The position numbers and the translations under genes were made by a program. DNA of 64,000 bases from Corynebacterium ciconiae DSM 44920 (GTDB lineage Bacteria > Actinomycetota > Actinomycetes > Mycobacteriales > Mycobacteriaceae): NCBI RefSeq assembly GCF_030440575.1, contig NZ_CP047189.1, forward strand, positions 1,922,001-1,986,000, in the 5' to 3' direction. Position 1 is the stretch's first letter, and every line of letters begins with the position of its first letter. The notes beneath the pieces were generated by a model. It saw only the letters and a program-made list of their open reading frames with translations. It had not been told where the DNA came from and did no database searches. Below, one piece after another: positions 1 through 64,000 of the stretch.

Positions 1-28
1 GCCTTCTCTCTGTGTTGTGTAGTTTTAG

Positions 29-144
29 GTCGGCGGTGACTTACTCTCCCACACCCTCCCGGGTGCAGTACCATCAGCGCTGTCGGGCTTAGCTTCCGGG
101 TTCGGAATGGGACCGGGCGTGTCCCCGATGCTATAACCACCGAC
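29..144 (-). rRNA. rrf: 5S ribosomal RNA
   Basis: Read on the minus strand, this stretch has the actinobacterial 5S pattern: complementary ends (GTCGGTGGTT at the 5' end, CCGCCGAC at the 3' end), the loop with CCGAACCCGGAAGCTAAG, and the block GATGGTACTGC. Length is about 116 nt. It is the last gene of the rRNA operon. Its terminator, if present, lies outside the left edge. Confidence 0.95.
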
Positions 145-239
145 ACATCTATAGGTGTGTTTGGGTGTGTTGTTTCAGATACTGTGTAGTGGACGCGTGC
201 GGCTTATAGCGTTTGGTTTTTTGGTTTGTGGTGTGTTTT

Positions 240-5184
<4,945 letters not shown>

Positions 5185-5481
5185 CCAAAAACAACCACCA
5201 CAAAACGCGGCAGCCGAATCAGTAAAAAGCATACAAGCTTACATGAAAAGCCCAATACACTAGCAAAAAAACAAAAAACAAAAAAAGGGGCAGAATCCGA
5301 CGAGGAAAACCCACCCCCAAAAAATCATCAACACACACTGCACAAAAAATACAGCACACGCATCAAATCACATGCGACCAAACAAACCCCAATCACAAGG
5401 GCACCTGATCCACACACAACCAACACGCACACCACACAAACATGCAGCACACATCAACAAAACAAAGCTGGCACACTATCG

Positions 5482-5493
5482 AGTTCTCAAACA
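5482..5493 (-). promoter_or_regulatory. boxA-like element in the 16S leader
   Basis: TGTTTGAGAACT on the minus strand, about 300 nt upstream of 16S. The surrounding 30 nt are almost identical to the spacer copy at 3381-3412, so leader and spacer share a duplicated antitermination/processing cassette, as is usual for rRNA operons. Confidence 0.6.
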
Positions 5494-5552
5494 ACACACG
5501 CACACCATCCACCAACAACCAACAAGCCATCAGTAAACAGCAGCGAAACACG

Positions 5553-5582
5553 ATCCTAAACCACAGCCCCAACCAAAGTCAA
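5553..5582 (-). promoter_or_regulatory. rRNA operon promoter
   Basis: On the minus strand: TTGACT (5577-5582), an 18-nt spacer, then TAGGAT (5553-5558). Both hexamers are close to the housekeeping sigma consensus. The predicted start near 5546 leaves a leader of about 360 nt before 16S. I see no second equally good promoter up to 5816. Confidence 0.7.
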
Positions 5583-5816
5583 GACCCTAATCCATCTCGC
5601 GGCCGCCTCAGCGACGAGACATAAACCTACACACACCCACCCCAACCACACAAACCCCCAGCACACACCCCAAAAAACACCACACTTCAGACACCATGAA
5701 TCGTTAACTGCATACGAGTGGGTCTTGGCGGGGCGTGATCGCCTTGGTGTCCACCTCCCACGATGAACAGGACGTGAACGTGCCCTGTGAGTTTCACCGT
5801 GGGGCCGTACTCACTC

Positions 5817-7382
5817 TTAGCGCTCGGACAGGGCCTGGGCTTCTTTGAGAATATTGCGGGTCATGAGCGGGAAGATGAAGAAGTGGAAGGGATACACGGC
5901 CCACCAATAGGCCCGACCCAGAAGTCCTTTGGGTTGATAGAGGGCAGTTTGGGTGTATTCGGTACGGTTTCCTTCCTCGTCCGTGACGTCGTCAAGCTCC
6001 AAAACCAGCCATGCCTTGCCGGAGATCTTCATTTCGGCACGCAGGACGAGTCGGTGCGGGCGATCGATCTCCTCTACTCGCCACCAGTCGACACGATCGT
6101 TGAGTTTCAGGTGGCGGGGGTCGCGCCGGCCGCCGAGCCCAGGCCCACCGACGAGCTTGTCCATGAGTCCGCGGATCTGCCAGAGGATAGGCGCAGAGTA
6201 CCAGCCGGTGCTGCCGCCGATTCCCTCCAACACCGGCCAGACGTGTTCGATGTCCACAGGGGTGCGGCGCACGCGAACATCGCGGTAAACATCGGAACCC
6301 GCCCATTCTGGATCATTCGGCCGCGAGGCGGCTGGGTCGCCTTCCTCGGAGGCGGCGGGAACGGAAGATAGCTCCCAACTGCTATCCCACGAGGTTTCTA
6401 CGCCGCCATCGGTGTCTTTTTCGATGGCCCTGCGCACAGCGGTGTCGTAATCGCTGAGGCCAGCCTTCGGATCGGGGATGATGTCGGCAATATCGTGCTC
6501 GGCGGTGACGGCGTCTTCCTGCATGGACTGGGCGAGCGGGATCGCCAGCCCCGTGGGCACTGGAGTGACCAAGCCGATCCACATGCCGGAGAGTTTGTCC
6601 ATGGGCAATGGCAGTGGCACCCCGGTGATCCAGCGCTTGAGTCCACGCACGGCCGCATAGCGACGGAGCAGATCGGCGAACTCGTAAGTCTTTCCACAGC
6701 CAATGTCATATCCCCTATTGGCCGGTTCATCCAGATCCGCGGCACGCACGAGGTAGTAGAGGGTGTCTCGGATGGAGATCGGCTCGATCTTGTTCGTGAT
6801 CCACGCCGGGGCAATCATCACGGGTAGGCGTTCTACCAGGTGGCGGATGATTTCGAAGGAGGCCGATCCGGAGCCAATGAGGGTGGCGGCGCGGTAAACA
6901 ATCGCTGGGGTGGGTGAATCCAACAGAATTTGCGCCACCCGTTCACGGGAGCGCATGTGCTTGGAGAGCTCCTCCATGGGCACATCGTGCGGGTGCAGTC
7001 CCGAAAGATAGACGATCTGGCTTACCCCAGCGTCGCTAGCGGCGTTCGCCACCGCGGTGGCCACGGTCTTTTCGACTTCTTCGAAGTCTTGGTCATCGCC
7101 GCCCATGGAGTGCACGAGATAAAACAGCACGTCTACGTCCTCGCAGGCGGCACGCACACTGTCCTCGTCTTGCAAATCCACCTCGGCGGCTTCCACGCTG
7201 TCGTACCAGTCGAAGCGAGCCAAGCTGTCTTTGCTGCGGGAGGTGGCACGCACAGTAAAACCGGCAGCGAGAAGCTCCGGCACGAGACGGCCACCTACGT
7301 ATCCGGTAGCCCCCGTTACCAGTACCCGCCTTCCGGAGTGTGTCGCGGAGTGGTTAATCACGGACGTCGGTTTGTAGCTCAT
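5817..7382 (-). CDS. NAD(P)-binding SDR-type protein with C-terminal DUF2867 domain
   Basis: The N-terminal 300 residues form an atypical short-chain dehydrogenase/epimerase domain. The dinucleotide-binding motif GATGYVGG is near residue 25, and YLSGLHPHD takes the place of the usual active-site strand. The last 150 residues (VRRTPVDIEHVWPVLEGIGG onward) match the DUF2867 type, which is often fused to such SDR domains in actinobacteria. The C-terminus has a hydrophobic stretch (YWWAVYPFHFFIFPL). Substrate unknown; related proteins are usually annotated only as NAD(P)H-binding. Start: ATG at 7382 chosen; an in-frame GTG at 7391 adds three residues. The gene faces the rRNA operon in tandem and has no operon partner. 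Confidence 0.8.
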   Translation of the reverse strand: MSYKPTSVINHSATHSGRRVLVTGATGYVGGRLVPELLAAGFTVRATSRSKDSLARFDWYDSVEAAEVDLQDEDSVRAACEDVDVLFYLVHSMGGDDQDFEEVEKTVATAVANAASDAGVSQIVYLSGLHPHDVPMEELSKHMRSRERVAQILLDSPTPAIVYRAATLIGSGSASFEIIRHLVERLPVMIAPAWITNKIEPISIRDTLYYLVRAADLDEPANRGYDIGCGKTYEFADLLRRYAAVRGLKRWITGVPLPLPMDKLSGMWIGLVTPVPTGLAIPLAQSMQEDAVTAEHDIADIIPDPKAGLSDYDTAVRRAIEKDTDGGVETSWDSSWELSSVPAASEEGDPAASRPNDPEWAGSDVYRDVRVRRTPVDIEHVWPVLEGIGGSTGWYSAPILWQIRGLMDKLVGGPGLGGRRDPRHLKLNDRVDWWRVEEIDRPHRLVLRAEMKISGKAWLVLELDDVTDEEGNRTEYTQTALYQPKGLLGRAYWWAVYPFHFFIFPLMTRNILKEAQALSER

Positions 7383-7581
7383 GGGCGCCACCCTACCAAG
7401 CAGTGGGGACTATCGCCGCAGCTTCTCCAGCATTTCCGCACCCACTCCAAGGCGAGAGCGTAGACCTAGGGTGCCGGAGACAGCGCTGGCCGCCACCCTC
7501 GCGGTGAGCGCTTCGCACAAGACGCTAATCTCCCCCATCCACTGCGACCATACTGTGAGAGCCAGGCCACTCTTTGCTAGC

Positions 7582-7594
7582 GTTAGGCCCTAAC
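7582..7594. promoter_or_regulatory. Perfect palindrome upstream of the AbgT gene
   Basis: GTTAGGCCCTAAC is a 6-1-6 perfect inverted repeat in the 320-nt gap between two divergent genes. It could be an operator. It is not a DtxR box, because the arms are two bases further apart than in that consensus. Nothing else clear is seen in the gap. Confidence 0.3.
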
Positions 7595-7738
7595 TTAGGC
7601 AGGTCATGCCGTGTGCTCAGGTTTCTCACATGCTGGGCGGGCGGGATGGCGGCCTAGGTGGATAGCCCTTAAGTCCGCTACCCGCAGCGCGCGTCCTCAC
7701 AATCCTTGGAGGGCGGACACTGTATGAAAGGTGCGCCA

Positions 7739-9433
7739 ATGAGCGAGAACCTCGAGAAAAATGAACACACACAGTCGCGGAACCAGGGCGAAAACACGGC
7801 CACGGCCGTGACTTCGAACTCCTCGCGCAGCGAGTCTTCGTCTGCGCCTTCTAGCGACTCCGCCCGCGCTTCCTCCTCCGCGAAAGAATCGACGGGCGTG
7901 TTGGGAGCCATCGAGCGCGTGGGCAATGCGTTGCCGAATCCCTTCTGGCTCTTCGTGATCCTCTCGGGTGTGGTGATCCTGAGTTCGTGGATCGGCTCCC
8001 GTATCGGCATGTCCGCCACTGACCCCGGTTCCGGCGACACCATCAACGTGGTCAACCTGATGACCGCGGAGTACATGCAAAAGATGGTCACCGATGCGGT
8101 GGAGAATTTTGTTACCTTCGCACCCCTAGGCTTGATCTTGGTGTGCATGCTGGGCGTGGCCGTAGCCGAGTATTCGGGATTCATCTCCGCAGCGATTCGA
8201 TCGGCCATCGCCAAGGTCCGCCATCCCGCGATGCTCACCTTCGCCGTCGCCTTGGCCGGCGTGACCGGTTCTATCGCCTCCGACGCCGTGTACGTGATCC
8301 TGATTCCGCTCGGCGCCGCCTCCTTTAACGCGGTGGGCCGTAACCCGATTGTCGGCGCCATGGTGGCCTTCGCGGCTTCTTCGGCAGGCTTTAACTCTTC
8401 ACTCATCCTGAACATCACGGACGTGTTGCTGGCCGGTATCTCTACCCAAGCGGCGGCGTTTGTGGATCCGGACTATGTGGTTTCGCCGCTGGCTAACTAC
8501 TTCTTCTCCATGGCTTCGGCCGTGGTGCTGTCGCTGATCATCACGGCCATCACGGAGCTGTTCATTACCAAGCACGTGCGCAAGACGATCGATGAGAAGC
8601 AGATCAACTACGCCCAAGCCAGCTTCAACACCCCCGATCACCTCGAGGATGAGGGCTCGGACGACGAGTTCGCCGTGCACTCTCGGGAGATGAAGGCCCT
8701 CAAGGCCTCCGGCTTGGCGGCGCTGCTGTTCTTGGCAGCGTGGTTTGCCTTGCTGTTCATCCCCGGATCGCCGATGCGGGGCGAGGGCGACGGCATCTTG
8801 AATTCGCCGCTGCTCACCGACATCGTGGTGTCGATCGCTCTGCTCTTTGCCGTTATCGGCATTGTCTACGGCAAGGTCGTGGGCACGATCACGAGCTCTC
8901 GTGATGTGCCGGACTTTATGGAAAAGGGACTGGACACGCTCACCGCCATGCTGGTGTTGTTCTTTGCCGTTTCCCAGTTCACCGCCTACTTCAAGTGGTC
9001 CAATATCGGCCAGTGGACCGCCATTAAGGGCGCGGAGTTTCTCACCAGCGCCGATCTGCCGCCGGTAGTGCTCTTTGGCGCGCTGGTGCTGATGGTGGCG
9101 CTGCTGAATATCTTCATCACTTCTGGTTCGGCCCAGTGGGCACTCATGGCACCGGTGGTGGTGCCGATGCTGATGTATGTCAATATCTCCCCCGAGGTCG
9201 CGCAGATGCTCTTCCGTGTGGGCGATTCTCCGACCAACATCATCACGCCCATGTCGCCCTACTTCGCTCTGGCGTTGTCCTTCCTGCAGAAGTACTACAA
9301 GCCTGCGGGCGTGGGCACGCTGATGAGCCTGGCTATCCCCTACTCCCTGGCGATGCTCGTGGGCTGGTTCCTCTTCTTCATCCTGTGGTACGCCCTCGGC
9401 ATCCCGCTGGGACCAGGTGTGCCGGTGCGCTAA
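7739..9433 (+). CDS. AbgT-family transporter
   Basis: This membrane protein of about 565 residues has roughly twelve hydrophobic segments and family blocks such as NALPNPFWLF near the start, SGFNSSLILN in the first half and GDSPTNIITPMSPYF in the second half. The AbgT family moves p-aminobenzoyl-glutamate; some members export sulfonamides. The substrate here is not shown by the sequence. The first 60 residues are a Ser-rich cytoplasmic tail unusual for the family. Start: ATG 7739 has AAAGG seven bases upstream; ATG 7724 behind GGAGGG is also possible. Followed by a hairpin terminator, so probably monocistronic. Confidence 0.88.
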   Translation: MSENLEKNEHTQSRNQGENTATAVTSNSSRSESSSAPSSDSARASSSAKESTGVLGAIERVGNALPNPFWLFVILSGVVILSSWIGSRIGMSATDPGSGDTINVVNLMTAEYMQKMVTDAVENFVTFAPLGLILVCMLGVAVAEYSGFISAAIRSAIAKVRHPAMLTFAVALAGVTGSIASDAVYVILIPLGAASFNAVGRNPIVGAMVAFAASSAGFNSSLILNITDVLLAGISTQAAAFVDPDYVVSPLANYFFSMASAVVLSLIITAITELFITKHVRKTIDEKQINYAQASFNTPDHLEDEGSDDEFAVHSREMKALKASGLAALLFLAAWFALLFIPGSPMRGEGDGILNSPLLTDIVVSIALLFAVIGIVYGKVVGTITSSRDVPDFMEKGLDTLTAMLVLFFAVSQFTAYFKWSNIGQWTAIKGAEFLTSADLPPVVLFGALVLMVALLNIFITSGSAQWALMAPVVVPMLMYVNISPEVAQMLFRVGDSPTNIITPMSPYFALALSFLQKYYKPAGVGTLMSLAIPYSLAMLVGWFLFFILWYALGIPLGPGVPVR

Positions 9434-9460
9434 ATAGCCGCGCCGTTCACGCTGAGCGCT

Positions 9461-9498
9461 CAACGCCCCTGTCATCATCGCAATGGCGGGGGCGTTGG
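9461..9498 (+). terminator. Hairpin after the AbgT gene
   Basis: CAACGCCCC pairs with GGGGGCGTTG around a loop of about 18 nt, 28 bases after the stop codon. There is no strong T run after it. Confidence 0.5.
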
Positions 9499-9539
9499 TG
9501 ATAAACCGCACAGACGATGAACAATTGTAAATTGCGCCA

Positions 9540-9569
9540 TTGACTTTTGTTCGTGGCGGGGTTTAGCCT
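9540..9569 (+). promoter_or_regulatory. Candidate deoD promoter
   Basis: TTGACT (9540-9545), 18-nt spacer, TAGCCT (9564-9569), about 75 nt upstream of the deoD start codon. Confidence 0.5.
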
Positions 9570-9649
9570 TGGGTTGTCACTCCGGCGCCGCCGTGTAGGA
9601 AGCAGCAGGTGGGCGTCGATAAGCGTTCTAACTCGAGGGAGTTCTCACC

Positions 9650-10366
9650 ATGGCAGATATTGCTACCCCCCACATCAATCCGAAGGGCGCCCCCATTGCG
9701 GATACCGTGCTCATGCCCGGCGATCCGTTGCGCGCGAAGTTCATCGCCGAGACCTACTTGGAGGACGTGGTCTGCTTCAACGAGGTCCGCAACATGCTGG
9801 GCTTCACCGGCACCTACCAGGGGCACGAAGTGTCTGTGATGGGCTCCGGCATGGGCATTCCCTCCATATCGCTGTACTCCTGGGAGCTGTACAACACCTA
9901 CAACGTAAAGAAGATCATCCGCATCGGCTCCTGCGGTTCGCTGCAAAAGGACCTCGGCCTCTACGAGGTCGTGGTGGCCCAGGGCGCCTGCACGGATTCG
10001 AACTTCATGTACCAGTACAACCTGCCCGGCACCTTTGCGCCGCTGTCCTCCTACCGTCTGCTCGAGGCACTGCAGGCTGAGGCCAAGAAGCAGGGCGTGA
10101 CCACCCACGTGGGCAATGTGCTCTCCTCCGATGTCTTCTACAACGCCGACGAGACCGTGAATGAACGCTGGTCGCGCATGGGTGTGCTCGGCGTGGAAAT
10201 GGAATCCGCCGGGCTCTTTGCGGTGGCCGCAGCCTCCGGCGCCGAGGCCTTGGGCCTGTTCACCGTGTCCGACAACATCGTGACCGGCGAGAAGACCAGC
10301 GCCGAGGAGCGCCAGACCGCCTTCACCACGATGATGGAGCTCGCACTGCCGCTGGCCGCCGTCTAA
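9650..10366 (+). CDS. deoD: Purine-nucleoside phosphorylase, DeoD type
   Basis: This enzyme phosphorolyses purine (deoxy)nucleosides to base and (deoxy)ribose-1-phosphate in nucleoside salvage. The 238-residue length is normal for the hexameric bacterial type. Visible motifs: MPGDPLRAKF (phosphate-binding region) near residue 23, GSGMGIPS near 65, RIGSCGS near 88, and GVEMESAGLF near 180, which contacts the ribose. The catalytic Asp lies in TVSDNIVTGE near residue 205. Start: ATG 9650 behind a GAGGGAG ribosome-binding site. The MFS gene follows 115 nt downstream; co-transcription with a nucleoside or drug transporter is possible. Confidence 0.95.
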   Translation: MADIATPHINPKGAPIADTVLMPGDPLRAKFIAETYLEDVVCFNEVRNMLGFTGTYQGHEVSVMGSGMGIPSISLYSWELYNTYNVKKIIRIGSCGSLQKDLGLYEVVVAQGACTDSNFMYQYNLPGTFAPLSSYRLLEALQAEAKKQGVTTHVGNVLSSDVFYNADETVNERWSRMGVLGVEMESAGLFAVAAASGAEALGLFTVSDNIVTGEKTSAEERQTAFTTMMELALPLAAV

Positions 10367-10480
10367 GACACCTCATCTCTGCGCGCTTGTCGACGCCCAC
10401 CTCGCCCACCCCACCGCGGCGGCGAGGGGGTATCGATCTTGCCGCTCACCCTACCCGCCCCCTCACCCCTGGTGGAGACC

Positions 10481-11896
10481 ATGTCATCCTCATCCACGTC
10501 GAGCTCCTCACAGAGCTCCGCCCGCACGGCCCCGGCACTCAACCCCAAAGCAGCCGTGCCGATTCTGCTCATCAGCTTCGTTTTCTGCCTGGTGATCGAT
10601 AACGGCTTTAAGTTCATGACCCTGCCCATCGCGGAGGATCTCGGCATCTCCGTGAACACTGCCTCGCTGCAGGCTAGCTTGGCCGGCATTGTCATCGGCA
10701 TCGGCGCGGTGGTCTACGCGGCCCTCGCAGATGTGATCAGCATTCGCAAATTGATGGTGGTGGGCATTGTGCTCATGGCCGTCGGCTCGCTGATCGGATT
10801 CTTCTTCCAAGGCGTCTGGCCGATGGTGCTCACCGGCCGCATCATCCAGACCTGTGGTTTGGCCGCCGCGGAAACCCTCTACGTCATCTACGTGACCAAG
10901 CACCTCTCGGAAAAGGATCAAAAAACCTATTTGGGCTTTTCCACCTCGGCCTTCCAGCTGGCCATGCTCTTCGGCACACTCACCAGTGGCTTCGTGGCCA
11001 CCTACATTTCGTGGACCGCGATGTTCCTCATCGCGCTCGTCGCCCTGGTGGCCATCCCCGTGATCCTTAAAACCGTGCCCGAGGAAGCTTCCGCGGGCGG
11101 CCACATGGACATCTTCGGCCTGTTCTTGGTGGCCGTGGTGGCCACCGGGGTGATGCTGTACATGCAGGAGTTCCACCTGCGCTGGCTGCTACTCACCGTG
11201 GCGGGTATCGCCCTGTTTGTGTGGCACATCAGCACGCACAGCAACACCGTGGTGCGCCCCGAGTTCTTCCGCAATGGCCGCTACGTGTGGGCACTGGTGA
11301 TCGTGCTCATCCTCTACTCCACCCAGCTGGGTTTGTCGGTCATCGTCATCCCAGGAGCAGTGGAGAACGTCCACGGCGGCGATCTTGCCCAAGCCTCCCT
11401 CGTGTTGGCACCCGGCTATGCCGCCGGCGCCGTAGTGGGTGCGCTGTCCGGCCAGGTGGCGAAGGTGCTTAATTCGCGCCAAGCCATCATTACCGCGATC
11501 AGCATGATCATCGCCTCGCTGGTGTTGACCGCACTGCTCATCAGCTCCAGCATGGTCGTGCTGTCTCTGGCCATGATCCTCTTCAGCGCCGGCTTCGCCG
11601 TGATGTACGCCCCGCTGGTGAACTCTGCCGTGCGCACCATTCCCGCCGCCAAGTCGGGTATCGCCATCGGCTTCTACAACCTCACCATCAACATCGCCAT
11701 CCCTCTGGGCATCGCCTACTCGGCCAAGCTGGTGGAAATGGACGTGCGCTTCTTTGGCGACGGCCCCTCTGCCACCTACTCCTCCGTGCTGTGGCTGCTG
11801 GTACTGCTGTCTGTGGGCGCCCTGGCCATCTACATCCTCAGCGATCGCTCGATGAGCCGCGCCGAAGCACGTCGCAGCGCCTGCGTCGACGCATAA
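10481..11896 (+). CDS. MFS transporter
   Basis: A 471-residue major facilitator of the 14-segment (DHA2-like) appearance: an N-terminal Ser/Thr-rich tail of about 25 residues, then hydrophobic helices from PILLISFVFCLVIDNGFKF to the end. The motif-A-like loop is ADVISIRKLMVVG near residue 85, and TGRIIQTCGLAAAE lies in the position of motif C. Related proteins are drug or metabolite exporters; the substrate is not known. Start: ATG 10481 follows GGTGGAG with good spacing; the longer reading from TTG 10439 has no such site. The position after deoD suggests a possible nucleoside link, but this is only context. Confidence 0.82.
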   Translation: MSSSSTSSSSQSSARTAPALNPKAAVPILLISFVFCLVIDNGFKFMTLPIAEDLGISVNTASLQASLAGIVIGIGAVVYAALADVISIRKLMVVGIVLMAVGSLIGFFFQGVWPMVLTGRIIQTCGLAAAETLYVIYVTKHLSEKDQKTYLGFSTSAFQLAMLFGTLTSGFVATYISWTAMFLIALVALVAIPVILKTVPEEASAGGHMDIFGLFLVAVVATGVMLYMQEFHLRWLLLTVAGIALFVWHISTHSNTVVRPEFFRNGRYVWALVIVLILYSTQLGLSVIVIPGAVENVHGGDLAQASLVLAPGYAAGAVVGALSGQVAKVLNSRQAIITAISMIIASLVLTALLISSSMVVLSLAMILFSAGFAVMYAPLVNSAVRTIPAAKSGIAIGFYNLTINIAIPLGIAYSAKLVEMDVRFFGDGPSATYSSVLWLLVLLSVGALAIYILSDRSMSRAEARRSACVDA

Positions 11897-11938
11897 CCAC
11901 CCCCTCCTGCGCGCCGCCTCGGCCGCAGCGATCACGCA

Positions 11939-11990
11939 CCGCCCCGCCGCGCTGGTGTCCCACCCTAGGGAACTCACTGCGGCGGGGCGG
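11939..11990 (+). terminator. Long GC-rich hairpin after the MFS gene
   Basis: CCGCCCCGCCGC and GCGGCGGGGCGG form a perfect 12-bp stem around a loop of about 28 nt, 43 bases past the stop codon. It lies between convergent genes and could serve both strands. Confidence 0.5.
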
Positions 11991-12091
11991 TCGCGTGCGT
12001 ACTTGCCAGCGGCTGGGCAGCCGATTTGGGCCGGCTGGGCGAGTCTAGATGCCTAGACTTCCGATGTGGGGACGGGGGCTGCTCGCTGCTG

Positions 12092-12751
12092 TTACAAGGT
12101 GTAGATCAGGCCGAGCACCACCAACAGCACAGCAACGATGTAGCTGGCACTTCGCGCGACCTTCTCGGGATGTTCACGGGCATAGATCACCGCCGAGCCG
12201 AGCGTAGAGCGAGGTCTGCTACGCACCAGACCCACAACGATGGCTGACAAGGTCGGCAGGCTCAATGCGACGGAGGCGTAGAGCACCAACCCAAGATAGC
12301 GGTCTACCTCGGTGAGCCCCTCCGCCGAGAGCACTGCCAAGCCACCAAAGAACGGACCCGACGTGGCCGACTGAACCAGGCCAAGAATGAAACCGGTGAG
12401 CATCGTGAGCGGAGAGGGGCTGCGCAGGGGACGCAGGATGCGGTCGATCAGCTGCGAGTTTGAGCCACCGCGCACGGCCATAAGCCCGATCAACAGGCCC
12501 GCGAGAATGAGCAGCGCGCCGAACCAGGGGGAATCCACAAAATGCTTCACGGCATCGCCAATGCCATCAAAGACAAAAAGCGTGACCAGCGCTAAAGAAA
12601 ACACCCCGAGCCAATCGCCAAGGATCAGCAGCGCAGCTACCCGCGGGTAGAGGCGATTGGTGGTGGGCAGGCTCACTCCGATAGCGGCAACCACACCGAT
12701 CAGGAGCACGTTAATCGAATCAACGAAAGCGAAGGTCAAAGCTGAGAGCAC
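12092..12751 (-). CDS. Multi-pass membrane protein, LysE/GAP-like
   Basis: A 219-residue protein with about six hydrophobic segments. It begins with an ALTFAFVDSINVLLIGV helix, the layout of GAP/Sap-type and LysE-superfamily small exporters (compare the ALVDSLSAG start of the protein at 14513). The middle loop PLRSPSPLTMLTGFILGLVQSA also fits that fold. Start: GTG 12751 has GAAGGAG eight bases upstream; longer readings from 12829 or 12883 lack such a site and add non-hydrophobic residues. It is divergent from the SDR gene at 12958. Function and substrate are unknown. Confidence 0.65.
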   Translation of the reverse strand: MLSALTFAFVDSINVLLIGVVAAIGVSLPTTNRLYPRVAALLILGDWLGVFSLALVTLFVFDGIGDAVKHFVDSPWFGALLILAGLLIGLMAVRGGSNSQLIDRILRPLRSPSPLTMLTGFILGLVQSATSGPFFGGLAVLSAEGLTEVDRYLGLVLYASVALSLPTLSAIVVGLVRSRPRSTLGSAVIYAREHPEKVARSASYIVAVLLVVLGLIYTL

Positions 12752-12957
12752 GCGGCGGGCTCCTTCAAGAAATGGCGACCACAATAACAGTGACGGTGGC
12801 GCACCGTAGGCGTATCCATCGGCTCTCATGGTAGCCGTAGCGCACAGTGAGAAAGAATCACCACTTACCTGCCGGCTGCGCAACAGATCTGCACACCCGC
12901 GCCGAGGCTCCTAGGCTCGAAGGTGATATCTTTACCCACACTGTAAGGAGGACAGCT

Positions 12958-13713
12958 ATGTCTACCAGCCCTATCGATGCCCCAGTTGTGGCGATCACCG
13001 GCGCCGGCGACGGAATCGGCCGCGCCATCGCCGCCAGGCTTGGCCGCGAGGGGTACGCCGTGGTTGTTTCTGACATTAACGATGAGGCGGGCGCTGCTAC
13101 CGTCTCGGAGATCACCGATGCTGGCGGCACTGCCACCTTTGTGCACGTCGACGCAGGCTCCCCGGAAGACAATGACGCATTGGTGCGCGCAGCCCTCGAC
13201 ACGTATGGCCGCCTCGATGCGGCGGTGAATAACGCTGGGCTTGGTGCCCCGCCCGCACCACTAGGTGAGATCGACACCGACACCTTCAACCGAGCGATCG
13301 ATGTGACCTTACGCGGCACCTTCTTCGGCATGCGTTCGCAATTGCAGCACTTCTCTAGCGCCGGGGCTGGGACGATCGTCAACATCATTTCTATCGGTGG
13401 GCTGCAGGCCAGCACCCATTTATCGCCCTATATTGCCGCCAAGCACGGGGTGGTTGGTCTGACTGAAACCGCTGCGTTGGACTACGCCGCCCAGGGCATT
13501 CGGATCAACGGCGTGGCTCCCGGCCCGATCGCCACCGCCGCCCTCGACACATTGCCGGACGAGGTCAAGCAAGAACAGAAGGCGCGGGTACCACTTGGTC
13601 GCTTTGGAGCTCCGTCCGATATTGCCGCTGCAGTAGCCTGGCTGCTCTCAGAAGAGTCCGCCTTCGTCACCGGCACCATTGTGCCGGTCGATGGCGGTGC
13701 TGTGCTCGCCTAG
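12958..13713 (+). CDS. SDR-family oxidoreductase
   Basis: A 251-residue classical short-chain dehydrogenase. The cofactor motif TGAGDGIG is near residue 15, NNAG near 90, the catalytic Ser in IISIGG near 143, and the catalytic Tyr-Lys pair in YIAAKHG near 157-161. The acidic residue at the end of the second strand (SDIND) points to NAD(H) preference. The C-terminal PVDGG signature is intact. Substrate unknown. Start: ATG 12958 behind AAGGAGG. It converges with the TetR gene at 13719 with only five bases between stops. Confidence 0.9.
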   Translation: MSTSPIDAPVVAITGAGDGIGRAIAARLGREGYAVVVSDINDEAGAATVSEITDAGGTATFVHVDAGSPEDNDALVRAALDTYGRLDAAVNNAGLGAPPAPLGEIDTDTFNRAIDVTLRGTFFGMRSQLQHFSSAGAGTIVNIISIGGLQASTHLSPYIAAKHGVVGLTETAALDYAAQGIRINGVAPGPIATAALDTLPDEVKQEQKARVPLGRFGAPSDIAAAVAWLLSEESAFVTGTIVPVDGGAVLA

Positions 13714-13718
13714 CGCAC

Positions 13719-14372
13719 CTAGTCGCTTGGGCTCTGTTCGCTCAAGTTGCGCTCACTTGGCCCACCGGCGGCACTGAGAGATGTGGTGTTAAGGATGCGC
13801 TGTAGGCCCGCCCGGAGATCAGCTATGATCGCGTCCGCCTGCTCGACACTGGCTGGCGCGTTGAGATAGTCCAAGGTGAGACCGTTGACAAGGGCGGTGA
13901 TCAACCGCGCTGTCTGCGGCACCTCACTCATCTCGATTCCGGCATCTGGCTCGGCTGCCGTGGCGCTGAGCCCATCACGGAGCTTTTGTTGGAACAGCTC
14001 GAGTTCGCGCCGATACACCTCAGCGATACTGTCTCGTGTCGACGCCGCCGCCCCCATCACCACCCAGAGGGCGGCGTCTTCTCGCTGCAGCTGCCCCACG
14101 GGGAGCAATTCCTTAAGTGCCCCCACGAGCTGCTCGAACGGCGTACTCGCACCCGACAGCGCCCGCACGCGCTCGTGCTGTCGGGCGCAGGACCTCTCCA
14201 ATGCCGCGATGAGTAGGCGCTCCCGCGTACCCATGTAGTACTGAACCGTTCCCGGCGCGACTCCCGCGCGGGTGGCGACGGTGCGCACGCTCACCACATC
14301 AAATCCCTCGGAAACGATCACGCTGATGGCGGCGTCGGCGATGGCTAGCTGTTGTGCAGACATACTCTTCAT
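13719..14372 (-). CDS. TetR-family transcriptional regulator
   Basis: The N-terminal helix-turn-helix is clear: AISVIVSEGFDVVSVRTVATRAGVAPGTVQ followed by YYMGTRERLL, residues 14-55. The remaining 160 residues form a variable ligand-binding region with a C-terminal TetR-type helix bundle (ALWVVMGAAAST...). The gene is divergent from the Sap-like membrane gene at 14513, and two palindromic sites lie between them, so it probably represses that gene and itself. Start: ATG 14372, or ATG 14363 three residues later. The ligand is unknown. Confidence 0.85.
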   Translation of the reverse strand: MKSMSAQQLAIADAAISVIVSEGFDVVSVRTVATRAGVAPGTVQYYMGTRERLLIAALERSCARQHERVRALSGASTPFEQLVGALKELLPVGQLQREDAALWVVMGAAASTRDSIAEVYRRELELFQQKLRDGLSATAAEPDAGIEMSEVPQTARLITALVNGLTLDYLNAPASVEQADAIIADLRAGLQRILNTTSLSAAGGPSERNLSEQSPSD

Positions 14373-14450
14373 TCTGACATGTTCTGAAGACTCATAACGC
14401 CCGCGTAGGCGCCGGCACCACTCACGTTATCCATTGGGCAGCCCGCGTGT

Positions 14451-14489
14451 CGTACGTTCGTGTAACATCAAGTCTCATACGTTCGTATA
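14451..14489. promoter_or_regulatory. Paired operator sites between the TetR and Sap-like genes
   Basis: ATACGTTCGTAT (inside 14476-14489) is an inverted repeat ATACG-N2-CGTAT. A weaker copy, GTACGTTCGTGT, lies at 14452-14463 with its centre 25 bp away. This spacing is close to an integral number of helical turns, and the pair sits just upstream of the ATG at 14513. Such doublets are typical TetR-type operators. Confidence 0.6.
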
Positions 14490-14512
14490 GTTTCTTGATT
14501 GATGGAGCGCAT

Positions 14513-15199
14513 ATGATCGACCTTCTCGCCCTCATCCCTCTTGCCCTCGTGGATAGCCTCAGCGCCGGAACCTTGGTGTTACCCATCGTTTTGCTCATTG
14601 TATGGCAGCGTCTCATCCCGAAGCCCTACATTGTCTATCTCGGAACTATAGGCACGGTCTATTTCCTCTTAGGCCTCGGTCTTTTCTGGGGAGCTGAGCA
14701 GCTAACTTCCATAGGCACCCGCCTGGCACAGTGGCCTGTCTCCTCATGGGTCTTGTTCGTGCTCGGTTGCTGCTTAGCGGCCTATGGAATCCTCAGCCCC
14801 AATCCACGCAAGCGAAGCGCGGAGGAGATTGTGGATTCCTTCGCCGCCAAGCAAAAAGGGATGTCCGCCGCCCCGTGGGCGATGGCGATGCTCGCATTGA
14901 GCGCCGCTGTGGTCGAGGTGGGCACCATGCTGCCCTACCTCACAGCTCTCGGCATTCTCCGCTCTTCGGAGATAGCAACCGCTGGGAGCGTGCTAGCACT
15001 TGCGGTGTACTGCCTCATCATGATTGCCCCTGCGGCACTCATCGGGCTCATTGCCCGCCGTTGGGGTCCACAGCTTAGAGCAAAGCTCATCCCCTACCTG
15101 CCGCGGTTGGAGTACGAGACCAAGGTGACTGTGCTGTGGATCGCGGCGATCGTGGGCATTACGCTCGCGGTTCGCAACTTTGGCGCCGTGATCCCCTAA
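14513..15199 (+). CDS. GAP/Sap-family membrane protein
   Basis: A 228-residue protein with six hydrophobic segments, starting MIDLLALIPLALVDSLSAG. This opening and the cytoplasmic loop (RKRSAEEIVDSFAAKQ) with a second half starting PWAMAMLALSAAVVEVGTMLPYL match the Sap/GAP family. Mycobacterial members help move glycolipids such as sulfolipid or glycopeptidolipids. What the corynebacterial protein carries is not known. Start: ATG 14513 behind GGAG; the upstream reading to 14447 runs through the operator sites. Likely controlled by the divergent TetR gene. Confidence 0.75.
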   Translation: MIDLLALIPLALVDSLSAGTLVLPIVLLIVWQRLIPKPYIVYLGTIGTVYFLLGLGLFWGAEQLTSIGTRLAQWPVSSWVLFVLGCCLAAYGILSPNPRKRSAEEIVDSFAAKQKGMSAAPWAMAMLALSAAVVEVGTMLPYLTALGILRSSEIATAGSVLALAVYCLIMIAPAALIGLIARRWGPQLRAKLIPYLPRLEYETKVTVLWIAAIVGITLAVRNFGAVIP

Positions 15200-15259
15200 A
15201 CACCCTGCCGTTATTCGCTTCGCGATCCCCACCAGCCAGGACGCTCGTACCGAGGGAGG

Positions 15260-16657
15260 CTAGACAGTTGCTGGAATATCCTCTACCTCCGGCTCCTCCC
15301 TGCCCCGCCGCGCCATGTCTCTCTCACTTCGCGCGCGCCGCAGGAGTATCTGATCTACCACCAGCATGGCGACTAGGCTCGCCCCAAACAGCGGCAGGAA
15401 CGTCCCCACCACTGCGAGAAATACCGCAATGCACATCCAGTCGCGGAGGCTGAGTTGCACCCGCGGTCCGGGAATTCCGGCTGGTGCACCAGGGGTGGGC
15501 CGCCGCTTCCACCACAGGACATAGCCGGTGATCACCAATCCGGCCATGGCTAGCGCCGCGAGACACAGAATGATCTGCAACGGCAGTCCGAACATGATGC
15601 CCATATGCAGGTAGATGCCCCACGAGGTCAGCCGAGAAAACAGCGGCAGCTGCGAGAAGGGCAACCGATCCACCACCGCGCCGCTTTCTCCGTCAATAGA
15701 GACTGCATCACTGCCCAGCCGATAAGGTACCCAGCGCTCGCTGGCCTGCCATGCTGTAGCTGTGTCCTCCCCTGGAAATAGTCGAACGGAGCCGGTGAGC
15801 CCCTCCTCCCGCGCGGCTGCCAGCACCCGATCTGATTGTTCGGCAATCTCCTCCGGCCCCACGGGCTTCGACGAACCACTGGAGGATGTAGCCAGATCCG
15901 TATAAATTGGTTCAGCCTTCCAGTTCAAGGCCTCCACTGTGGCGGACACGTTCTGACCAGCAACGTTAGACCACGTAATCCCTGTAGCCGAGAGCCCGAT
16001 CATCGCCACCAGAAGCCATGCACCAGCGGCCCCATGCCAGTTCATCAGTCGCTTGCGACTTCCCCGAGTGGTTGCCGGCACGCCGCGCAGCGATGCCTTC
16101 AGGCTCTTAGTCCGCGCCCACCACAGATAGGCCCCGCCGAGCGCCACGAACCACATCCATGACGCTGCAAGCTCGGAATACAGCGCCCCCGAATCCCCCA
16201 AGTGTAGATCCTTGTGCAGCCCAGAGATCCAATAGCGCAGCGGTAACTCGCCCAACCCCGAGTAGGTGGGCTCATCCCCCACCACCTCGGCCGTGCCGGG
16301 GTCCACAAACACGCTGCGAAGACGCGACTCTCCCACTGTGTCATCACTCAGCAAGACTCGTGTTGTTTCTCCCGGTTCGCTGGACGGCCACACCTGCGCG
16401 ATCGGCAGATCTGGGTGCTCCGCATGCGCGGCGCGAACCTGCTCTGCCAATGGCTGAGAAGAGTCGGACTCTGACACACGCATGATGTCTCGGTACACGA
16501 CTGATTCCATCGTCGGCGCCACTGCATAGAGCGCTCCCGTTACCGCAGCCACGAGAAGAAAAGGCCCGATAAACATTCCGGCATAGAAATGGATACGCCG
16601 CACCAGCGCCGCCAGTCCACTGCGCGACTCTGTGCGCGTATCTCCATTCGCGGACAT
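15260..16657 (-). CDS. PepSY-associated transmembrane protein
   Basis: A 465-residue protein of the PepSY-TM (PiuB-like) family. The first membrane helix is IHFYAGMFIGPFLLVAAVTGALYAV near residue 20, with the conserved HFYAG start. An extracytoplasmic PepSY-like region follows (residues 55-150), then WISGLHKDLHLG, helices near 165-185 and 213-232, a second outer region, and a last helix group near 350-395 and 410-435. Relatives are often iron- or redox-linked membrane proteins in iron-regulated loci. I see no DtxR box upstream here, so the iron link is not supported locally. Start: ATG 16657. Confidence 0.8.
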   Translation of the reverse strand: MSANGDTRTESRSGLAALVRRIHFYAGMFIGPFLLVAAVTGALYAVAPTMESVVYRDIMRVSESDSSQPLAEQVRAAHAEHPDLPIAQVWPSSEPGETTRVLLSDDTVGESRLRSVFVDPGTAEVVGDEPTYSGLGELPLRYWISGLHKDLHLGDSGALYSELAASWMWFVALGGAYLWWARTKSLKASLRGVPATTRGSRKRLMNWHGAAGAWLLVAMIGLSATGITWSNVAGQNVSATVEALNWKAEPIYTDLATSSSGSSKPVGPEEIAEQSDRVLAAAREEGLTGSVRLFPGEDTATAWQASERWVPYRLGSDAVSIDGESGAVVDRLPFSQLPLFSRLTSWGIYLHMGIMFGLPLQIILCLAALAMAGLVITGYVLWWKRRPTPGAPAGIPGPRVQLSLRDWMCIAVFLAVVGTFLPLFGASLVAMLVVDQILLRRARSERDMARRGREEPEVEDIPATV

Positions 16658-16946
16658 GCATTCTCCTTAACTATTCACAACAATGCTTGCCCCTAGTTGT
16701 CGGATATGTCGCGCTTTCAGTTCCCATTTCCCTCATTTTTGCTTTTCGACGCCATCTCGCATACTTGTTTCCCTTTGTAATTAACCGATAAACGCCATCT
16801 TTTTGTTGATGGGTTCATCTATATTTCTCTCAGGGACGCTTCGAATTCCTTTGGCGTTTCCGCACCGCGCACCTAACCCACCTACGCTGGCCTACCCCTA
16901 CGTACGGGGCACAATTTTGGCCCTGCCCACCGATTTGGTTGAGTCA

Positions 16947-18107
16947 GTGTCTGTGACTGATAACCAGCGCCAAGCAGCGCCCCACCAGCCCCAAGCCCAC
17001 TCGGATGAGGTTCCCGAAGGCCCACTTGCGGTCAACGAACCGGTGAGTAACCCGCACCCCTCCACGGTTCCGCCCAGGATGACCGCGCGGGAGTTCACCC
17101 TCAAGGTGCTGAATGGCATCTCTATCGCGGTGGTAGTGGCGCTCGTCCCCCAGGCACTCTTGGGAGCACTACTAAAGGCCTTGCTTCCCGTCTTCCCCCT
17201 CGGCGGGGAGATCATCACCGTCGTGAGTATGGCCACCTCGACTCTGCCGCTGCTTATTGGAGTGCTCGTGGCTATGCAGTTCACACTCACCCCCATCCAA
17301 ACCGCCGCGGTCGGAATTGCCGCCATGTGCGGCTCGGGGGTTGCCACCGTGGACCCTGATGGCGGCTTCCACCTTCAAGGCACGGGATTGGTGATTAACA
17401 CCGGCTTAACCGCAGCTCTAGCGGTCGGCCTGATCTATCTCATCGGTGACCGCCTGAAGAACTACACCATTTTGTTGCTCTCCACCTTGGTGACGGTAAT
17501 CGCAGGCGGTATCGGCTGGATTGTCACCTATCCTCTGGTCAAAGTCTTCACCGAGTGGCTTGGGGGGCTTGTCAACGGAGCAACCGGACTCCAGCCCATC
17601 CTCATGGGCATTGTGCTTGCCATGATCTTCGCCGCGATGATTGTCTCCCCCGTCTCTACTGTGGGTTTGGCCACGGCGATCATGATGGACGGAGTGGCCG
17701 CTGGAACCGCGAACCTCGGTGTTGTTGCCGCCGGCTTTGGCCTCATGATTGCCGGATGGCGTGCCAATGGTGTCAGCACCGCTCTGCTTCACGTCCTCGG
17801 ATCGCCGAAGGTACAGATGGCCAATGCCTTCAAACGCCCCGTGATGATGGTCCCCATCCTTGCCCAGGCCGCGGTGCTGGGGGCTATCGGCGGCGCGATC
17901 GGCATCGCCGGCACCCCTATTTCTGCAGGTTTTGGCATCTCTGGGCTCGTTGGTCCGCTCGCAGCCTACAACACCGGAAGTTCACTGATTACCGTCGTGT
18001 CGATCTTCTTCATCGCCCCAGTAGCCCTCTCGCTGGTGTTCACTGTCGTGTTCCACAAGCTCCTGCCCATCACCTCGGCTGAGGACTACGCGCTCGAGTT
18101 CGATTAA
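16947..18107 (+). CDS. Orphan PTS IIC-like membrane protein (PTS_EIIC_2/PfoR type)
   Basis: After a polar N-terminal tail of 45 residues, the protein is almost wholly hydrophobic, with about ten segments. It starts REFTLKVLNGISIAVVVALVPQALLG and contains GVATVDPDGG and repeated Gly-rich helices as in the PTS_EIIC_2 family. No IIA or IIB partner is nearby, so sugar phosphotransfer cannot be inferred. Some family members are described as regulators of toxin genes (PfoR). Start uncertain: GTG 16947 or GTG 16953 chosen, because the upstream in-frame reading to TTG 16803 is unlike protein. About 386 residues. Confidence 0.7.
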   Translation: MSVTDNQRQAAPHQPQAHSDEVPEGPLAVNEPVSNPHPSTVPPRMTAREFTLKVLNGISIAVVVALVPQALLGALLKALLPVFPLGGEIITVVSMATSTLPLLIGVLVAMQFTLTPIQTAAVGIAAMCGSGVATVDPDGGFHLQGTGLVINTGLTAALAVGLIYLIGDRLKNYTILLLSTLVTVIAGGIGWIVTYPLVKVFTEWLGGLVNGATGLQPILMGIVLAMIFAAMIVSPVSTVGLATAIMMDGVAAGTANLGVVAAGFGLMIAGWRANGVSTALLHVLGSPKVQMANAFKRPVMMVPILAQAAVLGAIGGAIGIAGTPISAGFGISGLVGPLAAYNTGSSLITVVSIFFIAPVALSLVFTVVFHKLLPITSAEDYALEFD

Positions 18108-18173
18108 AACCAATACTCACCCCGAGTTACCCACTGTGCCCCAGTTATTAAGGCCACCGCTACGCCCTAAAAG

Positions 18174-18201
18174 CAGCCCAGCGTGAAAACACACTGGGCA
18201 G
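18174..18201. terminator. Hairpin between convergent genes
   Basis: GCCCAGCGTG pairs with CACACTGGGC (one mismatch) around an AAAA loop, in the gap between the PTS IIC-like gene and the convergent TPR-like gene. Probably serves as a terminator for one or both strands. Confidence 0.5.
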
Positions 18202-18335
18202 CACTCCTTCCTTCAATTCTGAAGGACCTTCTCCACTGTCGAAGGAACATGGCTGTAAGAGCACCACGAGTGGATTCTCGATCAGTGCCGGCTACACCCC
18301 AGCGATTCCTTCTATGCGGTACCTAGCATCGCCGG

Positions 18336-21137
18336 TCAGTACTGCTTGAGATTAGCCACCAGAGAATCAAATTCGTAGCGCAGATCCGTTCCAACATACT
18401 TAGTCGCAGTGACCCGTGGCCTGATCTCTTCCACGAGGGCTCGGGCCTCAGAGATGTCCTCTACCTGCAGGAGCATGGCGGCCTTCGATATCAACGTGAG
18501 CAACTCCATCTGCTCGTCACCCAGCGCGGCGAAGGCTTCTGCCGCCGAGGACGCGTAATCCATACCGGTGCGAATGCTGTGGCAGCTAAACCAAACGTGG
18601 CTGGCCTGCCGCAAGTACATAGCCTCCCGCCACTGGCGAGACCGGCCCCACCGCTCCCCCAACTCGGTGTTCATCACCAGTTCCCTTACCCGGTCAAGGG
18701 TTAGCTCCACCACTGCTCGCTCTTCATCGGAGGCGGGTCCCGGCTGCTTAGCGATGAGGCTCGCCAGGGCCTGCAGATCGTCACTGAGGTTGACCTGCTG
18801 ATCAAAGTAGTCCTGCTCTGCTGCCTCGATAGTCTCGGTTGGCTCCGCGGACTCTTTCACGCTCGCCCACCTCATGTGCGCCTGCTCAAGCCGCGCCTCT
18901 TGGAAGCTCACAGCACGCTGAGCCAAAGCGATGGCCCGGCCATACTGCTGCGCGTTCTCGAAGTGCTGGATGGCAATCGCAGTGAGTTTTCGACGCTGCC
19001 GCGGCTCTTCGACGCTCTCGGCTACCTGCTCAAAGTAGTGGCCAGCATCCCCGCTATGCCCTAGATCCGCCGCAGCCCGAGCCACATCGAAGTTAGCGTT
19101 TAATAACACTTCCGGCAGAGGTTGACCGGTACTGAGCTCATCGAGACAGCCCTGCAACAAATCTGCGGCCTCCGCCGGGCGCTTGAGGTCCAAGAGAACT
19201 TCGGCCAACGAGCCTGCTGCCAACATGCGAAAGTGAGTTATGGCGCACGCCGCGGAAAGGTTCACGCAATCGCGCAACGGGGCGATGGCCTCCTGAAGAT
19301 AGCCGGCTTGTTGAGCAGCACGCCCCATGAGCAGCCACGCACACAGCCGTGCGCCGATAGGCTCAGTCGTCTCCGCGTAGAGAGACTGGTGGCACAGTTG
19401 CGCGCATTCTTGGAATTGCCCCTGGTCCATGTGTTCCTGGGCCGGCTCCAGCAGCGTGTATGCAGGTTCGATGGAGGTGGGCTTGTCGCACCCCATTGCG
19501 GCAAGGCGCACCCGGTGCACCGTCAGCTGTTCCTCTGGGAGGCCGCGCAGCTCGGCTGCCTCGATGGCCAAACGGAGGCGGATGTAGCTCTCCTCTGGGC
19601 TGCCTTGACCGCCAGTTGCGCTGGCTGCCCCATCCTGCTGGTGAAACTCCGGCCACTGATCCGGGGACTCGGAGCGATCCATCATCCGCTGCTTAGCGCT
19701 AAGACCGTAAATAGCGTCCGCGTCCACACCGTAGGTGGCCTCCGCGGCAATCAGTTCATCCACCGAGGCCTCCCGCCACGGCCCGCGCACATCGACCGGC
19801 GTAAGTGGTTCCTCCTCCTGCTGTTCGTCCTGGGCGGCACTTACTCCGCCAATGCCAGTGGTACGGAGCGTGGACGGGCCGGAGGAGCTGTCGACAACCA
19901 GCTGCCCGCTCAAACCCGTGACGTCGGGGATCTCGCTCTCCGGTGAGAGCTGCGGCGGAAGTTCCGGGTTGAGCCACTCCTCCAAGCGGCGCATTTCCAC
20001 CTCCGGGTGCGGGTGACCCGGGCGGGCAGCGAAACTCTGCGCCAAAGAGCGCGCCACATCCTCGCACCAGTGCCGCGCCTGGGAGATGGTGGGGTTATCC
20101 AGCCGAGGCGCATGAGCCCATTCCAGGCTGTCCCCCGGCAAGGTGCCGTGCAGCTGCTCCTGGGCTCGCTCCGGGGGAAGTGCACCCAGCAGGACGGCAC
20201 CCGCGATGGCAAACAGTTGCAGGTCCCTAGGAGTCTCAAACTCGGTGAACCAGGGCAGATGGCGCCGGAAGATTGCCAGTCCCCGCTCCAAGCGGGATGG
20301 CCGCCCTACCTGGCCAGAAAGCGCCAGGTACAGCACTTGCTCCGGAAGGTACTGCGCATCGTACGGCGACTGCTGCCACTTGCGGTAGGTGCGCACGTGC
20401 GCCGCCCACGCCAGATCGTCCTTGCCTGCGTAGAGCCAAGGCACCATGAGCTCGTTGAACAAGGGATCCGCCACAAAGCGGTCCTCGTGCTCCTCGACCA
20501 GTGCAGCCTCGCCCATGTTCGTAGCCGTGGTCCACTGTTGCCGCTCACGGTAATAGGGCAGGAGAGTAATCATCTCCGACGCCAGTGAGGAGCAGAGATC
20601 TCCACGCGGCGTGGTCTCCCACTGCGTCAACGCTGCATCCGCCGCCTCCGCATTGCCCAGCGTCTCGTTGATATCCAGCTCAGCCAAGGAAACGGCGCGC
20701 AGGGTGTCACCAAGCTGCCGGTACAGCTCACGCATACGCTCTAAGAACTGCTCCAGCTGGCTGACCGACACAGTGGGAAGCAGGGTCATGGCAGTGATTG
20801 TGGTCGGGTAGAACTGCGCCCACAGCTGCACCTGCCCATTGGAGAAAGCCTCCGGATGCTCCCGGTAGGTTCTATCCAGCCACGCCACGGGGGCGATTGC
20901 CCGAGTGTAATCGCCGCCGGTTTGATAAGCCAGCGCCAGCGAGAGGTAGCAGTCCACTGCCGTCTGAAGATCCCCTCGTTCCTCCGCCAAGGAGGCAGCT
21001 TGCGCCCAGAGGTTGGACCTCGTTGTACCCCGTGGCGCGCTGCGGGCTCGGTCCATGAGCATCTCTAGGTCATCACGCTGGTCCTCCGGTTCGCGCGATG
21101 CTGCGGAGGCGTTGGGCGGCGGAGGTGTGGTGGACAT
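18336..21137 (-). CDS. Large TPR-like helical-repeat protein of the HSP90-YbjN cluster
   Basis: A 933-residue soluble protein with no signal peptide or membrane segment. Both halves consist of paired amphipathic helices of the TPR kind, for example LAEERGDLQTAVDCYLSLAL near residue 50 and VLLDLKRPAEAADLLQGCLD near 665. A charged, low-complexity linker of about 130 residues (400-530) joins the halves. I see no enzymatic motif. It is the last gene of a four-gene run, 69 nt after the HSP90-like gene; TPR proteins are common HSP90 partners, so a co-chaperone or scaffold role is a reasonable guess. Start: ATG 21137 behind AAGGAGA. Annotated relatives are likely to be listed only as tetratricopeptide proteins. 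Confidence 0.75.
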   Translation of the reverse strand: MSTTPPPPNASAASREPEDQRDDLEMLMDRARSAPRGTTRSNLWAQAASLAEERGDLQTAVDCYLSLALAYQTGGDYTRAIAPVAWLDRTYREHPEAFSNGQVQLWAQFYPTTITAMTLLPTVSVSQLEQFLERMRELYRQLGDTLRAVSLAELDINETLGNAEAADAALTQWETTPRGDLCSSLASEMITLLPYYRERQQWTTATNMGEAALVEEHEDRFVADPLFNELMVPWLYAGKDDLAWAAHVRTYRKWQQSPYDAQYLPEQVLYLALSGQVGRPSRLERGLAIFRRHLPWFTEFETPRDLQLFAIAGAVLLGALPPERAQEQLHGTLPGDSLEWAHAPRLDNPTISQARHWCEDVARSLAQSFAARPGHPHPEVEMRRLEEWLNPELPPQLSPESEIPDVTGLSGQLVVDSSSGPSTLRTTGIGGVSAAQDEQQEEEPLTPVDVRGPWREASVDELIAAEATYGVDADAIYGLSAKQRMMDRSESPDQWPEFHQQDGAASATGGQGSPEESYIRLRLAIEAAELRGLPEEQLTVHRVRLAAMGCDKPTSIEPAYTLLEPAQEHMDQGQFQECAQLCHQSLYAETTEPIGARLCAWLLMGRAAQQAGYLQEAIAPLRDCVNLSAACAITHFRMLAAGSLAEVLLDLKRPAEAADLLQGCLDELSTGQPLPEVLLNANFDVARAAADLGHSGDAGHYFEQVAESVEEPRQRRKLTAIAIQHFENAQQYGRAIALAQRAVSFQEARLEQAHMRWASVKESAEPTETIEAAEQDYFDQQVNLSDDLQALASLIAKQPGPASDEERAVVELTLDRVRELVMNTELGERWGRSRQWREAMYLRQASHVWFSCHSIRTGMDYASSAAEAFAALGDEQMELLTLISKAAMLLQVEDISEARALVEEIRPRVTATKYVGTDLRYEFDSLVANLKQY

Positions 21138-21206
21138 CAGATGGTCTCCTTGATCGGGTAGAAGTAGCGGTCAGGGGCGAGGGGTCTGCTGCGGGATTGG
21201 GGCAAG

Positions 21207-23058
21207 CTACGGTGAAGAGCCGGCCAGGGACAGGGAGATCAAAGTGGTCAGGGCGCTGGAGCTCCAGGACCGGGCCTGGGTAGTCAGCGGGTGGTGCCCC
21301 GCCAGGAGCGCCTGCACATACAAGCCACGGATGGCACTACGGGTGAGCTGATGTCTATCGCTGACACCCGAGAGCTGGTTAATCACTGCGCAATCGGCGT
21401 TAAGCACCAGCTGTGCGCCGGGGCTGTGCGCGGCGCGGATGCGCGCCCGGCCGGCGCTGGCGACGATCTGCCCCATCAGGTCGTTGGCATTGTGCAGGCG
21501 CTCCTCAATCTGCCGACCGGCACCGCCCTCATCCGGCAGATACACCACCGGCACCGAGACCGGATGGAAGCGACGCACGAGCACGCTCACCCGTTGGGAG
21601 GCCAGCGCCTCCTCGGCCGCCGCAATCAGTGGGAGGAACGGGGCCTCCTCAGAGGCCCCTAGCGGGGACATGGCACCAATAATCTCCGCCGCATGAAGGC
21701 GGCGCACCGGAACGTGCGGAGAATCCAGCGCCACCTGTGCCAGCAGCTCCTCGTCAAAGGCGTCCCCTGCGTAGACCACCGTCAGACCATTGCCGCGGAC
21801 GATGGGTAACACCGTGCGGTATTCCGCCTGGGTAGGCACAAAGAGAATCTGCCCGGCGCGATCCATCACCTGCTGAAGAGGCACCATGCCCTGCGAGGTG
21901 GGGAAAGGCACTGCGCGCACGACCATCGCCCGGGTGTGCGTATCCGTGACGGCCAGCGCCTTGAGCCCGTGGATGTGCAGGCTCACAAAATTCTCAAACA
22001 GCTCGGGGTTTTCATTGGCGAGCTTTTGCAGCCAGCTCTGGATCTGCTCCCCTAGTTGGATGCGGGTTGCGTCCAGCAGTTCATCGTCGAAAAGCTGCTC
22101 GCGGGAAGCTGTGGGTTTGAGTATCTCTGTATTGAGTACCACGCGAGCGAAATAGGCCCACTCTGGCAGGATATTCGTAATCCGGTGCCCTACAAGCATG
22201 CGGCGGATGTAGACGTCGTGGTACGTGGCCTGTCCGGGGACGGAACCGGTGCCCATGATGAAGGCCACGCCCTCGGTGCCCATGGCGGGCAGCTTCAGTG
22301 GTAGGCAGGCGAAGGGGGTGAAGCCGAAGTGCTCCGCGCACCACTGCCCCGCCTGGCGCACGGACATCTCCCACGGCGGGGTGGGGTCACTGATCACTTC
22401 GTGCTCCCCGCCGTCCCGCTCGATGGTGATGTGCACGGGCAAGTAGCGGCCATAATCGCGCAAGATAGCGGTGAGGACGGGGACCTCGCAGTATCGCTCC
22501 CCCCGGCCGCGGGTGAAGTATCACCGTGGTCCCCGGACCATGAAGTTCCGGCGGGATCTCTCCGGACGATGCCGTTTCCACGGTCCACGTCCCCCGCGAA
22601 TCGCCCACCCATTTCACCACATCGGCTTCAGGCTCGCGGGCGGAGCGGGAGAACACCGTAATGGTGTCAGAGACCATGAAACAGCTGAGCAGGCCAATAC
22701 CAAACTGCCCCAAGAACTCGCTGCGGTCAAAGCCCAACTCGTCCAGTTTCGAGGAAGCGCCGATGGTGGCCAGCAGCTCGCGAGCTTCCTGCAGCGTGAG
22801 CCCGATCCCCGAGTCGGTGACCCGCAGCCACCCTGGGCCTACGACGCAGCGGATACGCGCCGGGGCATCGGTCTCGATTTCTCTTCGGGCGGTGATCGCA
22901 TCGAGCCCGTTTTGGAGAAGTTCTCGCGCGAAGACCCGCGGACCTGAGTAGAGGTTTCGGGAAAGCAGCTCCACCATGCCGCGCAGATCCACGCGAAAGC
23001 TCTGTTGCGAGCCCTCCCCCGGATTCCGGCGGCCAGGTGGATGGTTGGCGTCACTCAT
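21207..23058 (-). pseudogene. HSP90-family ATPase split by a one-base frameshift
   Basis: Two overlapping frames together give one HSP90-like protein of about 614 residues. Frame one (from ATG 23058) carries the GHKL ATPase: ARELLQNGLDAI (Asn and Asp for ATP/Mg), RVTDSGIGL, FLGQFGIGLLSCFMVSD and GPGTTVIL. Frame two (to 21207) carries the middle domain with TASREQLFDDE, matching the catalytic-Arg loop of HSP90, and a short C-terminal part. The frames meet at a run of six G (plus-strand C at 22499-22504); removing one G restores a continuous protein reading RPGERYCEVP. This could be a real mutation, a sequencing error, or phase variation. If intact it would be a cytosolic chaperone-like ATPase. 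It is shorter and more divergent than HtpG. Confidence 0.8.
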
Positions 23059-23118
23059 TCTCGATGGGCCCCTCCACGCCCTCCTGCTCTTGCCCTGGTG
23101 GTGTGTAACGCAAGCGGC

Positions 23119-23580
23119 TTATTGGGCGGCGTCCTCGATGCCCATGGCCTGCTTGTACTCGTCCAAAGCTTGGACGGAAAGGGTGGAATACGTTGACAGA
23201 AACAGGTCAAGCTGCTCGTCTGAGCAGCCCGCATCCCCCAGCACTAGCGCCGAGCCCATCTCTATCTCTACTCCCTTGTCGGGATTGAGCGTGGGGATGG
23301 CGGTCGGCGCGACGGCCACGCAGTTCCAGTGATTCGACCACGACAGCGCCGCGGCGTAACGCTCCGCCGGCGCCGGCTCCAGCAGCGCCGCTTGGAAGGA
23401 CAACCGCTGATGATCGCAAGAAACCTTGACGAACACCCCGTCGAAACCGGTGATCACAGTCTCCTGCTCCTCGATGAGCTGGTGATCAAGCCCCTTGGAC
23501 TCAAACCACTGGGACACCCTCTGGGCGGTCAACGGGGCGGTCTGAGGGGCAGAGCTTTCATTTTTGTTAAACCATGCCAT
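23119..23580 (-). CDS. YbjN-domain protein
   Basis: A 153-residue soluble protein of the YbjN family, which resembles type III secretion chaperone folds and has no settled enzymatic role. The domain covers residues 20-148, with AERYAAALSWSNHWNCVAVAPTA mid-domain and a C-terminal acidic helix DEQLDLFLSTYSTLSVQALDEY. Start: ATG 23580 behind AGGAGGAG that lies at the end of the preceding gene, so the two YbjN genes are translationally linked (two bases between stop and start). It sits 60 nt upstream of the HSP90-like gene. A truncated relative lies at 47406. Confidence 0.8.
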   Translation of the reverse strand: MAWFNKNESSAPQTAPLTAQRVSQWFESKGLDHQLIEEQETVITGFDGVFVKVSCDHQRLSFQAALLEPAPAERYAAALSWSNHWNCVAVAPTAIPTLNPDKGVEIEMGSALVLGDAGCSDEQLDLFLSTYSTLSVQALDEYKQAMGIEDAAQ

Positions 23581-23582
23581 TG

Positions 23583-24023
23583 TTAGTTCTCCTCCTGTAC
23601 CGACACCACAGATGGCATCTCTTGCGAGAGCGTAGCTAGCGCTTCGCCGTAGGCCTGCATCGTGGAGTCGAAGAAGATCTGCAGCTGTTCATCAGTCATA
23701 CCGGCGCCCAAGGGGAAAGCCGTGTCCATCGTCATCACCCCGGGTGCGTCCTGTGTTCCCACACCGCTCACGCAGACCCTAGGAACGAAGACGTTGCTGG
23801 TGTAGCTGGAGGCAAGCTGAACGGCTTTGGTCATCTGTTCATCGCCGTAAAGCCTCCCGGAGAGGTAGGCCAACAAGGTCAGGTAGTTCTCACTCACCTC
23901 GACGAAGCAGACGAATTCTTCGAAGCCGAAATACGGCTGTCCGCTCTCGGTAACCTCATAGTTTAGGTTGGCGTTCTCTAGGACTTGCTTCATTCTGTCG
24001 TAGGTGACAGGTGGTAAAGACAT
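23583..24023 (-). CDS. YbjN-domain protein, first gene of the cluster
   Basis: A 146-residue second YbjN-type protein: residues 5-30 (VTYDRMKQVLENANLNYEVTE), a central strand region ending SGRLYGDEQMTKAVQLASSYTS, and a C-terminal helix MTDEQLQIFFDSTMQAYGEAL that matches the other copy in layout. The two copies are distant paralogues. Start: ATG 24023 behind GGGAG; an ATG six bases earlier is less well placed. It is the promoter-proximal gene of the four-gene run, and no clear promoter was recognised upstream. Confidence 0.72.
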   Translation of the reverse strand: MSLPPVTYDRMKQVLENANLNYEVTESGQPYFGFEEFVCFVEVSENYLTLLAYLSGRLYGDEQMTKAVQLASSYTSNVFVPRVCVSGVGTQDAPGVMTMDTAFPLGAGMTDEQLQIFFDSTMQAYGEALATLSQEMPSVVSVQEEN

Positions 24024-25120
24024 ACACACTCCCTATGGTTGGTGGCGTAGAACACACACCCTACATGACAACGTCGACACTCTGCGTTGACGGCTATTCC
24101 ACTCGAGAGACTTGCAGTCATGGTCTTTGAGAAATTCCCAAGCATGGAAGCTAGGAGCGAGATCAGGAGATGAACCAGATACACCGCCTTATCAAACGGT
24201 AGCTGCCATCGCGTTCGACATTTTCCTTTTGGAAATGACACAAACGAAATCGGCGACACTCTCGTTGCGCCATGAGCAACGACTCTGCAACTCCCCGCCG
24301 TCTCGAGGATGTGCCATTAATCGCGTATGCAGCGTATCCCTTGAAAGGCCCTGTGAGCAGCCGGCTTGACCAAGAAGCGCAACACGATAGTTTTAACGCC
24401 CCCCGAAGCGACAACCGCCAAAGCACCGGTTAGCGCGACAATAACAAAAGAATTCCTCTACGGGGCGCCAAACTAAGGACCACAAACATTATTCCAAAAC
24501 AGACAGCATGAGCTTCTGCTACATTTGTGGACTTCGAGCGATGAAGCGGCATAAAACCAAAGAGCACGTCGGGCGCGATGAGCACAATGGATACCGCGAA
24601 GGCATGAGAGTGGGACTCGTGCCCACTAGAAGCAGCATCCGGCCCCTGCGCCGCGGTGGCAGGGCCCGAGAATTCTGGTTATGCGAGCACCAGACCATCG
24701 GCCTGTGCCACAGACGAACCGAGCACTGCACCCTTACTCACCGGCTCGACTATTCGACTGGCGGCCCAATGCGAAGACACCCTCGGCAGAACACAGGCTG
24801 AGCGGAACGCTGCCGACCTTCCCATCCCCACCGCTGCAACGCCCACTGGGCACATCCGACCACTATCCCCCACGAGTTTGGGACCACAATGCGCCTAGTT
24901 AGAGCGCGGCGGGCGATAAGCCTATCGAAGGTTGTAGTGGGATGAGAGTAGGTGCGGTTAGCTGTTGGATCGCGTCACTGGGGTTATTTTCTGTTTTTAT
25001 TGCTACCCCCGAGGTGTGCGCGCCTGTGGGTGATGTGGTTATCTAATGCCGCGCGTTGCTGATGGTTTTGTTTTCCATCAACTAAACGCTGTTATGTCAC
25101 AGTCTTCTCTGGAAAGGACG
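24024..25120. other. Gene-poor interval
   Basis: About 1.1 kb without a convincing gene. Several short frames (for example 24163-24426 minus, 24508-24801 plus) have unusual composition and no ribosome-binding site. I see no tRNA, terminator or repeat that can be supported. It could be remnant DNA. Confidence 0.5.
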
Positions 25121-25126
25121 ATGCTG

Positions 25127-25366
25127 ATGAATACCTTCATCACCGCTGTTACTGCTATTGCAACGCTTGTAGGTGTGATTGTTCCTCTTGCTCAAAGCAG
25201 CGCGGAGAACAACGAGAACCCGGCTGTCGTTGAGCAGCAGCCTGCGGACAATGGTTCGAGCAGTTCTTCTTCTGCAGAAGACACCGCTGGCGCCGAGGAC
25301 GCTGCCGCTTCTGAGGATGCGGATGCTGCTGCAACCGTTGATGAGGATGCTGCTGAAACCGAGTAG
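25127..25366 (+). CDS. Small protein with N-terminal hydrophobic helix and acidic tail
   Basis: A 79-residue protein. Residues 2-24 (NTFITAVTAIATLVGVIVPLA) are one hydrophobic helix, either a membrane anchor or an uncleaved or cleaved signal. The rest is disordered, with a Ser run and then repeated Glu, Asp and Ala. GGAAAGG lies just upstream; ATG 25121 gives two more residues. A clear terminator follows, so this is likely a real single-gene unit. Function unknown. The composition would fit a cell-envelope peptide, but nothing in the sequence proves it. Confidence 0.6.
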   Translation: MNTFITAVTAIATLVGVIVPLAQSSAENNENPAVVEQQPADNGSSSSSSAEDTAGAEDAAASEDADAAATVDEDAAETE

Positions 25367-25398
25367 CTATAGCCTCTCAGAGAGCTAACTACACCGAG

Positions 25399-25440
25399 GC
25401 CCGGATAGTGCTGTACTTAGTCACTTTCCGGGCTTTCTTA
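25399..25440 (+). terminator. Rho-independent terminator
   Basis: GCCCGGATAGT pairs with ACTTTCCGGGC (small mismatch) around a loop of about 13 nt, followed by TTTCTTA. Confidence 0.75.
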
Positions 25441-25800
25441 TGACCATTCTCGTGGGCACAGGCTGGTGAACCCCAGAAAATAGGTGGGAGCACATGCCCA
25501 TGACCACCCCGCGTACGAGGCGGCTCGTTTTTCTTCCGTCTATGCTTCAATCAACCTCTGCACTAGGAGGCCTCAGCAGAATCATCGGGCGCCCCTCTCC
25601 GCCTGCTTAAGACGATCTCCAACCATCATTAACACCTTGTCAAATTTCCAGTCCATGCTCTTTCGATTGCGTACCGGAAGCGATGGAAGAAAAAAGGACA
25701 AGTTCGGGCGTAGACCTCGGAGAAACCCACTAGGCTCCGGCGACACAATAGCTGGGCCAGCACTGCGCCGGCATCCCAGTAGAAAAGCTCCACTACACCC

Positions 25801-25947
25801 TCACTCATCCGAGCACTCCACCGGCACCTTGGACCCAGAATCACGTGCCGTACTGTTCTCGGATACCTGATCCGAGCTGGAGTAATCAGCGGCAGAGGCC
25901 GCTTCCTCGGTGTTCTCTGGGGTGTGATCAACAGAATCGTTATCCAT
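25801..25947 (-). CDS. Small acidic protein
   Basis: A 48-residue, Ser/Asp/Glu-rich protein (MDNDSVDHTPENTEEAASAA...) with no hydrophobic segment. Support comes mainly from the ribosome-binding site AGGAGGAGTC directly before ATG 25947. A terminator hairpin with T run lies just upstream at 25981-26025, so it starts a new transcript. Function unknown; a tail resembling the acidic part of the 25127 protein is composition only. Confidence 0.45.
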   Translation of the reverse strand: MDNDSVDHTPENTEEAASAADYSSSDQVSENSTARDSGSKVPVECSDE

Positions 25948-25980
25948 GACTCCTCCTGGGAGTAGAAAAATGGGCATAAT

Positions 25981-26025
25981 AAAACCCCACACCAGCAGTT
26001 CCTTCAAGGACCGCCCAATGTGGGG
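25981..26025 (-). terminator. Rho-independent terminator with T run
   Basis: On the minus strand CCCCACA pairs with TGTGGGG, followed by TTTTATTAT. It lies directly after the tRNA-like T-arm, as expected for the end of a small RNA or tRNA transcript. Confidence 0.65.
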
Positions 26026-26027
26026 CC

Positions 26028-26100
26028 AGTCGCCACGCTGGGAATCGAACCCAGCATCACCCAGCCAGGAAGCCAACACCACTACCCTTTGCAGGCAGCA
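26028..26100 (-). other. tRNA-like relic (T-arm only)
   Basis: The minus strand carries GCTGGGTTCGATTCCCAGC (26037-26055), a perfect T-arm, preceded by GGTGAT and a TTCC element in the place of a Gly anticodon. But the expected anticodon stem does not pair and the 5' acceptor strand is missing, so it cannot form a normal cloverleaf. It may be a decayed tRNA-Gly(TCC), possibly brought in by a mobile element. A T-run terminator follows. Confidence 0.35.
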
Positions 26101-26123
26101 GTTAACCAGTGCTAGGGGACGAG

Positions 26124-26474
26124 CTACGTCACTTTCAGTGGATCGACAGACAGCGACTGAGCCAGAGTGGGAAAATCGTAGTCTCCTTTGAAAAGCCGCA
26201 GGTTTTCCCGCACGGTGTAAGGGATGTAGTCGTCCATGCCGTAGTCCCTAGCGATTTGCATATAAACCTTCACGGCGAAGGTGTAGTCACCGTCATCTGC
26301 TTCCTCTTGAACCCAAGCCATTTTCTCTGGAGGAAGCTGAGGTCCCGTCGAAGTGATGTACTCGTACACACTCTTTTGATCGTCAAACTTGGGGTACTCC
26401 ACGCTGGGCTCCTCTTCTGTCTCTTGATCTCGACCGGATAGGCGTAGTTGGCGACGGTAACGCTTGTCTACCAC
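26124..26474 (-). CDS. Hypothetical protein, possible immunity partner of the upstream toxin-like gene
   Basis: A 116-residue acidic soluble protein (RLSGRDQETEEEPSVEYPKF, then a helical region DGDYTFAVKVYMQIARDYG). I do not recognise the family. It starts with GTG directly after the TGA of the preceding frame (TGAGTG), so translation is coupled. Polymorphic toxins are usually followed by such a small acidic immunity gene, and the preceding frame has an EndoU-like motif. That is the only basis for the proposal. Confidence 0.5.
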   Translation of the reverse strand: MVDKRYRRQLRLSGRDQETEEEPSVEYPKFDDQKSVYEYITSTGPQLPPEKMAWVQEEADDGDYTFAVKVYMQIARDYGMDDYIPYTVRENLRLFKGDYDFPTLAQSLSVDPLKVT

Positions 26475-26726
26475 TCAAGACGTTGTTGTGTCTGTTGCTC
26501 CATTAATTCGCTTCTTGACCTCCGTGCAATCCCTCTTTGGTGATTCTAGCTTCCACCTCTTCTCTGGAACTTGATTCACCTTCCACTGGACAACACTGGC
26601 TTCCGCTTGGGTTTCGAGCACATCACGGACCGCGTCCACGATCTTCTGGTTCGACCACGAATCGGGATACCCGGGCCTAGCGACCTTCGATACGGCTTGT
26701 TTTCTTGGGTGCGTCGTCGAGTTCAT
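26475..26726 (-). pseudogene. EndoU-like toxin C-terminal fragment
   Basis: An 83-residue frame containing GYPDSWSNQKIVDAVRDVL near residue 20. This resembles the FP..W...K..D.I segment near the end of bacterial EndoU-type nuclease domains used by polymorphic toxins. The rest of the domain, including catalytic His residues, is missing, and after residue 45 the reading looks unlike the family; an overlapping frame (26500-26560) gives REEVEARITKEG, which may mark a frameshift. Probably a decayed toxin tip kept with its immunity gene. Start (ATG 26726) is uncertain. Confidence 0.4.
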
Positions 26727-27339
26727 GGACACCAAGAGCAAAATACTGTTCCACCACCTGCTCGCGTCTTTTCCCAAGGGGCTCATCGGCGTTCCACCCC
26801 CAGAGCACATACCCAGGCTTGTGATGAAGAGTCGGCAGCGGAAGCTTTCACTACCGCGTCCAGCCCCTGAGCACTGCGGTGCAGCCCCGTGATCTCGCCC
26901 TCTCCGAAAATCTTAGGTTTTCACCCTCGGACTCGGAGTGAACTGCAGGTGACATGCTGAAACACCATGTTCGACAATCAAGTTAGTTTTCCACTGTGTC
27001 TGACGTTCTTGATTTGAGCGAGGCATCGACGCAAGCGCCCTAACCTCCATGGCCACATACCGGCGATGGTCGTGAGACCTCAAAGCCTTAGTCACACCAG
27101 CCGTATCCGCGCTGTAGACCGCAGGCCGCGGAGCTGCCACGAAGCAAAAAACCGTGTGGTGCTAGCTTCCTCCCCCAGCAAACTTCATCTCAACAGCAAT
27201 GCTGCTTTGAGTCCTCTCTCGATCCGGATGCTTCAACACTGCCGCTGACGACGGATGGGTATGTGAACATCTGCCGCAGTGGATCTTAACCTCGTGGCAG
27301 ATTCCAGCCCAGAAGAACCAATGGAAGGCTGCGACGACT
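26727..27339. other. Interval without a convincing gene
   Basis: About 610 nt between the toxin-like fragment and the ImmA-like fragment. Short frames on both strands have no ribosome-binding site and no recognisable domain. Consistent with decayed island DNA. Confidence 0.45.
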
Positions 27340-27639
27340 ATGGGTCTGGGACTTGACGCGCTAAAAGACATTACAGCCGAAAAGGGCATCCGGTTCGTGC
27401 GTCACATCGGCGGGACTAAAGGGTTCTGGCTACCCGAATACAACGCCATCAGCCTCCGCCGCGACCTCAACGACATCAATGCACGCTGCACGTTCACTCA
27501 CGAACTTGACCACGCCGCACGAGGACACCCCCTGTGCGACGGCCCGTTTCCTTCAGCCATAGACGTAGCTGGGTGCTCCAGCTTGCAGACTCGTGCACAC
27601 TTGCACGAACCTTCATCCATCGCGGGTCGAGGCCTGTAG
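27340..27639 (+). pseudogene. Truncated ImmA/IrrE-type metallopeptidase
   Basis: The first 65 residues read as the N-terminal part of an ImmA/IrrE peptidase: a short helical start, a strand-rich region (RFVRHIGGTKGFWLPEYNAI), and the zinc-binding HELDH in CTFTHELDHAARGHP. Family members continue with another 70 or more residues including a third zinc ligand; here the reading after GPFPSA is unlike the family and stops. ImmA-type peptidases normally cleave phage or element repressors, so this is a trace of a mobile element. It ends about 320 bp from the 3' end of ssrA. Confidence 0.6.
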
Positions 27640-27917
27640 CTGGGATGCGCCTAAGGGTTTGGCTGTAGCGACCCTCAACTATCCTAGCTAGTATCAAGGC
27701 AACGACCAGCCGGCTACCGAGGTCTTCTCGACTGGCGGCGAACTGCGGTGTCAGGTTTTTCCCAAACCGCGATTCTCAGCGGTTGGTTCTACTGATAGGC
27801 CAGCAGCTCAGTTATGTTCAGGGCCGCCGATATTCACGAGGCATGAACACTCTCCCACAGGGCATTATGGGTGCACCGTGGAGTGACTCGCAATACTTCA
27901 GCTAGCAGCCTCAAAAA

Positions 27918-27951
27918 GGGAAAACCCCTGCTCCCGAATGGGAACAGGGGT
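27918..27951 (-). terminator. ssrA terminator
   Basis: On the minus strand ACCCCTGTTCCC, loop ATTC, GGGAGCAGGGGT, then TTTTCCCTTTTT. It lies ten bases after the tmRNA 3' end. Confidence 0.85.
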
Positions 27952-27960
27952 ATTAATCCG

Positions 27961-28343
27961 TGGAGCTGCCGGGAATCGAACCCGGGTCCTTCGTCATTTC
28001 ACCAGGGCTTCTCCGTGCGCAGTTCGTGCGCTGATCTCTACTCGGCTCTCCGGCTTGGACGAACACATCCGGACGATGAGCCCAGTTGGCGGTAAGTGTC
28101 CCCTCTGGCCCCGTCAACGCAGCCAGTGGGCAAGTTCCCTTGAGTCGATGCCGGGAACTAGGGCGGGAACTACCCTAGGCCGACAGACACGCGTCGCTGA
28201 TTAGGCAGCGAGGGCGTAGTCACGCTGAGAGGTCTTCTCTGCGTTTATTTTAGGTACTACGACGCTTAAATCGGTGGTCGATAGCCTGCACCGGCACGCT
28301 TCCCCTGGATCAGGGTACGAAGTCGAAACCAAAAATCAGCCCC
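27961..28343 (-). ncRNA. ssrA: Transfer-messenger RNA
   Basis: The minus strand begins GGGGCTGATTTTTGGTTTCGAC and ends GGACCCGGGTTCGATTCCCGGCAGCTCCA, the paired tRNA-like ends of a one-piece tmRNA of 383 nt. CCA is not encoded. The tag frame (28202-28241) reads AEKTSQRDYALAA after the resume alanine. It rescues stalled ribosomes and marks the unfinished protein for proteolysis. It works with smpB, 112 nt upstream. The promoter is at 28399-28427, so a leader of about 50 nt must be removed, as expected for RNase P. Confidence 0.97.
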
Positions 28344-28398
28344 TCGTTCGCACTGCGAGGCGGTCGGGTTGTGCATTGATCCGCTCACAGGAAACCTC

Positions 28399-28427
28399 AT
28401 CCTACACCCTGGTGACGGCACTGGCAA
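28399..28427 (-). promoter_or_regulatory. ssrA promoter
   Basis: Minus strand TTGCCA (28422-28427), 17-nt spacer, TAGGAT (28399-28404), in the short gap after smpB. Confidence 0.65.
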
Positions 28428-28454
28428 TGCCTCATCTGGGCTAGGAAGGTTTAG

Positions 28455-28955
28455 TCAGGCGTTGATGCCCTTGATTCGCCGGCCCAGCTCGCGGGTGATC
28501 TCACGTTCCTCGGTGCGCTTCTTGATGTCTTGGCGCTTGTCATAGGCCTGCTTTCCTTCTGCCAAGCCGAGCTCCAGTTTTAAGCGCCCCTCTTTGAAAT
28601 ACAGCTTCAGGGGGATGAGGGTGCGCTTGCCATCGCGGACTTTACCTTCAAGCGAATCGATCTCACGGCGGTGCAGGAGCAGTTTGCGGTTGCGCCGCGG
28701 GGAGTGGTTGGTCCACGACCCCATGGAGTATTCGGGGATATTGAGGTGCTGGAGCCACACCTCGCCGTTGTCGATGGTGGCGAAGGAGTCAGCGAGGGAG
28801 ACTTTCCCTTCCCTAATGGACTTCACTTCAGTCCCAACTAGGGCTACCCCGCACTCATAGGAATCGAGGATGGTGAAGTCGTGCCGCGCTCGCCTGTTGG
28901 TGGCCACCACCGCATCTTTCCCGGCGCGTTGCTGCTTCTTCTTCTTTTTGCTCAT
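28455..28955 (-). CDS. smpB: SsrA-binding protein SmpB
   Basis: A 166-residue protein that binds the tRNA-like part of tmRNA and delivers it to stalled ribosomes. Family blocks: NRRARHDFTILDSYECGVALVGTEVKS near residue 20, EVWLQHLNIPEYS, NRKLLLHRREI, and the basic tail KRQDIKKRTEEREITRELGRRIKG. The first 15 residues (MSKKKKKQQRAGKD) are a lysine-rich extension common in actinobacteria. Start: ATG 28955; the reading to 28979 adds eight residues without a ribosome-binding site. In most actinobacteria smpB directly follows ftsX; here a siderophore operon separates them. Confidence 0.96.
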   Translation of the reverse strand: MSKKKKKQQRAGKDAVVATNRRARHDFTILDSYECGVALVGTEVKSIREGKVSLADSFATIDNGEVWLQHLNIPEYSMGSWTNHSPRRNRKLLLHRREIDSLEGKVRDGKRTLIPLKLYFKEGRLKLELGLAEGKQAYDKRQDIKKRTEEREITRELGRRIKGINA

Positions 28956-29025
28956 AACAGCACTCAGTCTAGCGCGCACCTACTTAGCGCTGCGTCTACT
29001 GCCCTCAGGATGGCACGGCGGGCGT

Positions 29026-29781
29026 TTAGTGATACACAGCTATTCGATAGTGCGGGCCGTCCATGCAGGTTACTGGGGTGTGAAAAATTTCGGTGAGAAT
29101 CTCCTCGGTCATGATTTCTTCAGGCGGGCCAAAATAGCGCACCTCTCCGTTCTGTACAGCGCAGATGTTATCGGCATAAGCCGAAGCGAAATTGATGTCG
29201 TGCAGCACCACGATGATCGTGCGGCCTAGCTCGCGGGCAGCGGCGCTGAGGTGCTTCATCATAGAGACCGAATGGGCGATATCGAGGTTATTTAACGGCT
29301 CATCCAGCAGCACATATTCGGTGTCTTGGGCCAACACCATGGCCACGTAGGCGCGTTGGCGCTGCCCGCCCGAGAGCTCATCGAGGTAGCGATCCTCGAG
29401 CTCAGTGAGCTGGAAGAACTCGAGGTAGCGCTCAATAATTCGCTCGTCCTCCACACTGAGGCGCCCCTTGCTGTAGGGAAAACGTCCGAAGCCTACGAGT
29501 TGGCGCACGGTGAGCCGAGTGATGAAGTGATTGTCTTGGCGCAGGATCGACAGCACACGGGCGAGATCCTCCGAGCGGGTGCTAGCGACATCATAGCCAG
29601 CTACCGTGATCGTGCCGCTATCCATCCCGAGAAGCCGGCCGATCATGGTGAGGAGCGTGGATTTACCCGCACCATTGGGCCCGACTAGTGCGGTGATGCC
29701 GCCGGCTGGGATCTCTAGGTCCACCGGCCCGATCTCAGTGTCCGAACCATAGGTTTTGCAGACAGAGCTCAGACGAATCAT
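29026..29781 (-). CDS. Siderophore ABC transporter, ATP-binding protein
   Basis: A 251-residue cytosolic ATPase of the FecE/FepC type. Walker A GPNGAGKST near residue 37, the Q-loop in RQDNHF, signature ELSGGQRQR near 136, Walker B VLLDEP near 158, and the switch His in VVLHDIN. It powers uptake through the two FecCD permeases upstream. The start ATG 29781 overlaps the permease stop (ATGA). The pattern (LSILRQDNHFITRLTVRQL) is nearest to the petrobactin/FagC-YclP group as I remember it. It is the last gene of the operon, 70 nt before smpB. Confidence 0.9.
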   Translation of the reverse strand: MIRLSSVCKTYGSDTEIGPVDLEIPAGGITALVGPNGAGKSTLLTMIGRLLGMDSGTITVAGYDVASTRSEDLARVLSILRQDNHFITRLTVRQLVGFGRFPYSKGRLSVEDERIIERYLEFFQLTELEDRYLDELSGGQRQRAYVAMVLAQDTEYVLLDEPLNNLDIAHSVSMMKHLSAAARELGRTIIVVLHDINFASAYADNICAVQNGEVRYFGPPEEIMTEEILTEIFHTPVTCMDGPHYRIAVYH

Positions 29782-30854
29782 AGGGTGCCTTTCTTCAAGA
29801 TCACGGTGAGAAATACCAGCCCGCCAACGAGTTCGATGATGATGGACACCACGCCCTGGGCGTAGAAGATGTGGTTCATCACGAAGTAAGCGCCTGCAAG
29901 AACTACGAAGCCGAGCACAGCAGCCATGGGCAGGATGAGGCGATGGTCGTAGGTGTCCGCAGCTTGATAGGCCAAGGTGGCAACGAGGAAGCCGAGGAAG
30001 GTCATGGGGCCAATGAGGGCGGTGGATACCGCCATGAGGCAAGCCACGCAGGTGAGCACCACGATGGTGTGCCGCCGGTAGTTCACCCCGAGATTCGCGG
30101 TGGCTTCCTTGCCCAGGCTGAGGACATTGAGCGTTCGGGTTTTCATGAGCAACACACTGGCTGCTACTGCCATCACCGGCACCGCGATGGGTAGATAGGA
30201 TGCATCGGCGTTATTGACGGAGCCGAACATTCGGGCTGTGAGTAGATCAAACTCGCTAGGGCTGAGCATACGACGCATGAAAGTCGACAGGGAGGCCAAC
30301 CCTCCGCCAATGATGATGCCGATGAGCAACATCAGCTGCATGTCTCCCCGGTGACCATCGAGTAACCAGCCGTAGAGAAGAAGCGCAAGCACCACCATCA
30401 CCACCACTTGCACGCCAAACTGCAAGGGGCCGGTAAAAGCAAGCAAACCAGAGACACCGAAGAAATACACCAGGCTGGTGTGAATAGTGACGTAGAGGGC
30501 TTCGAAACCCATGATGGAGGGGGTGACAATGCGGTTGTGTGCCACCGTCTGAAAGGCCACTGTGGCAAGCCCGTGGCAGGTGGCTACTATCGCCATCACC
30601 GCCACGGAGAAGGACCGTCGCTCGGCAATGAGCCAAAAGCCGCGACTGCCGAATTCCATCGGGTTATCCCACCAGATCAAAAGCAGTGCCAGTGCTGCGG
30701 CGAGCATGCTGAGCGCCACCATGAGCACCCAATATCGCCGGGCAGATTGGGCTGAGCCGAAGGCTGGTGTGCGGCGACGAGGCGCGGGATGATCCTGCGG
30801 GTGTGAGGGTTGGGATGGCTGCGAGGAGGCGTCGATAAGCGAAAAAGAAGCCAT
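29778..30854 (-). CDS. Siderophore ABC transporter permease (FecCD type)
   Basis: A 358-residue FecCD-family permease with eight or more membrane segments after a Pro/Ser-rich cytoplasmic tail of about 35 residues. The mid-protein GIIIGGGLASLSTFMRRM and the segment GKEATANLGVNY, which couples to the ATPase, are visible. The start ATG 30854 follows the stop of the other permease without a gap, and its own stop overlaps the ATPase start. It forms a heterodimeric channel with that permease. Confidence 0.88.
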   Translation of the reverse strand: MASFSLIDASSQPSQPSHPQDHPAPRRRTPAFGSAQSARRYWVLMVALSMLAAALALLLIWWDNPMEFGSRGFWLIAERRSFSVAVMAIVATCHGLATVAFQTVAHNRIVTPSIMGFEALYVTIHTSLVYFFGVSGLLAFTGPLQFGVQVVVMVVLALLLYGWLLDGHRGDMQLMLLIGIIIGGGLASLSTFMRRMLSPSEFDLLTARMFGSVNNADASYLPIAVPVMAVAASVLLMKTRTLNVLSLGKEATANLGVNYRRHTIVVLTCVACLMAVSTALIGPMTFLGFLVATLAYQAADTYDHRLILPMAAVLGFVVLAGAYFVMNHIFYAQGVVSIIIELVGGLVFLTVILKKGTL

Positions 30855-31877
30855 CTAGATTCTGCCCTTTCGGTGTGAGAGAAGCAGGCCGATGAACACA
30901 ACTGCGCCCACAATGCCGAGCACCACTGAAATTGGGATTTCGAAGGGCATGATGATGAGCCGGCCGATGAGATCGCATACAGTCACAATGCCCACGCCCA
31001 GAAGACATACCCATGGCAGATTCGAACGGAGATCATCGCCGCGGATCATTGAGACTACGTTGGGCACAATGAGTCCAACGAAGGGAAGGTTGCCAACAAC
31101 GACAGTGACCACCCCCGTGGCGAGCGCAATAAGAATGGTGCCGATTAACAGTACGCGCTGGTAATTCACTCCAATGGTGGTGGCCAGCTCCTCGCCGAGA
31201 CCTGCGGCAGTGAGGCGATCAGCGAGGATCCACACGGCCACGACAATCACAGCGACCAGCCACAGCACCTCGTATTGACCCCGCAGCACCGAGGTGAAAC
31301 TCCCAGCGAACCAGATGCCAAGCTGTTGCAACATGTCGGTTTGAAGTGCAACAAAAGTGGAGATCGAACTGATCACCGCACCCAGCATGATGCCGACGAT
31401 GGGCACGATGAGCGAGCTGCGCAGGCTCACTCGGCGCAAGAAGAGAAAAAACACTACGGTGCCGATGAAAGCGAAGATCACCGCCGAAATCATGCGCACC
31501 ATCAGCGACGGGCTGGGAAATACGATCATCGCGCACAGCAAACCCAGCCCCGCCCATTCCGTCGTGCCCGTGGTCGTGGGCTCCACAAAGCGGTTCTGGG
31601 TGAGTAGCTGCATCACCAGACCCGATAGCGCCATCGCTGCCCCTGCCAGAACGAGTGCAATCGTGCGCGGAATACGGGTGATCGCCAGCATCTCTGAGGT
31701 GTTATGCACACCAGTGAGAACCGAAACCACCAATAGGCCCGCCACGACCGTGATACCTATGATCAATTTCCATTCCCACATCGAGGAACGGGTACGCCGC
31801 CTCGCAGTCTGCGGGTGCGGGCCGTGGCTGGGCTGAGAGGTGGGCTCATCGGCATCCGTGGAGGTCGGGAGAGTCAT
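30855..31877 (-). CDS. Siderophore ABC transporter permease (FecCD type)
   Basis: A 340-residue FecCD permease. A charged tail of about 35 residues comes before the helix LIIGITVVAGLLVVSVLTGV. The family segment RIPRTIALVLAGAAMALSGLVMQ is near residue 70, VPIVGIMLGAVISSISTF is mid-protein, and LGEELATTIGVNYQR is the ATPase-contact loop. The start ATG 31877 lies 136 nt after the binding-protein gene. Pairs with the next permease to carry the iron-siderophore across the cell membrane. Confidence 0.88.
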   Translation of the reverse strand: MTLPTSTDADEPTSQPSHGPHPQTARRRTRSSMWEWKLIIGITVVAGLLVVSVLTGVHNTSEMLAITRIPRTIALVLAGAAMALSGLVMQLLTQNRFVEPTTTGTTEWAGLGLLCAMIVFPSPSLMVRMISAVIFAFIGTVVFFLFLRRVSLRSSLIVPIVGIMLGAVISSISTFVALQTDMLQQLGIWFAGSFTSVLRGQYEVLWLVAVIVVAVWILADRLTAAGLGEELATTIGVNYQRVLLIGTILIALATGVVTVVVGNLPFVGLIVPNVVSMIRGDDLRSNLPWVCLLGVGIVTVCDLIGRLIIMPFEIPISVVLGIVGAVVFIGLLLSHRKGRI

Positions 31878-32013
31878 GGCGGCGGCAACTCCTTAAGGTA
31901 CGCGGAACACCGTTCACGCGCGCGCCATTAGGTACACGCACAGCGCGCACGAGGTAACGAACGGCTCACACCCGCACCGCTGCAAAAGCGACAGTGCGGG
32001 TGTGAGGGGAATG

Positions 32014-33027
32014 CTATTTCTTCAGTGCCGAGAATTTCTCGGCAAGAGTGGAGAAGAAATCGGTGTAGGTTTGGATGCCTTCGTTGGTGTAGGTGTCATT
32101 GTCCATCACCACGATGGCGTCATTCTTGATGGCTGCGACATCCTTCAGCGCCTCGGAGTTAGTGAGAACCTCGAGGGCCGGGGTGTACTCCGGGTCATCG
32201 GCCTTGATCGCGGCGTCGCGGTCCATCACGAGCAAGATATCGGGGTTGGCCGCAGCGATCGCCTCCACCGAGATGTCATCGCCCTGATGATCGTCCGAGA
32301 CGTTTTCCACCTCGAGGGCCGGGGTGAGATCCAAAAGATCAAAAACCGGGCCCAAGGTACGACCGACGCTCGGTGCCACATAACCGATCTCACCGCCGGA
32401 AACGATCACGGCCATCACACTGAGATCAGGGTCGTAGGCATCTTTTGCAGCCGCGATAGAGGCGTCGAAGTTCTCGTTGAGCTTCTTCGCATCATCCTCA
32501 CGCTGGAAAATCTTGCCCAGGTCCGTGATTTGATGCTTGAGCTCCTCGTCCAGCTTCTCCCCCTCCTCGATCTCGTAGTCCAGCACCGTGGCATCGGGCA
32601 CAAGCTTGGTGATCTCCTCGTAATGGCTGCGGAAACGCTGACCATTGAGCACGAGATCCGGTTCTGCGGCCACGATGGCCTCAAGATCAGGTTCACGGTG
32701 GTTGCCCAAGTTCACGATCGAATCATCATCGCGGTAGCTGATGGTGGTGGGGATGATCTTCTGCGGAGCTGCCACAAGCGGCACCTCCCAGTCCTGCAGA
32801 GTCTCGAAGATCCGGTTGTCCGTGGCCACTACCCGCTGGAGATCTACCGGCACTTCGTGCTCACCGTATTGATCGGTGACACTGACGGTGCTCACCCCCT
32901 CGGCGGTGGCGGAGCTTTCCGCCGCGGAGGAAGAGGAGGAAGAACCGCTCCCCTCCCCTGTGGCACAGCCGGCGAAGGTCAGCGCGGCAATGGCGCTGAG
33001 GGCAGCGAAGCGAATCTGCTTCTTCAT
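32014..33027 (-). CDS. Siderophore-binding lipoprotein
   Basis: A 337-residue substrate-binding lipoprotein of the FatB/YclQ kind. The signal peptide ends in LTFAGC, the lipobox; a Ser/Glu-rich spacer follows, then the binding fold starting VSVTDQYGEHEVP. Later blocks include GNHREPDLEAIVAAEPDLVL near residue 145 and AIAAANPDILLVMDRDAAI near 255. It captures ferric siderophore outside the membrane for the permeases downstream. Start: ATG 33027 behind AAAGGAC; the longer frame to 33177 runs into the regulatory region. First gene of the operon, behind a candidate DtxR box. The closest known systems would be Fag, Fat or Ycl transporters, but the exact ligand is not readable. Confidence 0.9.
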   Translation of the reverse strand: MKKQIRFAALSAIAALTFAGCATGEGSGSSSSSSAAESSATAEGVSTVSVTDQYGEHEVPVDLQRVVATDNRIFETLQDWEVPLVAAPQKIIPTTISYRDDDSIVNLGNHREPDLEAIVAAEPDLVLNGQRFRSHYEEITKLVPDATVLDYEIEEGEKLDEELKHQITDLGKIFQREDDAKKLNENFDASIAAAKDAYDPDLSVMAVIVSGGEIGYVAPSVGRTLGPVFDLLDLTPALEVENVSDDHQGDDISVEAIAAANPDILLVMDRDAAIKADDPEYTPALEVLTNSEALKDVAAIKNDAIVVMDNDTYTNEGIQTYTDFFSTLAEKFSALKK

Positions 33028-33190
33028 GAGGTCAGTCGTCCTTTCATCAAGGGCGGCCGGTGGCACGCGGTAGCTAACCACGGCTGGGGCAACACCCAGT
33101 CGGTGCGGGCGAGTCTCACCCGACGTGACAGCGAAATGTCGAAGCCCTGCCGCCCATCGACACACGCCCATCGGCAAACACGCTTCGACC

Positions 33191-33226
33191 TAAGGCAAGG
33201 GTAACGTAAACCCCACCCCAATCCTA
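33191..33226 (-). promoter_or_regulatory. Candidate DtxR box and promoter of the siderophore operon
   Basis: TAAGGCAAGGGTAACGTAA (33191-33209) matches 14 of 19 positions of the DtxR consensus TTAGGTTAGSCTAACCTAA. A minus-strand -10 element TAGGAT lies at 33221-33226, so the box would cover the first transcribed bases and block transcription when iron is plentiful. Confidence 0.6.
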
Positions 33227-33229
33227 GGG

Positions 33230-33684
33230 TTTGCTTAGCGTTTGCTCAGTAAGCTATGCCTTAGCTGCCAAAACAACCTCTCACCTAGTGCGTGTGCGCT
33301 ACCCCCACACGGGTAGGAGTCGGCCTCGCCCCCCTCTCGCCCCCAAGGATCCCTCCCAGCAAACGTCGCCCGCAGGATCCAACCCGCGGCAGACATGATC
33401 CGCAGGATCCGGCCCTCGGTGGATGCATAACGCTCGAACTCGCACCTCCCGCCTTCGCCCCTTACACAGCACAACGCCCACCTAGGCCCATGGCACGATC
33501 CCCAATTATTAAACAAGGACCGGCCTAGTGGCCGAGGTGGGCGCTAGATCGAGCTGCGAGGCGGCGATTTTCTACCGACCCCCAGCGCGCGGGACACAAC
33601 TGCGAGCACTCCGCCGCAGACCCCCTGCGCGCGGCGCCATGCCGCACTTGAGGAGCTTCGCCAGCGAGCACTCCGCCGCGCGGT
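33230..33684. other. Intergenic interval between ftsX and the siderophore operon
   Basis: About 450 nt with no convincing gene. Two GCGAGCACTCCGCCGC repeats (about 33603-33618 and 33664-33679) and GC-rich stretches lie near the end of ftsX. Short frames here have no ribosome-binding site. Confidence 0.45.
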
Positions 33685-34587
33685 TTATTTCCTCACGTAG
33701 AGCCGCAGGGTGACATCGGCGGTGATGGCTGCAAAGCCCACGCCGATGAGCGCGATCACGGGCGCGAGCACCCACACGTGCTGGTCGAGCACGGGCGCAA
33801 TAATGTGCGAGGAGTAGAGGTCGGACAGTGCCTGGTCCACCACGAGTTTCTTGCCGGCGAACAGCCCAGCAACGGCGAGCACAGAGCCGATGAACGCCGC
33901 AAAGACAGCCTCCATGATGAACGGCGCTTGGGTGTACCAGCGCGAGGCTCCGACGATGCGCATGATCTTGGTTTCCTCACGCCGGTGGTAGGCGGCCAAT
34001 TGCACCATGTTGGCAATGAGGAACACTGCTGCCACGGCCTGCACGGCGGCGATGAGGAAGGTGGCGTTTCTAATCGAGTCGAGGTTGTCCGTGGCGGCGC
34101 GCACATCATCGTTTTGGTCGATAATGGCGATGACCTGATCTTTGTCACGGATGGGATCCAGCGGCGAGTCGTCGAGCGGATCGGTCAACTGCACATGCAG
34201 CGCAGCCGGCAGCGCGTCCTCGCTGGTGGATTCCACCAGTTGAGGGTCGGTGTCTTTAAACAGCTCCACGAAGCGCTGGTAGCTATCAGAGCGGGAGCGG
34301 AAAGTAACTGATTCCACGCCCTCGGCCCCGTCGAGCGCTTCACGAACCTCCTTGCAGGCGTCGCTCTCACAGGTGGGGTCGTTGGCCGAGATGTCATCGT
34401 CGAATTGCACGATGGTTTCCACTCGGTCGAGGTAGATGTCCTTGGTGCGTTCGGTCATGTTGGTCACCAGAATGCCGGTGGCGAGCAGCGCCAGCGAGAT
34501 CGCGGTGGTGATGACGAGCGCGATGGTCATGGTGATGTTGCGGCCTAAGCCTTGCAGGGCTTCGCGCAGCACGATTCCAAGCCTCAT
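33685..34587 (-). CDS. ftsX: Cell-division protein FtsX
   Basis: A 300-residue membrane protein with a cytoplasmic start (MRLGIVLREALQGLGRN), a first helix near residues 20-42, an extracytoplasmic domain of about 120 residues with a Cys pair (PTCESDACKEV), and three more helices from residue 165. With FtsE it forms the ABC-like complex that controls peptidoglycan hydrolases at the division site; in actinobacteria the partner is a RipC-type hydrolase. The Cys pair and acidic outer loop match mycobacterial FtsX. It follows ftsE by 30 nt. Confidence 0.95.
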   Translation of the reverse strand: MRLGIVLREALQGLGRNITMTIALVITTAISLALLATGILVTNMTERTKDIYLDRVETIVQFDDDISANDPTCESDACKEVREALDGAEGVESVTFRSRSDSYQRFVELFKDTDPQLVESTSEDALPAALHVQLTDPLDDSPLDPIRDKDQVIAIIDQNDDVRAATDNLDSIRNATFLIAAVQAVAAVFLIANMVQLAAYHRREETKIMRIVGASRWYTQAPFIMEAVFAAFIGSVLAVAGLFAGKKLVVDQALSDLYSSHIIAPVLDQHVWVLAPVIALIGVGFAAITADVTLRLYVRK

Positions 34588-34617
34588 GATGTTGTCTCCT
34601 TTTGTATCCCGCTGCTA

Positions 34618-35307
34618 CTAGTTGCCTTCGCCGTAGACGCCGCGGACGTCGTCACGGACGAGCTTGCCTAGGTCTAACTCGATCACGCGACGGCGCATGG
34701 CATCCACCGCGCCGGCATTGTGGGTAGACATCACCACGGTGGTACCGGTCTTGTTGATGCGGTTGAGCAGCACCATAATGTCCGAGGAGGTGTGCGGGTC
34801 AAGGTTGCCGGTGGGCTCGTCGGCCAGCAGCAACAGCGGCCGGTTCACAAAGGCGCGCGCGATGGCGACGCGCTGCTGCTCACCACCGGAAAGCTCGTTG
34901 GGCATGCGGTTGGCCTTGGCCTCAAGACCAACCATTTCGAGGGTTTCGGGCACGAGTTTCTCGATGGTCTTTCGGTCCTTGCCGATCACTTCGAGCGCGA
35001 AGGCTACGTTGTCATAGACATTCTTCTTCGGCAGCAGCTTGAAGTCTTGGAAGACAAAGCCGATTTTGCGCCGCAGCTCGTTAATCTTCTTCCCGCGCAG
35101 GGCGTTGACGTGGAAGTCGTCGAAGTATATATCGCCACTCGTCACGTCCTCTTCGCGCACGAGCAGCTGCAGGAAGGTGGACTTGCCCGATCCTGACTGT
35201 CCGATCAGGAAGACAAATTCGCCTTTTTCAATCTCGAGGTTGATATTGTCCAACGCTGGGCGCGTGGAGGTCTTGTATGTCTTAGTTACACCATCAAACG
35301 TGATCAC
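34618..35307 (-). CDS. ftsE: Cell-division ATP-binding protein FtsE
   Basis: A 229-residue ABC ATPase: [13 protein letters not shown] at the start, Walker [10 protein letters not shown] near residue 36, signature ELSGGEQQR near 140, Walker [14 protein letters not shown] near 160 and switch MSTHNAG near 195. Partner of FtsX. Start: GTG 35307, giving the standard family beginning; the reading to 35328 adds seven residues. Confidence 0.96.
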
Positions 35308-35437
35308 ATGAACCACCCTAGTTCCCAACAGTCACATTGAAAACTCTGCTGTTGGCTGGTGTTAAAGTCTGCGGCTTCGTCACGAGCACGAGCTTATCGA
35401 CGCTCACCTGCGTCAATTCCACGCCTCGCCCGAGGCT

Positions 35438-36544
35438 TTAATCCTCTTCGGTGTCGCGCCCGACTCGCCAGCGAATGCCAGCCTCAAGCAGATCGTCGAT
35501 ATCCCCATCGAGAACCTTGGAGGGATCATTGACTTCGAAGTTCATCCGCAGATCCTTCACCATTTGGTAGGGGTGCAGCACATAGGATCGCATCTGGTTG
35601 CCCCACGAGGCATTGCCACCAGCGCCGAGGGCTTCCATCTCGCTGCGCTCTTCTTGACGCTTGCGCTCGAGCAGCTTGGCCTGCAGCACCCGCATGGCCG
35701 AAGCTTTGTTTTGGTGCTGCGATTTTTCATTTTGGCAGCTCACCACGATTCCGGTGGGAAGGTGCGTCAGCCGCACCGCAGAGTCGGTGGTGTTCACGCT
35801 CTGCCCGCCAGGGCCTGAGGAACGAAACACGTCGACGCGAATCTCGGAATCGGGCACATCAATGTGGTCGGTCTTTTCCACCACGGGCAGAACTTCCACC
35901 TCGGCGAAGGAGGTTTGGCGCCGCCCCTGGTTATCGAAGGGCGAAAGGCGCACCAAGCGGTGTGCCCCCTGCTCCACCGACAGGGTGCCGTACATGTATT
36001 CGCCGTGCACGACGAAGGTGGCAGATTTAATACCGGCTTCTTCGGCATAGGAGATGTCATAGACATCCACCTTGTGCCCCTTCTTGTCGGCCCAGCGGGT
36101 ATACATCCGCATGAGCATCTCTGCCCAGTCGGCGGCATCCACCCCGCCCGCACCGGAGCGAATATTAATCACGGCCTCGCGGGAGTCGTACTCGCCCGAC
36201 AGCATCGTGGTCACTTCGAGTGATTCGATCTCCTTCTGCAGCGACTCCAGCTCCTCGTTGGCTAGATCATCGGGTTCGCCTTCTTCCTCGGCGAGCTCGT
36301 ACATCACCGGCAAATCGTCGACACGCTGCCGCAACTGGGTGAGCTTTTTCAGCTGGGCCTGCTTATTCGACAGCTCGGTGGTGACAGCCTGGGCGTGATC
36401 AGGATCGTCCCAGAGCGAAGGATCGGCGGCCTTCATTTCCAGCTCGCGCACGGCATCGCTCAACCCCACCGGGTCGAGCACCTTCTCGATGGTGCTCAGG
36501 GTGGAATCAAGGCTCGCATGCTGGTGCTGAATCTCGGGGCGCAT
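35438..36544 (-). CDS. prfB: Peptide chain release factor 2
   Basis: A 368-residue RF2 that ends translation at UGA and UAA. The SPF recognition tripeptide is in [15 protein letters not shown] and the catalytic GGQ is in [10 protein letters not shown]. The gene is a single open frame with no internal UGA, so the autoregulatory frameshift of E. coli prfB is absent, as in other actinobacteria. Start: ATG 36544. It heads the prfB-ftsE-ftsX block, with 130 nt before ftsE, and is divergent from the phosphatase gene at 36639. Confidence 0.97.
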
Positions 36545-36638
36545 AGTTGTTCATTCTTGCATATTGGGCGGGCACCCTGAGCGTGCTCTCCCCCACCAAG
36601 CGGCACTGTACTCACCCACAGGCAGCAGACAAGGCACA

Positions 36639-37481
36639 ATGGTGGACATGAGTTCTTTAGCTGAGATGATCTCGTCTGTCACTAATACCTTCGTTGTGGC
36701 CCAACAGGACCGCTCTGATGAGCAGTTAGCCCAGGCGCTGGTGTACAACGCCAGCCGCCTGGCTTGGCGGATGCGGGAGGTGGGTATCACCACCGAACGC
36801 AAGACCAGCGTCTCAGATGTGGTCACCGAGGCCGACCGCGCCGCCGAAAGCTTCGTCTCCGATGCGCTCAAGGCACTTCGCCCCGAGGATGGGGTGCGCG
36901 GCGAGGAGGGCAGCTCCCGGGAATCCAGCTCCGGCCGCTATTGGGTGATCGATCCCATCGACGGCACCTTTAATTTCTCCCGCGGCTCGGATTATTGGTG
37001 CTCGGCTCTGGCATTGGTCAGCGGCGACCCCGAGAATCCCGAGCGCGTGCACTTTGGGGCAGTGCACCGTCCCGACATGGGCTACACCTGGTTTGGCGGC
37101 CCAGAGATCCCCACCACCCGCGATGGCAAGCCACTGACTGAACTCAGCGATGCTGATATTGCCTCGATTCCCCTGGCCACCTATCTCCACCCCACCTATG
37201 TGGGCAATGCCGAGGTGGCCGGCGCGTGGCAGGCGGTGGCACAACTGCCGTCTACGATCCGCATGTGGGGCGCCGGCAGCGTGGATCTGGCAAGTGTCGC
37301 CGATGGCACGATGGGGGCGTGGATGCAGCACTCTGTGCCCTGCTGGGATTGGCTTCCCGGCCGTGCCCTCGTGGAGGGCATCGGCGGCGCCACCGCCCAA
37401 GTGGAGGCAGGCGGTGTGCTCTGGTCCATCGCTGGTAACTCCCAAGCTGTGAAGCAGATCCGCGCCGCATTGCAGGCTTAA
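36639..37481 (+). CDS. Inositol-monophosphatase-family protein
   Basis: A 280-residue member of the Mg-dependent IMPase superfamily: VVTEADRAAE near residue 68 (metal ligands), GEEGS near 94 (the usual Glu of the GEE motif), and [12 protein letters not shown] near 106. The closing motif is WDWLPGRALVEGIGG near 237. The substrate is not certain; in Corynebacterium the gene beside hisN is described as inositol-1-phosphatase-like. Start: ATG 36639, or ATG 36648. hisN follows 39 nt downstream, so the two are probably one transcript. Confidence 0.85.
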   Translation: MVDMSSLAEMISSVTNTFVVAQQDRSDEQLAQALVYNASRLAWRMREVGITTERKTSVSDVVTEADRAAESFVSDALKALRPEDGVRGEEGSSRESSSGRYWVIDPIDGTFNFSRGSDYWCSALALVSGDPENPERVHFGAVHRPDMGYTWFGGPEIPTTRDGKPLTELSDADIASIPLATYLHPTYVGNAEVAGAWQAVAQLPSTIRMWGAGSVDLASVADGTMGAWMQHSVPCWDWLPGRALVEGIGGATAQVEAGGVLWSIAGNSQAVKQIRAALQA

Positions 37482-37520
37482 CGCCCCCAGAACCTTCATT
37501 CATCTACTAAGGAGTCAGTA

Positions 37521-38306
37521 GTGCCAACTTATGCCGAGGATCTCGCCCTTGCTCTCGAGCTTGCGGACATTGCCGATGGCATCACCACCGATCGTTTCCA
37601 CGCCGCCGACCTTAAGGTGGAGTCTAAGCCTGATCTCACTCCGGTCTCCGATGCAGACACTGCCTGCGAGCAGGCCTTGCGCGAGCGTCTTAGCACCGAT
37701 CGCCCCCAAGACAGCATCCTGGGCGAGGAGTTCGGTGGCGACTACGAGGTTGCTGGCCGCCAGTGGGTGATCGACCCCATCGATGGCACCAAGAATTTTG
37801 TCCGCGGCGTACCCGTGTGGTGCACCCTTATTTCTTTGCTTGTCGACGGCACCCCCGTGGTCGGAGTGGTCTCGGCCCCAGCTCTGAGCCGTCGCTGGTG
37901 GGCTAGCTCTGGGCAGGGAGCATGGACCCAATTCCAGGGCGCTTCACCGCGGCGCATCGAGGTTTCGCGGGTCTCGAATCTGGCGGATGCATCGGTGTCC
38001 TTTTCCTCCCTTGCCGGCTGGCAGGAGCGGGGCCAACTCGAGGAGTTTGTGCGCCTGAGCGAGGACACTTGGCGGCTGCGCGGCTATGGGGACTTCTTCT
38101 CTTATGCCCTCCTAGCAGAAGGGGCGGTGGATATCGCCCTCGAGCCTGAGGTTTCCCTCTGGGATCTGGCCGCGCTCAGTGTTCTCGTCACCGAGGCCGG
38201 CGGGCGTTTTAGCTCCGTCGATGGCGAGGACGGCCCTCACGGCGGCAGCGCCCTAGCCACCAATGGCCTCCTCCACGAGGAGCTCCTCGGCCGCTTTGCC
38301 CGCTAA
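37521..38306 (+). CDS. hisN: Histidinol-phosphatase HisN
   Basis: A 261-residue IMPase-type enzyme that removes phosphate from L-histidinol phosphate in histidine synthesis. Motifs: [14 protein letters not shown] near residue 40, GEEFGG near 70, [20 protein letters not shown] near 82, and the late metal ligand region [17 protein letters not shown] near 214. This monofunctional type is the actinobacterial histidinol-phosphatase, and its place near prfB is as in C. glutamicum. Start: GTG 37521 behind AAGGAG. Ends in a strong hairpin. Confidence 0.92.
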
Positions 38307-38334
38307 ACCGCACTAAGGATCCGCCAGACAGTTC

Positions 38335-38384
38335 AACGCTCCCACCCACCTCCTTCTGATTCTTGGAGGGCGGGTGGGAGCGTT
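38335..38384. terminator. Terminator between hisN and the transcarboxylase operon
   Basis: AACGCTCCCACCC and CCTCC pair with GGAGG and GGGTGGGAGCGTT around a loop of about 11 nt. The strong symmetric stem lies between convergent genes and can act both ways. Confidence 0.75.
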
Positions 38385-38425
38385 GGTGTCTCACGCGCCG
38401 CTGCGGCGCAGCGGGCTCTGCGGCG

Positions 38426-38785
38426 CTAGGCCAGCTCGATCAGCGACTGGCCGCCTTGGACGGCGTCGCCGGCATCTACGTTGATGGCCGCCACGGTGCC
38501 GTCGGCGGGAGCGGTCACCTCGGTTTCCATCTTCATGGCCTCGAGAACCACGAGCACCTGACCGGCGGAGATCTCCTCGCCCTCGCTGACGAGCACCTTG
38601 CTGACCGAGCCGGACAGCGGCGCCACGACGGCATTAGCGGAGACTCCCTGCACGGAGGCGGTAGCCGGCTCGGCGGACGGCGACGAGCTGCCGCCGAACA
38701 CGATCGGGCCTAGGGTGCGCTTGTCTTCTTCAACCTCAACGTCCACGCTGTAGGCGATGCCGTTGACGGTAACTTTCAGTTTCAT
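38426..38785 (-). CDS. Biotin carboxyl carrier subunit of transcarboxylase (1.3S type)
   Basis: A 119-residue protein. The last 70 residues form a biotinyl domain with the biotinylated Lys in [12 protein letters not shown] near residue 83; the first 45 residues ([21 protein letters not shown]) resemble the 1.3S subunit start, which docks to the 5S and 12S subunits. A short Ser/Ala-rich linker joins them. It carries carboxybiotin between the two active sites. Last gene of the operon, 26 nt after the 86-residue gene. Confidence 0.92.
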
Positions 38786-38811
38786 GATGCTTATACCTTT
38801 AACAACTTGAT

Positions 38812-39072
38812 CTACAGGTGAGCGGAACGGGTTTGGATGACCTGGCGGCCTTGGTGTGCCCAGGTGCGGTGACGCTGGAAACGCACTGCCTTGACCTTGC
38901 CCTTGTTGCCCAAGTAGGCCGACACTGCGGCGCTAATGGCAAAGAGCACATCCTCGGGGATGTCCTGGTCGGAACGGGCCCTGAGCTCTTTGACCTCGTC
39001 CTCCAGCGCGCCAACTCGGGTGTTGAGCTTCTGGATGAGCTGGTAGAGCTCCTCGTTGCTTTTCGGTTTCAT
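38812..39072 (-). CDS. Small accessory subunit of the carboxyltransferase operon
   Basis: An 86-residue protein: an N-terminal coiled-coil ([22 protein letters not shown]) followed by [24 protein letters not shown] and a basic tail with HRTWAHQGR. Proteins with this tail are found in operons of biotin-dependent decarboxylases and carboxyltransferases, where they act as small epsilon- or gamma-type subunits. No membrane helix is seen, so it is not the OadG sodium-pump type. The conserved [13 protein letters not shown] near the end is the best clue. Exact role unknown. Confidence 0.6.
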
Positions 39073-39111
39073 ACTTAGACCTTCTCCCTCGCTTCGTTCG
39101 CGCCGCTGGCC

Positions 39112-40674
39112 TTAGGCCGGGCCCAGGCCGTGCTTCTTGAACGGGCGGGTAACACGCTTGTTGCGGAGCATCTCGAGGGCGTTGGCGATCACCGCGCGGG
39201 TATCGGCCGGGTCGATGATGTCATCCACCAGTCCACGGGAGGCGGCCATGTACGGGGTGGAGAAGGTGCGCTTGTACTCGGCCACCATCTCCTCACGCTT
39301 GGCCTCGGGATCTTCGGCGTTGGCGATCTCCTTGCGGAAGACCACGTTCACCGCCCCCTCGGCACCCATGACGGCAATCTCTGCGGTGGGCCATGCGAAG
39401 ACGCGATCGGCACCCAGATCCTTCGAGCACATCGCCAGGTGGGCGCCGCCGTAGGACTTACGCAGCACCACCGTCACCTTCGGCACCGATGCCGAGGAGT
39501 AGGCGTAGAGCATCTTCGCTCCGTGGCGGATAATACCGCCATGCTCCTGCGCCACACCGGGCATGAAGCCTGGAACGTCCACGAGGGTGACCAACGGGAT
39601 GTTGAAGGCGTTACAGAAGCGGATGAAGCTCGAGCCCTTGTCGGAGGAGTTGATATCCAGCACACCAGAGACCACATTGGGCTGGTTGGCGATGATACCA
39701 ACGGTGCGGCCCACCATGCGGCCGAAACCGACCACCATGTTGCGAGCGAAGCCCTCTTGGACCTCGAGGAAGTCACCGTGGTCCACGATGCGGGCGATTA
39801 CCTCGCGCACGTCGTAGCCCTTCTTGCCCTCCACAGGCACGATGTCGCGCAGCGACTCGTCCGGCTCCACCACGGGATCGGGATCAACCACCGGCGGCTC
39901 TTCGGTGTTGTTCTGTGGCAGGAAGCTGAGCAGTTTCTGGGCAATCAGGATGGCTTGGTCATCATCGTCGGCCACAAAGTGAATATTGCCGGCCTTAGCC
40001 ATGTGAGCATCGGGGCCACCGAGCTGCTCGGCGGTGACATCTTCGCCGGTGACCGACTTGATCACGCCAGGGCCGGTGATGAACATATTGGCCTTGCGGG
40101 TCTGGATGATGAAGTCCGTGAGCGCCGGCGAGTAGGCGGCACCACCAGCGCAGGGGCCAGCGATGATGGACACCTGCGGCACCAAACCCGACAGGGTGAC
40201 GTTTTCGTAAAACACCTTGCCGTAGCCGGAAAGGGAATCGATACCCTCTTGCACGCGGGCTCCGCCCGAGTCGTTGATGAACACGAAGGGAGTACCGGTC
40301 ACGCCGGCCTCGCGCATGGTTTGCGCCACCTTATTGGACTGGGTCTCACCGGCGGAGCCGCCCATGACGGTGAAGTCCTGGGAGGCGACGTGTACCAAGC
40401 GGTCGAAGACCACACCGGTGCCGGTGACCACACCATCTGCCGGGGCGTTGGCCTTATCCATCCCGAAGTGGGTGGTGCGGTGCTTGGCAAACATGCCAGT
40501 TTCTTGGAAGGTGCCCGGATCCAGCAGCTTCTCGATGCGCTCGCGGGCGGTAAGCTTGCCGCGCTCGTGCTGCTTTTCTAGACGGTCCGCTCCTCCACCC
40601 AGGGATACGCGCTCGCGTTCCTCGGCAAGGTGGTCGAGGCGTTCTTGCATTGTTGGCTCGTGAGTATCAGCCAT
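39112..40674 (-). CDS. mmdA: Methylmalonyl-CoA carboxyltransferase 12S subunit
   Basis: A 520-residue carboxyltransferase of the acyl-CoA carboxylase beta type. N-terminal crotonase-like half: GGADRLEKQHERGKLTARERIEKLLDPGTF, and GGSAGE near residue 104. Second half: VDVPGFMPGVAQEHGGIIRHGAKMLYAY near 365, with the oxyanion and CoA sites. It transfers carboxyl between carboxybiotin and propionyl-CoA/methylmalonyl-CoA. The same fold serves in propionyl-CoA carboxylase, but the neighbouring 5S-type gene and absence of a biotin carboxylase favour transcarboxylase. Start: ATG 40674. Confidence 0.9.
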   Translation of the reverse strand: MADTHEPTMQERLDHLAEERERVSLGGGADRLEKQHERGKLTARERIEKLLDPGTFQETGMFAKHRTTHFGMDKANAPADGVVTGTGVVFDRLVHVASQDFTVMGGSAGETQSNKVAQTMREAGVTGTPFVFINDSGGARVQEGIDSLSGYGKVFYENVTLSGLVPQVSIIAGPCAGGAAYSPALTDFIIQTRKANMFITGPGVIKSVTGEDVTAEQLGGPDAHMAKAGNIHFVADDDDQAILIAQKLLSFLPQNNTEEPPVVDPDPVVEPDESLRDIVPVEGKKGYDVREVIARIVDHGDFLEVQEGFARNMVVGFGRMVGRTVGIIANQPNVVSGVLDINSSDKGSSFIRFCNAFNIPLVTLVDVPGFMPGVAQEHGGIIRHGAKMLYAYSSASVPKVTVVLRKSYGGAHLAMCSKDLGADRVFAWPTAEIAVMGAEGAVNVVFRKEIANAEDPEAKREEMVAEYKRTFSTPYMAASRGLVDDIIDPADTRAVIANALEMLRNKRVTRPFKKHGLGPA

Positions 40675-40722
40675 TGTTTACTGCTTTCCTCTTCTCGTAC
40701 GTGTCTACGTGGCCCGCGCTGA

Positions 40723-42219
40723 TTAAGCGGGCTCCACCTTGACGGTCTCGCTGCGGCCACCGACGGTGACTCGGTAGCTGATGGGCTCGCGCACCGCATT
40801 GGCGGCACCGGACGCAGCCTCTGCTTCCTTCTTCATCTGTTCCTCGGTCTTGCCCACATTCTTCGGGCCCTCGTGGCGGGTCTTAAAGAAGCCGGGCGCC
40901 ACAGACGGGAATAGCGCGTTGGTCAACACGTCCTCATCGGTGCCGTTGAAGCCGTCGAGCTCCTCGGCGGCGGCGGTGAGCTGATCCCACTCCGGCTCGA
41001 GCAGATCGGCTGGGCGGCAGGTGATGGGTTCCTTCTTGGTCTGCTCCTCAGCCTGCTTGATCAACTCGGGGTTACGCTCGCCGATGCACTCGCCGTAGTA
41101 GCCGAGCATGAGATCAGCGAACTCCGCGGTAAGCACCTTGTAGCGCCCCATGAGCACGTTGAACACGGCCTGGGTGCCGACGATCTGAGAAGACGGGGTA
41201 ACCAACGGCGGGAAGCCGGCATCCTTACGTACGCGCGGCACCTCCTCCATCACCTCGTCGATGCGGTCGCCCGCACCCTGGGCGGTGAGCTGAGACTCCA
41301 TGTTCGAGAGCATGCCGCCGGGAATCTGCGAGAGGAAGATGTTGGTGTCCACCAGAGTCTTGGACTCGAACTCCTTGTACTTCGGGCGGACCTTCTTGAA
41401 GTGGTCACGGATGGCGATGAGCTTGTCCATGTCCAGATCAGTCTCGTAGTTCGTGCCCTCAAGCATTTCCACGAGAGACTCCGTCGGGTTGTGACCCGGG
41501 CCGAGAGACATCGAGGAAATGGCGGTGTCGACCACATCGGCCCCGGCCTCGATGGCCTTCATCAGGGTCACCATGGTGACACCAGTGGTGGAGTGGCAGT
41601 GCACGTTGATCTGCGTGTCTTCGCCGTAGGTCTCCTTAATGCCGCGGATGATGTCATAGGCCGGCTGCGGCTTGAGCAGTGCAGCCATATCCTTCAACGC
41701 GATCGAATCTGCACCCATGTCCAACAGGCGACCCGCCTGCTTGATGTAGCCTTCCACGTCATGCAGCGGGGAGACGGTATAGCAGATGGTGCCCTGGGCG
41801 TGCTTACCCACGTTCTTGACCGCCTTCATGGCGTGCTCGAGGTTGCGCGGATCGTTCAACGCGTCGAACACGCGGAAGACATCCATGCCATTTTCGGCAG
41901 ACTTCTCCACGAACTTATCCACCACGGTGTCCTCGTAGTGGCGGTAGCCGAGGAGGTTCTGGCCGCGCAGCAGCATCTGCAGGCGCGAGTTCGGCAGCAA
42001 CTTGCGGAAGGTGCGCAGCCGCTCCCAGGGGTCTTCGTTCAGGAATCGAATGCAGGCGTCATAGGTTGCGCCGCCCCAGCACTCCACGCTCCAGAAGCCG
42101 GCCTGGTCCATCTCTTCGCAGACATCAACCATGTCTTCCATGGCCAGACGAGTTGCAAACAAGCTCTGGTGCGCGTCGCGGAAAGCGACTTCGGTTACGC
42201 CAATTTTTTGTGGGCTCAT
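40723..42219 (-). CDS. Methylmalonyl-CoA carboxyltransferase 5S subunit
   Basis: A 498-residue protein with an HMGL-like TIM barrel (EVAFRDAHQSLFATRL near residue 10, the metal-binding HCHSTTG near 207, and VDTAISSMSLGPGHNPTES near 230) and the conserved carboxylase domain at the C-terminus. This is the pyruvate/oxaloacetate half of transcarboxylase; the same domains occur in pyruvate carboxylase and oxaloacetate decarboxylase alpha. No attached biotinyl domain is present, so it relies on the separate carrier. First gene of the operon, start ATG 42219. Confidence 0.92.
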   Translation of the reverse strand: MSPQKIGVTEVAFRDAHQSLFATRLAMEDMVDVCEEMDQAGFWSVECWGGATYDACIRFLNEDPWERLRTFRKLLPNSRLQMLLRGQNLLGYRHYEDTVVDKFVEKSAENGMDVFRVFDALNDPRNLEHAMKAVKNVGKHAQGTICYTVSPLHDVEGYIKQAGRLLDMGADSIALKDMAALLKPQPAYDIIRGIKETYGEDTQINVHCHSTTGVTMVTLMKAIEAGADVVDTAISSMSLGPGHNPTESLVEMLEGTNYETDLDMDKLIAIRDHFKKVRPKYKEFESKTLVDTNIFLSQIPGGMLSNMESQLTAQGAGDRIDEVMEEVPRVRKDAGFPPLVTPSSQIVGTQAVFNVLMGRYKVLTAEFADLMLGYYGECIGERNPELIKQAEEQTKKEPITCRPADLLEPEWDQLTAAAEELDGFNGTDEDVLTNALFPSVAPGFFKTRHEGPKNVGKTEEQMKKEAEAASGAANAVREPISYRVTVGGRSETVKVEPA

Positions 42220-42436
42220 ACTGCTTCACCCTAGTGGGATTTCCGCCCTAACGCAGATCAATTGCCATGAGTGAACGGACACGATGGCGCAGGAAACCCA
42301 CATAGAAATGTGGGAGAGTGCCTGCAATCCCCCTACCCCCACCCCAGTTGTGAGCGAAAACAAATGAACCCCACAAAACCGGACATTCGTCCCATGTCTT
42401 TAAATACATGAGCCCGCACACAGATGCCCGTCTATG

Positions 42437-42452
42437 TGTGAGCAATGTCCCA
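42437..42452. promoter_or_regulatory. Possible GlxR/Crp-type site
   Basis: TGTGAGCAATGTCCCA matches the half-sites TGTGA and TCACA with one change, spaced by six. It lies about 220 nt upstream of the 5S subunit gene. GlxR is the corynebacterial cAMP-type regulator of carbon metabolism. A single such match is weak evidence. Confidence 0.35.
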
Positions 42453-42517
42453 CCTTTGAACGGCGTTCATGTTACGGCTCCGTAACTTATGGGGGTGGCG
42501 CAGCTCCCTCCAGGCAC

Positions 42518-42553
42518 ACAAAACCCCGACCCGCGCACCTGCACAGATCGGGG
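42518..42553 (-). terminator. Terminator of the small repeat protein gene
   Basis: On the minus strand CCCCGA pairs with TCGGGG around a loop of about 18 nt, followed by TTTTGTGTG, about 20 nt after the stop codon. Confidence 0.7.
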
Positions 42554-42574
42554 AGAAGTGAAACCTAGAAGGCT

Positions 42575-42808
42575 TTACTCAGCACCGGGGAAGGTGAAGT
42601 CGCCGAAGCTGATGAGATCGTCAGAACCCCAGTCGGTGGAGAACTGCTGGCCGTCAGAACCCCACTCGGTGGAGAACTGAGCGCCGGAGAAGTCAAGCTG
42701 CTCAGGAACAAAGTTCGGAGCGAAGGTAGGCAGGGAGCTACCGGCCTCGACGTACAGGTCCTTGATCGGGCCCTCAACGATTTCCTGGATCTGAAGAACG
42801 AAAGACAT
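42575..42808 (-). CDS. Small acidic protein with tandem repeat
   Basis: A 77-residue protein with no signal peptide: an N-terminal amphipathic part (MSFVLQIQEIVEGPIKDLY), then FVPEQLDFSGAQ, then two near-identical units QFSTEWGSDG and QFSTDWGSDD, matched by a tandem DNA repeat of about 33 bp. GAGGAG is well placed before ATG 42808 and a terminator follows, so expression is likely. The family is not recognised. Small acidic proteins without signal peptides include the corynebacterial mycomembrane porins PorA/PorH, but sequence identity to them is not visible, so this is only an idea. Confidence 0.7.
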   Translation of the reverse strand: MSFVLQIQEIVEGPIKDLYVEAGSSLPTFAPNFVPEQLDFSGAQFSTEWGSDGQQFSTDWGSDDLISFGDFTFPGAE

Positions 42809-43473
42809 ACACTGACTCCTCTTGGTCTGTAGCCACCGAGTGACTGCTGTTTACGTGCACAACAAACACTAAGAGACTGCCAAAATGATTGCAATAACTT
42901 TCCCTGCGTTAACCACCAGTTCACCTCGGTTATCTTCAGGCTGGATTCAGACTTTCCTCAGGAAACATTTCCAATAGCCCAGCTAAACCACTGATTTTCG
43001 GTGTCACAGCACACACCCACCCGGCCCGCAGGAGCCCTCGAGGGCCACATCCCACCCCCTCCTAGGCCACCCCCTCCATCCACCCCCATATCCCTCGGCG
43101 CACCATCCGATTGACACCACCTATCGTCTATTCCCACCCTTTCCCTCTTGCTTACGCCGCCGCTTTCTTTATCGATTCCTCCACCTAATTGTTCGCAGGA
43201 AGCGCTGTTTCAGCGCCATACACTGCAGATTTTTCCCTGTAGACCAATAGTTTTCGCCCCTCACAATCGCGCCCCTAAGACGCATCCAGAAAACAAAGGG
43301 TTACCTCAGCAGCAGCGTTAGCCACACAGGTGATTATTTTTCTGCCGCTCACCCACGCCGGACACCTGCCACCTCCCCGCTGTCCGAGTGGGGGCTGAGG
43401 ATAAAGCGCCTAAGCGTGCGCTGAGAAACTGGCGTGGATGTTGGCAACGAGGAGGCGTCTATAAGCGCCTACA
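42809..43473. other. Intergenic interval
   Basis: About 660 nt with pyrimidine-rich stretches. No gene, tRNA or repeat can be supported. It should hold the promoter of the minus-strand small-protein gene at 42575-42808. Confidence 0.4.
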
Positions 43474-43507
43474 AAGAAACACCGCCCATACACAAGCATG
43501 GGCGGCG
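43474..43507 (-). terminator. Terminator of the secreted protein gene
   Basis: On the minus strand CCGCCCATG, loop CTTGTGT, ATGGGCGGT, then GTTTCTTTG. Confidence 0.75.
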
Positions 43508-43547
43508 TAAGACAACGGCGAGCGCTAGAGGCGGCGGAAAGGCTTGA

Positions 43548-44036
43548 TCAGCACACTGGGGTGCGGGTGTCTTGAGAGGTATCGCTACGCCCTTGGCCGT
43601 GTCCCTTGGTTGTGAGTACCACGTACTCGGTATCACCGTCATACGCGGGGACGCTGAGTTGTACACGGAAGGAGCCATCCTCCCCCATGGGAGCCGTGCT
43701 GGGCATACTGCTTGCCATGGAGGCCATGGCCGCGGGATACACCCACCAAGTGGAGCCGGCTTCCATAAAGTCCTTGTTAGGATCGGCGCCGACGAAGCTG
43801 TCGGAGTGCCCATAGAATCCCGGCACGGTGGAGGGCGCGATCGCGACGTAGATTCCGGGGCCACTCGTAGCAAATCCCGAGCCGCCGATCGTCACCTCAC
43901 CACCCTCCCGGGCTGCGGTGCTGACCGTCACCATGGGTGTCGAGTCAGCATGGGCTGCCGGTACGGCCATGCCCGATAGGAGGAGTATGAAACCGAAGAA
44001 CAGGCTCACTATCTGCCTGTGCGTCGTTGTGACCAT
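43548..44036 (-). CDS. Secreted, probably iron-regulated surface protein
   Basis: A 162-residue protein with a signal peptide (hydrophobic QIVSLFFGFILLLSGMAV, cleavage likely after AHA near residue 30). The mature part is one Ig-like beta domain beginning MVTVSTAAREGGEVTIGGSGF and ending SQDTRTPVC. In corynebacteria such domains occur in cell-surface proteins of the haem-uptake (HtaA) type; the HtaA haem-binding domain itself is not seen. A strong DtxR box upstream supports an iron-scavenging role. No sorting signal or second membrane anchor, so it is free or loosely bound. Start: ATG 44036 behind AAAGGACC. Confidence 0.75.
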   Translation of the reverse strand: MVTTTHRQIVSLFFGFILLLSGMAVPAAHADSTPMVTVSTAAREGGEVTIGGSGFATSGPGIYVAIAPSTVPGFYGHSDSFVGADPNKDFMEAGSTWWVYPAAMASMASSMPSTAPMGEDGSFRVQLSVPAYDGDTEYVVLTTKGHGQGRSDTSQDTRTPVC

Positions 44037-44080
44037 GCGAGGTCCTTTCATCGAGGGAGAATGTCAGACCTCACTATAAA

Positions 44081-44099
44081 TTAGGTTAGGCTCACATAT
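44081..44099 (-). promoter_or_regulatory. DtxR box
   Basis: TTAGGTTAGGCTCACATAT matches 16 of 19 positions of the DtxR consensus, with the first 12 identical. It overlaps the promoter region of the secreted protein gene (possible -10 TATAGT just downstream on the minus strand). Expected to be repressed by iron-loaded DtxR. Confidence 0.75.
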
Positions 44100-44304
44100 A
44101 CTTAGTTAGGTGTCTATGCTATCCCACCCATCCACTCCGACCGCGCTATGAGCATGTGAATTTTCCCCCACACACTGGCACAACAGCATGGCGCACGCCC
44201 ACAGAGCGACAACCCCAGCACCACCATCCCTGCCACTACTGTGAGCACAATCGCAGCACCGCACAACCCCTTGGCTAGCCACCGCTAGCGACAGCCTGCC
44301 ACCG

Positions 44305-44907
44305 CTACTTCGCGTAACTATTAGAAACTCGTCGGTCCGCTTGTCGACCAGGATGTGCGGGCACCGGTGCCGCTGGGTCGGGATAGCCCATGGCCACGAT
44401 CACGGCCACACTGCGATCCTTCCGATCTCCAAGGCCGATGATGTCCTTGATAGCGTGTTCATCCCATCCCGTAGTCGGGTTAGTGACCAAGCCTTCGGCT
44501 TGAGCCGCAATCAGTGCGGTGCCGGCCGCGAGCGTGGCGTCGATAATCGCTGCCTTGACACGCTGTTGCTCGGTTTGTTGCTGCTTATAGTTGCGCACAT
44601 AGTCGGCCTTTGCCCCAAGAATCTCCTCGGCATCCTCCGGCCACAACTCACTACGCCCCACAAACACTAGGACTGCTGGGGCGGCAGCGAACTGCGGTTG
44701 CCCGGAAGAGTCAGTTAGCGCCTGCCGAAGCGCCGGGTCAGTCACCACCACAACATCGCGCAGCTGCAGGTTGAAGGCACTAGGGGCCTCCAAAGCTGAG
44801 GAGACCACTCTGTCCAGCACTGCATCTGGAATCGGAGTATCCGCGTACGTGCGCACCGTACGACGCTGCGCAATAAGAGAATGAACAAGAGAAGACGTAT
44901 TACCCAT
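44305..44907 (-). CDS. Nitroreductase-family protein
   Basis: A 200-residue FMN-type nitroreductase. The N-terminal RRTVRTYADTPIPDAVLDRVVSSALEAPSAFNLQ has the family's FMN-binding Arg and Ser-Asn region, and the C-terminal part VAVIVAMGYPDP closes the domain. These enzymes reduce nitro compounds, quinones or enones with NAD(P)H; the substrate is unknown. Start: ATG 44907 (GTG 44913 possible). Monocistronic; divergent from the small gene at 45022. Confidence 0.85.
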   Translation of the reverse strand: MGNTSSLVHSLIAQRRTVRTYADTPIPDAVLDRVVSSALEAPSAFNLQLRDVVVVTDPALRQALTDSSGQPQFAAAPAVLVFVGRSELWPEDAEEILGAKADYVRNYKQQQTEQQRVKAAIIDATLAAGTALIAAQAEGLVTNPTTGWDEHAIKDIIGLGDRKDRSVAVIVAMGYPDPAAPVPAHPGRQADRRVSNSYAK

Positions 44908-44946
44908 GCCCACTACAACAGTGAATGGGGGCTGTTATTCCGCACT

Positions 44947-44964
44947 CCCGCCCTGTAGGGCGGG
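44947..44964. terminator. Perfect 8-bp palindrome
   Basis: CCCGCCCT-GT-AGGGCGGG. It lies between divergent genes, where a terminator is not expected, so it may be an operator or a stray hairpin. Confidence 0.3.
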
Positions 44965-45021
44965 CTGCTCGCTGCGCTGCTGAGCTAGACCGTCTGGTTC
45001 GCCGGTCTAAGGAGACTACCT

Positions 45022-45171
45022 GTGCTTCTTGTGCCCCTCTCCCCGCTTACTGACGCATTCCTGGATGTCTCCATCGCCGGTGAGCCTGTCTCCGCTGCGC
45101 AAAATGGCGGCTTCCTCGCCGCGCTCACCGACCTCGTCGCGGGCCAACTACTCGGTCCACATCATCGCTGA
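45022..45171 (+). CDS. Possible small protein
   Basis: A 49-residue frame reading VLLVPLSPLTDAFLDVSIAG, then Ala/Leu-rich to LLGPHHR. AAGGAG lies seven bases before GTG 45022, and the composition is protein-like (amphipathic, no charge clusters). The longer overlapping frame at 45029 looks like a shadow. Function unknown. Confidence 0.4.
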   Translation: MLLVPLSPLTDAFLDVSIAGEPVSAAQNGGFLAALTDLVAGQLLGPHHR

Positions 45172-45291
45172 ACACGCACACACCCCTAGCACGTCTCGTA
45201 CCCGCTCTGCACGTCCACGCTTTCCCAGCGAGAACCCCAGCTGGGAGAAAATCGGACACCGCACCCCTCAGACTTCATCTACACTCAGGCT

Positions 45292-46239
45292 GTGTTCCAC
45301 TCACGTGATGAAGCTCTCAAAGCCATAGCGGCTTTCAGCCAGAATTACCCACAGCACCTGCACGAAGGTCTAAATCAGCTTTTGGCTGAGCAGCTCATTC
45401 CCGTCGTGGGCGTGCACAGCGGCGAACACTCAGAGTGTCCTACCGGCTCGACCAAACTGGGCGGTAGTCCTGACATGGCGCCCGGCGCGACGTGGCCCGT
45501 CCCAGATCCGCTCTCAGCCGAGGATGCACCTGCGCAGCTAGCGTTTTTCGCACAGATCGACCTCGCTGAGCTCGCCCGAGTCACGGCAGACCGCCGCGCA
45601 GCTGAGCTCGATGTGCCTGACACCGGCAGACTCTTATTCTTTGCTTGCCCCGAAAAGGCCACCGCTGATGCCATTGATGAGGCGGAGGGAGATCCACAGC
45701 GCCGCTTCTGCCGGGTGATCTGGGATACTACACCGGCGGAAGAAACCCAGCGACTGGCTGTGCCCGCCGCGTTGCAGGAGGATACCTCCGACGGCGATGT
45801 TTTCCACGATCAGCAGTGGGACTCCTTTTGGTGCCCAGAAAAACCTTGCACACTCATTCTGGGCTGGTCAACCCTAGGCGAGGACTCACCCGAGCTTCAC
45901 GACTACCTCGAGCATTGTGCAACCAATCCCCCAGCAGGACTGGCCGATCCGGAGCAACAGTCAGAAGCATTGAATGAGTTTTACTGGAATGCAGAAGAAT
46001 TAGTGCCCGGCAGAGAGTGGACTACCACGATGATCGGTGGGGGCCCCATCTGCGAGCAGTCGGATCCTCGCGGCTATGTTGATGACACGAACCCCGCGGC
46101 GTGGCAGCAGCTGTTCCAGGTATCGCTGCCCGATCTCCTTGGGGAATACTCAGAGGGAACTGCTTACTTCCTTATCCCTCACGATGCCCTTAGACGCCGC
46201 GACTTCTCCGAAGCGAGGGTCGAGTTTCAGCAGACTTAA
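45292..46239 (+). CDS. DUF1963 protein
   Basis: A 315-residue soluble protein with the DUF1963 (YwqG) layout: SKLGGSPDMAPGATWP-like opening (here TKLGGSPDMAPGATWP near residue 53), LAFFAQIDLAEL near 84, GRLLFFACPE near 111, and a C-terminal block from LLGEYSEGTAYFLIP. The family has no agreed function. Start: GTG 45292, with a weak ribosome-binding site. Monocistronic. Confidence 0.85.
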   Translation: MFHSRDEALKAIAAFSQNYPQHLHEGLNQLLAEQLIPVVGVHSGEHSECPTGSTKLGGSPDMAPGATWPVPDPLSAEDAPAQLAFFAQIDLAELARVTADRRAAELDVPDTGRLLFFACPEKATADAIDEAEGDPQRRFCRVIWDTTPAEETQRLAVPAALQEDTSDGDVFHDQQWDSFWCPEKPCTLILGWSTLGEDSPELHDYLEHCATNPPAGLADPEQQSEALNEFYWNAEELVPGREWTTTMIGGGPICEQSDPRGYVDDTNPAAWQQLFQVSLPDLLGEYSEGTAYFLIPHDALRRRDFSEARVEFQQT

Positions 46240-46314
46240 CTCAGATCCAAGCCGAATCGGTTGTGAGAGACGAGTCTGAATTTAACGAGCCACTACTCAC
46301 TACTTGGGTCTGCC

Positions 46315-46860
46315 TTATTCCCCAGCTAGCAGCGAATACACGGCACAATCCCTGAACCGATCTCGGTCAAACAGGGCTCGACGCAGCACTCCTTCGAAGG
46401 TGAATCCAGTCTTCTCTGCGACGCGCCGAGAAGCTCCATTATCGGCGATTGCTCGAATCTCTAGGCGTAGTGCACCGTGGTCGAAGGCGAATTGGCTCAC
46501 GGTGCGCACTGCGTCGGTCATCAGCCCTTTGCCGCGGGCCCACGGAGCGGTCAGATAACCGAAGGATAGATACAGGCCCTGTTCTACGTTGCGCAGGTCG
46601 ATCTGCCCCATGTAGCGAGCAGTGGTGTCGCCAGCGTCAGTGATCACCCAGTACATGCCGGAATCATCGTGCTGCGTCATGTCCACGAAACTCTCCGCCT
46701 GTTGCCGCCCGTATGGGTGCGGCACGGTGGTGAAGCGTTGAGTATCGGGGTCGTTACCGGTCACCAGCATGTCCTCGATATCGCTTGTGCTGTAGCCACG
46801 CAGCTTCACCTTGGTGCCTGTCAGTTCCTTCCACTTATACGGCCACGTCATATCATCCAT
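46315..46860 (-). CDS. GNAT-family N-acetyltransferase
   Basis: A 181-residue RimJ/RimL-like acetyltransferase. It starts WKELTGTKVKLRGYSTSDIEDML, has MGQIDLRNVEQGLYLSFGYL in the middle, the acetyl-CoA loop APWARGKGLMTDAV near residue 108, and NGASRRVAEKTGFTFEGVLRRAL near 143. The usual Q/R-x-x-G-x-G/A loop is present as RGKGLM. Substrate, often a ribosomal protein or small amine, is unknown. Start: ATG 46860; no strong ribosome-binding site. Confidence 0.88.
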   Translation of the reverse strand: MDDMTWPYKWKELTGTKVKLRGYSTSDIEDMLVTGNDPDTQRFTTVPHPYGRQQAESFVDMTQHDDSGMYWVITDAGDTTARYMGQIDLRNVEQGLYLSFGYLTAPWARGKGLMTDAVRTVSQFAFDHGALRLEIRAIADNGASRRVAEKTGFTFEGVLRRALFDRDRFRDCAVYSLLAGE

Positions 46861-47405
46861 ACTGGACAATACTAGAGAAAGGTGGTGTGGGATCGGCGCG
46901 CGGTGGGCCGCTTCGTGTCACGTGCTAAACCGCTCACACAGGCGCACCGGAAAGATAGCGGCGTCCCCTTTGCCTCCCTATCTCTTAGCGGCCTCCACCC
47001 CCATACGGCACTTAGGGTGCTTTGCTCGGGATGCCTCCAGACTGCGAGCAGCATTGTCATCAACCCTCGTCTATCGGGTCCACGGGCACCATCTAGGCAC
47101 GACTAGCGTTGTGACAACAGGCGTGCGCCGGCTCCCGGGTTCACGCGCCACAGGACCGTGGATGTGTCACTACAGCAAGACCCCCACCGGACATTCAAGT
47201 GCGGGTGGGGGATGGCCTGCCAGATTGGCGTAGAGATGCACGCCGCAGACGCTCAACCCTCGCCGAGGCTCCACCTACACATCCCGCCCCGCACCACACA
47301 ATGCTCGCCACGTGTTCAGTTCTCAGCACGCTCGCCACATGTGTGCGGGCATCGTATAGAACCTCACTGGCCCTACCGAGAACTCCAGAACACACTGAGG
47401 CGTGA
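46861..47405. other. Intergenic interval with a hairpin
   Basis: About 545 nt without a convincing gene. ACCCCCACC at about 47180 pairs with GGTGGGGG at about 47205; it may be a terminator. The gap ends at the YbjN fragment. Confidence 0.4.
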
Positions 47406-47633
47406 CTAGTTCTCACCACCGTCCGCAGCCATCATTGCGATGTAGGTATCTACTGCCTGCCCCGAGCGACTGAGGTATTCCGTTAGCAACTCATCGAGCT
47501 GATCGTCTGTGCATCCGACTTCCCCCAGTGCCGCACCGGAATCCAGCTTCATACGCACACTGTTCTCCGAATCCACTGAAGGGATCGCAGTCGGTGCGAC
47601 CGTGTTTTGGTTCCAGTTCACAGCTGGACCCAT
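47406..47633 (-). pseudogene. C-terminal fragment of a YbjN-domain protein
   Basis: A 75-residue frame with the NWNQNTVAPTAIPSV and CTDDQLDELLTEYLSRSGQAVDTY segments that line up with NHWNCVAVAPTAIPTL and CSDEQLDLFLSTYSTLSVQALDEY of the YbjN protein at 23119. The N-terminal half of the domain is missing, so this looks like a truncated paralogue. There is no good ribosome-binding site. Confidence 0.65.
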
Positions 47634-47826
47634 CCTTGAGCAAAGTCCAATGCGCTTGCTCCCCTAGCTCACCCAGTGCACCACCAGCTGATACCTAAGA
47701 GAACAGTCATTCCCGCGTGAGTGTGCGCATGCCAACCTTTTTGATCGTTAACCCACGCCCTCGGGAACGTACCAGCGCAGCAAGAAACCCCCGACTTCCA
47801 ATCGGAAGCCGAGGGTTCTCGGAAAG

Positions 47827-47903
47827 TGGTAGCGGGGGCAGGATTCGAACCTACGACCTCTGGGTTATGAGCCCAGCGAGCTACCGAGCTGCTCCACCCC
47901 GCG
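47827..47903 (-). tRNA. tRNA-fMet (CAT)
   Basis: 77 nt with encoded CCA. Initiator marks: unpaired first base (C1 against T72) and the three G-C pairs (GGG/CCC) next to the CTCATAA anticodon loop. D- and T-arms are standard (AGCTCGGTAGCT; GTAGGTTCGAATCCTGC). Confidence 0.96.
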
Positions 47904-48184
47904 TCGGGTGCATGTATGCACTTGTTGCTGCTTTAGAACCTTAAGCGGCTCTGTCTCAGCGACGTGTACCTACTATACAGACGAATACCTCAGCACCCAA
48001 ATCGCCGCGTGCACTGCGGTTTCTTAGCCATCCGAGCCGCTGGGCCGGTGATTGAGAGTGCGCGCGGTGCGCCCCTAGTGTTCTAGGACCACGCAGACAC
48101 CATGGCCTCACCTGCACGCGTTTCGTCCACACGCGTTCCTCTCGCCTACTGGAGCCCTGAGCGGTCTGTGCAGTTAACGAGAAA
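47904..48184. other. Intergenic interval upstream of initiator tRNA
   Basis: About 280 nt that must hold the tRNA promoter. No gene is supported. Confidence 0.4.
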
Positions 48185-48214
48185 GCCCACAACCACCTCC
48201 ACGGGGTTGTGGGC
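48185..48214 (-). terminator. Terminator of the UPF0182 gene
   Basis: GCCCACAACC and GGTTGTGGGC form a 10-bp stem around a 10-nt loop; on the minus strand it is followed by TTTCTCG, 36 nt after the stop. Confidence 0.75.
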
Positions 48215-48250
48215 GTCTCGGCATCTTCGAATGCGTGTCAGGGCAGGAGG

Positions 48251-51200
48251 TTAGTTTTGGTAGTTCTCCTGGTAGTCACGCACCGCGCGGTCCAATTCGT
48301 CGAGGGCACGGCCATACTCCTCGTTGGAGCCATTGCGGGCATTCTGCAGCTTCTCGAGGGCGCGGTTAATGCGATCAATAGCTTCGCCCTGATCGCCGCT
48401 GCCGCTGGCCGGTCCGCTCGGGGTGTCCGAGTCTTCCTTCTTCTCCTCGGCGGATGCTTCCTCGTCCTTCTTCTCGCCTTCCTGCTTGGCATCATCCTTG
48501 GGCTCGTCCTTGCCGCCATCGACGCCTTCGGCCTCGTCCAAATCTGCGGCTTCCTTGGGGTCGATGCCCACTTGGTCGAGAGCTTCGGCGATGGTCGGCG
48601 CATAGCCCACCTTGCCGTTGTAGGAAATGAGCACGCGCAGCAGCTTCGGGAAGGCGGATGCCTGGTCCTTTCGCTGGGTGTACACCGGTTCCACGTACAG
48701 GATTTCGCCGCCGCCGACGGGCAGGGTGAGCAGATTGCCGTCAATCACCTTGTTGGTGCGCTCCCACAAGGAGCGGTCGCGGGCGATTTGGTCGGAGGAG
48801 ATCATGGTGTCCTGTGCCTGACGCGGACCCTGGGTTTGGGTATTGGTCGGGAGCACGCGCACCGTGATGTGGCCGTAGTTGTCCGGATCGGAGGACACCG
48901 CCATGTGTGCGGACAAGAATTCTCGCTTCAGTCCGCGGAACGGGGTGATCATCTGGAAGCTGGGCTCACCGGTCTTAGGATCGGCGGCCACCACGTAATA
49001 AGGCGGCTGCGCCAACTGGCGCCCCTCGTTACCGCCGGACTGATCACCGGAGCGGGTTTCCGTCGCGGTCGGATCGGTGGGCACGGACCAGAAGGCATCG
49101 TTGTTGAAGAACACGCCAGGGTCATCCACGTGATAGCGGGTCATCAGCTCTCGCTGCACCTTGAAGAGGTCCTCGGGGAAGCGCAGGTGCTCCATGATCT
49201 CTGGGGAGATCTCGGACTTCGGCTTCACCGTATCGGGGAAGATATCGCTCCACGCCTTGAGCACCGGATCCTTCTCGTCGAAGGCGTAGAGCTCAACATC
49301 ACCGTCGTAGGCATCCACCACCGCTTTGACGGAGTTACGGATGTAGCTGACCTGTTCATTGAACAAGGCTTGGTTGGTGCCTTCAGGGTTGCGGGCATCC
49401 TCAGTGGCGTTCGATAGCGAGGTGCGCTCGGCGTAGGGCAGGTTGGCCAGAGTGGTGTAGCCGTCCACGATCCACTTGATGCGACCATCCACCACTGCGG
49501 GGTAGGTCTTGGAGTCGGTGGTCAGCCACGGCGCCACCTTCTTCACGCGCTCTCGCGGGTCGCGGTTAAAAATGATCTTGGAGTCGCTTCCCACGCGATC
49601 GGACAGCAGCAGGTTCAGCTCCTGGTAGCGCAGGGCGAAGGCGGCACGGTTGAACATGTTGCCCACGTCCACACCACCGGTGCCGTCATAGGTAAAGCGA
49701 TCGGTATCGGTGTCATACTCCACCGGCCCCGCCCCAGTATCGCCAACAATGGAGTAATCCACGTTCGCGGGCACCGCACTAATCACCGGACCGTAGTAGG
49801 TGCGCGGCTGGTCCACTTCGATGCCCAGCTTCTTTACTTCCTCATCGTTGCGGTTCTGCTTAAGAGATTGCAGGTCCGACACGTTGTAGACGGGGTAGCC
49901 ACCACGGGTGGACCCCACATCCCGAGCCACCTCGTCCACTTGGTTGGCGGGGGCGGCGATGAAGCCATTGCCGTGGGTGTACACGGTGTGGCGGTTGATC
50001 CAGTCGCGCTGGTTATCACTCAACGCGTTGGGATCCATTTCGCGGGCGGTCACCACATAGTCACGCAGCTCCCCATCGGTGGTGTAGCGGTCGATGGCGA
50101 GGGTGTCGGGAAAGCCGTAGAAATTGCGCAGCTGTTGCTGCTGAGTGAAGGTTGCGGCCAATACCTCGGGATCAAGTAGGCGGATATTGGACAGGGTGGC
50201 GCGATCATTAGCCACCTCTTCATCGGTTGCGCCTTCTGCACCCCAGTTGTCCATGTAGGTGACGTTGTCGTCGGTGAGGTTATAGGCGTAGCGCGTGGAA
50301 TTGATGTTGCGCTCGATATATTCGCGTTCCTTTTCCGCGCGGTTCGGCTTCACCGAGAATTGCTCAATAATGAGCGGATAAGCAGTTCCGATGACCACAG
50401 CGGACAGCACCATCAGGCCAGTCGCCAGCGCGGGGATGCGCAAATCCTTCAGCACAACAGCCGAGAAAAACGCAATAGCCACCACAATGCCGATGACCAT
50501 CAATAGGATCTTGGCGGGAAGGATGGCGTTGATGTCGGTGTAGCCGCCACCGGTGAAGGTTTCGTGCTTATTAAAGAGGAGTGAATAGCGTTCGAGGTAG
50601 TAGCTCGCTACCTTCACCAGCATCCACAGCCCGGCGGTCACGGTCAGCTGTACCCGAGCGGCCTTGGAGATAGACCCGCGCACCCCAGCGGCGCGGTTGC
50701 CTACGCGAATACCACCGAGCAGGTAGTGGCCGATTAGTCCGATGAAGAAGGCAACAACCAGAAATACCGACGCATAGGACACGATGAGCTGCAGCATTGG
50801 CAGCACAAAGGCGTAGAAGCCGAGGTCGTGGCCGAATTGCGGATCCGTTTCACCGAAGCTTTCGCGGGAGAAGAACATCAGCACGGTGCGCCATTCACGC
50901 TGGACTGCGAAACCGCTGAACAGCCCGAGCAGAACCGGCAGCCCGATCAGTACGCCCCGCAGCGAGGACTCCACTGCCTTGCGGTACTGGTGAATGGGGT
51001 TGTTCGGGTCGAGAGCTTCGAGGGAATCTGGACGGTTTTTATAGGTGACATATCCGGCGATAAACGCGATCAGACCAGCCACGAGAGCGCCCACAAAGAA
51101 CAGGACGATGCGGCTGAGTACTACTTTGCTGAAGACACCGGTGAAATCAACTTCTTTGAACCACAGCCAGTCGGTATAAAAGCCGACGACCATGGGGGCG

Positions 51201-51295
51201 ATCACCACAAGAGCGATAATGATGCCTAAGGTCCAGCTGAGGGCCTTCGGTGGGCGTTTAATGGGCGGGCCGGACGAGGGCCGCTTATTCGACAA
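48251..51295 (-). CDS. UPF0182 membrane protein
   Basis: A 1014-residue protein. About seven hydrophobic segments lie in the first 340 residues (first: WTLGIIIALVVIAPMVVGF), then a large outer domain of about 550 residues with repeated aromatic and Gly motifs (for example RYTTDGELRDYVVTAREMD and GNGFIAAPANQVD), and an acidic, Lys/Glu-rich tail with ASAEEKKEDSD. This is the actinobacterial UPF0182 family (Rv3193c-like), with no known function. Start: TTG 51295 behind AAGGAGA. It is the gene after PPA1309 in reverse and ends in a strong terminator. Confidence 0.93.
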   Translation of the reverse strand: MSNKRPSSGPPIKRPPKALSWTLGIIIALVVIAPMVVGFYTDWLWFKEVDFTGVFSKVVLSRIVLFFVGALVAGLIAFIAGYVTYKNRPDSLEALDPNNPIHQYRKAVESSLRGVLIGLPVLLGLFSGFAVQREWRTVLMFFSRESFGETDPQFGHDLGFYAFVLPMLQLIVSYASVFLVVAFFIGLIGHYLLGGIRVGNRAAGVRGSISKAARVQLTVTAGLWMLVKVASYYLERYSLLFNKHETFTGGGYTDINAILPAKILLMVIGIVVAIAFFSAVVLKDLRIPALATGLMVLSAVVIGTAYPLIIEQFSVKPNRAEKEREYIERNINSTRYAYNLTDDNVTYMDNWGAEGATDEEVANDRATLSNIRLLDPEVLAATFTQQQQLRNFYGFPDTLAIDRYTTDGELRDYVVTAREMDPNALSDNQRDWINRHTVYTHGNGFIAAPANQVDEVARDVGSTRGGYPVYNVSDLQSLKQNRNDEEVKKLGIEVDQPRTYYGPVISAVPANVDYSIVGDTGAGPVEYDTDTDRFTYDGTGGVDVGNMFNRAAFALRYQELNLLLSDRVGSDSKIIFNRDPRERVKKVAPWLTTDSKTYPAVVDGRIKWIVDGYTTLANLPYAERTSLSNATEDARNPEGTNQALFNEQVSYIRNSVKAVVDAYDGDVELYAFDEKDPVLKAWSDIFPDTVKPKSEISPEIMEHLRFPEDLFKVQRELMTRYHVDDPGVFFNNDAFWSVPTDPTATETRSGDQSGGNEGRQLAQPPYYVVAADPKTGEPSFQMITPFRGLKREFLSAHMAVSSDPDNYGHITVRVLPTNTQTQGPRQAQDTMISSDQIARDRSLWERTNKVIDGNLLTLPVGGGEILYVEPVYTQRKDQASAFPKLLRVLISYNGKVGYAPTIAEALDQVGIDPKEAADLDEAEGVDGGKDEPKDDAKQEGEKKDEEASAEEKKEDSDTPSGPASGSGDQGEAIDRINRALEKLQNARNGSNEEYGRALDELDRAVRDYQENYQN

Positions 51296-51552
51296 CGCTA
51301 TTCTCCTTGATGCACATTGTTAGGTTAAGTCACGCTCAATCAGCCACGGTTGCCGTACCGTTGAGGCATAAGGCGATACCGTGCGAGCGCGATCGACGCC
51401 AGCTAGCTAGTGCGGTGCGTGTGACAGTGCGCGTGGACCCCCTCATGCTGATCGAGGACGCCCGGCAGCCACACCTAGCTCCGGCACATCTCACACTCAT
51501 ATCTACCAAAACTGAATAGACAGTTCACCACATTACGTAATCCAAGGAAACC

Positions 51553-52086
51553 ATGGGCAATCACGAAGAATCCGCAGCAACGTATCTTCTGCCGCAGGCC
51601 CTTAACAAGGCCATGCTGGAGGCAGTCGAGTTCATTCACGCCGAGGGGTGGGATGCATCCCCCACCCTGTTCGCACTGGTTCCTCGCGAGCGGCTTATCG
51701 ACGCTCTCCCGGAGGATATCGATGACTCACCCTTCGTTCTCGTGGTGCAAGACAACCTGCCCGGCCACATCGTGGCAGGTTCAGAGGAATTAGGCGATTA
51801 CATCGCCCGCATTGTCTGGCCCGAAGGCGTCGAAGGCGCCGTGCTGGCCCAAGAAATCATGTTCAAAGATAGCGAGGATCAAGCGGATGCGGATGCTCGC
51901 CCAGCACGGTTGTTTTCCGGCGTGGTACGCGGCGGCAGCGATCTGACTCTCCTGCAGCTTCGCCCCACCGAGGAGGAACTCGAAGCCAAGGGGGCCTTCG
52001 CGGAGGACGATATTGAGCTTCGCGGCGGCACTGGGGTGGCCCCTGGGGTCATTGCCGCCTTGCGCTATTCCTTTGAGGAAGAGTGA
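51553..52086 (+). CDS. PPA1309-family protein
   Basis: A 177-residue acidic soluble protein: LNKAMLEAVEFIHAEGWDASPTLFALV at the start, PGHIVAGSEELGDYIARIVWPEGVEGAVLAQEI in the middle, and RLFSGVVRGGSDLTLLQLRP near the end. This is a conserved actinobacterial family of unknown function. Start: ATG 51553 behind AAGGAAA. Divergent from UPF0182. Confidence 0.9.
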   Translation: MGNHEESAATYLLPQALNKAMLEAVEFIHAEGWDASPTLFALVPRERLIDALPEDIDDSPFVLVVQDNLPGHIVAGSEELGDYIARIVWPEGVEGAVLAQEIMFKDSEDQADADARPARLFSGVVRGGSDLTLLQLRPTEEELEAKGAFAEDDIELRGGTGVAPGVIAALRYSFEEE

Positions 52087-52244
52087 TCACACAATCCCTA
52101 TCACCCGCACTGCTGGGTGAACTAGCATGGATGATGCGCTGTGCCCACTGGATTCCTGCGGCGTGAGCCTCAAGAAGTCAGGCTTGTGGGAGATGGTGGC
52201 GTGCGCATCGGCCTTGCATCCACACGGAGGAAAATAGCACTGTC

Positions 52245-52922
52245 ATGAAAGATTTTCGGTTGTTGCCTGTAGCGGCGCTCGCCGTGGCCGCTGTCGTCAC
52301 AGTGGCGGGATGCTCTGATTCAGCGGATGCCCCGGATTCTCAGGACTCCTCATCCACCTCCTCTACGTCCTCCCAGTCCACGGAGCCCTCCTCCTCTGAG
52401 GCGGAAGAGAGCAGCGAGACGGCGTCGACAAGCGCCGCGGATAGCGCCGATGCCTCGGATTTCAAGGACGCCTCTATCGCCGAGGCCTATGACATCTATG
52501 GTGATTTGGCGCCGCGCGAGCTGTTTGAGCAATTAAATGATTGCCAACCCAATGGCCTGCCAAACTCGAAGACGTGCACCGGCCCTAAGGTGGGCACTTT
52601 TCAGTTCATGAGTTCGAAGACCAAGGCTGTATCTGTGATGCAGGCGCTGACTGAGTTTTCGAATTCGCAGGTAGTGGAAAAGTCCGAGGACCGGGTGGTG
52701 GGCTGGTCCATTATGGGCACGACGGCGATTGTGACTGTGGTCAATAAAGACAAGGGTTTATTGCTGCAGCAGATGGTATCGACCGATGATGTGGATCCGG
52801 AAGAGCGCATCTATGAGTTAGGGCTCGCCCAGCAGCCCGAGCAGTCGCAGGCGGAAACTTCCGAAACTAATAAGGACAACTCCGAAGATAAAGACACAAA
52901 AGACAACGGGGACGAAAAGTAG
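52245..52922 (+). CDS. Lipoprotein of unknown function
   Basis: A 225-residue lipoprotein: the signal ends in VAGC (lipobox), followed by a Ser/Thr/Glu linker to residue 70, a folded region of about 110 residues (IYGDLAPRELFEQLNDCQPN, with a possible disulfide to SKTCTG) and a charged Glu/Lys/Asp tail. It does not match a family I recognise. Start: ATG 52245. It is located between PPA1309 and the convergent protease gene. Confidence 0.75.
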   Translation: MKDFRLLPVAALAVAAVVTVAGCSDSADAPDSQDSSSTSSTSSQSTEPSSSEAEESSETASTSAADSADASDFKDASIAEAYDIYGDLAPRELFEQLNDCQPNGLPNSKTCTGPKVGTFQFMSSKTKAVSVMQALTEFSNSQVVEKSEDRVVGWSIMGTTAIVTVVNKDKGLLLQQMVSTDDVDPEERIYELGLAQQPEQSQAETSETNKDNSEDKDTKDNGDEK

Positions 52923-52968
52923 CTCACCTAGAGCCACAGCGCGCTAGGAGAGTAATGCAACAGGGCGA

Positions 52969-54039
52969 TTATCCGCAGGTAGGGTAATCGCCGCCGGTGT
53001 GATAGGCCTCCAAGGCCGAAATGGCGCCAGCGAGGTCTGTGACCTTAATAATCTCCATGTCGCCGTGATCGCCCTTGAGCGCTTCAGCGCAGTTGGCTTC
53101 GGGGGCGAGGAATACCTCGGCGCCGGCGTCACGGTGGGCGGCGGTGACCTTGTGTTGAATTCCGCCGATGGGCCCCACGCTGCCGTCGGCACTGATCGTG
53201 CCTGTACCGGCTACATTCAAAGAGGCGTTGATGTCCTCCTCGGAGAGCTTTTCCACCACCCCGAGAGTAAAGATCAGCCCGGCAGAGGGGCCTCCCACAT
53301 CCTCGAGGTGAAAATCCACATCCACGTTGTCGCCTGGAATCGCCCGCATCACAATGCCCAGCAGTGGCTCGCCCTCGCGCCGAGAATTCTCGCCTAGGGT
53401 GATGTTTTTCTCCTGTTGCTCTCCCTGCTCGGAGCGCACAGTAACTGTCACTTCATCGCCCACCTTGTGAGATTGCACGATCTCGCGGGCCTGCTCGGGC
53501 GTGGCCACCTTCGTGCCGTCAATGGCACGCACCACCTCACCCGGGTGTATCTGCCCATCTGCGGCGGAATCTGCTGACACCGACACCACCTCAACCTCAG
53601 TGGGGTGCTTGAGATAGTTCATAGCGGCCACTACCGCCGCGGACTCGGAGTCCACGAAGGCCTGCCGGTTGATCTCTTGGATCTCTTCTTCCGTCTTATC
53701 CTGAGGGAAGACGGCATCGATAGGCACGATGGTGTCATCAGTAAACAGCCACCGCCCCATCGTTTGCGCAAGCGACATGTTGTGGCGCACGACCACCGTG
53801 GTCATGTCTAGGCTGCCGGTGGTCTCATGGGTGGGGGTTCCCGTAATCTCCACCACGGGTTTCCCCGCGAACTCGGAGAGCACATCGTAGGTGGGACCAG
53901 GCCCCTCGGCAGCGTAGGGCACGGTGAGTGGGATGTCGGTGCCGGGAACGTGATCGAGGCTGGCGAGCACGGCGAGCGCCACCACGGGGATGGCGCCGTA
54001 GGTTAAGGTGCGCTTTCGAGGGTTCACGTCAGACCACAT
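52969..54039 (-). CDS. YlbL-like PDZ/Lon-type serine protease
   Basis: A 356-residue membrane-anchored protease. One N-terminal helix (LTYGAIPVVALAVLASL) anchors it, a PDZ domain lies near residues 130-220 (PGEVVRAIDGTKV), and a Lon-type domain follows with catalytic Ser in DVGGPSAGLIFTL near 256 and catalytic Lys in IGGIQHKVTAA near 303. This matches Rv3194c/YlbL. Possibly a quality-control protease outside the membrane. Start: ATG 54039 behind GAGGAAGG; GTG 54051 is too early. Divergent from the DUF2342 gene. Confidence 0.92.
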   Translation of the reverse strand: MWSDVNPRKRTLTYGAIPVVALAVLASLDHVPGTDIPLTVPYAAEGPGPTYDVLSEFAGKPVVEITGTPTHETTGSLDMTTVVVRHNMSLAQTMGRWLFTDDTIVPIDAVFPQDKTEEEIQEINRQAFVDSESAAVVAAMNYLKHPTEVEVVSVSADSAADGQIHPGEVVRAIDGTKVATPEQAREIVQSHKVGDEVTVTVRSEQGEQQEKNITLGENSRREGEPLLGIVMRAIPGDNVDVDFHLEDVGGPSAGLIFTLGVVEKLSEEDINASLNVAGTGTISADGSVGPIGGIQHKVTAAHRDAGAEVFLAPEANCAEALKGDHGDMEIIKVTDLAGAISALEAYHTGGDYPTCG

Positions 54040-54162
54040 TACCTTCCTCACCCGCGCATCGATTCACCCCTACCGCGGCTGACGGGCGACGCGGCGGGTG
54101 TTCGCTCTCAGCGTGGCTGTGGTGCTAGCAAGCGCTCGTTTGGGCGCGGTAGATTTGGATCC

Positions 54163-55620
54163 ATGAGCCGTAACGGATTTGGATTTTCCTTTGGTAATGA
54201 TGACGATGACGATGACCGCCGTCGGGATGACCAATCGCCCTTTGGCATGTTCTTTTCCGGAGGCTCGGGGGGTGACCCTAAGTTTGTATCCGGTGGTTTA
54301 GGAGACATGCTCAACCAGTTTGGGCAGATGCTCAGCGATATGGGCTCGAGCATGAATGACCCCAACTCGGAGGGGCCGGTGAATTACAACCTCGCCGAGC
54401 GTATCGCCCGCCAAGCCGCTGGGTCGCCGGATTCGGTGCGTGCCAACGATGCGGAGGCAGTGCGTGAATCGGTGCGTTTAGCGGAGCTGTGGCTGGACGA
54501 CGCCACCCACCTACCCACCTCGGAAGCAACGGTCCAGGCGTGGAACGCCCACGATTGGCTGCAACACACGCTGCCGATGTGGAAGCGTTTTGTTACCCCT
54601 GTGGCCGAGCAGATGAACGAGGCGCAATTCGATAACGTGCCGGAGGAAGCAAAGGAAATGATCGCGCCGATGCGCGGCATGCTTTCCCGTATGTCCTCGA
54701 TGAATTTCGGCATGCAGCTTGGCAACGCGCTGGGCGAGCTGGCCACCCAGGCCCTGACGGGATCGGACTTTGGTCTGCCCGTGGCTCCGCGCGATACCAC
54801 CGCCGTGCTGCCGCATAATCTGCACGCCATGTCCAAAGACCTGGGGGTGCCCGCCCAGGAGGCATTGGTGTATCTCTGTGCCCGCGAGGCCGCGCGCCAG
54901 CGCTTGTTTAAGCACGTGCCTTGGTTGGTGGAGCGGCTCGTCTCCTCCGTGGAGGAGTACGCTGCCGGGCTGGTGATCGACACCTCCAATGTGGAGGAAG
55001 CGATGCGGGAGATCCAGACCGAGGCCCAAGATCCCGAGGGTATTCAGGAGGCCATGGCCCGGCTGCAGGGCATGGACCTCTCCCCCACCGTCACCTCCCG
55101 CAACGCCGGCGCGGTGAGCCGTTTGGAAACGATGCTGGCTCTCGTGGAAGGCTGGGTGGAGCTGGTCGTGACCGAGGCTATGGGCGATCGGGTGCCGTCT
55201 ACCGCGGCGATGAACGAAGCTTGGCGCCGCCGCCGTGCCACCGGCGGCTCGGCCGAGAAGGCCTTTGCCAAGGTGGTAGGCATCGAGTTCGCCGCCCCCA
55301 AGGTGGCCGAAGCTCAAGAGCTGTGGCGGCGGGTCGAAACCGCGGTGGGTATTGAGCGCCGCGACGCCGTGTGGGATCACCCCGATTTCCTGCCTGTTGC
55401 CGAGGATCTAGATAACTCCGCCGAGTTCATCGACGGGCTGCTGGGCTCGGAGGATGCCGGCGATTTCGATCCCATCGCTGAGATCGCCAAGCTTGAAGAA
55501 GAACTTGCGCGCGAGGCCGAGCAGGACACTGGTGAGGCCGACTCAAAGGGCACCGACTCTACGGACAGCGACCCTAGGGACACCGAGTCCGGCGACAGCG
55601 ACGCCGATACCGACTCCTAG
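54163..55620 (+). CDS. DUF2342 (zinc metalloprotease-like) protein
   Basis: A 485-residue protein, Rv3195-like. After a flexible acidic N-terminus (DDDDDDRRRDDQ), the DUF2342 region runs from about residue 70 to 430: LNQFGQMLSDMGSS, LGNALGELATQALTGSDFGLP, and LVYLCAREAARQRLFKHVPWLVERL near 225. Databases often call the family a putative zinc metalloprotease. The CAREAARQ segment lacks an HExxH motif, so activity is doubtful. The C-terminus is a 45-residue acidic tail. Function unknown. Confidence 0.88.
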   Translation: MSRNGFGFSFGNDDDDDDRRRDDQSPFGMFFSGGSGGDPKFVSGGLGDMLNQFGQMLSDMGSSMNDPNSEGPVNYNLAERIARQAAGSPDSVRANDAEAVRESVRLAELWLDDATHLPTSEATVQAWNAHDWLQHTLPMWKRFVTPVAEQMNEAQFDNVPEEAKEMIAPMRGMLSRMSSMNFGMQLGNALGELATQALTGSDFGLPVAPRDTTAVLPHNLHAMSKDLGVPAQEALVYLCAREAARQRLFKHVPWLVERLVSSVEEYAAGLVIDTSNVEEAMREIQTEAQDPEGIQEAMARLQGMDLSPTVTSRNAGAVSRLETMLALVEGWVELVVTEAMGDRVPSTAAMNEAWRRRRATGGSAEKAFAKVVGIEFAAPKVAEAQELWRRVETAVGIERRDAVWDHPDFLPVAEDLDNSAEFIDGLLGSEDAGDFDPIAEIAKLEEELAREAEQDTGEADSKGTDSTDSDPRDTESGDSDADTDS

Positions 55621-55664
55621 TCGTCTACTGCGACCAGCGGATCCTGCTCCTAGCCGGCGCAGGA

Positions 55665-56192
55665 TCAGCTGGGCGCGCGCTGCTCCATGAAGCTGAGGGC
55701 TTCTAAAAAGCCCTCAGCTTTTTCTGTGTGCGGATAGCGCATCACCCATGCACGAAACTCTGGCCCGTGCCCACCGGGGACGAAGGTGTGCACCATTTCG
55801 TGCACTATCACCGCGTCCACCACATAGCTGGGCAAAGGCTTGAGCCTGTGGCTGAGGCGAATTGATCCCTCGGCCACGCTGGTAGATCCCCAGCGCCGAT
55901 GCTGGTTGCGCACCCAGCGGATAGAACTTATGCGGGCGCGCGACTCGAGATACTGGGCGTTGAGTTCCTCGGCGCGGCGTCGTAAAGCATCATCGTCGTG
56001 CAGCTGGCCGCGAGCGCGCTTCGCTTCGATGCGACGGACCAAAGAGGCCACCATCTTTTCTTCCTCGCGGGCGCTCATCCGCGCGGGAATGCGCACCACA
56101 TAGCCGTCGCCACGGGCCTCGATGGCGGCGGTTTTCTTGCGCTTTGCGGAACGAATCACCGTCACTGGGGGCTGCTTGTGAGTCACAAGCAC
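55665..56192 (-). CDS. YgjP-like M48-type metallopeptidase
   Basis: A 175-residue protein with the YgjP/DUF45 zinc-peptidase motif: VVDAVIVHEMVHTFVPGGHGPEF near residue 127 (HEMVH with the downstream His of HGPEF), and WGSTSVAEGSIRLSHRL before it. The N-terminus (VIRSAKRKKTAAIEARGDGYVVRIP) is the family beta region. No signal peptide. Role unknown. Start: GTG 56192. It converges with the DUF2342 gene, 44 nt between stops, and diverges from the ThiF-like gene. Confidence 0.88.
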   Translation of the reverse strand: MLVTHKQPPVTVIRSAKRKKTAAIEARGDGYVVRIPARMSAREEEKMVASLVRRIEAKRARGQLHDDDALRRRAEELNAQYLESRARISSIRWVRNQHRRWGSTSVAEGSIRLSHRLKPLPSYVVDAVIVHEMVHTFVPGGHGPEFRAWVMRYPHTEKAEGFLEALSFMEQRAPS

Positions 56193-56307
56193 GCCAGTGT
56201 AGTCCGCCTCCGCTGCGCGAGGGGTGTTCGTGTAGTAGAACTATCTCCAGACACGGCGGCGGCACGGGCCGCTGCCGATGCATCTTGGGGTTTGGGGGAA
56301 CGTCACT

Positions 56308-57201
56308 ATGCAACCACCGGCTGAGCATCATGCCACCGCTGCGGCGCGCGCATCGCTGCGCCTACGGGACGGGATTGCGGTATTCATCCGTCCTTGCGGC
56401 GCGCTGCAATTCGGGCAAAACCCGCACACCGCGGTAGTGATCGACGAGTTCACGCCGCTGATCGGCGTCGCCATCGCCCGCAGGTTCAGGCGGGTGCACA
56501 CGCCCACACCCCGCTCCCAGCTGGCCGCATGGTTGGAAGAAGCCGGCATGTCGGCCACTGCGGCGCGCTCGCTTATCGACGATCTCCTCGAGCACCACAT
56601 CCTTCAGGCCTGTCCAGACATCGGCCGCACCGCCAGCCTCATTGGGCGTTCCGAACTCGCCACGCAGGTGCAGGGCGTGCTCGAGGCCACTGGGGTGAGT
56701 GTGCACCGGCCGCAGCACCCGGATTTTGTGTATTCCTTCGTGCACGACATCGCCCAGCTTCCCACCCATCCGGTGCTCGTAATCGATGAAATCAGCCAGC
56801 ATCGGCTCCTCGCCCCGCTGCTCACCCGGCTGCTGGCTGAGCAGCAGCCGCTGATCCTGGCCGATGTGATCGATGGCCACTATTGCATTGGGCCGATCCG
56901 CCGAGGCAATCGCGGCCCCTGCCCGCTGTGCATGGAGCTTTACCGCAGCGACGCCGACCCAGCATGGTCCGACATTCTCGCCCAGCGCATCCCGCATAAG
57001 CTCGAACCCAACCCCATCACCACCACCGCCACCGCCGCGGTGATCGCCGCGCTCGTGCAGGCCGTCCACGAAGGCACCCAGCCGCAGCTGGTGGCTGCCG
57101 GCACCCGCTGGAGTATCACTCACACCTCGGTGCGGGAAGATCAGGTGGCGGCTCACCCCATCTGCCCCGTGTGCTTCGAGGTGAACTCGACTAGGCCCTA
57201 A
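56308..57201 (+). CDS. ThiF/E1-like zinc protein (cyclodehydratase-partner type)
   Basis: A 297-residue protein with two zinc-Cys pairs, GPCPLCMELY near residue 208 and HPICPVCFEV near 286, in a layout seen in ThiF-like partners of YcaO cyclodehydratases. The Ala/Leu-rich first part (LAAWLEEAGMSATAARSLIDDLLEHHIL) is a helical winged region, but no ATP-binding GxGxxG of active E1 enzymes is seen. No YcaO or precursor gene is nearby. The equivalent gene sits beside uvrD2 in M. tuberculosis (Rv3196 position). Start: ATG 56308. Confidence 0.7.
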   Translation: MQPPAEHHATAAARASLRLRDGIAVFIRPCGALQFGQNPHTAVVIDEFTPLIGVAIARRFRRVHTPTPRSQLAAWLEEAGMSATAARSLIDDLLEHHILQACPDIGRTASLIGRSELATQVQGVLEATGVSVHRPQHPDFVYSFVHDIAQLPTHPVLVIDEISQHRLLAPLLTRLLAEQQPLILADVIDGHYCIGPIRRGNRGPCPLCMELYRSDADPAWSDILAQRIPHKLEPNPITTTATAAVIAALVQAVHEGTQPQLVAAGTRWSITHTSVREDQVAAHPICPVCFEVNSTRP

Positions 57202-57220
57202 ACAGCCTGGGCGCCGGGGG

Positions 57221-59380
57221 CTAGCGAAGCTCGTCGAGAAGCTGCAGCAAGGACTCGCCGAACTGCTCCACCTTCATCGGCCCGATCCCCGAAATATCCA
57301 GAAGCTCAGCTTTGGTGGCGGGCATCTCCTCGGCGATCGCGGTCAAAGTGGCATCGGTAAACACGATATACGCTGGGGCGTTGAGGTCTTCCGCCTCGGC
57401 GCGGCGCCACTGCTTCAGGCGCTCGAAGATCGCCGCATCCGCCCCCGATGGGCAGTCCTCATGCCGGCCCGCCACTTTGTCCTGCGGGGTCATCAGCGAC
57501 TTGCCGCACACTCGGCAGCGCTTCGAACGGCGAGAACGCGGCGGAACCGAGGAGATATCCACCTCCGGCACCACAACATCCAAAAATCGGCTGCGCTTGC
57601 GTGAGGCCCGCCCGCCTTCTTTGCGAGCCAGCGCCCACGAACAAAACAGATGCTCGCGGGCACGGGTAATACCCACATAAAACAGTCGGCGTTCCTCCTC
57701 GATGGCCTCGTTCCCCGATTTGATGGCGTGGCTAATCGGCAGGGTTTTCTCCACCAAACCCACCACAAACACCGCATCCCATTCCAGGCCCTTAGCGGCG
57801 TGCAAGGTGGCAAGGGTGACACCCTCGACCGTCGGATCCTGCTTAGCGGCGGCGCGTTGATGCACCTGATCCATCACCTCCTGCAACCCCCACGTGGGAT
57901 GCGAGGTGGTGAGATCCTCGATCACATCGGCCAGCGCCTTCAGGGACTGCCAGCGTTCGCGCTGCTTAGCGCCCTCAGGTTCTTTTTCGCTCAGGCCCAC
58001 ATCAGCAAGCAGATCGCGCACAAACCCATTGAGCTCCACCCCACTCGGGCCGATGCGCTTCAACTCTTCTTCGGCCACTCCCGCCGTGCGCTCCACCTGG
58101 ATCTGGCGGTTGAGTTTCTGCGCGGCGCGCACCAGCAGCGCCATCGCTTGGCGTACCTCGGCCCGGTCATAAAAACCCTCGCCTTGCTGGACTTGATAGG
58201 GGATGCCGGCGTCGGCAAGCGCCTGCTCATACGCGGGCGACTGGGCGCGGATTCGAAACAGCACCGCAATCTCGGAGGTAGGAACCCCATTATTCATGAG
58301 CTCGTGGATGCGCTGAACCACCCCGCGAGCCTCGGCGTGTTCATCCGCAAAGGATTCAAAGCTCGGCGCCGGGCCCGGTGGGCGCAGCCCCTCTAGCTGG
58401 AGGCGCGTACCGGCAATGCGGCCGCTGGCCTCCCCGATCACCATATTGGCCACCGTGGTGATCTGTGGGGTGGATCGGTAGTCGCGCTGCAGGCGCACGG
58501 TGGTGGCGTGTGGATAGCGGCGCTGGAAGTCCAGCAGATAGCGCGGGGTGGCACCAGTAAAGGAATAAATGGTCTGGTTGGCATCGCCCACCACCGTGAG
58601 ATCGCTGCGATCGCCGAGCCACGCATCCAAGACCCGCTGCTGCAGCGGGGTGACATCCTGGTACTCGTCCACCACGAAGGTGCGGTATTGATCGCGAAAC
58701 TCCTCGGCCACCGCTGGGGCGTTCTCTAGGGCCCCAGCGACATGAATGAGCAGATCATCGAAGTCGAGCAGCACCCCCTCCTTGGTGTTTTTCAACTGCT
58801 CGTAGCGCTCATACGCCTGGGCGATCTTAGCCGGATTCGCCGGTGCGGTGCGCAGGGTCTTTTCTACCTCCTGCGGATAGGCCTCAGGGGTGAGCAGGCT
58901 CGCCTTAGCCCACGAGATCTCGCCTAGCACGTCTCGAATGGATTCTGTCGAGGTATCCAACCCCACCGCCCGCACCGCCCGGGCCACCGCGCCAAATTGA
59001 TTATCCAGCATCCGCCACGGCAAATCACCGGCAATCGAGGGCCAAAAATAGGCCAATTGTCGGCGCGCCGCGGAGTGGAAGGTGCGGGCTTGCACGGCCT
59101 GAACCCCCATGCTGCGCAGCCGTTGCCTCAGCTCGCCCGCGGCACGGGTGGTGAACGTGACAGCCAGCACCCGGTTCGGCGAGACCATGCCCTCGTTTAC
59201 GAGGTTGGCGATGCGGTAGGTGATGGTGCGTGTTTTACCGGTACCGGCGCCGGCCAGAATGCAGACTGGGCCGCGTGGCGCCGCGGCGGCGCGGCGTTGG
59301 TCCTCGTCGAGGTCATCGAGGCTGAACATGGCGTCGAAAAGCACCTTCCCTGTGATGGTGGTGTGGTCGTTCTTAGGCAC
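57221..59380 (-). CDS. uvrD2: UvrD2-type DNA helicase
   Basis: A 719-residue SF1A helicase: Walker A AGAGTGKT near residue 44, DEYQDVTP (Walker B) in the first third, LQRDYRSTPQI (motif IV region), VTLATLHAAKGLEWDAVFV (motif V) and VGITRAREHL (motif VI). Near residue 630 a four-Cys element (CRVCGK..., HEDC) is followed by a C-terminal HRDC domain, as in mycobacterial UvrD2. It likely acts in DNA repair. The GTG 59380 start overlaps the nudC stop by eight bases, which suggests coupling; ATG 59329 is an alternative that fits the family start better. Confidence 0.93.
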   Translation of the reverse strand: MPKNDHTTITGKVLFDAMFSLDDLDEDQRRAAAAPRGPVCILAGAGTGKTRTITYRIANLVNEGMVSPNRVLAVTFTTRAAGELRQRLRSMGVQAVQARTFHSAARRQLAYFWPSIAGDLPWRMLDNQFGAVARAVRAVGLDTSTESIRDVLGEISWAKASLLTPEAYPQEVEKTLRTAPANPAKIAQAYERYEQLKNTKEGVLLDFDDLLIHVAGALENAPAVAEEFRDQYRTFVVDEYQDVTPLQQRVLDAWLGDRSDLTVVGDANQTIYSFTGATPRYLLDFQRRYPHATTVRLQRDYRSTPQITTVANMVIGEASGRIAGTRLQLEGLRPPGPAPSFESFADEHAEARGVVQRIHELMNNGVPTSEIAVLFRIRAQSPAYEQALADAGIPYQVQQGEGFYDRAEVRQAMALLVRAAQKLNRQIQVERTAGVAEEELKRIGPSGVELNGFVRDLLADVGLSEKEPEGAKQRERWQSLKALADVIEDLTTSHPTWGLQEVMDQVHQRAAAKQDPTVEGVTLATLHAAKGLEWDAVFVVGLVEKTLPISHAIKSGNEAIEEERRLFYVGITRAREHLFCSWALARKEGGRASRKRSRFLDVVVPEVDISSVPPRSRRSKRCRVCGKSLMTPQDKVAGRHEDCPSGADAAIFERLKQWRRAEAEDLNAPAYIVFTDATLTAIAEEMPATKAELLDISGIGPMKVEQFGESLLQLLDELR

Positions 59381-60182
59381 GCAGCGCGTCGAAGAGCCTA
59401 CCGGCCGCCCACGCGTGCATCATGCTGTGCGCTATAGATCCTGCCCGCGGCTGCGGAAAGCGCTGTTCACGAATGTCGCTGGCGCTTACCCACCGCGTTT
59501 CCCGCAACTCGTTATCGGTGGCGCTGTGGGGACGCACGTCGCTGGTGGTGCCGTACATGCCGAGCATAAGCGAGCCGGACAGCGGCCACGGCTGGCTGGC
59601 CACATAGCGCACCCGCTCTACCCGTCGGCCGGTTTCCTCCCGCACCTCACGAATGAAGGCCGACTCCACCGACTCACCAGGTTCGACATAGCCGGCGATG
59701 AGCGAAAAATACTGGGAGCGCTGCGCGTTCCGGCCCACCAGAATGCGCTGCTGTTCGCGCAGCTCCACCACCCCGATCACGGCGGGATCGATGCGCGGAA
59801 ACACCCAGCCAGAGCCACCCCGCGCCTGGGCGGAATCCGCGAGATAGTCCAAAGCGGAGCCGTCCGCGGGGTCGAAATGCGTGTTGTCCTTGTACTCCAC
59901 TAGTGCCAAGGCCCGCAGCAGCGCGGCGTGACCGGCGATGGAGCCGTGCCAAAACTCGGGATCTCCAGGCCCAAGAATCCGTGCCCCCAGCTGCTCGGCG
60001 CACGCGAGCGCCTGGGCTTCCCCCTTCACAGCAAAGAGGGCTCGCTGCGTATCCACGCTCACTCGCCGAGCAATAGCCTCGGCGCTCACGCCACAGACGT
60101 GAAGCTCCTCGCCGCTGAGCCCACAGGCGATGACATGCTGCGGACCGACGAGGAAATAGCGCGCTGTTGATTCCTGCGCCAC
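59373..60182 (-). CDS. nudC: NudC-type NADH pyrophosphatase
   Basis: A 269-residue NUDIX enzyme. The NUDIX box GYVEPGESVESAFIREVREETGRR is near residue 168, and the NudC mark SQPWP follows. These enzymes split NAD(H) and can decap NAD-capped RNA. The region before the NUDIX domain, which usually carries a four-Cys zinc ribbon, has none of these cysteines here (HFDPADGSALDYLADSAQARG). Start: GTG 60182. It sits between the K+ channel gene and uvrD2 in the standard actinobacterial order. Confidence 0.88.
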   Translation of the reverse strand: MAQESTARYFLVGPQHVIACGLSGEELHVCGVSAEAIARRVSVDTQRALFAVKGEAQALACAEQLGARILGPGDPEFWHGSIAGHAALLRALALVEYKDNTHFDPADGSALDYLADSAQARGGSGWVFPRIDPAVIGVVELREQQRILVGRNAQRSQYFSLIAGYVEPGESVESAFIREVREETGRRVERVRYVASQPWPLSGSLMLGMYGTTSDVRPHSATDNELRETRWVSASDIREQRFPQPRAGSIAHSMMHAWAAGRLFDALRA

Positions 60183-60185
60183 GGG

Positions 60186-61316
60186 CTAGGTGCTTTCCCC
60201 GCGCGAGGACTCCGCCTCGGCGATATCGGCGGAAAGCACACGGCGCACATAAAGCAGTCGGTCGCCGGGTTCGACAGACTCCGCCTCCTGGGCATCGATG
60301 CGGTAGAGCTTGCCGGAGCGCACCACACCCAGCACGATATCCGCCAGGTGGCGGGGGTTGGCGCCCACCTCGTCTTCTTTCACCATCCGCTCCGCAATGG
60401 AGAACCCCTCGCCCGGGGAGAGAAGATCTTCCATCATCTCCACCACCGGCGGGGTAACAGTGGCCAGGCCCAGCATCCGGCCGGCGGTTTCGGAGGAAAT
60501 CACCACCGAATCGGCGCCGGACTGCTCCACTAGGTGCAGGTTTTCGGATTCACGCACCGAGGCCACGATCATCGCCGAGGGCGCGATCTCGCGCACCGAC
60601 AAGGTGATGAGCACCGCGGTGTCATCTTGGTTGGGAGCCACCACCACTGCCCGAGCACGCGACACCCCGGCTAGCTTGAGCACATCGGACTTGGTGGCGT
60701 TGCCTTGGACAGTCACGAGATTGTGCCCCGAGGCGCGCTCCAAGGCCTGCCGGTTGGTGTCAACTACCACGATCTGTCCGGGCGGTACACCGTCCGCCAG
60801 CAGCGCGGTCACTGCAGAGCGTCCCTTGGTGCCGTAGCCGATGACCACTGTGTGATTGCGCAAGCGCTTCCTCCATCGTTGGATTTGTAGGGTGCGGCGG
60901 GATTCCTCGGTGAGCACCGCCAGCGTCGTGCCCACCAAGAGGATCAGGAAGGCGATACGCAGCGGGGTCACCACAATAACGTTCAGCAGGCGGGCCCGGT
61001 CGGTCACCGGGGCGATATCGCCATAGCCGGTGGTGGAAAGCGACACCACCGAGTAGTACAGCGCATCGAGGAAGGACAACGGCTCGGTGTAGCCGCCGCT
61101 GTCGAAGTAAACGATCACCGTAACCGTGAGGATGAGCACGATGGCATAAACCACGCGGCGGGCGATGAGCAACCACGGCGAGGAGCGCCGCTCCTGCGGG
61201 ATCCGGATGATGTTCAGCAGCGCATAGTCCGGCAGATCATCCAGTTCAGTGGGGCGGCGCACCACGGGTTGCCTAGCGCGGGCTCGGGTACCGAACCTAT
61301 TACGCATTCTCGCCAC
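60186..61316 (-). CDS. Potassium channel with TrkA-N (RCK) domain
   Basis: A 376-residue two-helix K+ channel: the first helix VVYAIVLILTVTVIVYF, the pore with TTGYGD near residue 94, and a second helix AFLILLVGTTLAVL. The RCK/TrkA-N domain starts with VVIGYGTKGRSAVTALL near 152, a nucleotide-binding site. A second regulatory C-terminal domain follows with a disordered tail. Matches Rv3200c in place. Start: GTG 61316, or ATG 61307. Confidence 0.92.
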   Translation of the reverse strand: MARMRNRFGTRARARQPVVRRPTELDDLPDYALLNIIRIPQERRSSPWLLIARRVVYAIVLILTVTVIVYFDSGGYTEPLSFLDALYYSVVSLSTTGYGDIAPVTDRARLLNVIVVTPLRIAFLILLVGTTLAVLTEESRRTLQIQRWRKRLRNHTVVIGYGTKGRSAVTALLADGVPPGQIVVVDTNRQALERASGHNLVTVQGNATKSDVLKLAGVSRARAVVVAPNQDDTAVLITLSVREIAPSAMIVASVRESENLHLVEQSGADSVVISSETAGRMLGLATVTPPVVEMMEDLLSPGEGFSIAERMVKEDEVGANPRHLADIVLGVVRSGKLYRIDAQEAESVEPGDRLLYVRRVLSADIAEAESSRGEST

Positions 61317-61401
61317 GGCTACATCCTTGCTGCTCGGGTGCGGGGGTCATGGTGGTGCTCTCCAGCCCGCGCGCTCCACGTGATTGCCCAGCCTCATGGT
61401 T

Positions 61402-64000
61402 TTAGGACTGGTGGTCGTTGGCGTGCATAAGCGCGGCGAGCTCTATCTCATCGGGTAGCTTACTCGGTTCGAGAGTGTGATCGTAGGCGATGTAGTGGAA
61501 GGCTGCACGCACCGACTCCGGATCAATCTCCCGACCCAACCGGCTCGACAGCAGACGCGACCACGCAAGCCGGTAGACGGCCAGCTGGATTTGGGCTGCC
61601 TGCATGTCCGCACCTGTGGGCGGGCGTCCCGTTTTCCAATCCACCACATACCAGCCGGAGGCCTCATCGTCTCCGAAGTGGAAGATCGCATCGATACGGC
61701 CACGCACCATGCTGCCGCCAATAGAGATCTCGAAGGGATGCTCCACGTAGGTGGGGGTGCGATCCGCCCACTGGCTTGCAAGGAATTTCTGCTTGAGCTG
61801 CTCTAGCTCCACGCCTTGGGGATCGATCTCCTCCCCCGTGCCGGGCAGCTGGTCATCATCGAGCAAGGAGGTAGCTCCGAATCGATCCTCGATCCACTGG
61901 TGTAGTGCCGTGCCGCGCTTGGCGTAGGCATTGGGTTTGAAGGGCACGGGGCGGTGCTGGCGACGGGCGAAATCCTCTGGGCTGGCCTTGAGCGAGACCA
62001 AATCCGAGGTCGATAGCTCATGGCTAAGCTCCACGCTCACCACGGGATTAAGGGCCGCCTCGTGCTCGGCGATCAGGGCCGCCACCTCGTTGCGCCATAG
62101 CTGGCTGATCTCGCTGCTATTGGCGGGGAGATCTTCCCACCGCCGGTGGCGTGCCGCATGCACGGCCGTGGCGGCCTCGTCGAGTATCCGCGTGGAATAG
62201 TCTGGGTTGTCGTGGGCGATTCCTAGCGCTGTGGCCTTCTCCTGCTTCCACTGGCGCGGGAAGTAATTGTCCACCTCCGGCTCATCGGGCGCGGCTGGGG
62301 CCTCCTGGGGTGTGCTCTCCGCTGCGGCATCCTCACCGCTGGGCTCGTGCCAATGCACCACGGAGTCTGGGGCGAGGTCTCGCAGCGCGGTGAGGTGCTC
62401 GAAAGGCTTGACCTCTTTATCACTCGCTGCGGGTCGTGCCGAGCCGGTGACGATCAGCGTGTGCTCGGTGCGGGTTATCGCCACGTAGAACAGGCGCACC
62501 ACCTCGTCGAGATGCCCCTGCCACAGCTCGTTGCGGTGCTCGGCGATCGCCCGCGAAGCCTCGGTTTGGGTGGTGCATCCCTCAAGGTCCAACACGGGCA
62601 CCCCATTGGGATTCTCAACTCCGGAGATATCCACAACGGCGGCGTCACCACGAAGCACCGGCGGCAGCTCTTTGACCTCATTGATCCAGTGGTCGAAACT
62701 CTTCCGCTTGCTCTCCGAATCGTTGTAGGTGCTGTTATCGCAGTGCAGCACCGCAACGGTGTCCCACTCCAGGCCTTTGGATTTGTGAACGGTGAGCAGC
62801 TGCACACGGTCACTGTGTACCGCTACCTCAGCGCGGTCAAAACCGTCCTCTCTTTCTTTGGCCAGCTCGAAATAACTGAGCATGGACGGCAAAGACGCAC
62901 CGGGAGTACGGCTAAATTCGGCCACCTTTTCTGCCAGCTGGTTCAGGTGTGCCACTCCGGCGCTGCCGTCCGCACTCGGGTCTCGGCGCACGAGGGCCTC
63001 AGTGCGGATGGAAAACACCCGCTCGATATCCGCAATGATCTCGGTCAGCGGCTTCGATAGCGAGTAGGAACGCAGATACCGCAGCTGGGAGCTCAGCTCG
63101 GTGAGGCGCCGGTAGCCTTCCTCGCTGTAGAGCTCTGGCTCTCCAAGATCGGCGATGGCATCCACAAGCCCCACGTGGGCATCGGGCTCATCGCTGAGAG
63201 CGCTGTCGATGGAGGCACGTAGCCGCTCGAGTGGATCGGCGGACGATAGCCTGGGGTCTTCTACCTTCTCCCCGCTGGAATTCACCCTGCCCGCTATGTT
63301 TTCGGCGCGGCGGTGCAGCACGGCGAGGTCTTGCAGGCCGAGGTTGACCAAGGGTCCACACAACACCCGCATGGCGGCGGCATTGTTATCAGGGGCCACC
63401 AGCATGGTGGCAATAGCAAGTACATCGGCCACCTCGGGTACCTCGAGCAGCCCAGCTAGGCCGACGATCTCATAGGGGATACCGCGCTCAGCCAAGGCTG
63501 CGGCGATGGCTCCGATGTGTATGTTCTTTCGCACCAGCACCGCCCCCGTGAACCGCTGCCCTGCCTCTTGTTTTTCGTGGAAGCGCCGGGCCAGACTATC
63601 GGCCACATACTCCACTTCTTCTTCGTTCGTGTCGAACCACCCGAGCGAGATATCGCCACTGCCTGCATCTGGCCGAGAGCTCAGCTTCTCGACGCTACGC
63701 TGGGCCCCATCCCGTTCCAGCACGGAGGAGGACACGGCGTTGGCTAGCTCGAGCACTCCGCTCGGGTTACGCCACGAGGTTGTCAGCTGCGCTTTCGGCG
63801 CCGCTGAGGTGGTGCCATCCTCTGCGATCGCAGGGAAGTCCTTGGCGAATTGCTCGAGGTTGGTGGAGGTGGCGCCACGCCACCCGTAGATAGCCTGCAT
63901 GGGGTCGCCAACGGCGGTCACGCTTAGCGCGCGATCGGTGCCACCAAACAGACTCGACAGCAGGAGTCGTTGCGCATTCGAGGTGTCTTGGTACTCATCG
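61402..64000 (-). CDS. adnB: AdnB-like helicase-nuclease subunit (5' end outside the window)
   Basis: More than 865 residues of a UvrD-type helicase with a C-terminal PD-(D/E)XK nuclease; the start lies past the right edge. The frame continues into the edge with DEYQDTSNAQRLLL (Walker B region), then VGDPMQAIYGWRGA (motif III), TVHKSKGLEWDTVAVL (motif V) and RLFYVAITRTEHTL (motif VI). The nuclease motif YVVDWKTGRPP is near the end. It is the partner of AdnA in mycobacterial end-resection during DNA repair, and this is the position of Rv3201c. Any adnA would lie just past the edge. Confidence 0.88.
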   Translation of the reverse strand, partial: DEYQDTSNAQRLLLSSLFGGTDRALSVTAVGDPMQAIYGWRGATSTNLEQFAKDFPAIAEDGTTSAAPKAQLTTSWRNPSGVLELANAVSSSVLERDGAQRSVEKLSSRPDAGSGDISLGWFDTNEEEVEYVADSLARRFHEKQEAGQRFTGAVLVRKNIHIGAIAAALAERGIPYEIVGLAGLLEVPEVADVLAIATMLVAPDNNAAAMRVLCGPLVNLGLQDLAVLHRRAENIAGRVNSSGEKVEDPRLSSADPLERLRASIDSALSDEPDAHVGLVDAIADLGEPELYSEEGYRRLTELSSQLRYLRSYSLSKPLTEIIADIERVFSIRTEALVRRDPSADGSAGVAHLNQLAEKVAEFSRTPGASLPSMLSYFELAKEREDGFDRAEVAVHSDRVQLLTVHKSKGLEWDTVAVLHCDNSTYNDSESKRKSFDHWINEVKELPPVLRGDAAVVDISGVENPNGVPVLDLEGCTTQTEASRAIAEHRNELWQGHLDEVVRLFYVAITRTEHTLIVTGSARPAASDKEVKPFEHLTALRDLAPDSVVHWHEPSGEDAAAESTPQEAPAAPDEPEVDNYFPRQWKQEKATALGIAHDNPDYSTRILDEAATAVHAARHRRWEDLPANSSEISQLWRNEVAALIAEHEAALNPVVSVELSHELSTSDLVSLKASPEDFARRQHRPVPFKPNAYAKRGTALHQWIEDRFGATSLLDDDQLPGTGEEIDPQGVELEQLKQKFLASQWADRTPTYVEHPFEISIGGSMVRGRIDAIFHFGDDEASGWYVVDWKTGRPPTGADMQAAQIQLAVYRLAWSRLLSSRLGREIDPESVRAAFHYIAYDHTLEPSKLPDEIELAALMHANDHQS

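Follow-up and report, generated by a model that had tools for sequence, protein, structure and literature searches.

Actinobacteria carry a divergent branch of HSP90, PRK14083, whose gene is nearly always followed on the same strand by a gene encoding a TPR-family protein. Of 110 distinct PRK14083 loci, 106 have the TPR gene next to the HSP90 gene; the corresponding count for canonical HtpG loci is 0 of 20. The arrangement analysed here is thus not confined to one strain. We lean, with moderate confidence, towards the view that these loci are a horizontally mobile actinobacterial chaperone module, composed of the PRK14083 HSP90, a dedicated TPR co-chaperone or scaffold and, in one clade, a YbjN add-on. 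The preliminary description had proposed a machine of four genes. Its HSP90-TPR core holds, but the four genes are not equal parts: the YbjN pair is an accessory of a single clade, and the frame of the HSP90 gene is broken in the strain studied here.

A four-gene cluster with a broken HSP90 frame

The window, i.e. the whole stretch of DNA that was analysed, covers 64,000 nt (positions 1922001-1986000) of a Corynebacterium genome of 2.58 Mb. Its minus strand carries four coding units, which read YbjN-A, YbjN-B, HSP90 and TPR and are separated by 2, 60 and 69 nt. The genes, their common direction and their spacing (given as 2-70 nt) agree with what had been described, but the HSP90 is not the single gene that had been supposed, since it consists of two ORFs in different registers. 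YbjN-A (23583..24023, minus strand) starts with the ATG at 24023, or alternatively with a GTG 6 nt upstream, which is the mechanical start (24029..23583, minus strand). YbjN-B occupies 23119..23580, the HSP90 region 23058..21207, and the gene of the 933-aa TPR-family partner 18336..21137, all on the minus strand. Third-position GC is high in all the coding pieces of the locus. Scanned for ORFs and judged by eye, the kilobase upstream of the cluster revealed no clear gene. At the other end, 3' of the TPR gene, there is a terminator-like hairpin with a T-rich tail (18176..18199, minus strand); this is a pattern match only, and such sites are as frequent as expected by chance (5 observed, 4.9 expected). 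Another genome of the genus has the cluster in identical order and strand, with 25-61% identity.

The two ORFs of the HSP90 region, 23058..22387 and 22463..21207, are out of register. Piece 1 (22387..23058, minus strand) encodes the ATPase domain and keeps ELLQN, DSGIGL and GQFGIGLL, whereas piece 2 (21207..22463, minus strand, mechanical start TTG) encodes the middle and C-terminal part and keeps PTASRE. We take the motifs ELLQN, DxGxGL and GQFGIGLL, all present in the window, to be the GHKL ATPase residues, and PTASRE to be the arginine loop of the middle domain. As ORFs, the pieces cover positions 4-174 and 185-597 of the model NF010683. When whole frames are searched they cover 4-173 and 170-597, and as they meet at 173/170 nothing of the HSP90 is missing except the frame. 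The switch between registers lies in a G-run stretch around 22,500 (22495..22510, minus strand): piece 1 is homologous to PRK14083 until about 22508 and out of register afterwards, and the homologous frame of piece 2 starts around 22500, upstream of its mechanical TTG start. We considered programmed -1 frameshifting at this run and rejected it, as the registers given by the ORF coordinates are inconsistent with a -1 shift. The HSP90 copy of the window is either decaying, phase-off or mis-sequenced. A search of the host genome for a second HSP90 with the PRK14083 profile gave no further match at E 0.001.

Placement of the HSP90

Both pieces have their best match in PRK14083 / NF010683 ("HSP90 family protein") and not in HtpG. 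Taken apart, they score 328 and 226 bits, each below the curated NF010683 cut-off of 455 because the frame is broken; intact relatives score above it. With NF003555, the model of canonical HtpG, the pieces reach 53.1 and 89.7 bits, which, even when summed, is far below the cut-off of 371. Canonical HtpG has the same ATPase and HSP90 architecture, and differs by score and by the lack of TPR neighbours at the 20 loci mentioned above. These scores bear out the earlier suggestion that the HSP90 is more divergent than HtpG. It had also been thought to be shorter, which is true only marginally, since the models have 604 (PRK14083) and 614 (HtpG) positions and 69 of 79 PRK14083 relatives have 577-645 aa by mechanical start.

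PRK14083 matches 17 of the 151 genomes in our sample of the genus, 16 of them above the cut-off, and exceeds the cut-off in 35 of 296 genomes of the class sample and 3 of 149 of the phylum sample. Passages of Chen 2006 divide bacterial HTPG into three groups, place Actinobacteria in groups A and C, report two copies of different groups in S. coelicolor, and describe HTPG as patchily present in Corynebacterium (PMC1525184). We suspect that PRK14083 is their group C. No TPR or YbjN neighbour is described in those passages (PMC1525184).

Linkage of HSP90 and TPR genes across Actinobacteria

We assembled two sets of PRK14083 loci, one of 37 and one of 79. A TPR-family gene lies 3' of the HSP90 gene, on the same strand, in 34 loci of the first set and 78 of the second. 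Six genomes common to both sets were removed by hand, which leaves the 110 distinct loci. The TPR profile was built from the 37 loci, and only the set of 79 is independent of it, apart from the six shared genomes; the set of 37 also excludes three loci, L096 to L098, collected as TPR-only loci. As controls, the 20 canonical HtpG loci were hand-picked among the below-cut-off rows of the class sample. The four exceptions to the adjacency are diverse: one locus lies at a contig end (L082), one has another ORF standing before the TPR gene (L084), one is at the edge of the cut-off with 454 bits (L118), and one has an HSP90 with neither TPR nor YbjN nearby (L134). The hosts include Corynebacterium, Schaalia, Actinobaculum, Gleimia, Lentzea, Saccharothrix, Actinokineospora, Gordonia, and Saccharopolyspora, and the adjacency spans several actinobacterial families.

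A possible TPR start is found between -20 and +60 nt from the HSP90 stop in 98 of 112 pairs, and a 4-nt overlap is possible in 49 of the 112. The two genes are presumably co-transcribed, and the core of the module would be a divergent HSP90 produced jointly with a long TPR protein of two solenoids. We also looked for fusions of HSP90 and TPR in the loci searched and found none; the one candidate, a frame of 1637 aa in G366, is HSP90 only. Reduced loci do occur: L134, with the HSP90 alone, and L096, with only the N-half of the TPR gene in a genome that is 53% complete, both have an lpd-like gene on one side and one and the same small gene on the other.

The TPR-family protein

On its own, the 933-aa protein is below every TPR cut-off. 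Its placement as TPR comes from its relatives and from its AlphaFold2 model, in which tandem helix-turn-helix repeats are present. The model has two helical solenoids, a probable one at about residues 16-389 and one at about 514-932, with a poorly predicted linker between them. Long TPR solenoids match many unrelated structures, and few of the structural alignments listed for this model reach residues before about 550. A search of contigs with the protein of the window as query confirmed no relative. Among 32 aligned TPR rows, a CxxC motif is found in 29, a third cysteine in 30, a histidine in 29, and all four residues in 27. The protein of the window has none of the three aligned cysteines, each kept by 29-30 of the 32 rows.

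The YbjN pair

The preliminary description had named two YbjN-domain proteins. For YbjN-B this is confirmed by a PF10722 score above the Pfam cut-off (28.8 bits for a cut-off of 22), but YbjN-A stays below it (19.6 bits). More broadly, PF10722 matches 33 of 37 aligned YbjN rows at E 0.01, and PF22551 (TY-Chap1) matches 3 of the 37. YbjN genes are found at most 7 kb from the core in 20 of the 24 rows of one HSP90 clade (see below) and are missing in the other 4. Outside that clade, a single YbjN gene was found in 2 of 27 rows (L083 and L220), the former missed by the domain cut of the neighbourhood count and seen in other searches. YbjN alone is not diagnostic, since it is widespread in the genus without HSP90: PF10722 is found in 143 of 151 genomes vs 17 of 151 for the HSP90, the genome of the window being itself below the threshold of that search.

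Within the clade, the YbjN genes are mostly paired in tandem, a few nt apart, and placed on either side of the HSP90-TPR core, and the two members differ. First members often begin with MxLPxVT and second members with MAWF or similar, as does YbjN-B of the window. The C-terminal pattern [FLMA]P[HDEGQSA][LVIA], a short proline motif, is present in 24 of 30 first members and 2 of 30 second members; one of the six first members that lack it is a fragment of a broken gene. At least three acidic residues are found among the last eight in 17 of 30 first and 5 of 30 second members, and a tail resembling a tryptophan-acidic motif is confined to first members (12 of 29; second members 0 of 29). The pair at L091 was left out of the latter count; it is in fact two fragments of one broken YbjN-A and supplies one of the two pattern-positive second members. 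These counts are descriptive and given without p-values: the rows share ancestry, and the tails had been inspected before the patterns were defined. YbjN-A of the window ends in MPSVVSVQEEN, with no tryptophan. A 358-aa protein of Actinobaculum (L125) resembled a fused double YbjN, but its N-terminal part is an out-of-frame reading and one domain matches. The occurrence of tandem pairs of unlike members is suggestive of a heterodimer; a YbjN dimer, homo- or heteromeric, might hold peptide segments in the manner of type III secretion chaperones. Previously described proteins of the YbjN family (AmyR, DR1245) and the TY-chaperones share PF10722 with them, and passages on DR1245 report DdrB as its partner (PMC3575483). 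The present loci differ from these in having a tandem of two dissimilar YbjN genes that adjoins HSP90 and TPR genes.

Joint inheritance and genomic settings

In the tree of 51 HSP90 rows, a clade of 24 rows with support 100/100 groups Corynebacteriaceae, Actinomycetaceae, and one Propionibacteriaceae bin, and the remaining Corynebacterium HSP90s (four rows) fall in two other clades. As this YbjN-bearing clade mixes three families, it has moved horizontally. The TPR tree (44 rows, built with a quick method) has the same split, 26 vs 18 rows, with support 100. The two genes have been inherited jointly, and the agreement of their trees fits a transfer of the HSP90-TPR pair as one unit. Depending on the lineage, the module is found near ispG-like, groEL-like, pyruvate carboxylase-like or lpd-like genes, as named by eye. 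At Pseudonocardiaceae-like loci we considered other shared ORF clusters as extra partners, and discarded them because they look like a fixed chromosomal setting with many spurious overlapping ORFs.

Possible mechanism and alternative explanations

Under the module reading, the TPR protein would serve as a dedicated co-chaperone or scaffold of the HSP90, presumably in direct contact with it, and YbjN-A and YbjN-B would form a client-holding dimer, a two-subunit add-on for client handling that the tail of YbjN-A would tether to the groove of the TPR protein; in the sequenced strain, the module would be decaying, phase-off or mis-sequenced. The HSP90 branch is known, and its set of partners appears undescribed in the literature searched. 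Open-access publications other than those in bioRxiv, considered by title and the start of the abstract, held no description of an HSP90/TPR/YbjN neighbourhood among the matches listed, and a search for PRK14083 returned, by title, only a paper on fish HSP genes. Passages of two papers state that E. coli HtpG had no identified cochaperone by 2014 (PMC4428384), and that bacterial Hsp90 had none taking part in remodelling as of 2021 (PMC7926864). The TPR gene beside one HSP90 branch is a concrete cochaperone candidate, testable with two proteins, and the clade with YbjN pairs offers a second testable interface. Judging from the linkage, certain bacterial HSP90s would have helper proteins of their own, and the presence of the module in both corynebacteria and Actinomycetaceae points to a chaperone machine that travels as one piece.

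The pairing of an HSP90 with a TPR partner recalls eukaryotic HSP90 and its TPR co-chaperones (Hop/Sti1, Cpr6), where docking involves the MEEVD tail of HSP90, as described in part of PMC4428384. Docking of this kind is not supported at the present loci: an alignment of 17 intact rows and the window piece, inspected by eye, has no MEEVD-like or conserved acidic motif at the C-terminus of the HSP90, where the ends are variable. Unlike in eukaryotes, the acidic tail sits on YbjN-A. Kinesin light chain, one of the fold matches (structure 6f9i), has TPRs that bind short acidic motifs, W-acidic or Y-acidic peptides, according to passages of PMC6214655; this is an analogy only, given the generic similarity of TPRs. 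In a bolder version of the module reading, the HSP90 might have its own genetically encoded set of co-chaperones, with a TPR scaffold inherited alongside it throughout Actinobacteria and a YbjN heterodimer plugged into the TPR groove by the acidic, often tryptophan-acidic, tail of YbjN-A, i.e. eukaryotic tail docking re-invented on another subunit. We regard this elaboration as tentative and rather unlikely to hold in full.

Several results count against the module reading. Some concern the core: the broken HSP90 frame, the lack of a conserved acidic motif at the HSP90 C-terminus, the absence of fusions among the loci searched, the generic structural matches of the solenoids, the cysteines lost in the window, and the lone HSP90 of L134. 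Others concern the YbjN genes, missing in 4 of the 24 clade rows and widespread without HSP90, with a window tail devoid of tryptophan and 6 of 30 first members off-pattern. Regulation is also among them: no sigma-70-like promoter was matched in 17900-25200, and no heat-shock operator beyond chance. Using what we take to be the consensus operators of HrcA (CIRCE) and HspR (HAIR), we found 0 CIRCE matches in the 64,000 nt of the window and one HAIR-like match, with 3 mismatches, at 13726, when 2.0 were expected by chance, and operator control of this kind was rejected. This last result is also unfavourable to another explanation, that HSP90 and TPR form an inherited operon for general stress protection, with the TPR protein as a loosely connected scaffold and unrelated YbjN genes as passengers. 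The abundance of YbjN in genomes of the genus without HSP90 would suit passengers, and Pseudonocardiaceae-like loci often place the pair in a common chromosomal context, where a neighbour cluster in 39 loci resembles ribosomal protein L20; all 4 loci of the C. pygosceleis group have a GroEL-like gene ahead of the HSP90, in the same orientation (both named by eye). Against it, YbjN genes are found with the module in 20 of the 24 rows of the clade, in varied settings and on either side, and first and second members differ systematically. We think this explanation possible but doubtful.

An anti-phage (conflict) system can also be imagined, in which the ATPase of HSP90 type would work with a TPR protein as sensor and with chaperones of YbjN/TY type that bind peptides. 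In its favour are the patchy presence in the genus (17 of 151) and the horizontal movement. In the single comparison available, HSP90 is better conserved than TPR and YbjN; passages of PMC9503650 describe TY-chaperones, relatives of YbjN, in predicted conflict systems, and the few TY-Chap1 matches among our YbjN rows point the same way. But no effector domain was found in the four genes, and the best PADLOC match of the cluster, TmtA, is limited to the ATPase domain and spans about 105 positions out of 1302. Moreover, 0 of 10 genes flanking the cluster in the window match PADLOC at E 0.01, and neighbours in 16 related loci look housekeeping by eye. A defence island was rejected on these grounds, and we consider an anti-phage function very unlikely. 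We give equally little credence to the cluster being a dead remnant in this strain. The broken frame, the lost cysteines and the gene-poor kilobase upstream would agree with it, as would the reduced loci elsewhere, one of them in the incomplete genome noted above. Yet the remaining three ORFs are intact, the high third-position GC extends to every piece, and the change of register at the G run also fits a sequencing error or a switchable state.

Variation of the module among related loci

The arrangement of the YbjN genes varies among the loci that we compared with the window. In locus L091 of genome G150, the first YbjN of the pair (about 11782-12236) is broken up as well, its two ORFs being out of frame with each other. 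Hence, the HSP90 of the window is not the only gene whose reading frame appears broken among such modules. Two related corynebacteria (loci L093/L133 and L094) carry three YbjN pairs and a longer YbjN protein of 418-420 aa in a row adjoining the module, and their HSP90 is flanked by TPR genes on both sides. The genus-wide scan revealed that some Corynebacterium genomes have further YbjN pairs outside the module, as well as single open frames that match YbjN twice, e.g., at positions 1844435-1845287 and 2359421-2360461 of contig C1 in genome G090. These off-module pairs and two-match frames hint that such YbjN proteins are paired as a general rule.

Two other loci have a reduced module. In L134, the HSP90 (7986-9773) stands alone, with an lpd-like gene on one side and, on the other, a small conserved gene whose protein starts with MDV[IM]ELNGGRFYLRP. 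The same chromosomal slot in L096, from a genome that is 53% complete, contains the N-half of the TPR protein alone (7592-8764). These genes are possibly reciprocal remnants of the module.

Genes upstream of the module

In all four loci L119-L122 (C. meridianum, Corynebacterium sp. TAE3-ERU16, C. pygosceleis, and C. marambiense), the HSP90 is preceded by a same-strand GroEL-like gene, named by eye, at about 6230-7850; the distance between the two is 65 nt in L120. Because of this upstream gene, the module of these loci may be under heat-shock control.

In the window, the ~1 kb upstream of the module (24040-25046) is without a clear gene and lies in a lower-GC stretch (0.544 at 24001-26000), less than 4 kb from a tmRNA gene (27960-28343). 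Two small minus-strand ORFs are found near the latter, at 26124-26474 and 26475-26810. The second matches the EndoU nuclease domain with 16.7 bits, under the cut-off of 25.3 bits, and may be the last part of a toxin gene, of which the first could be the small partner gene.
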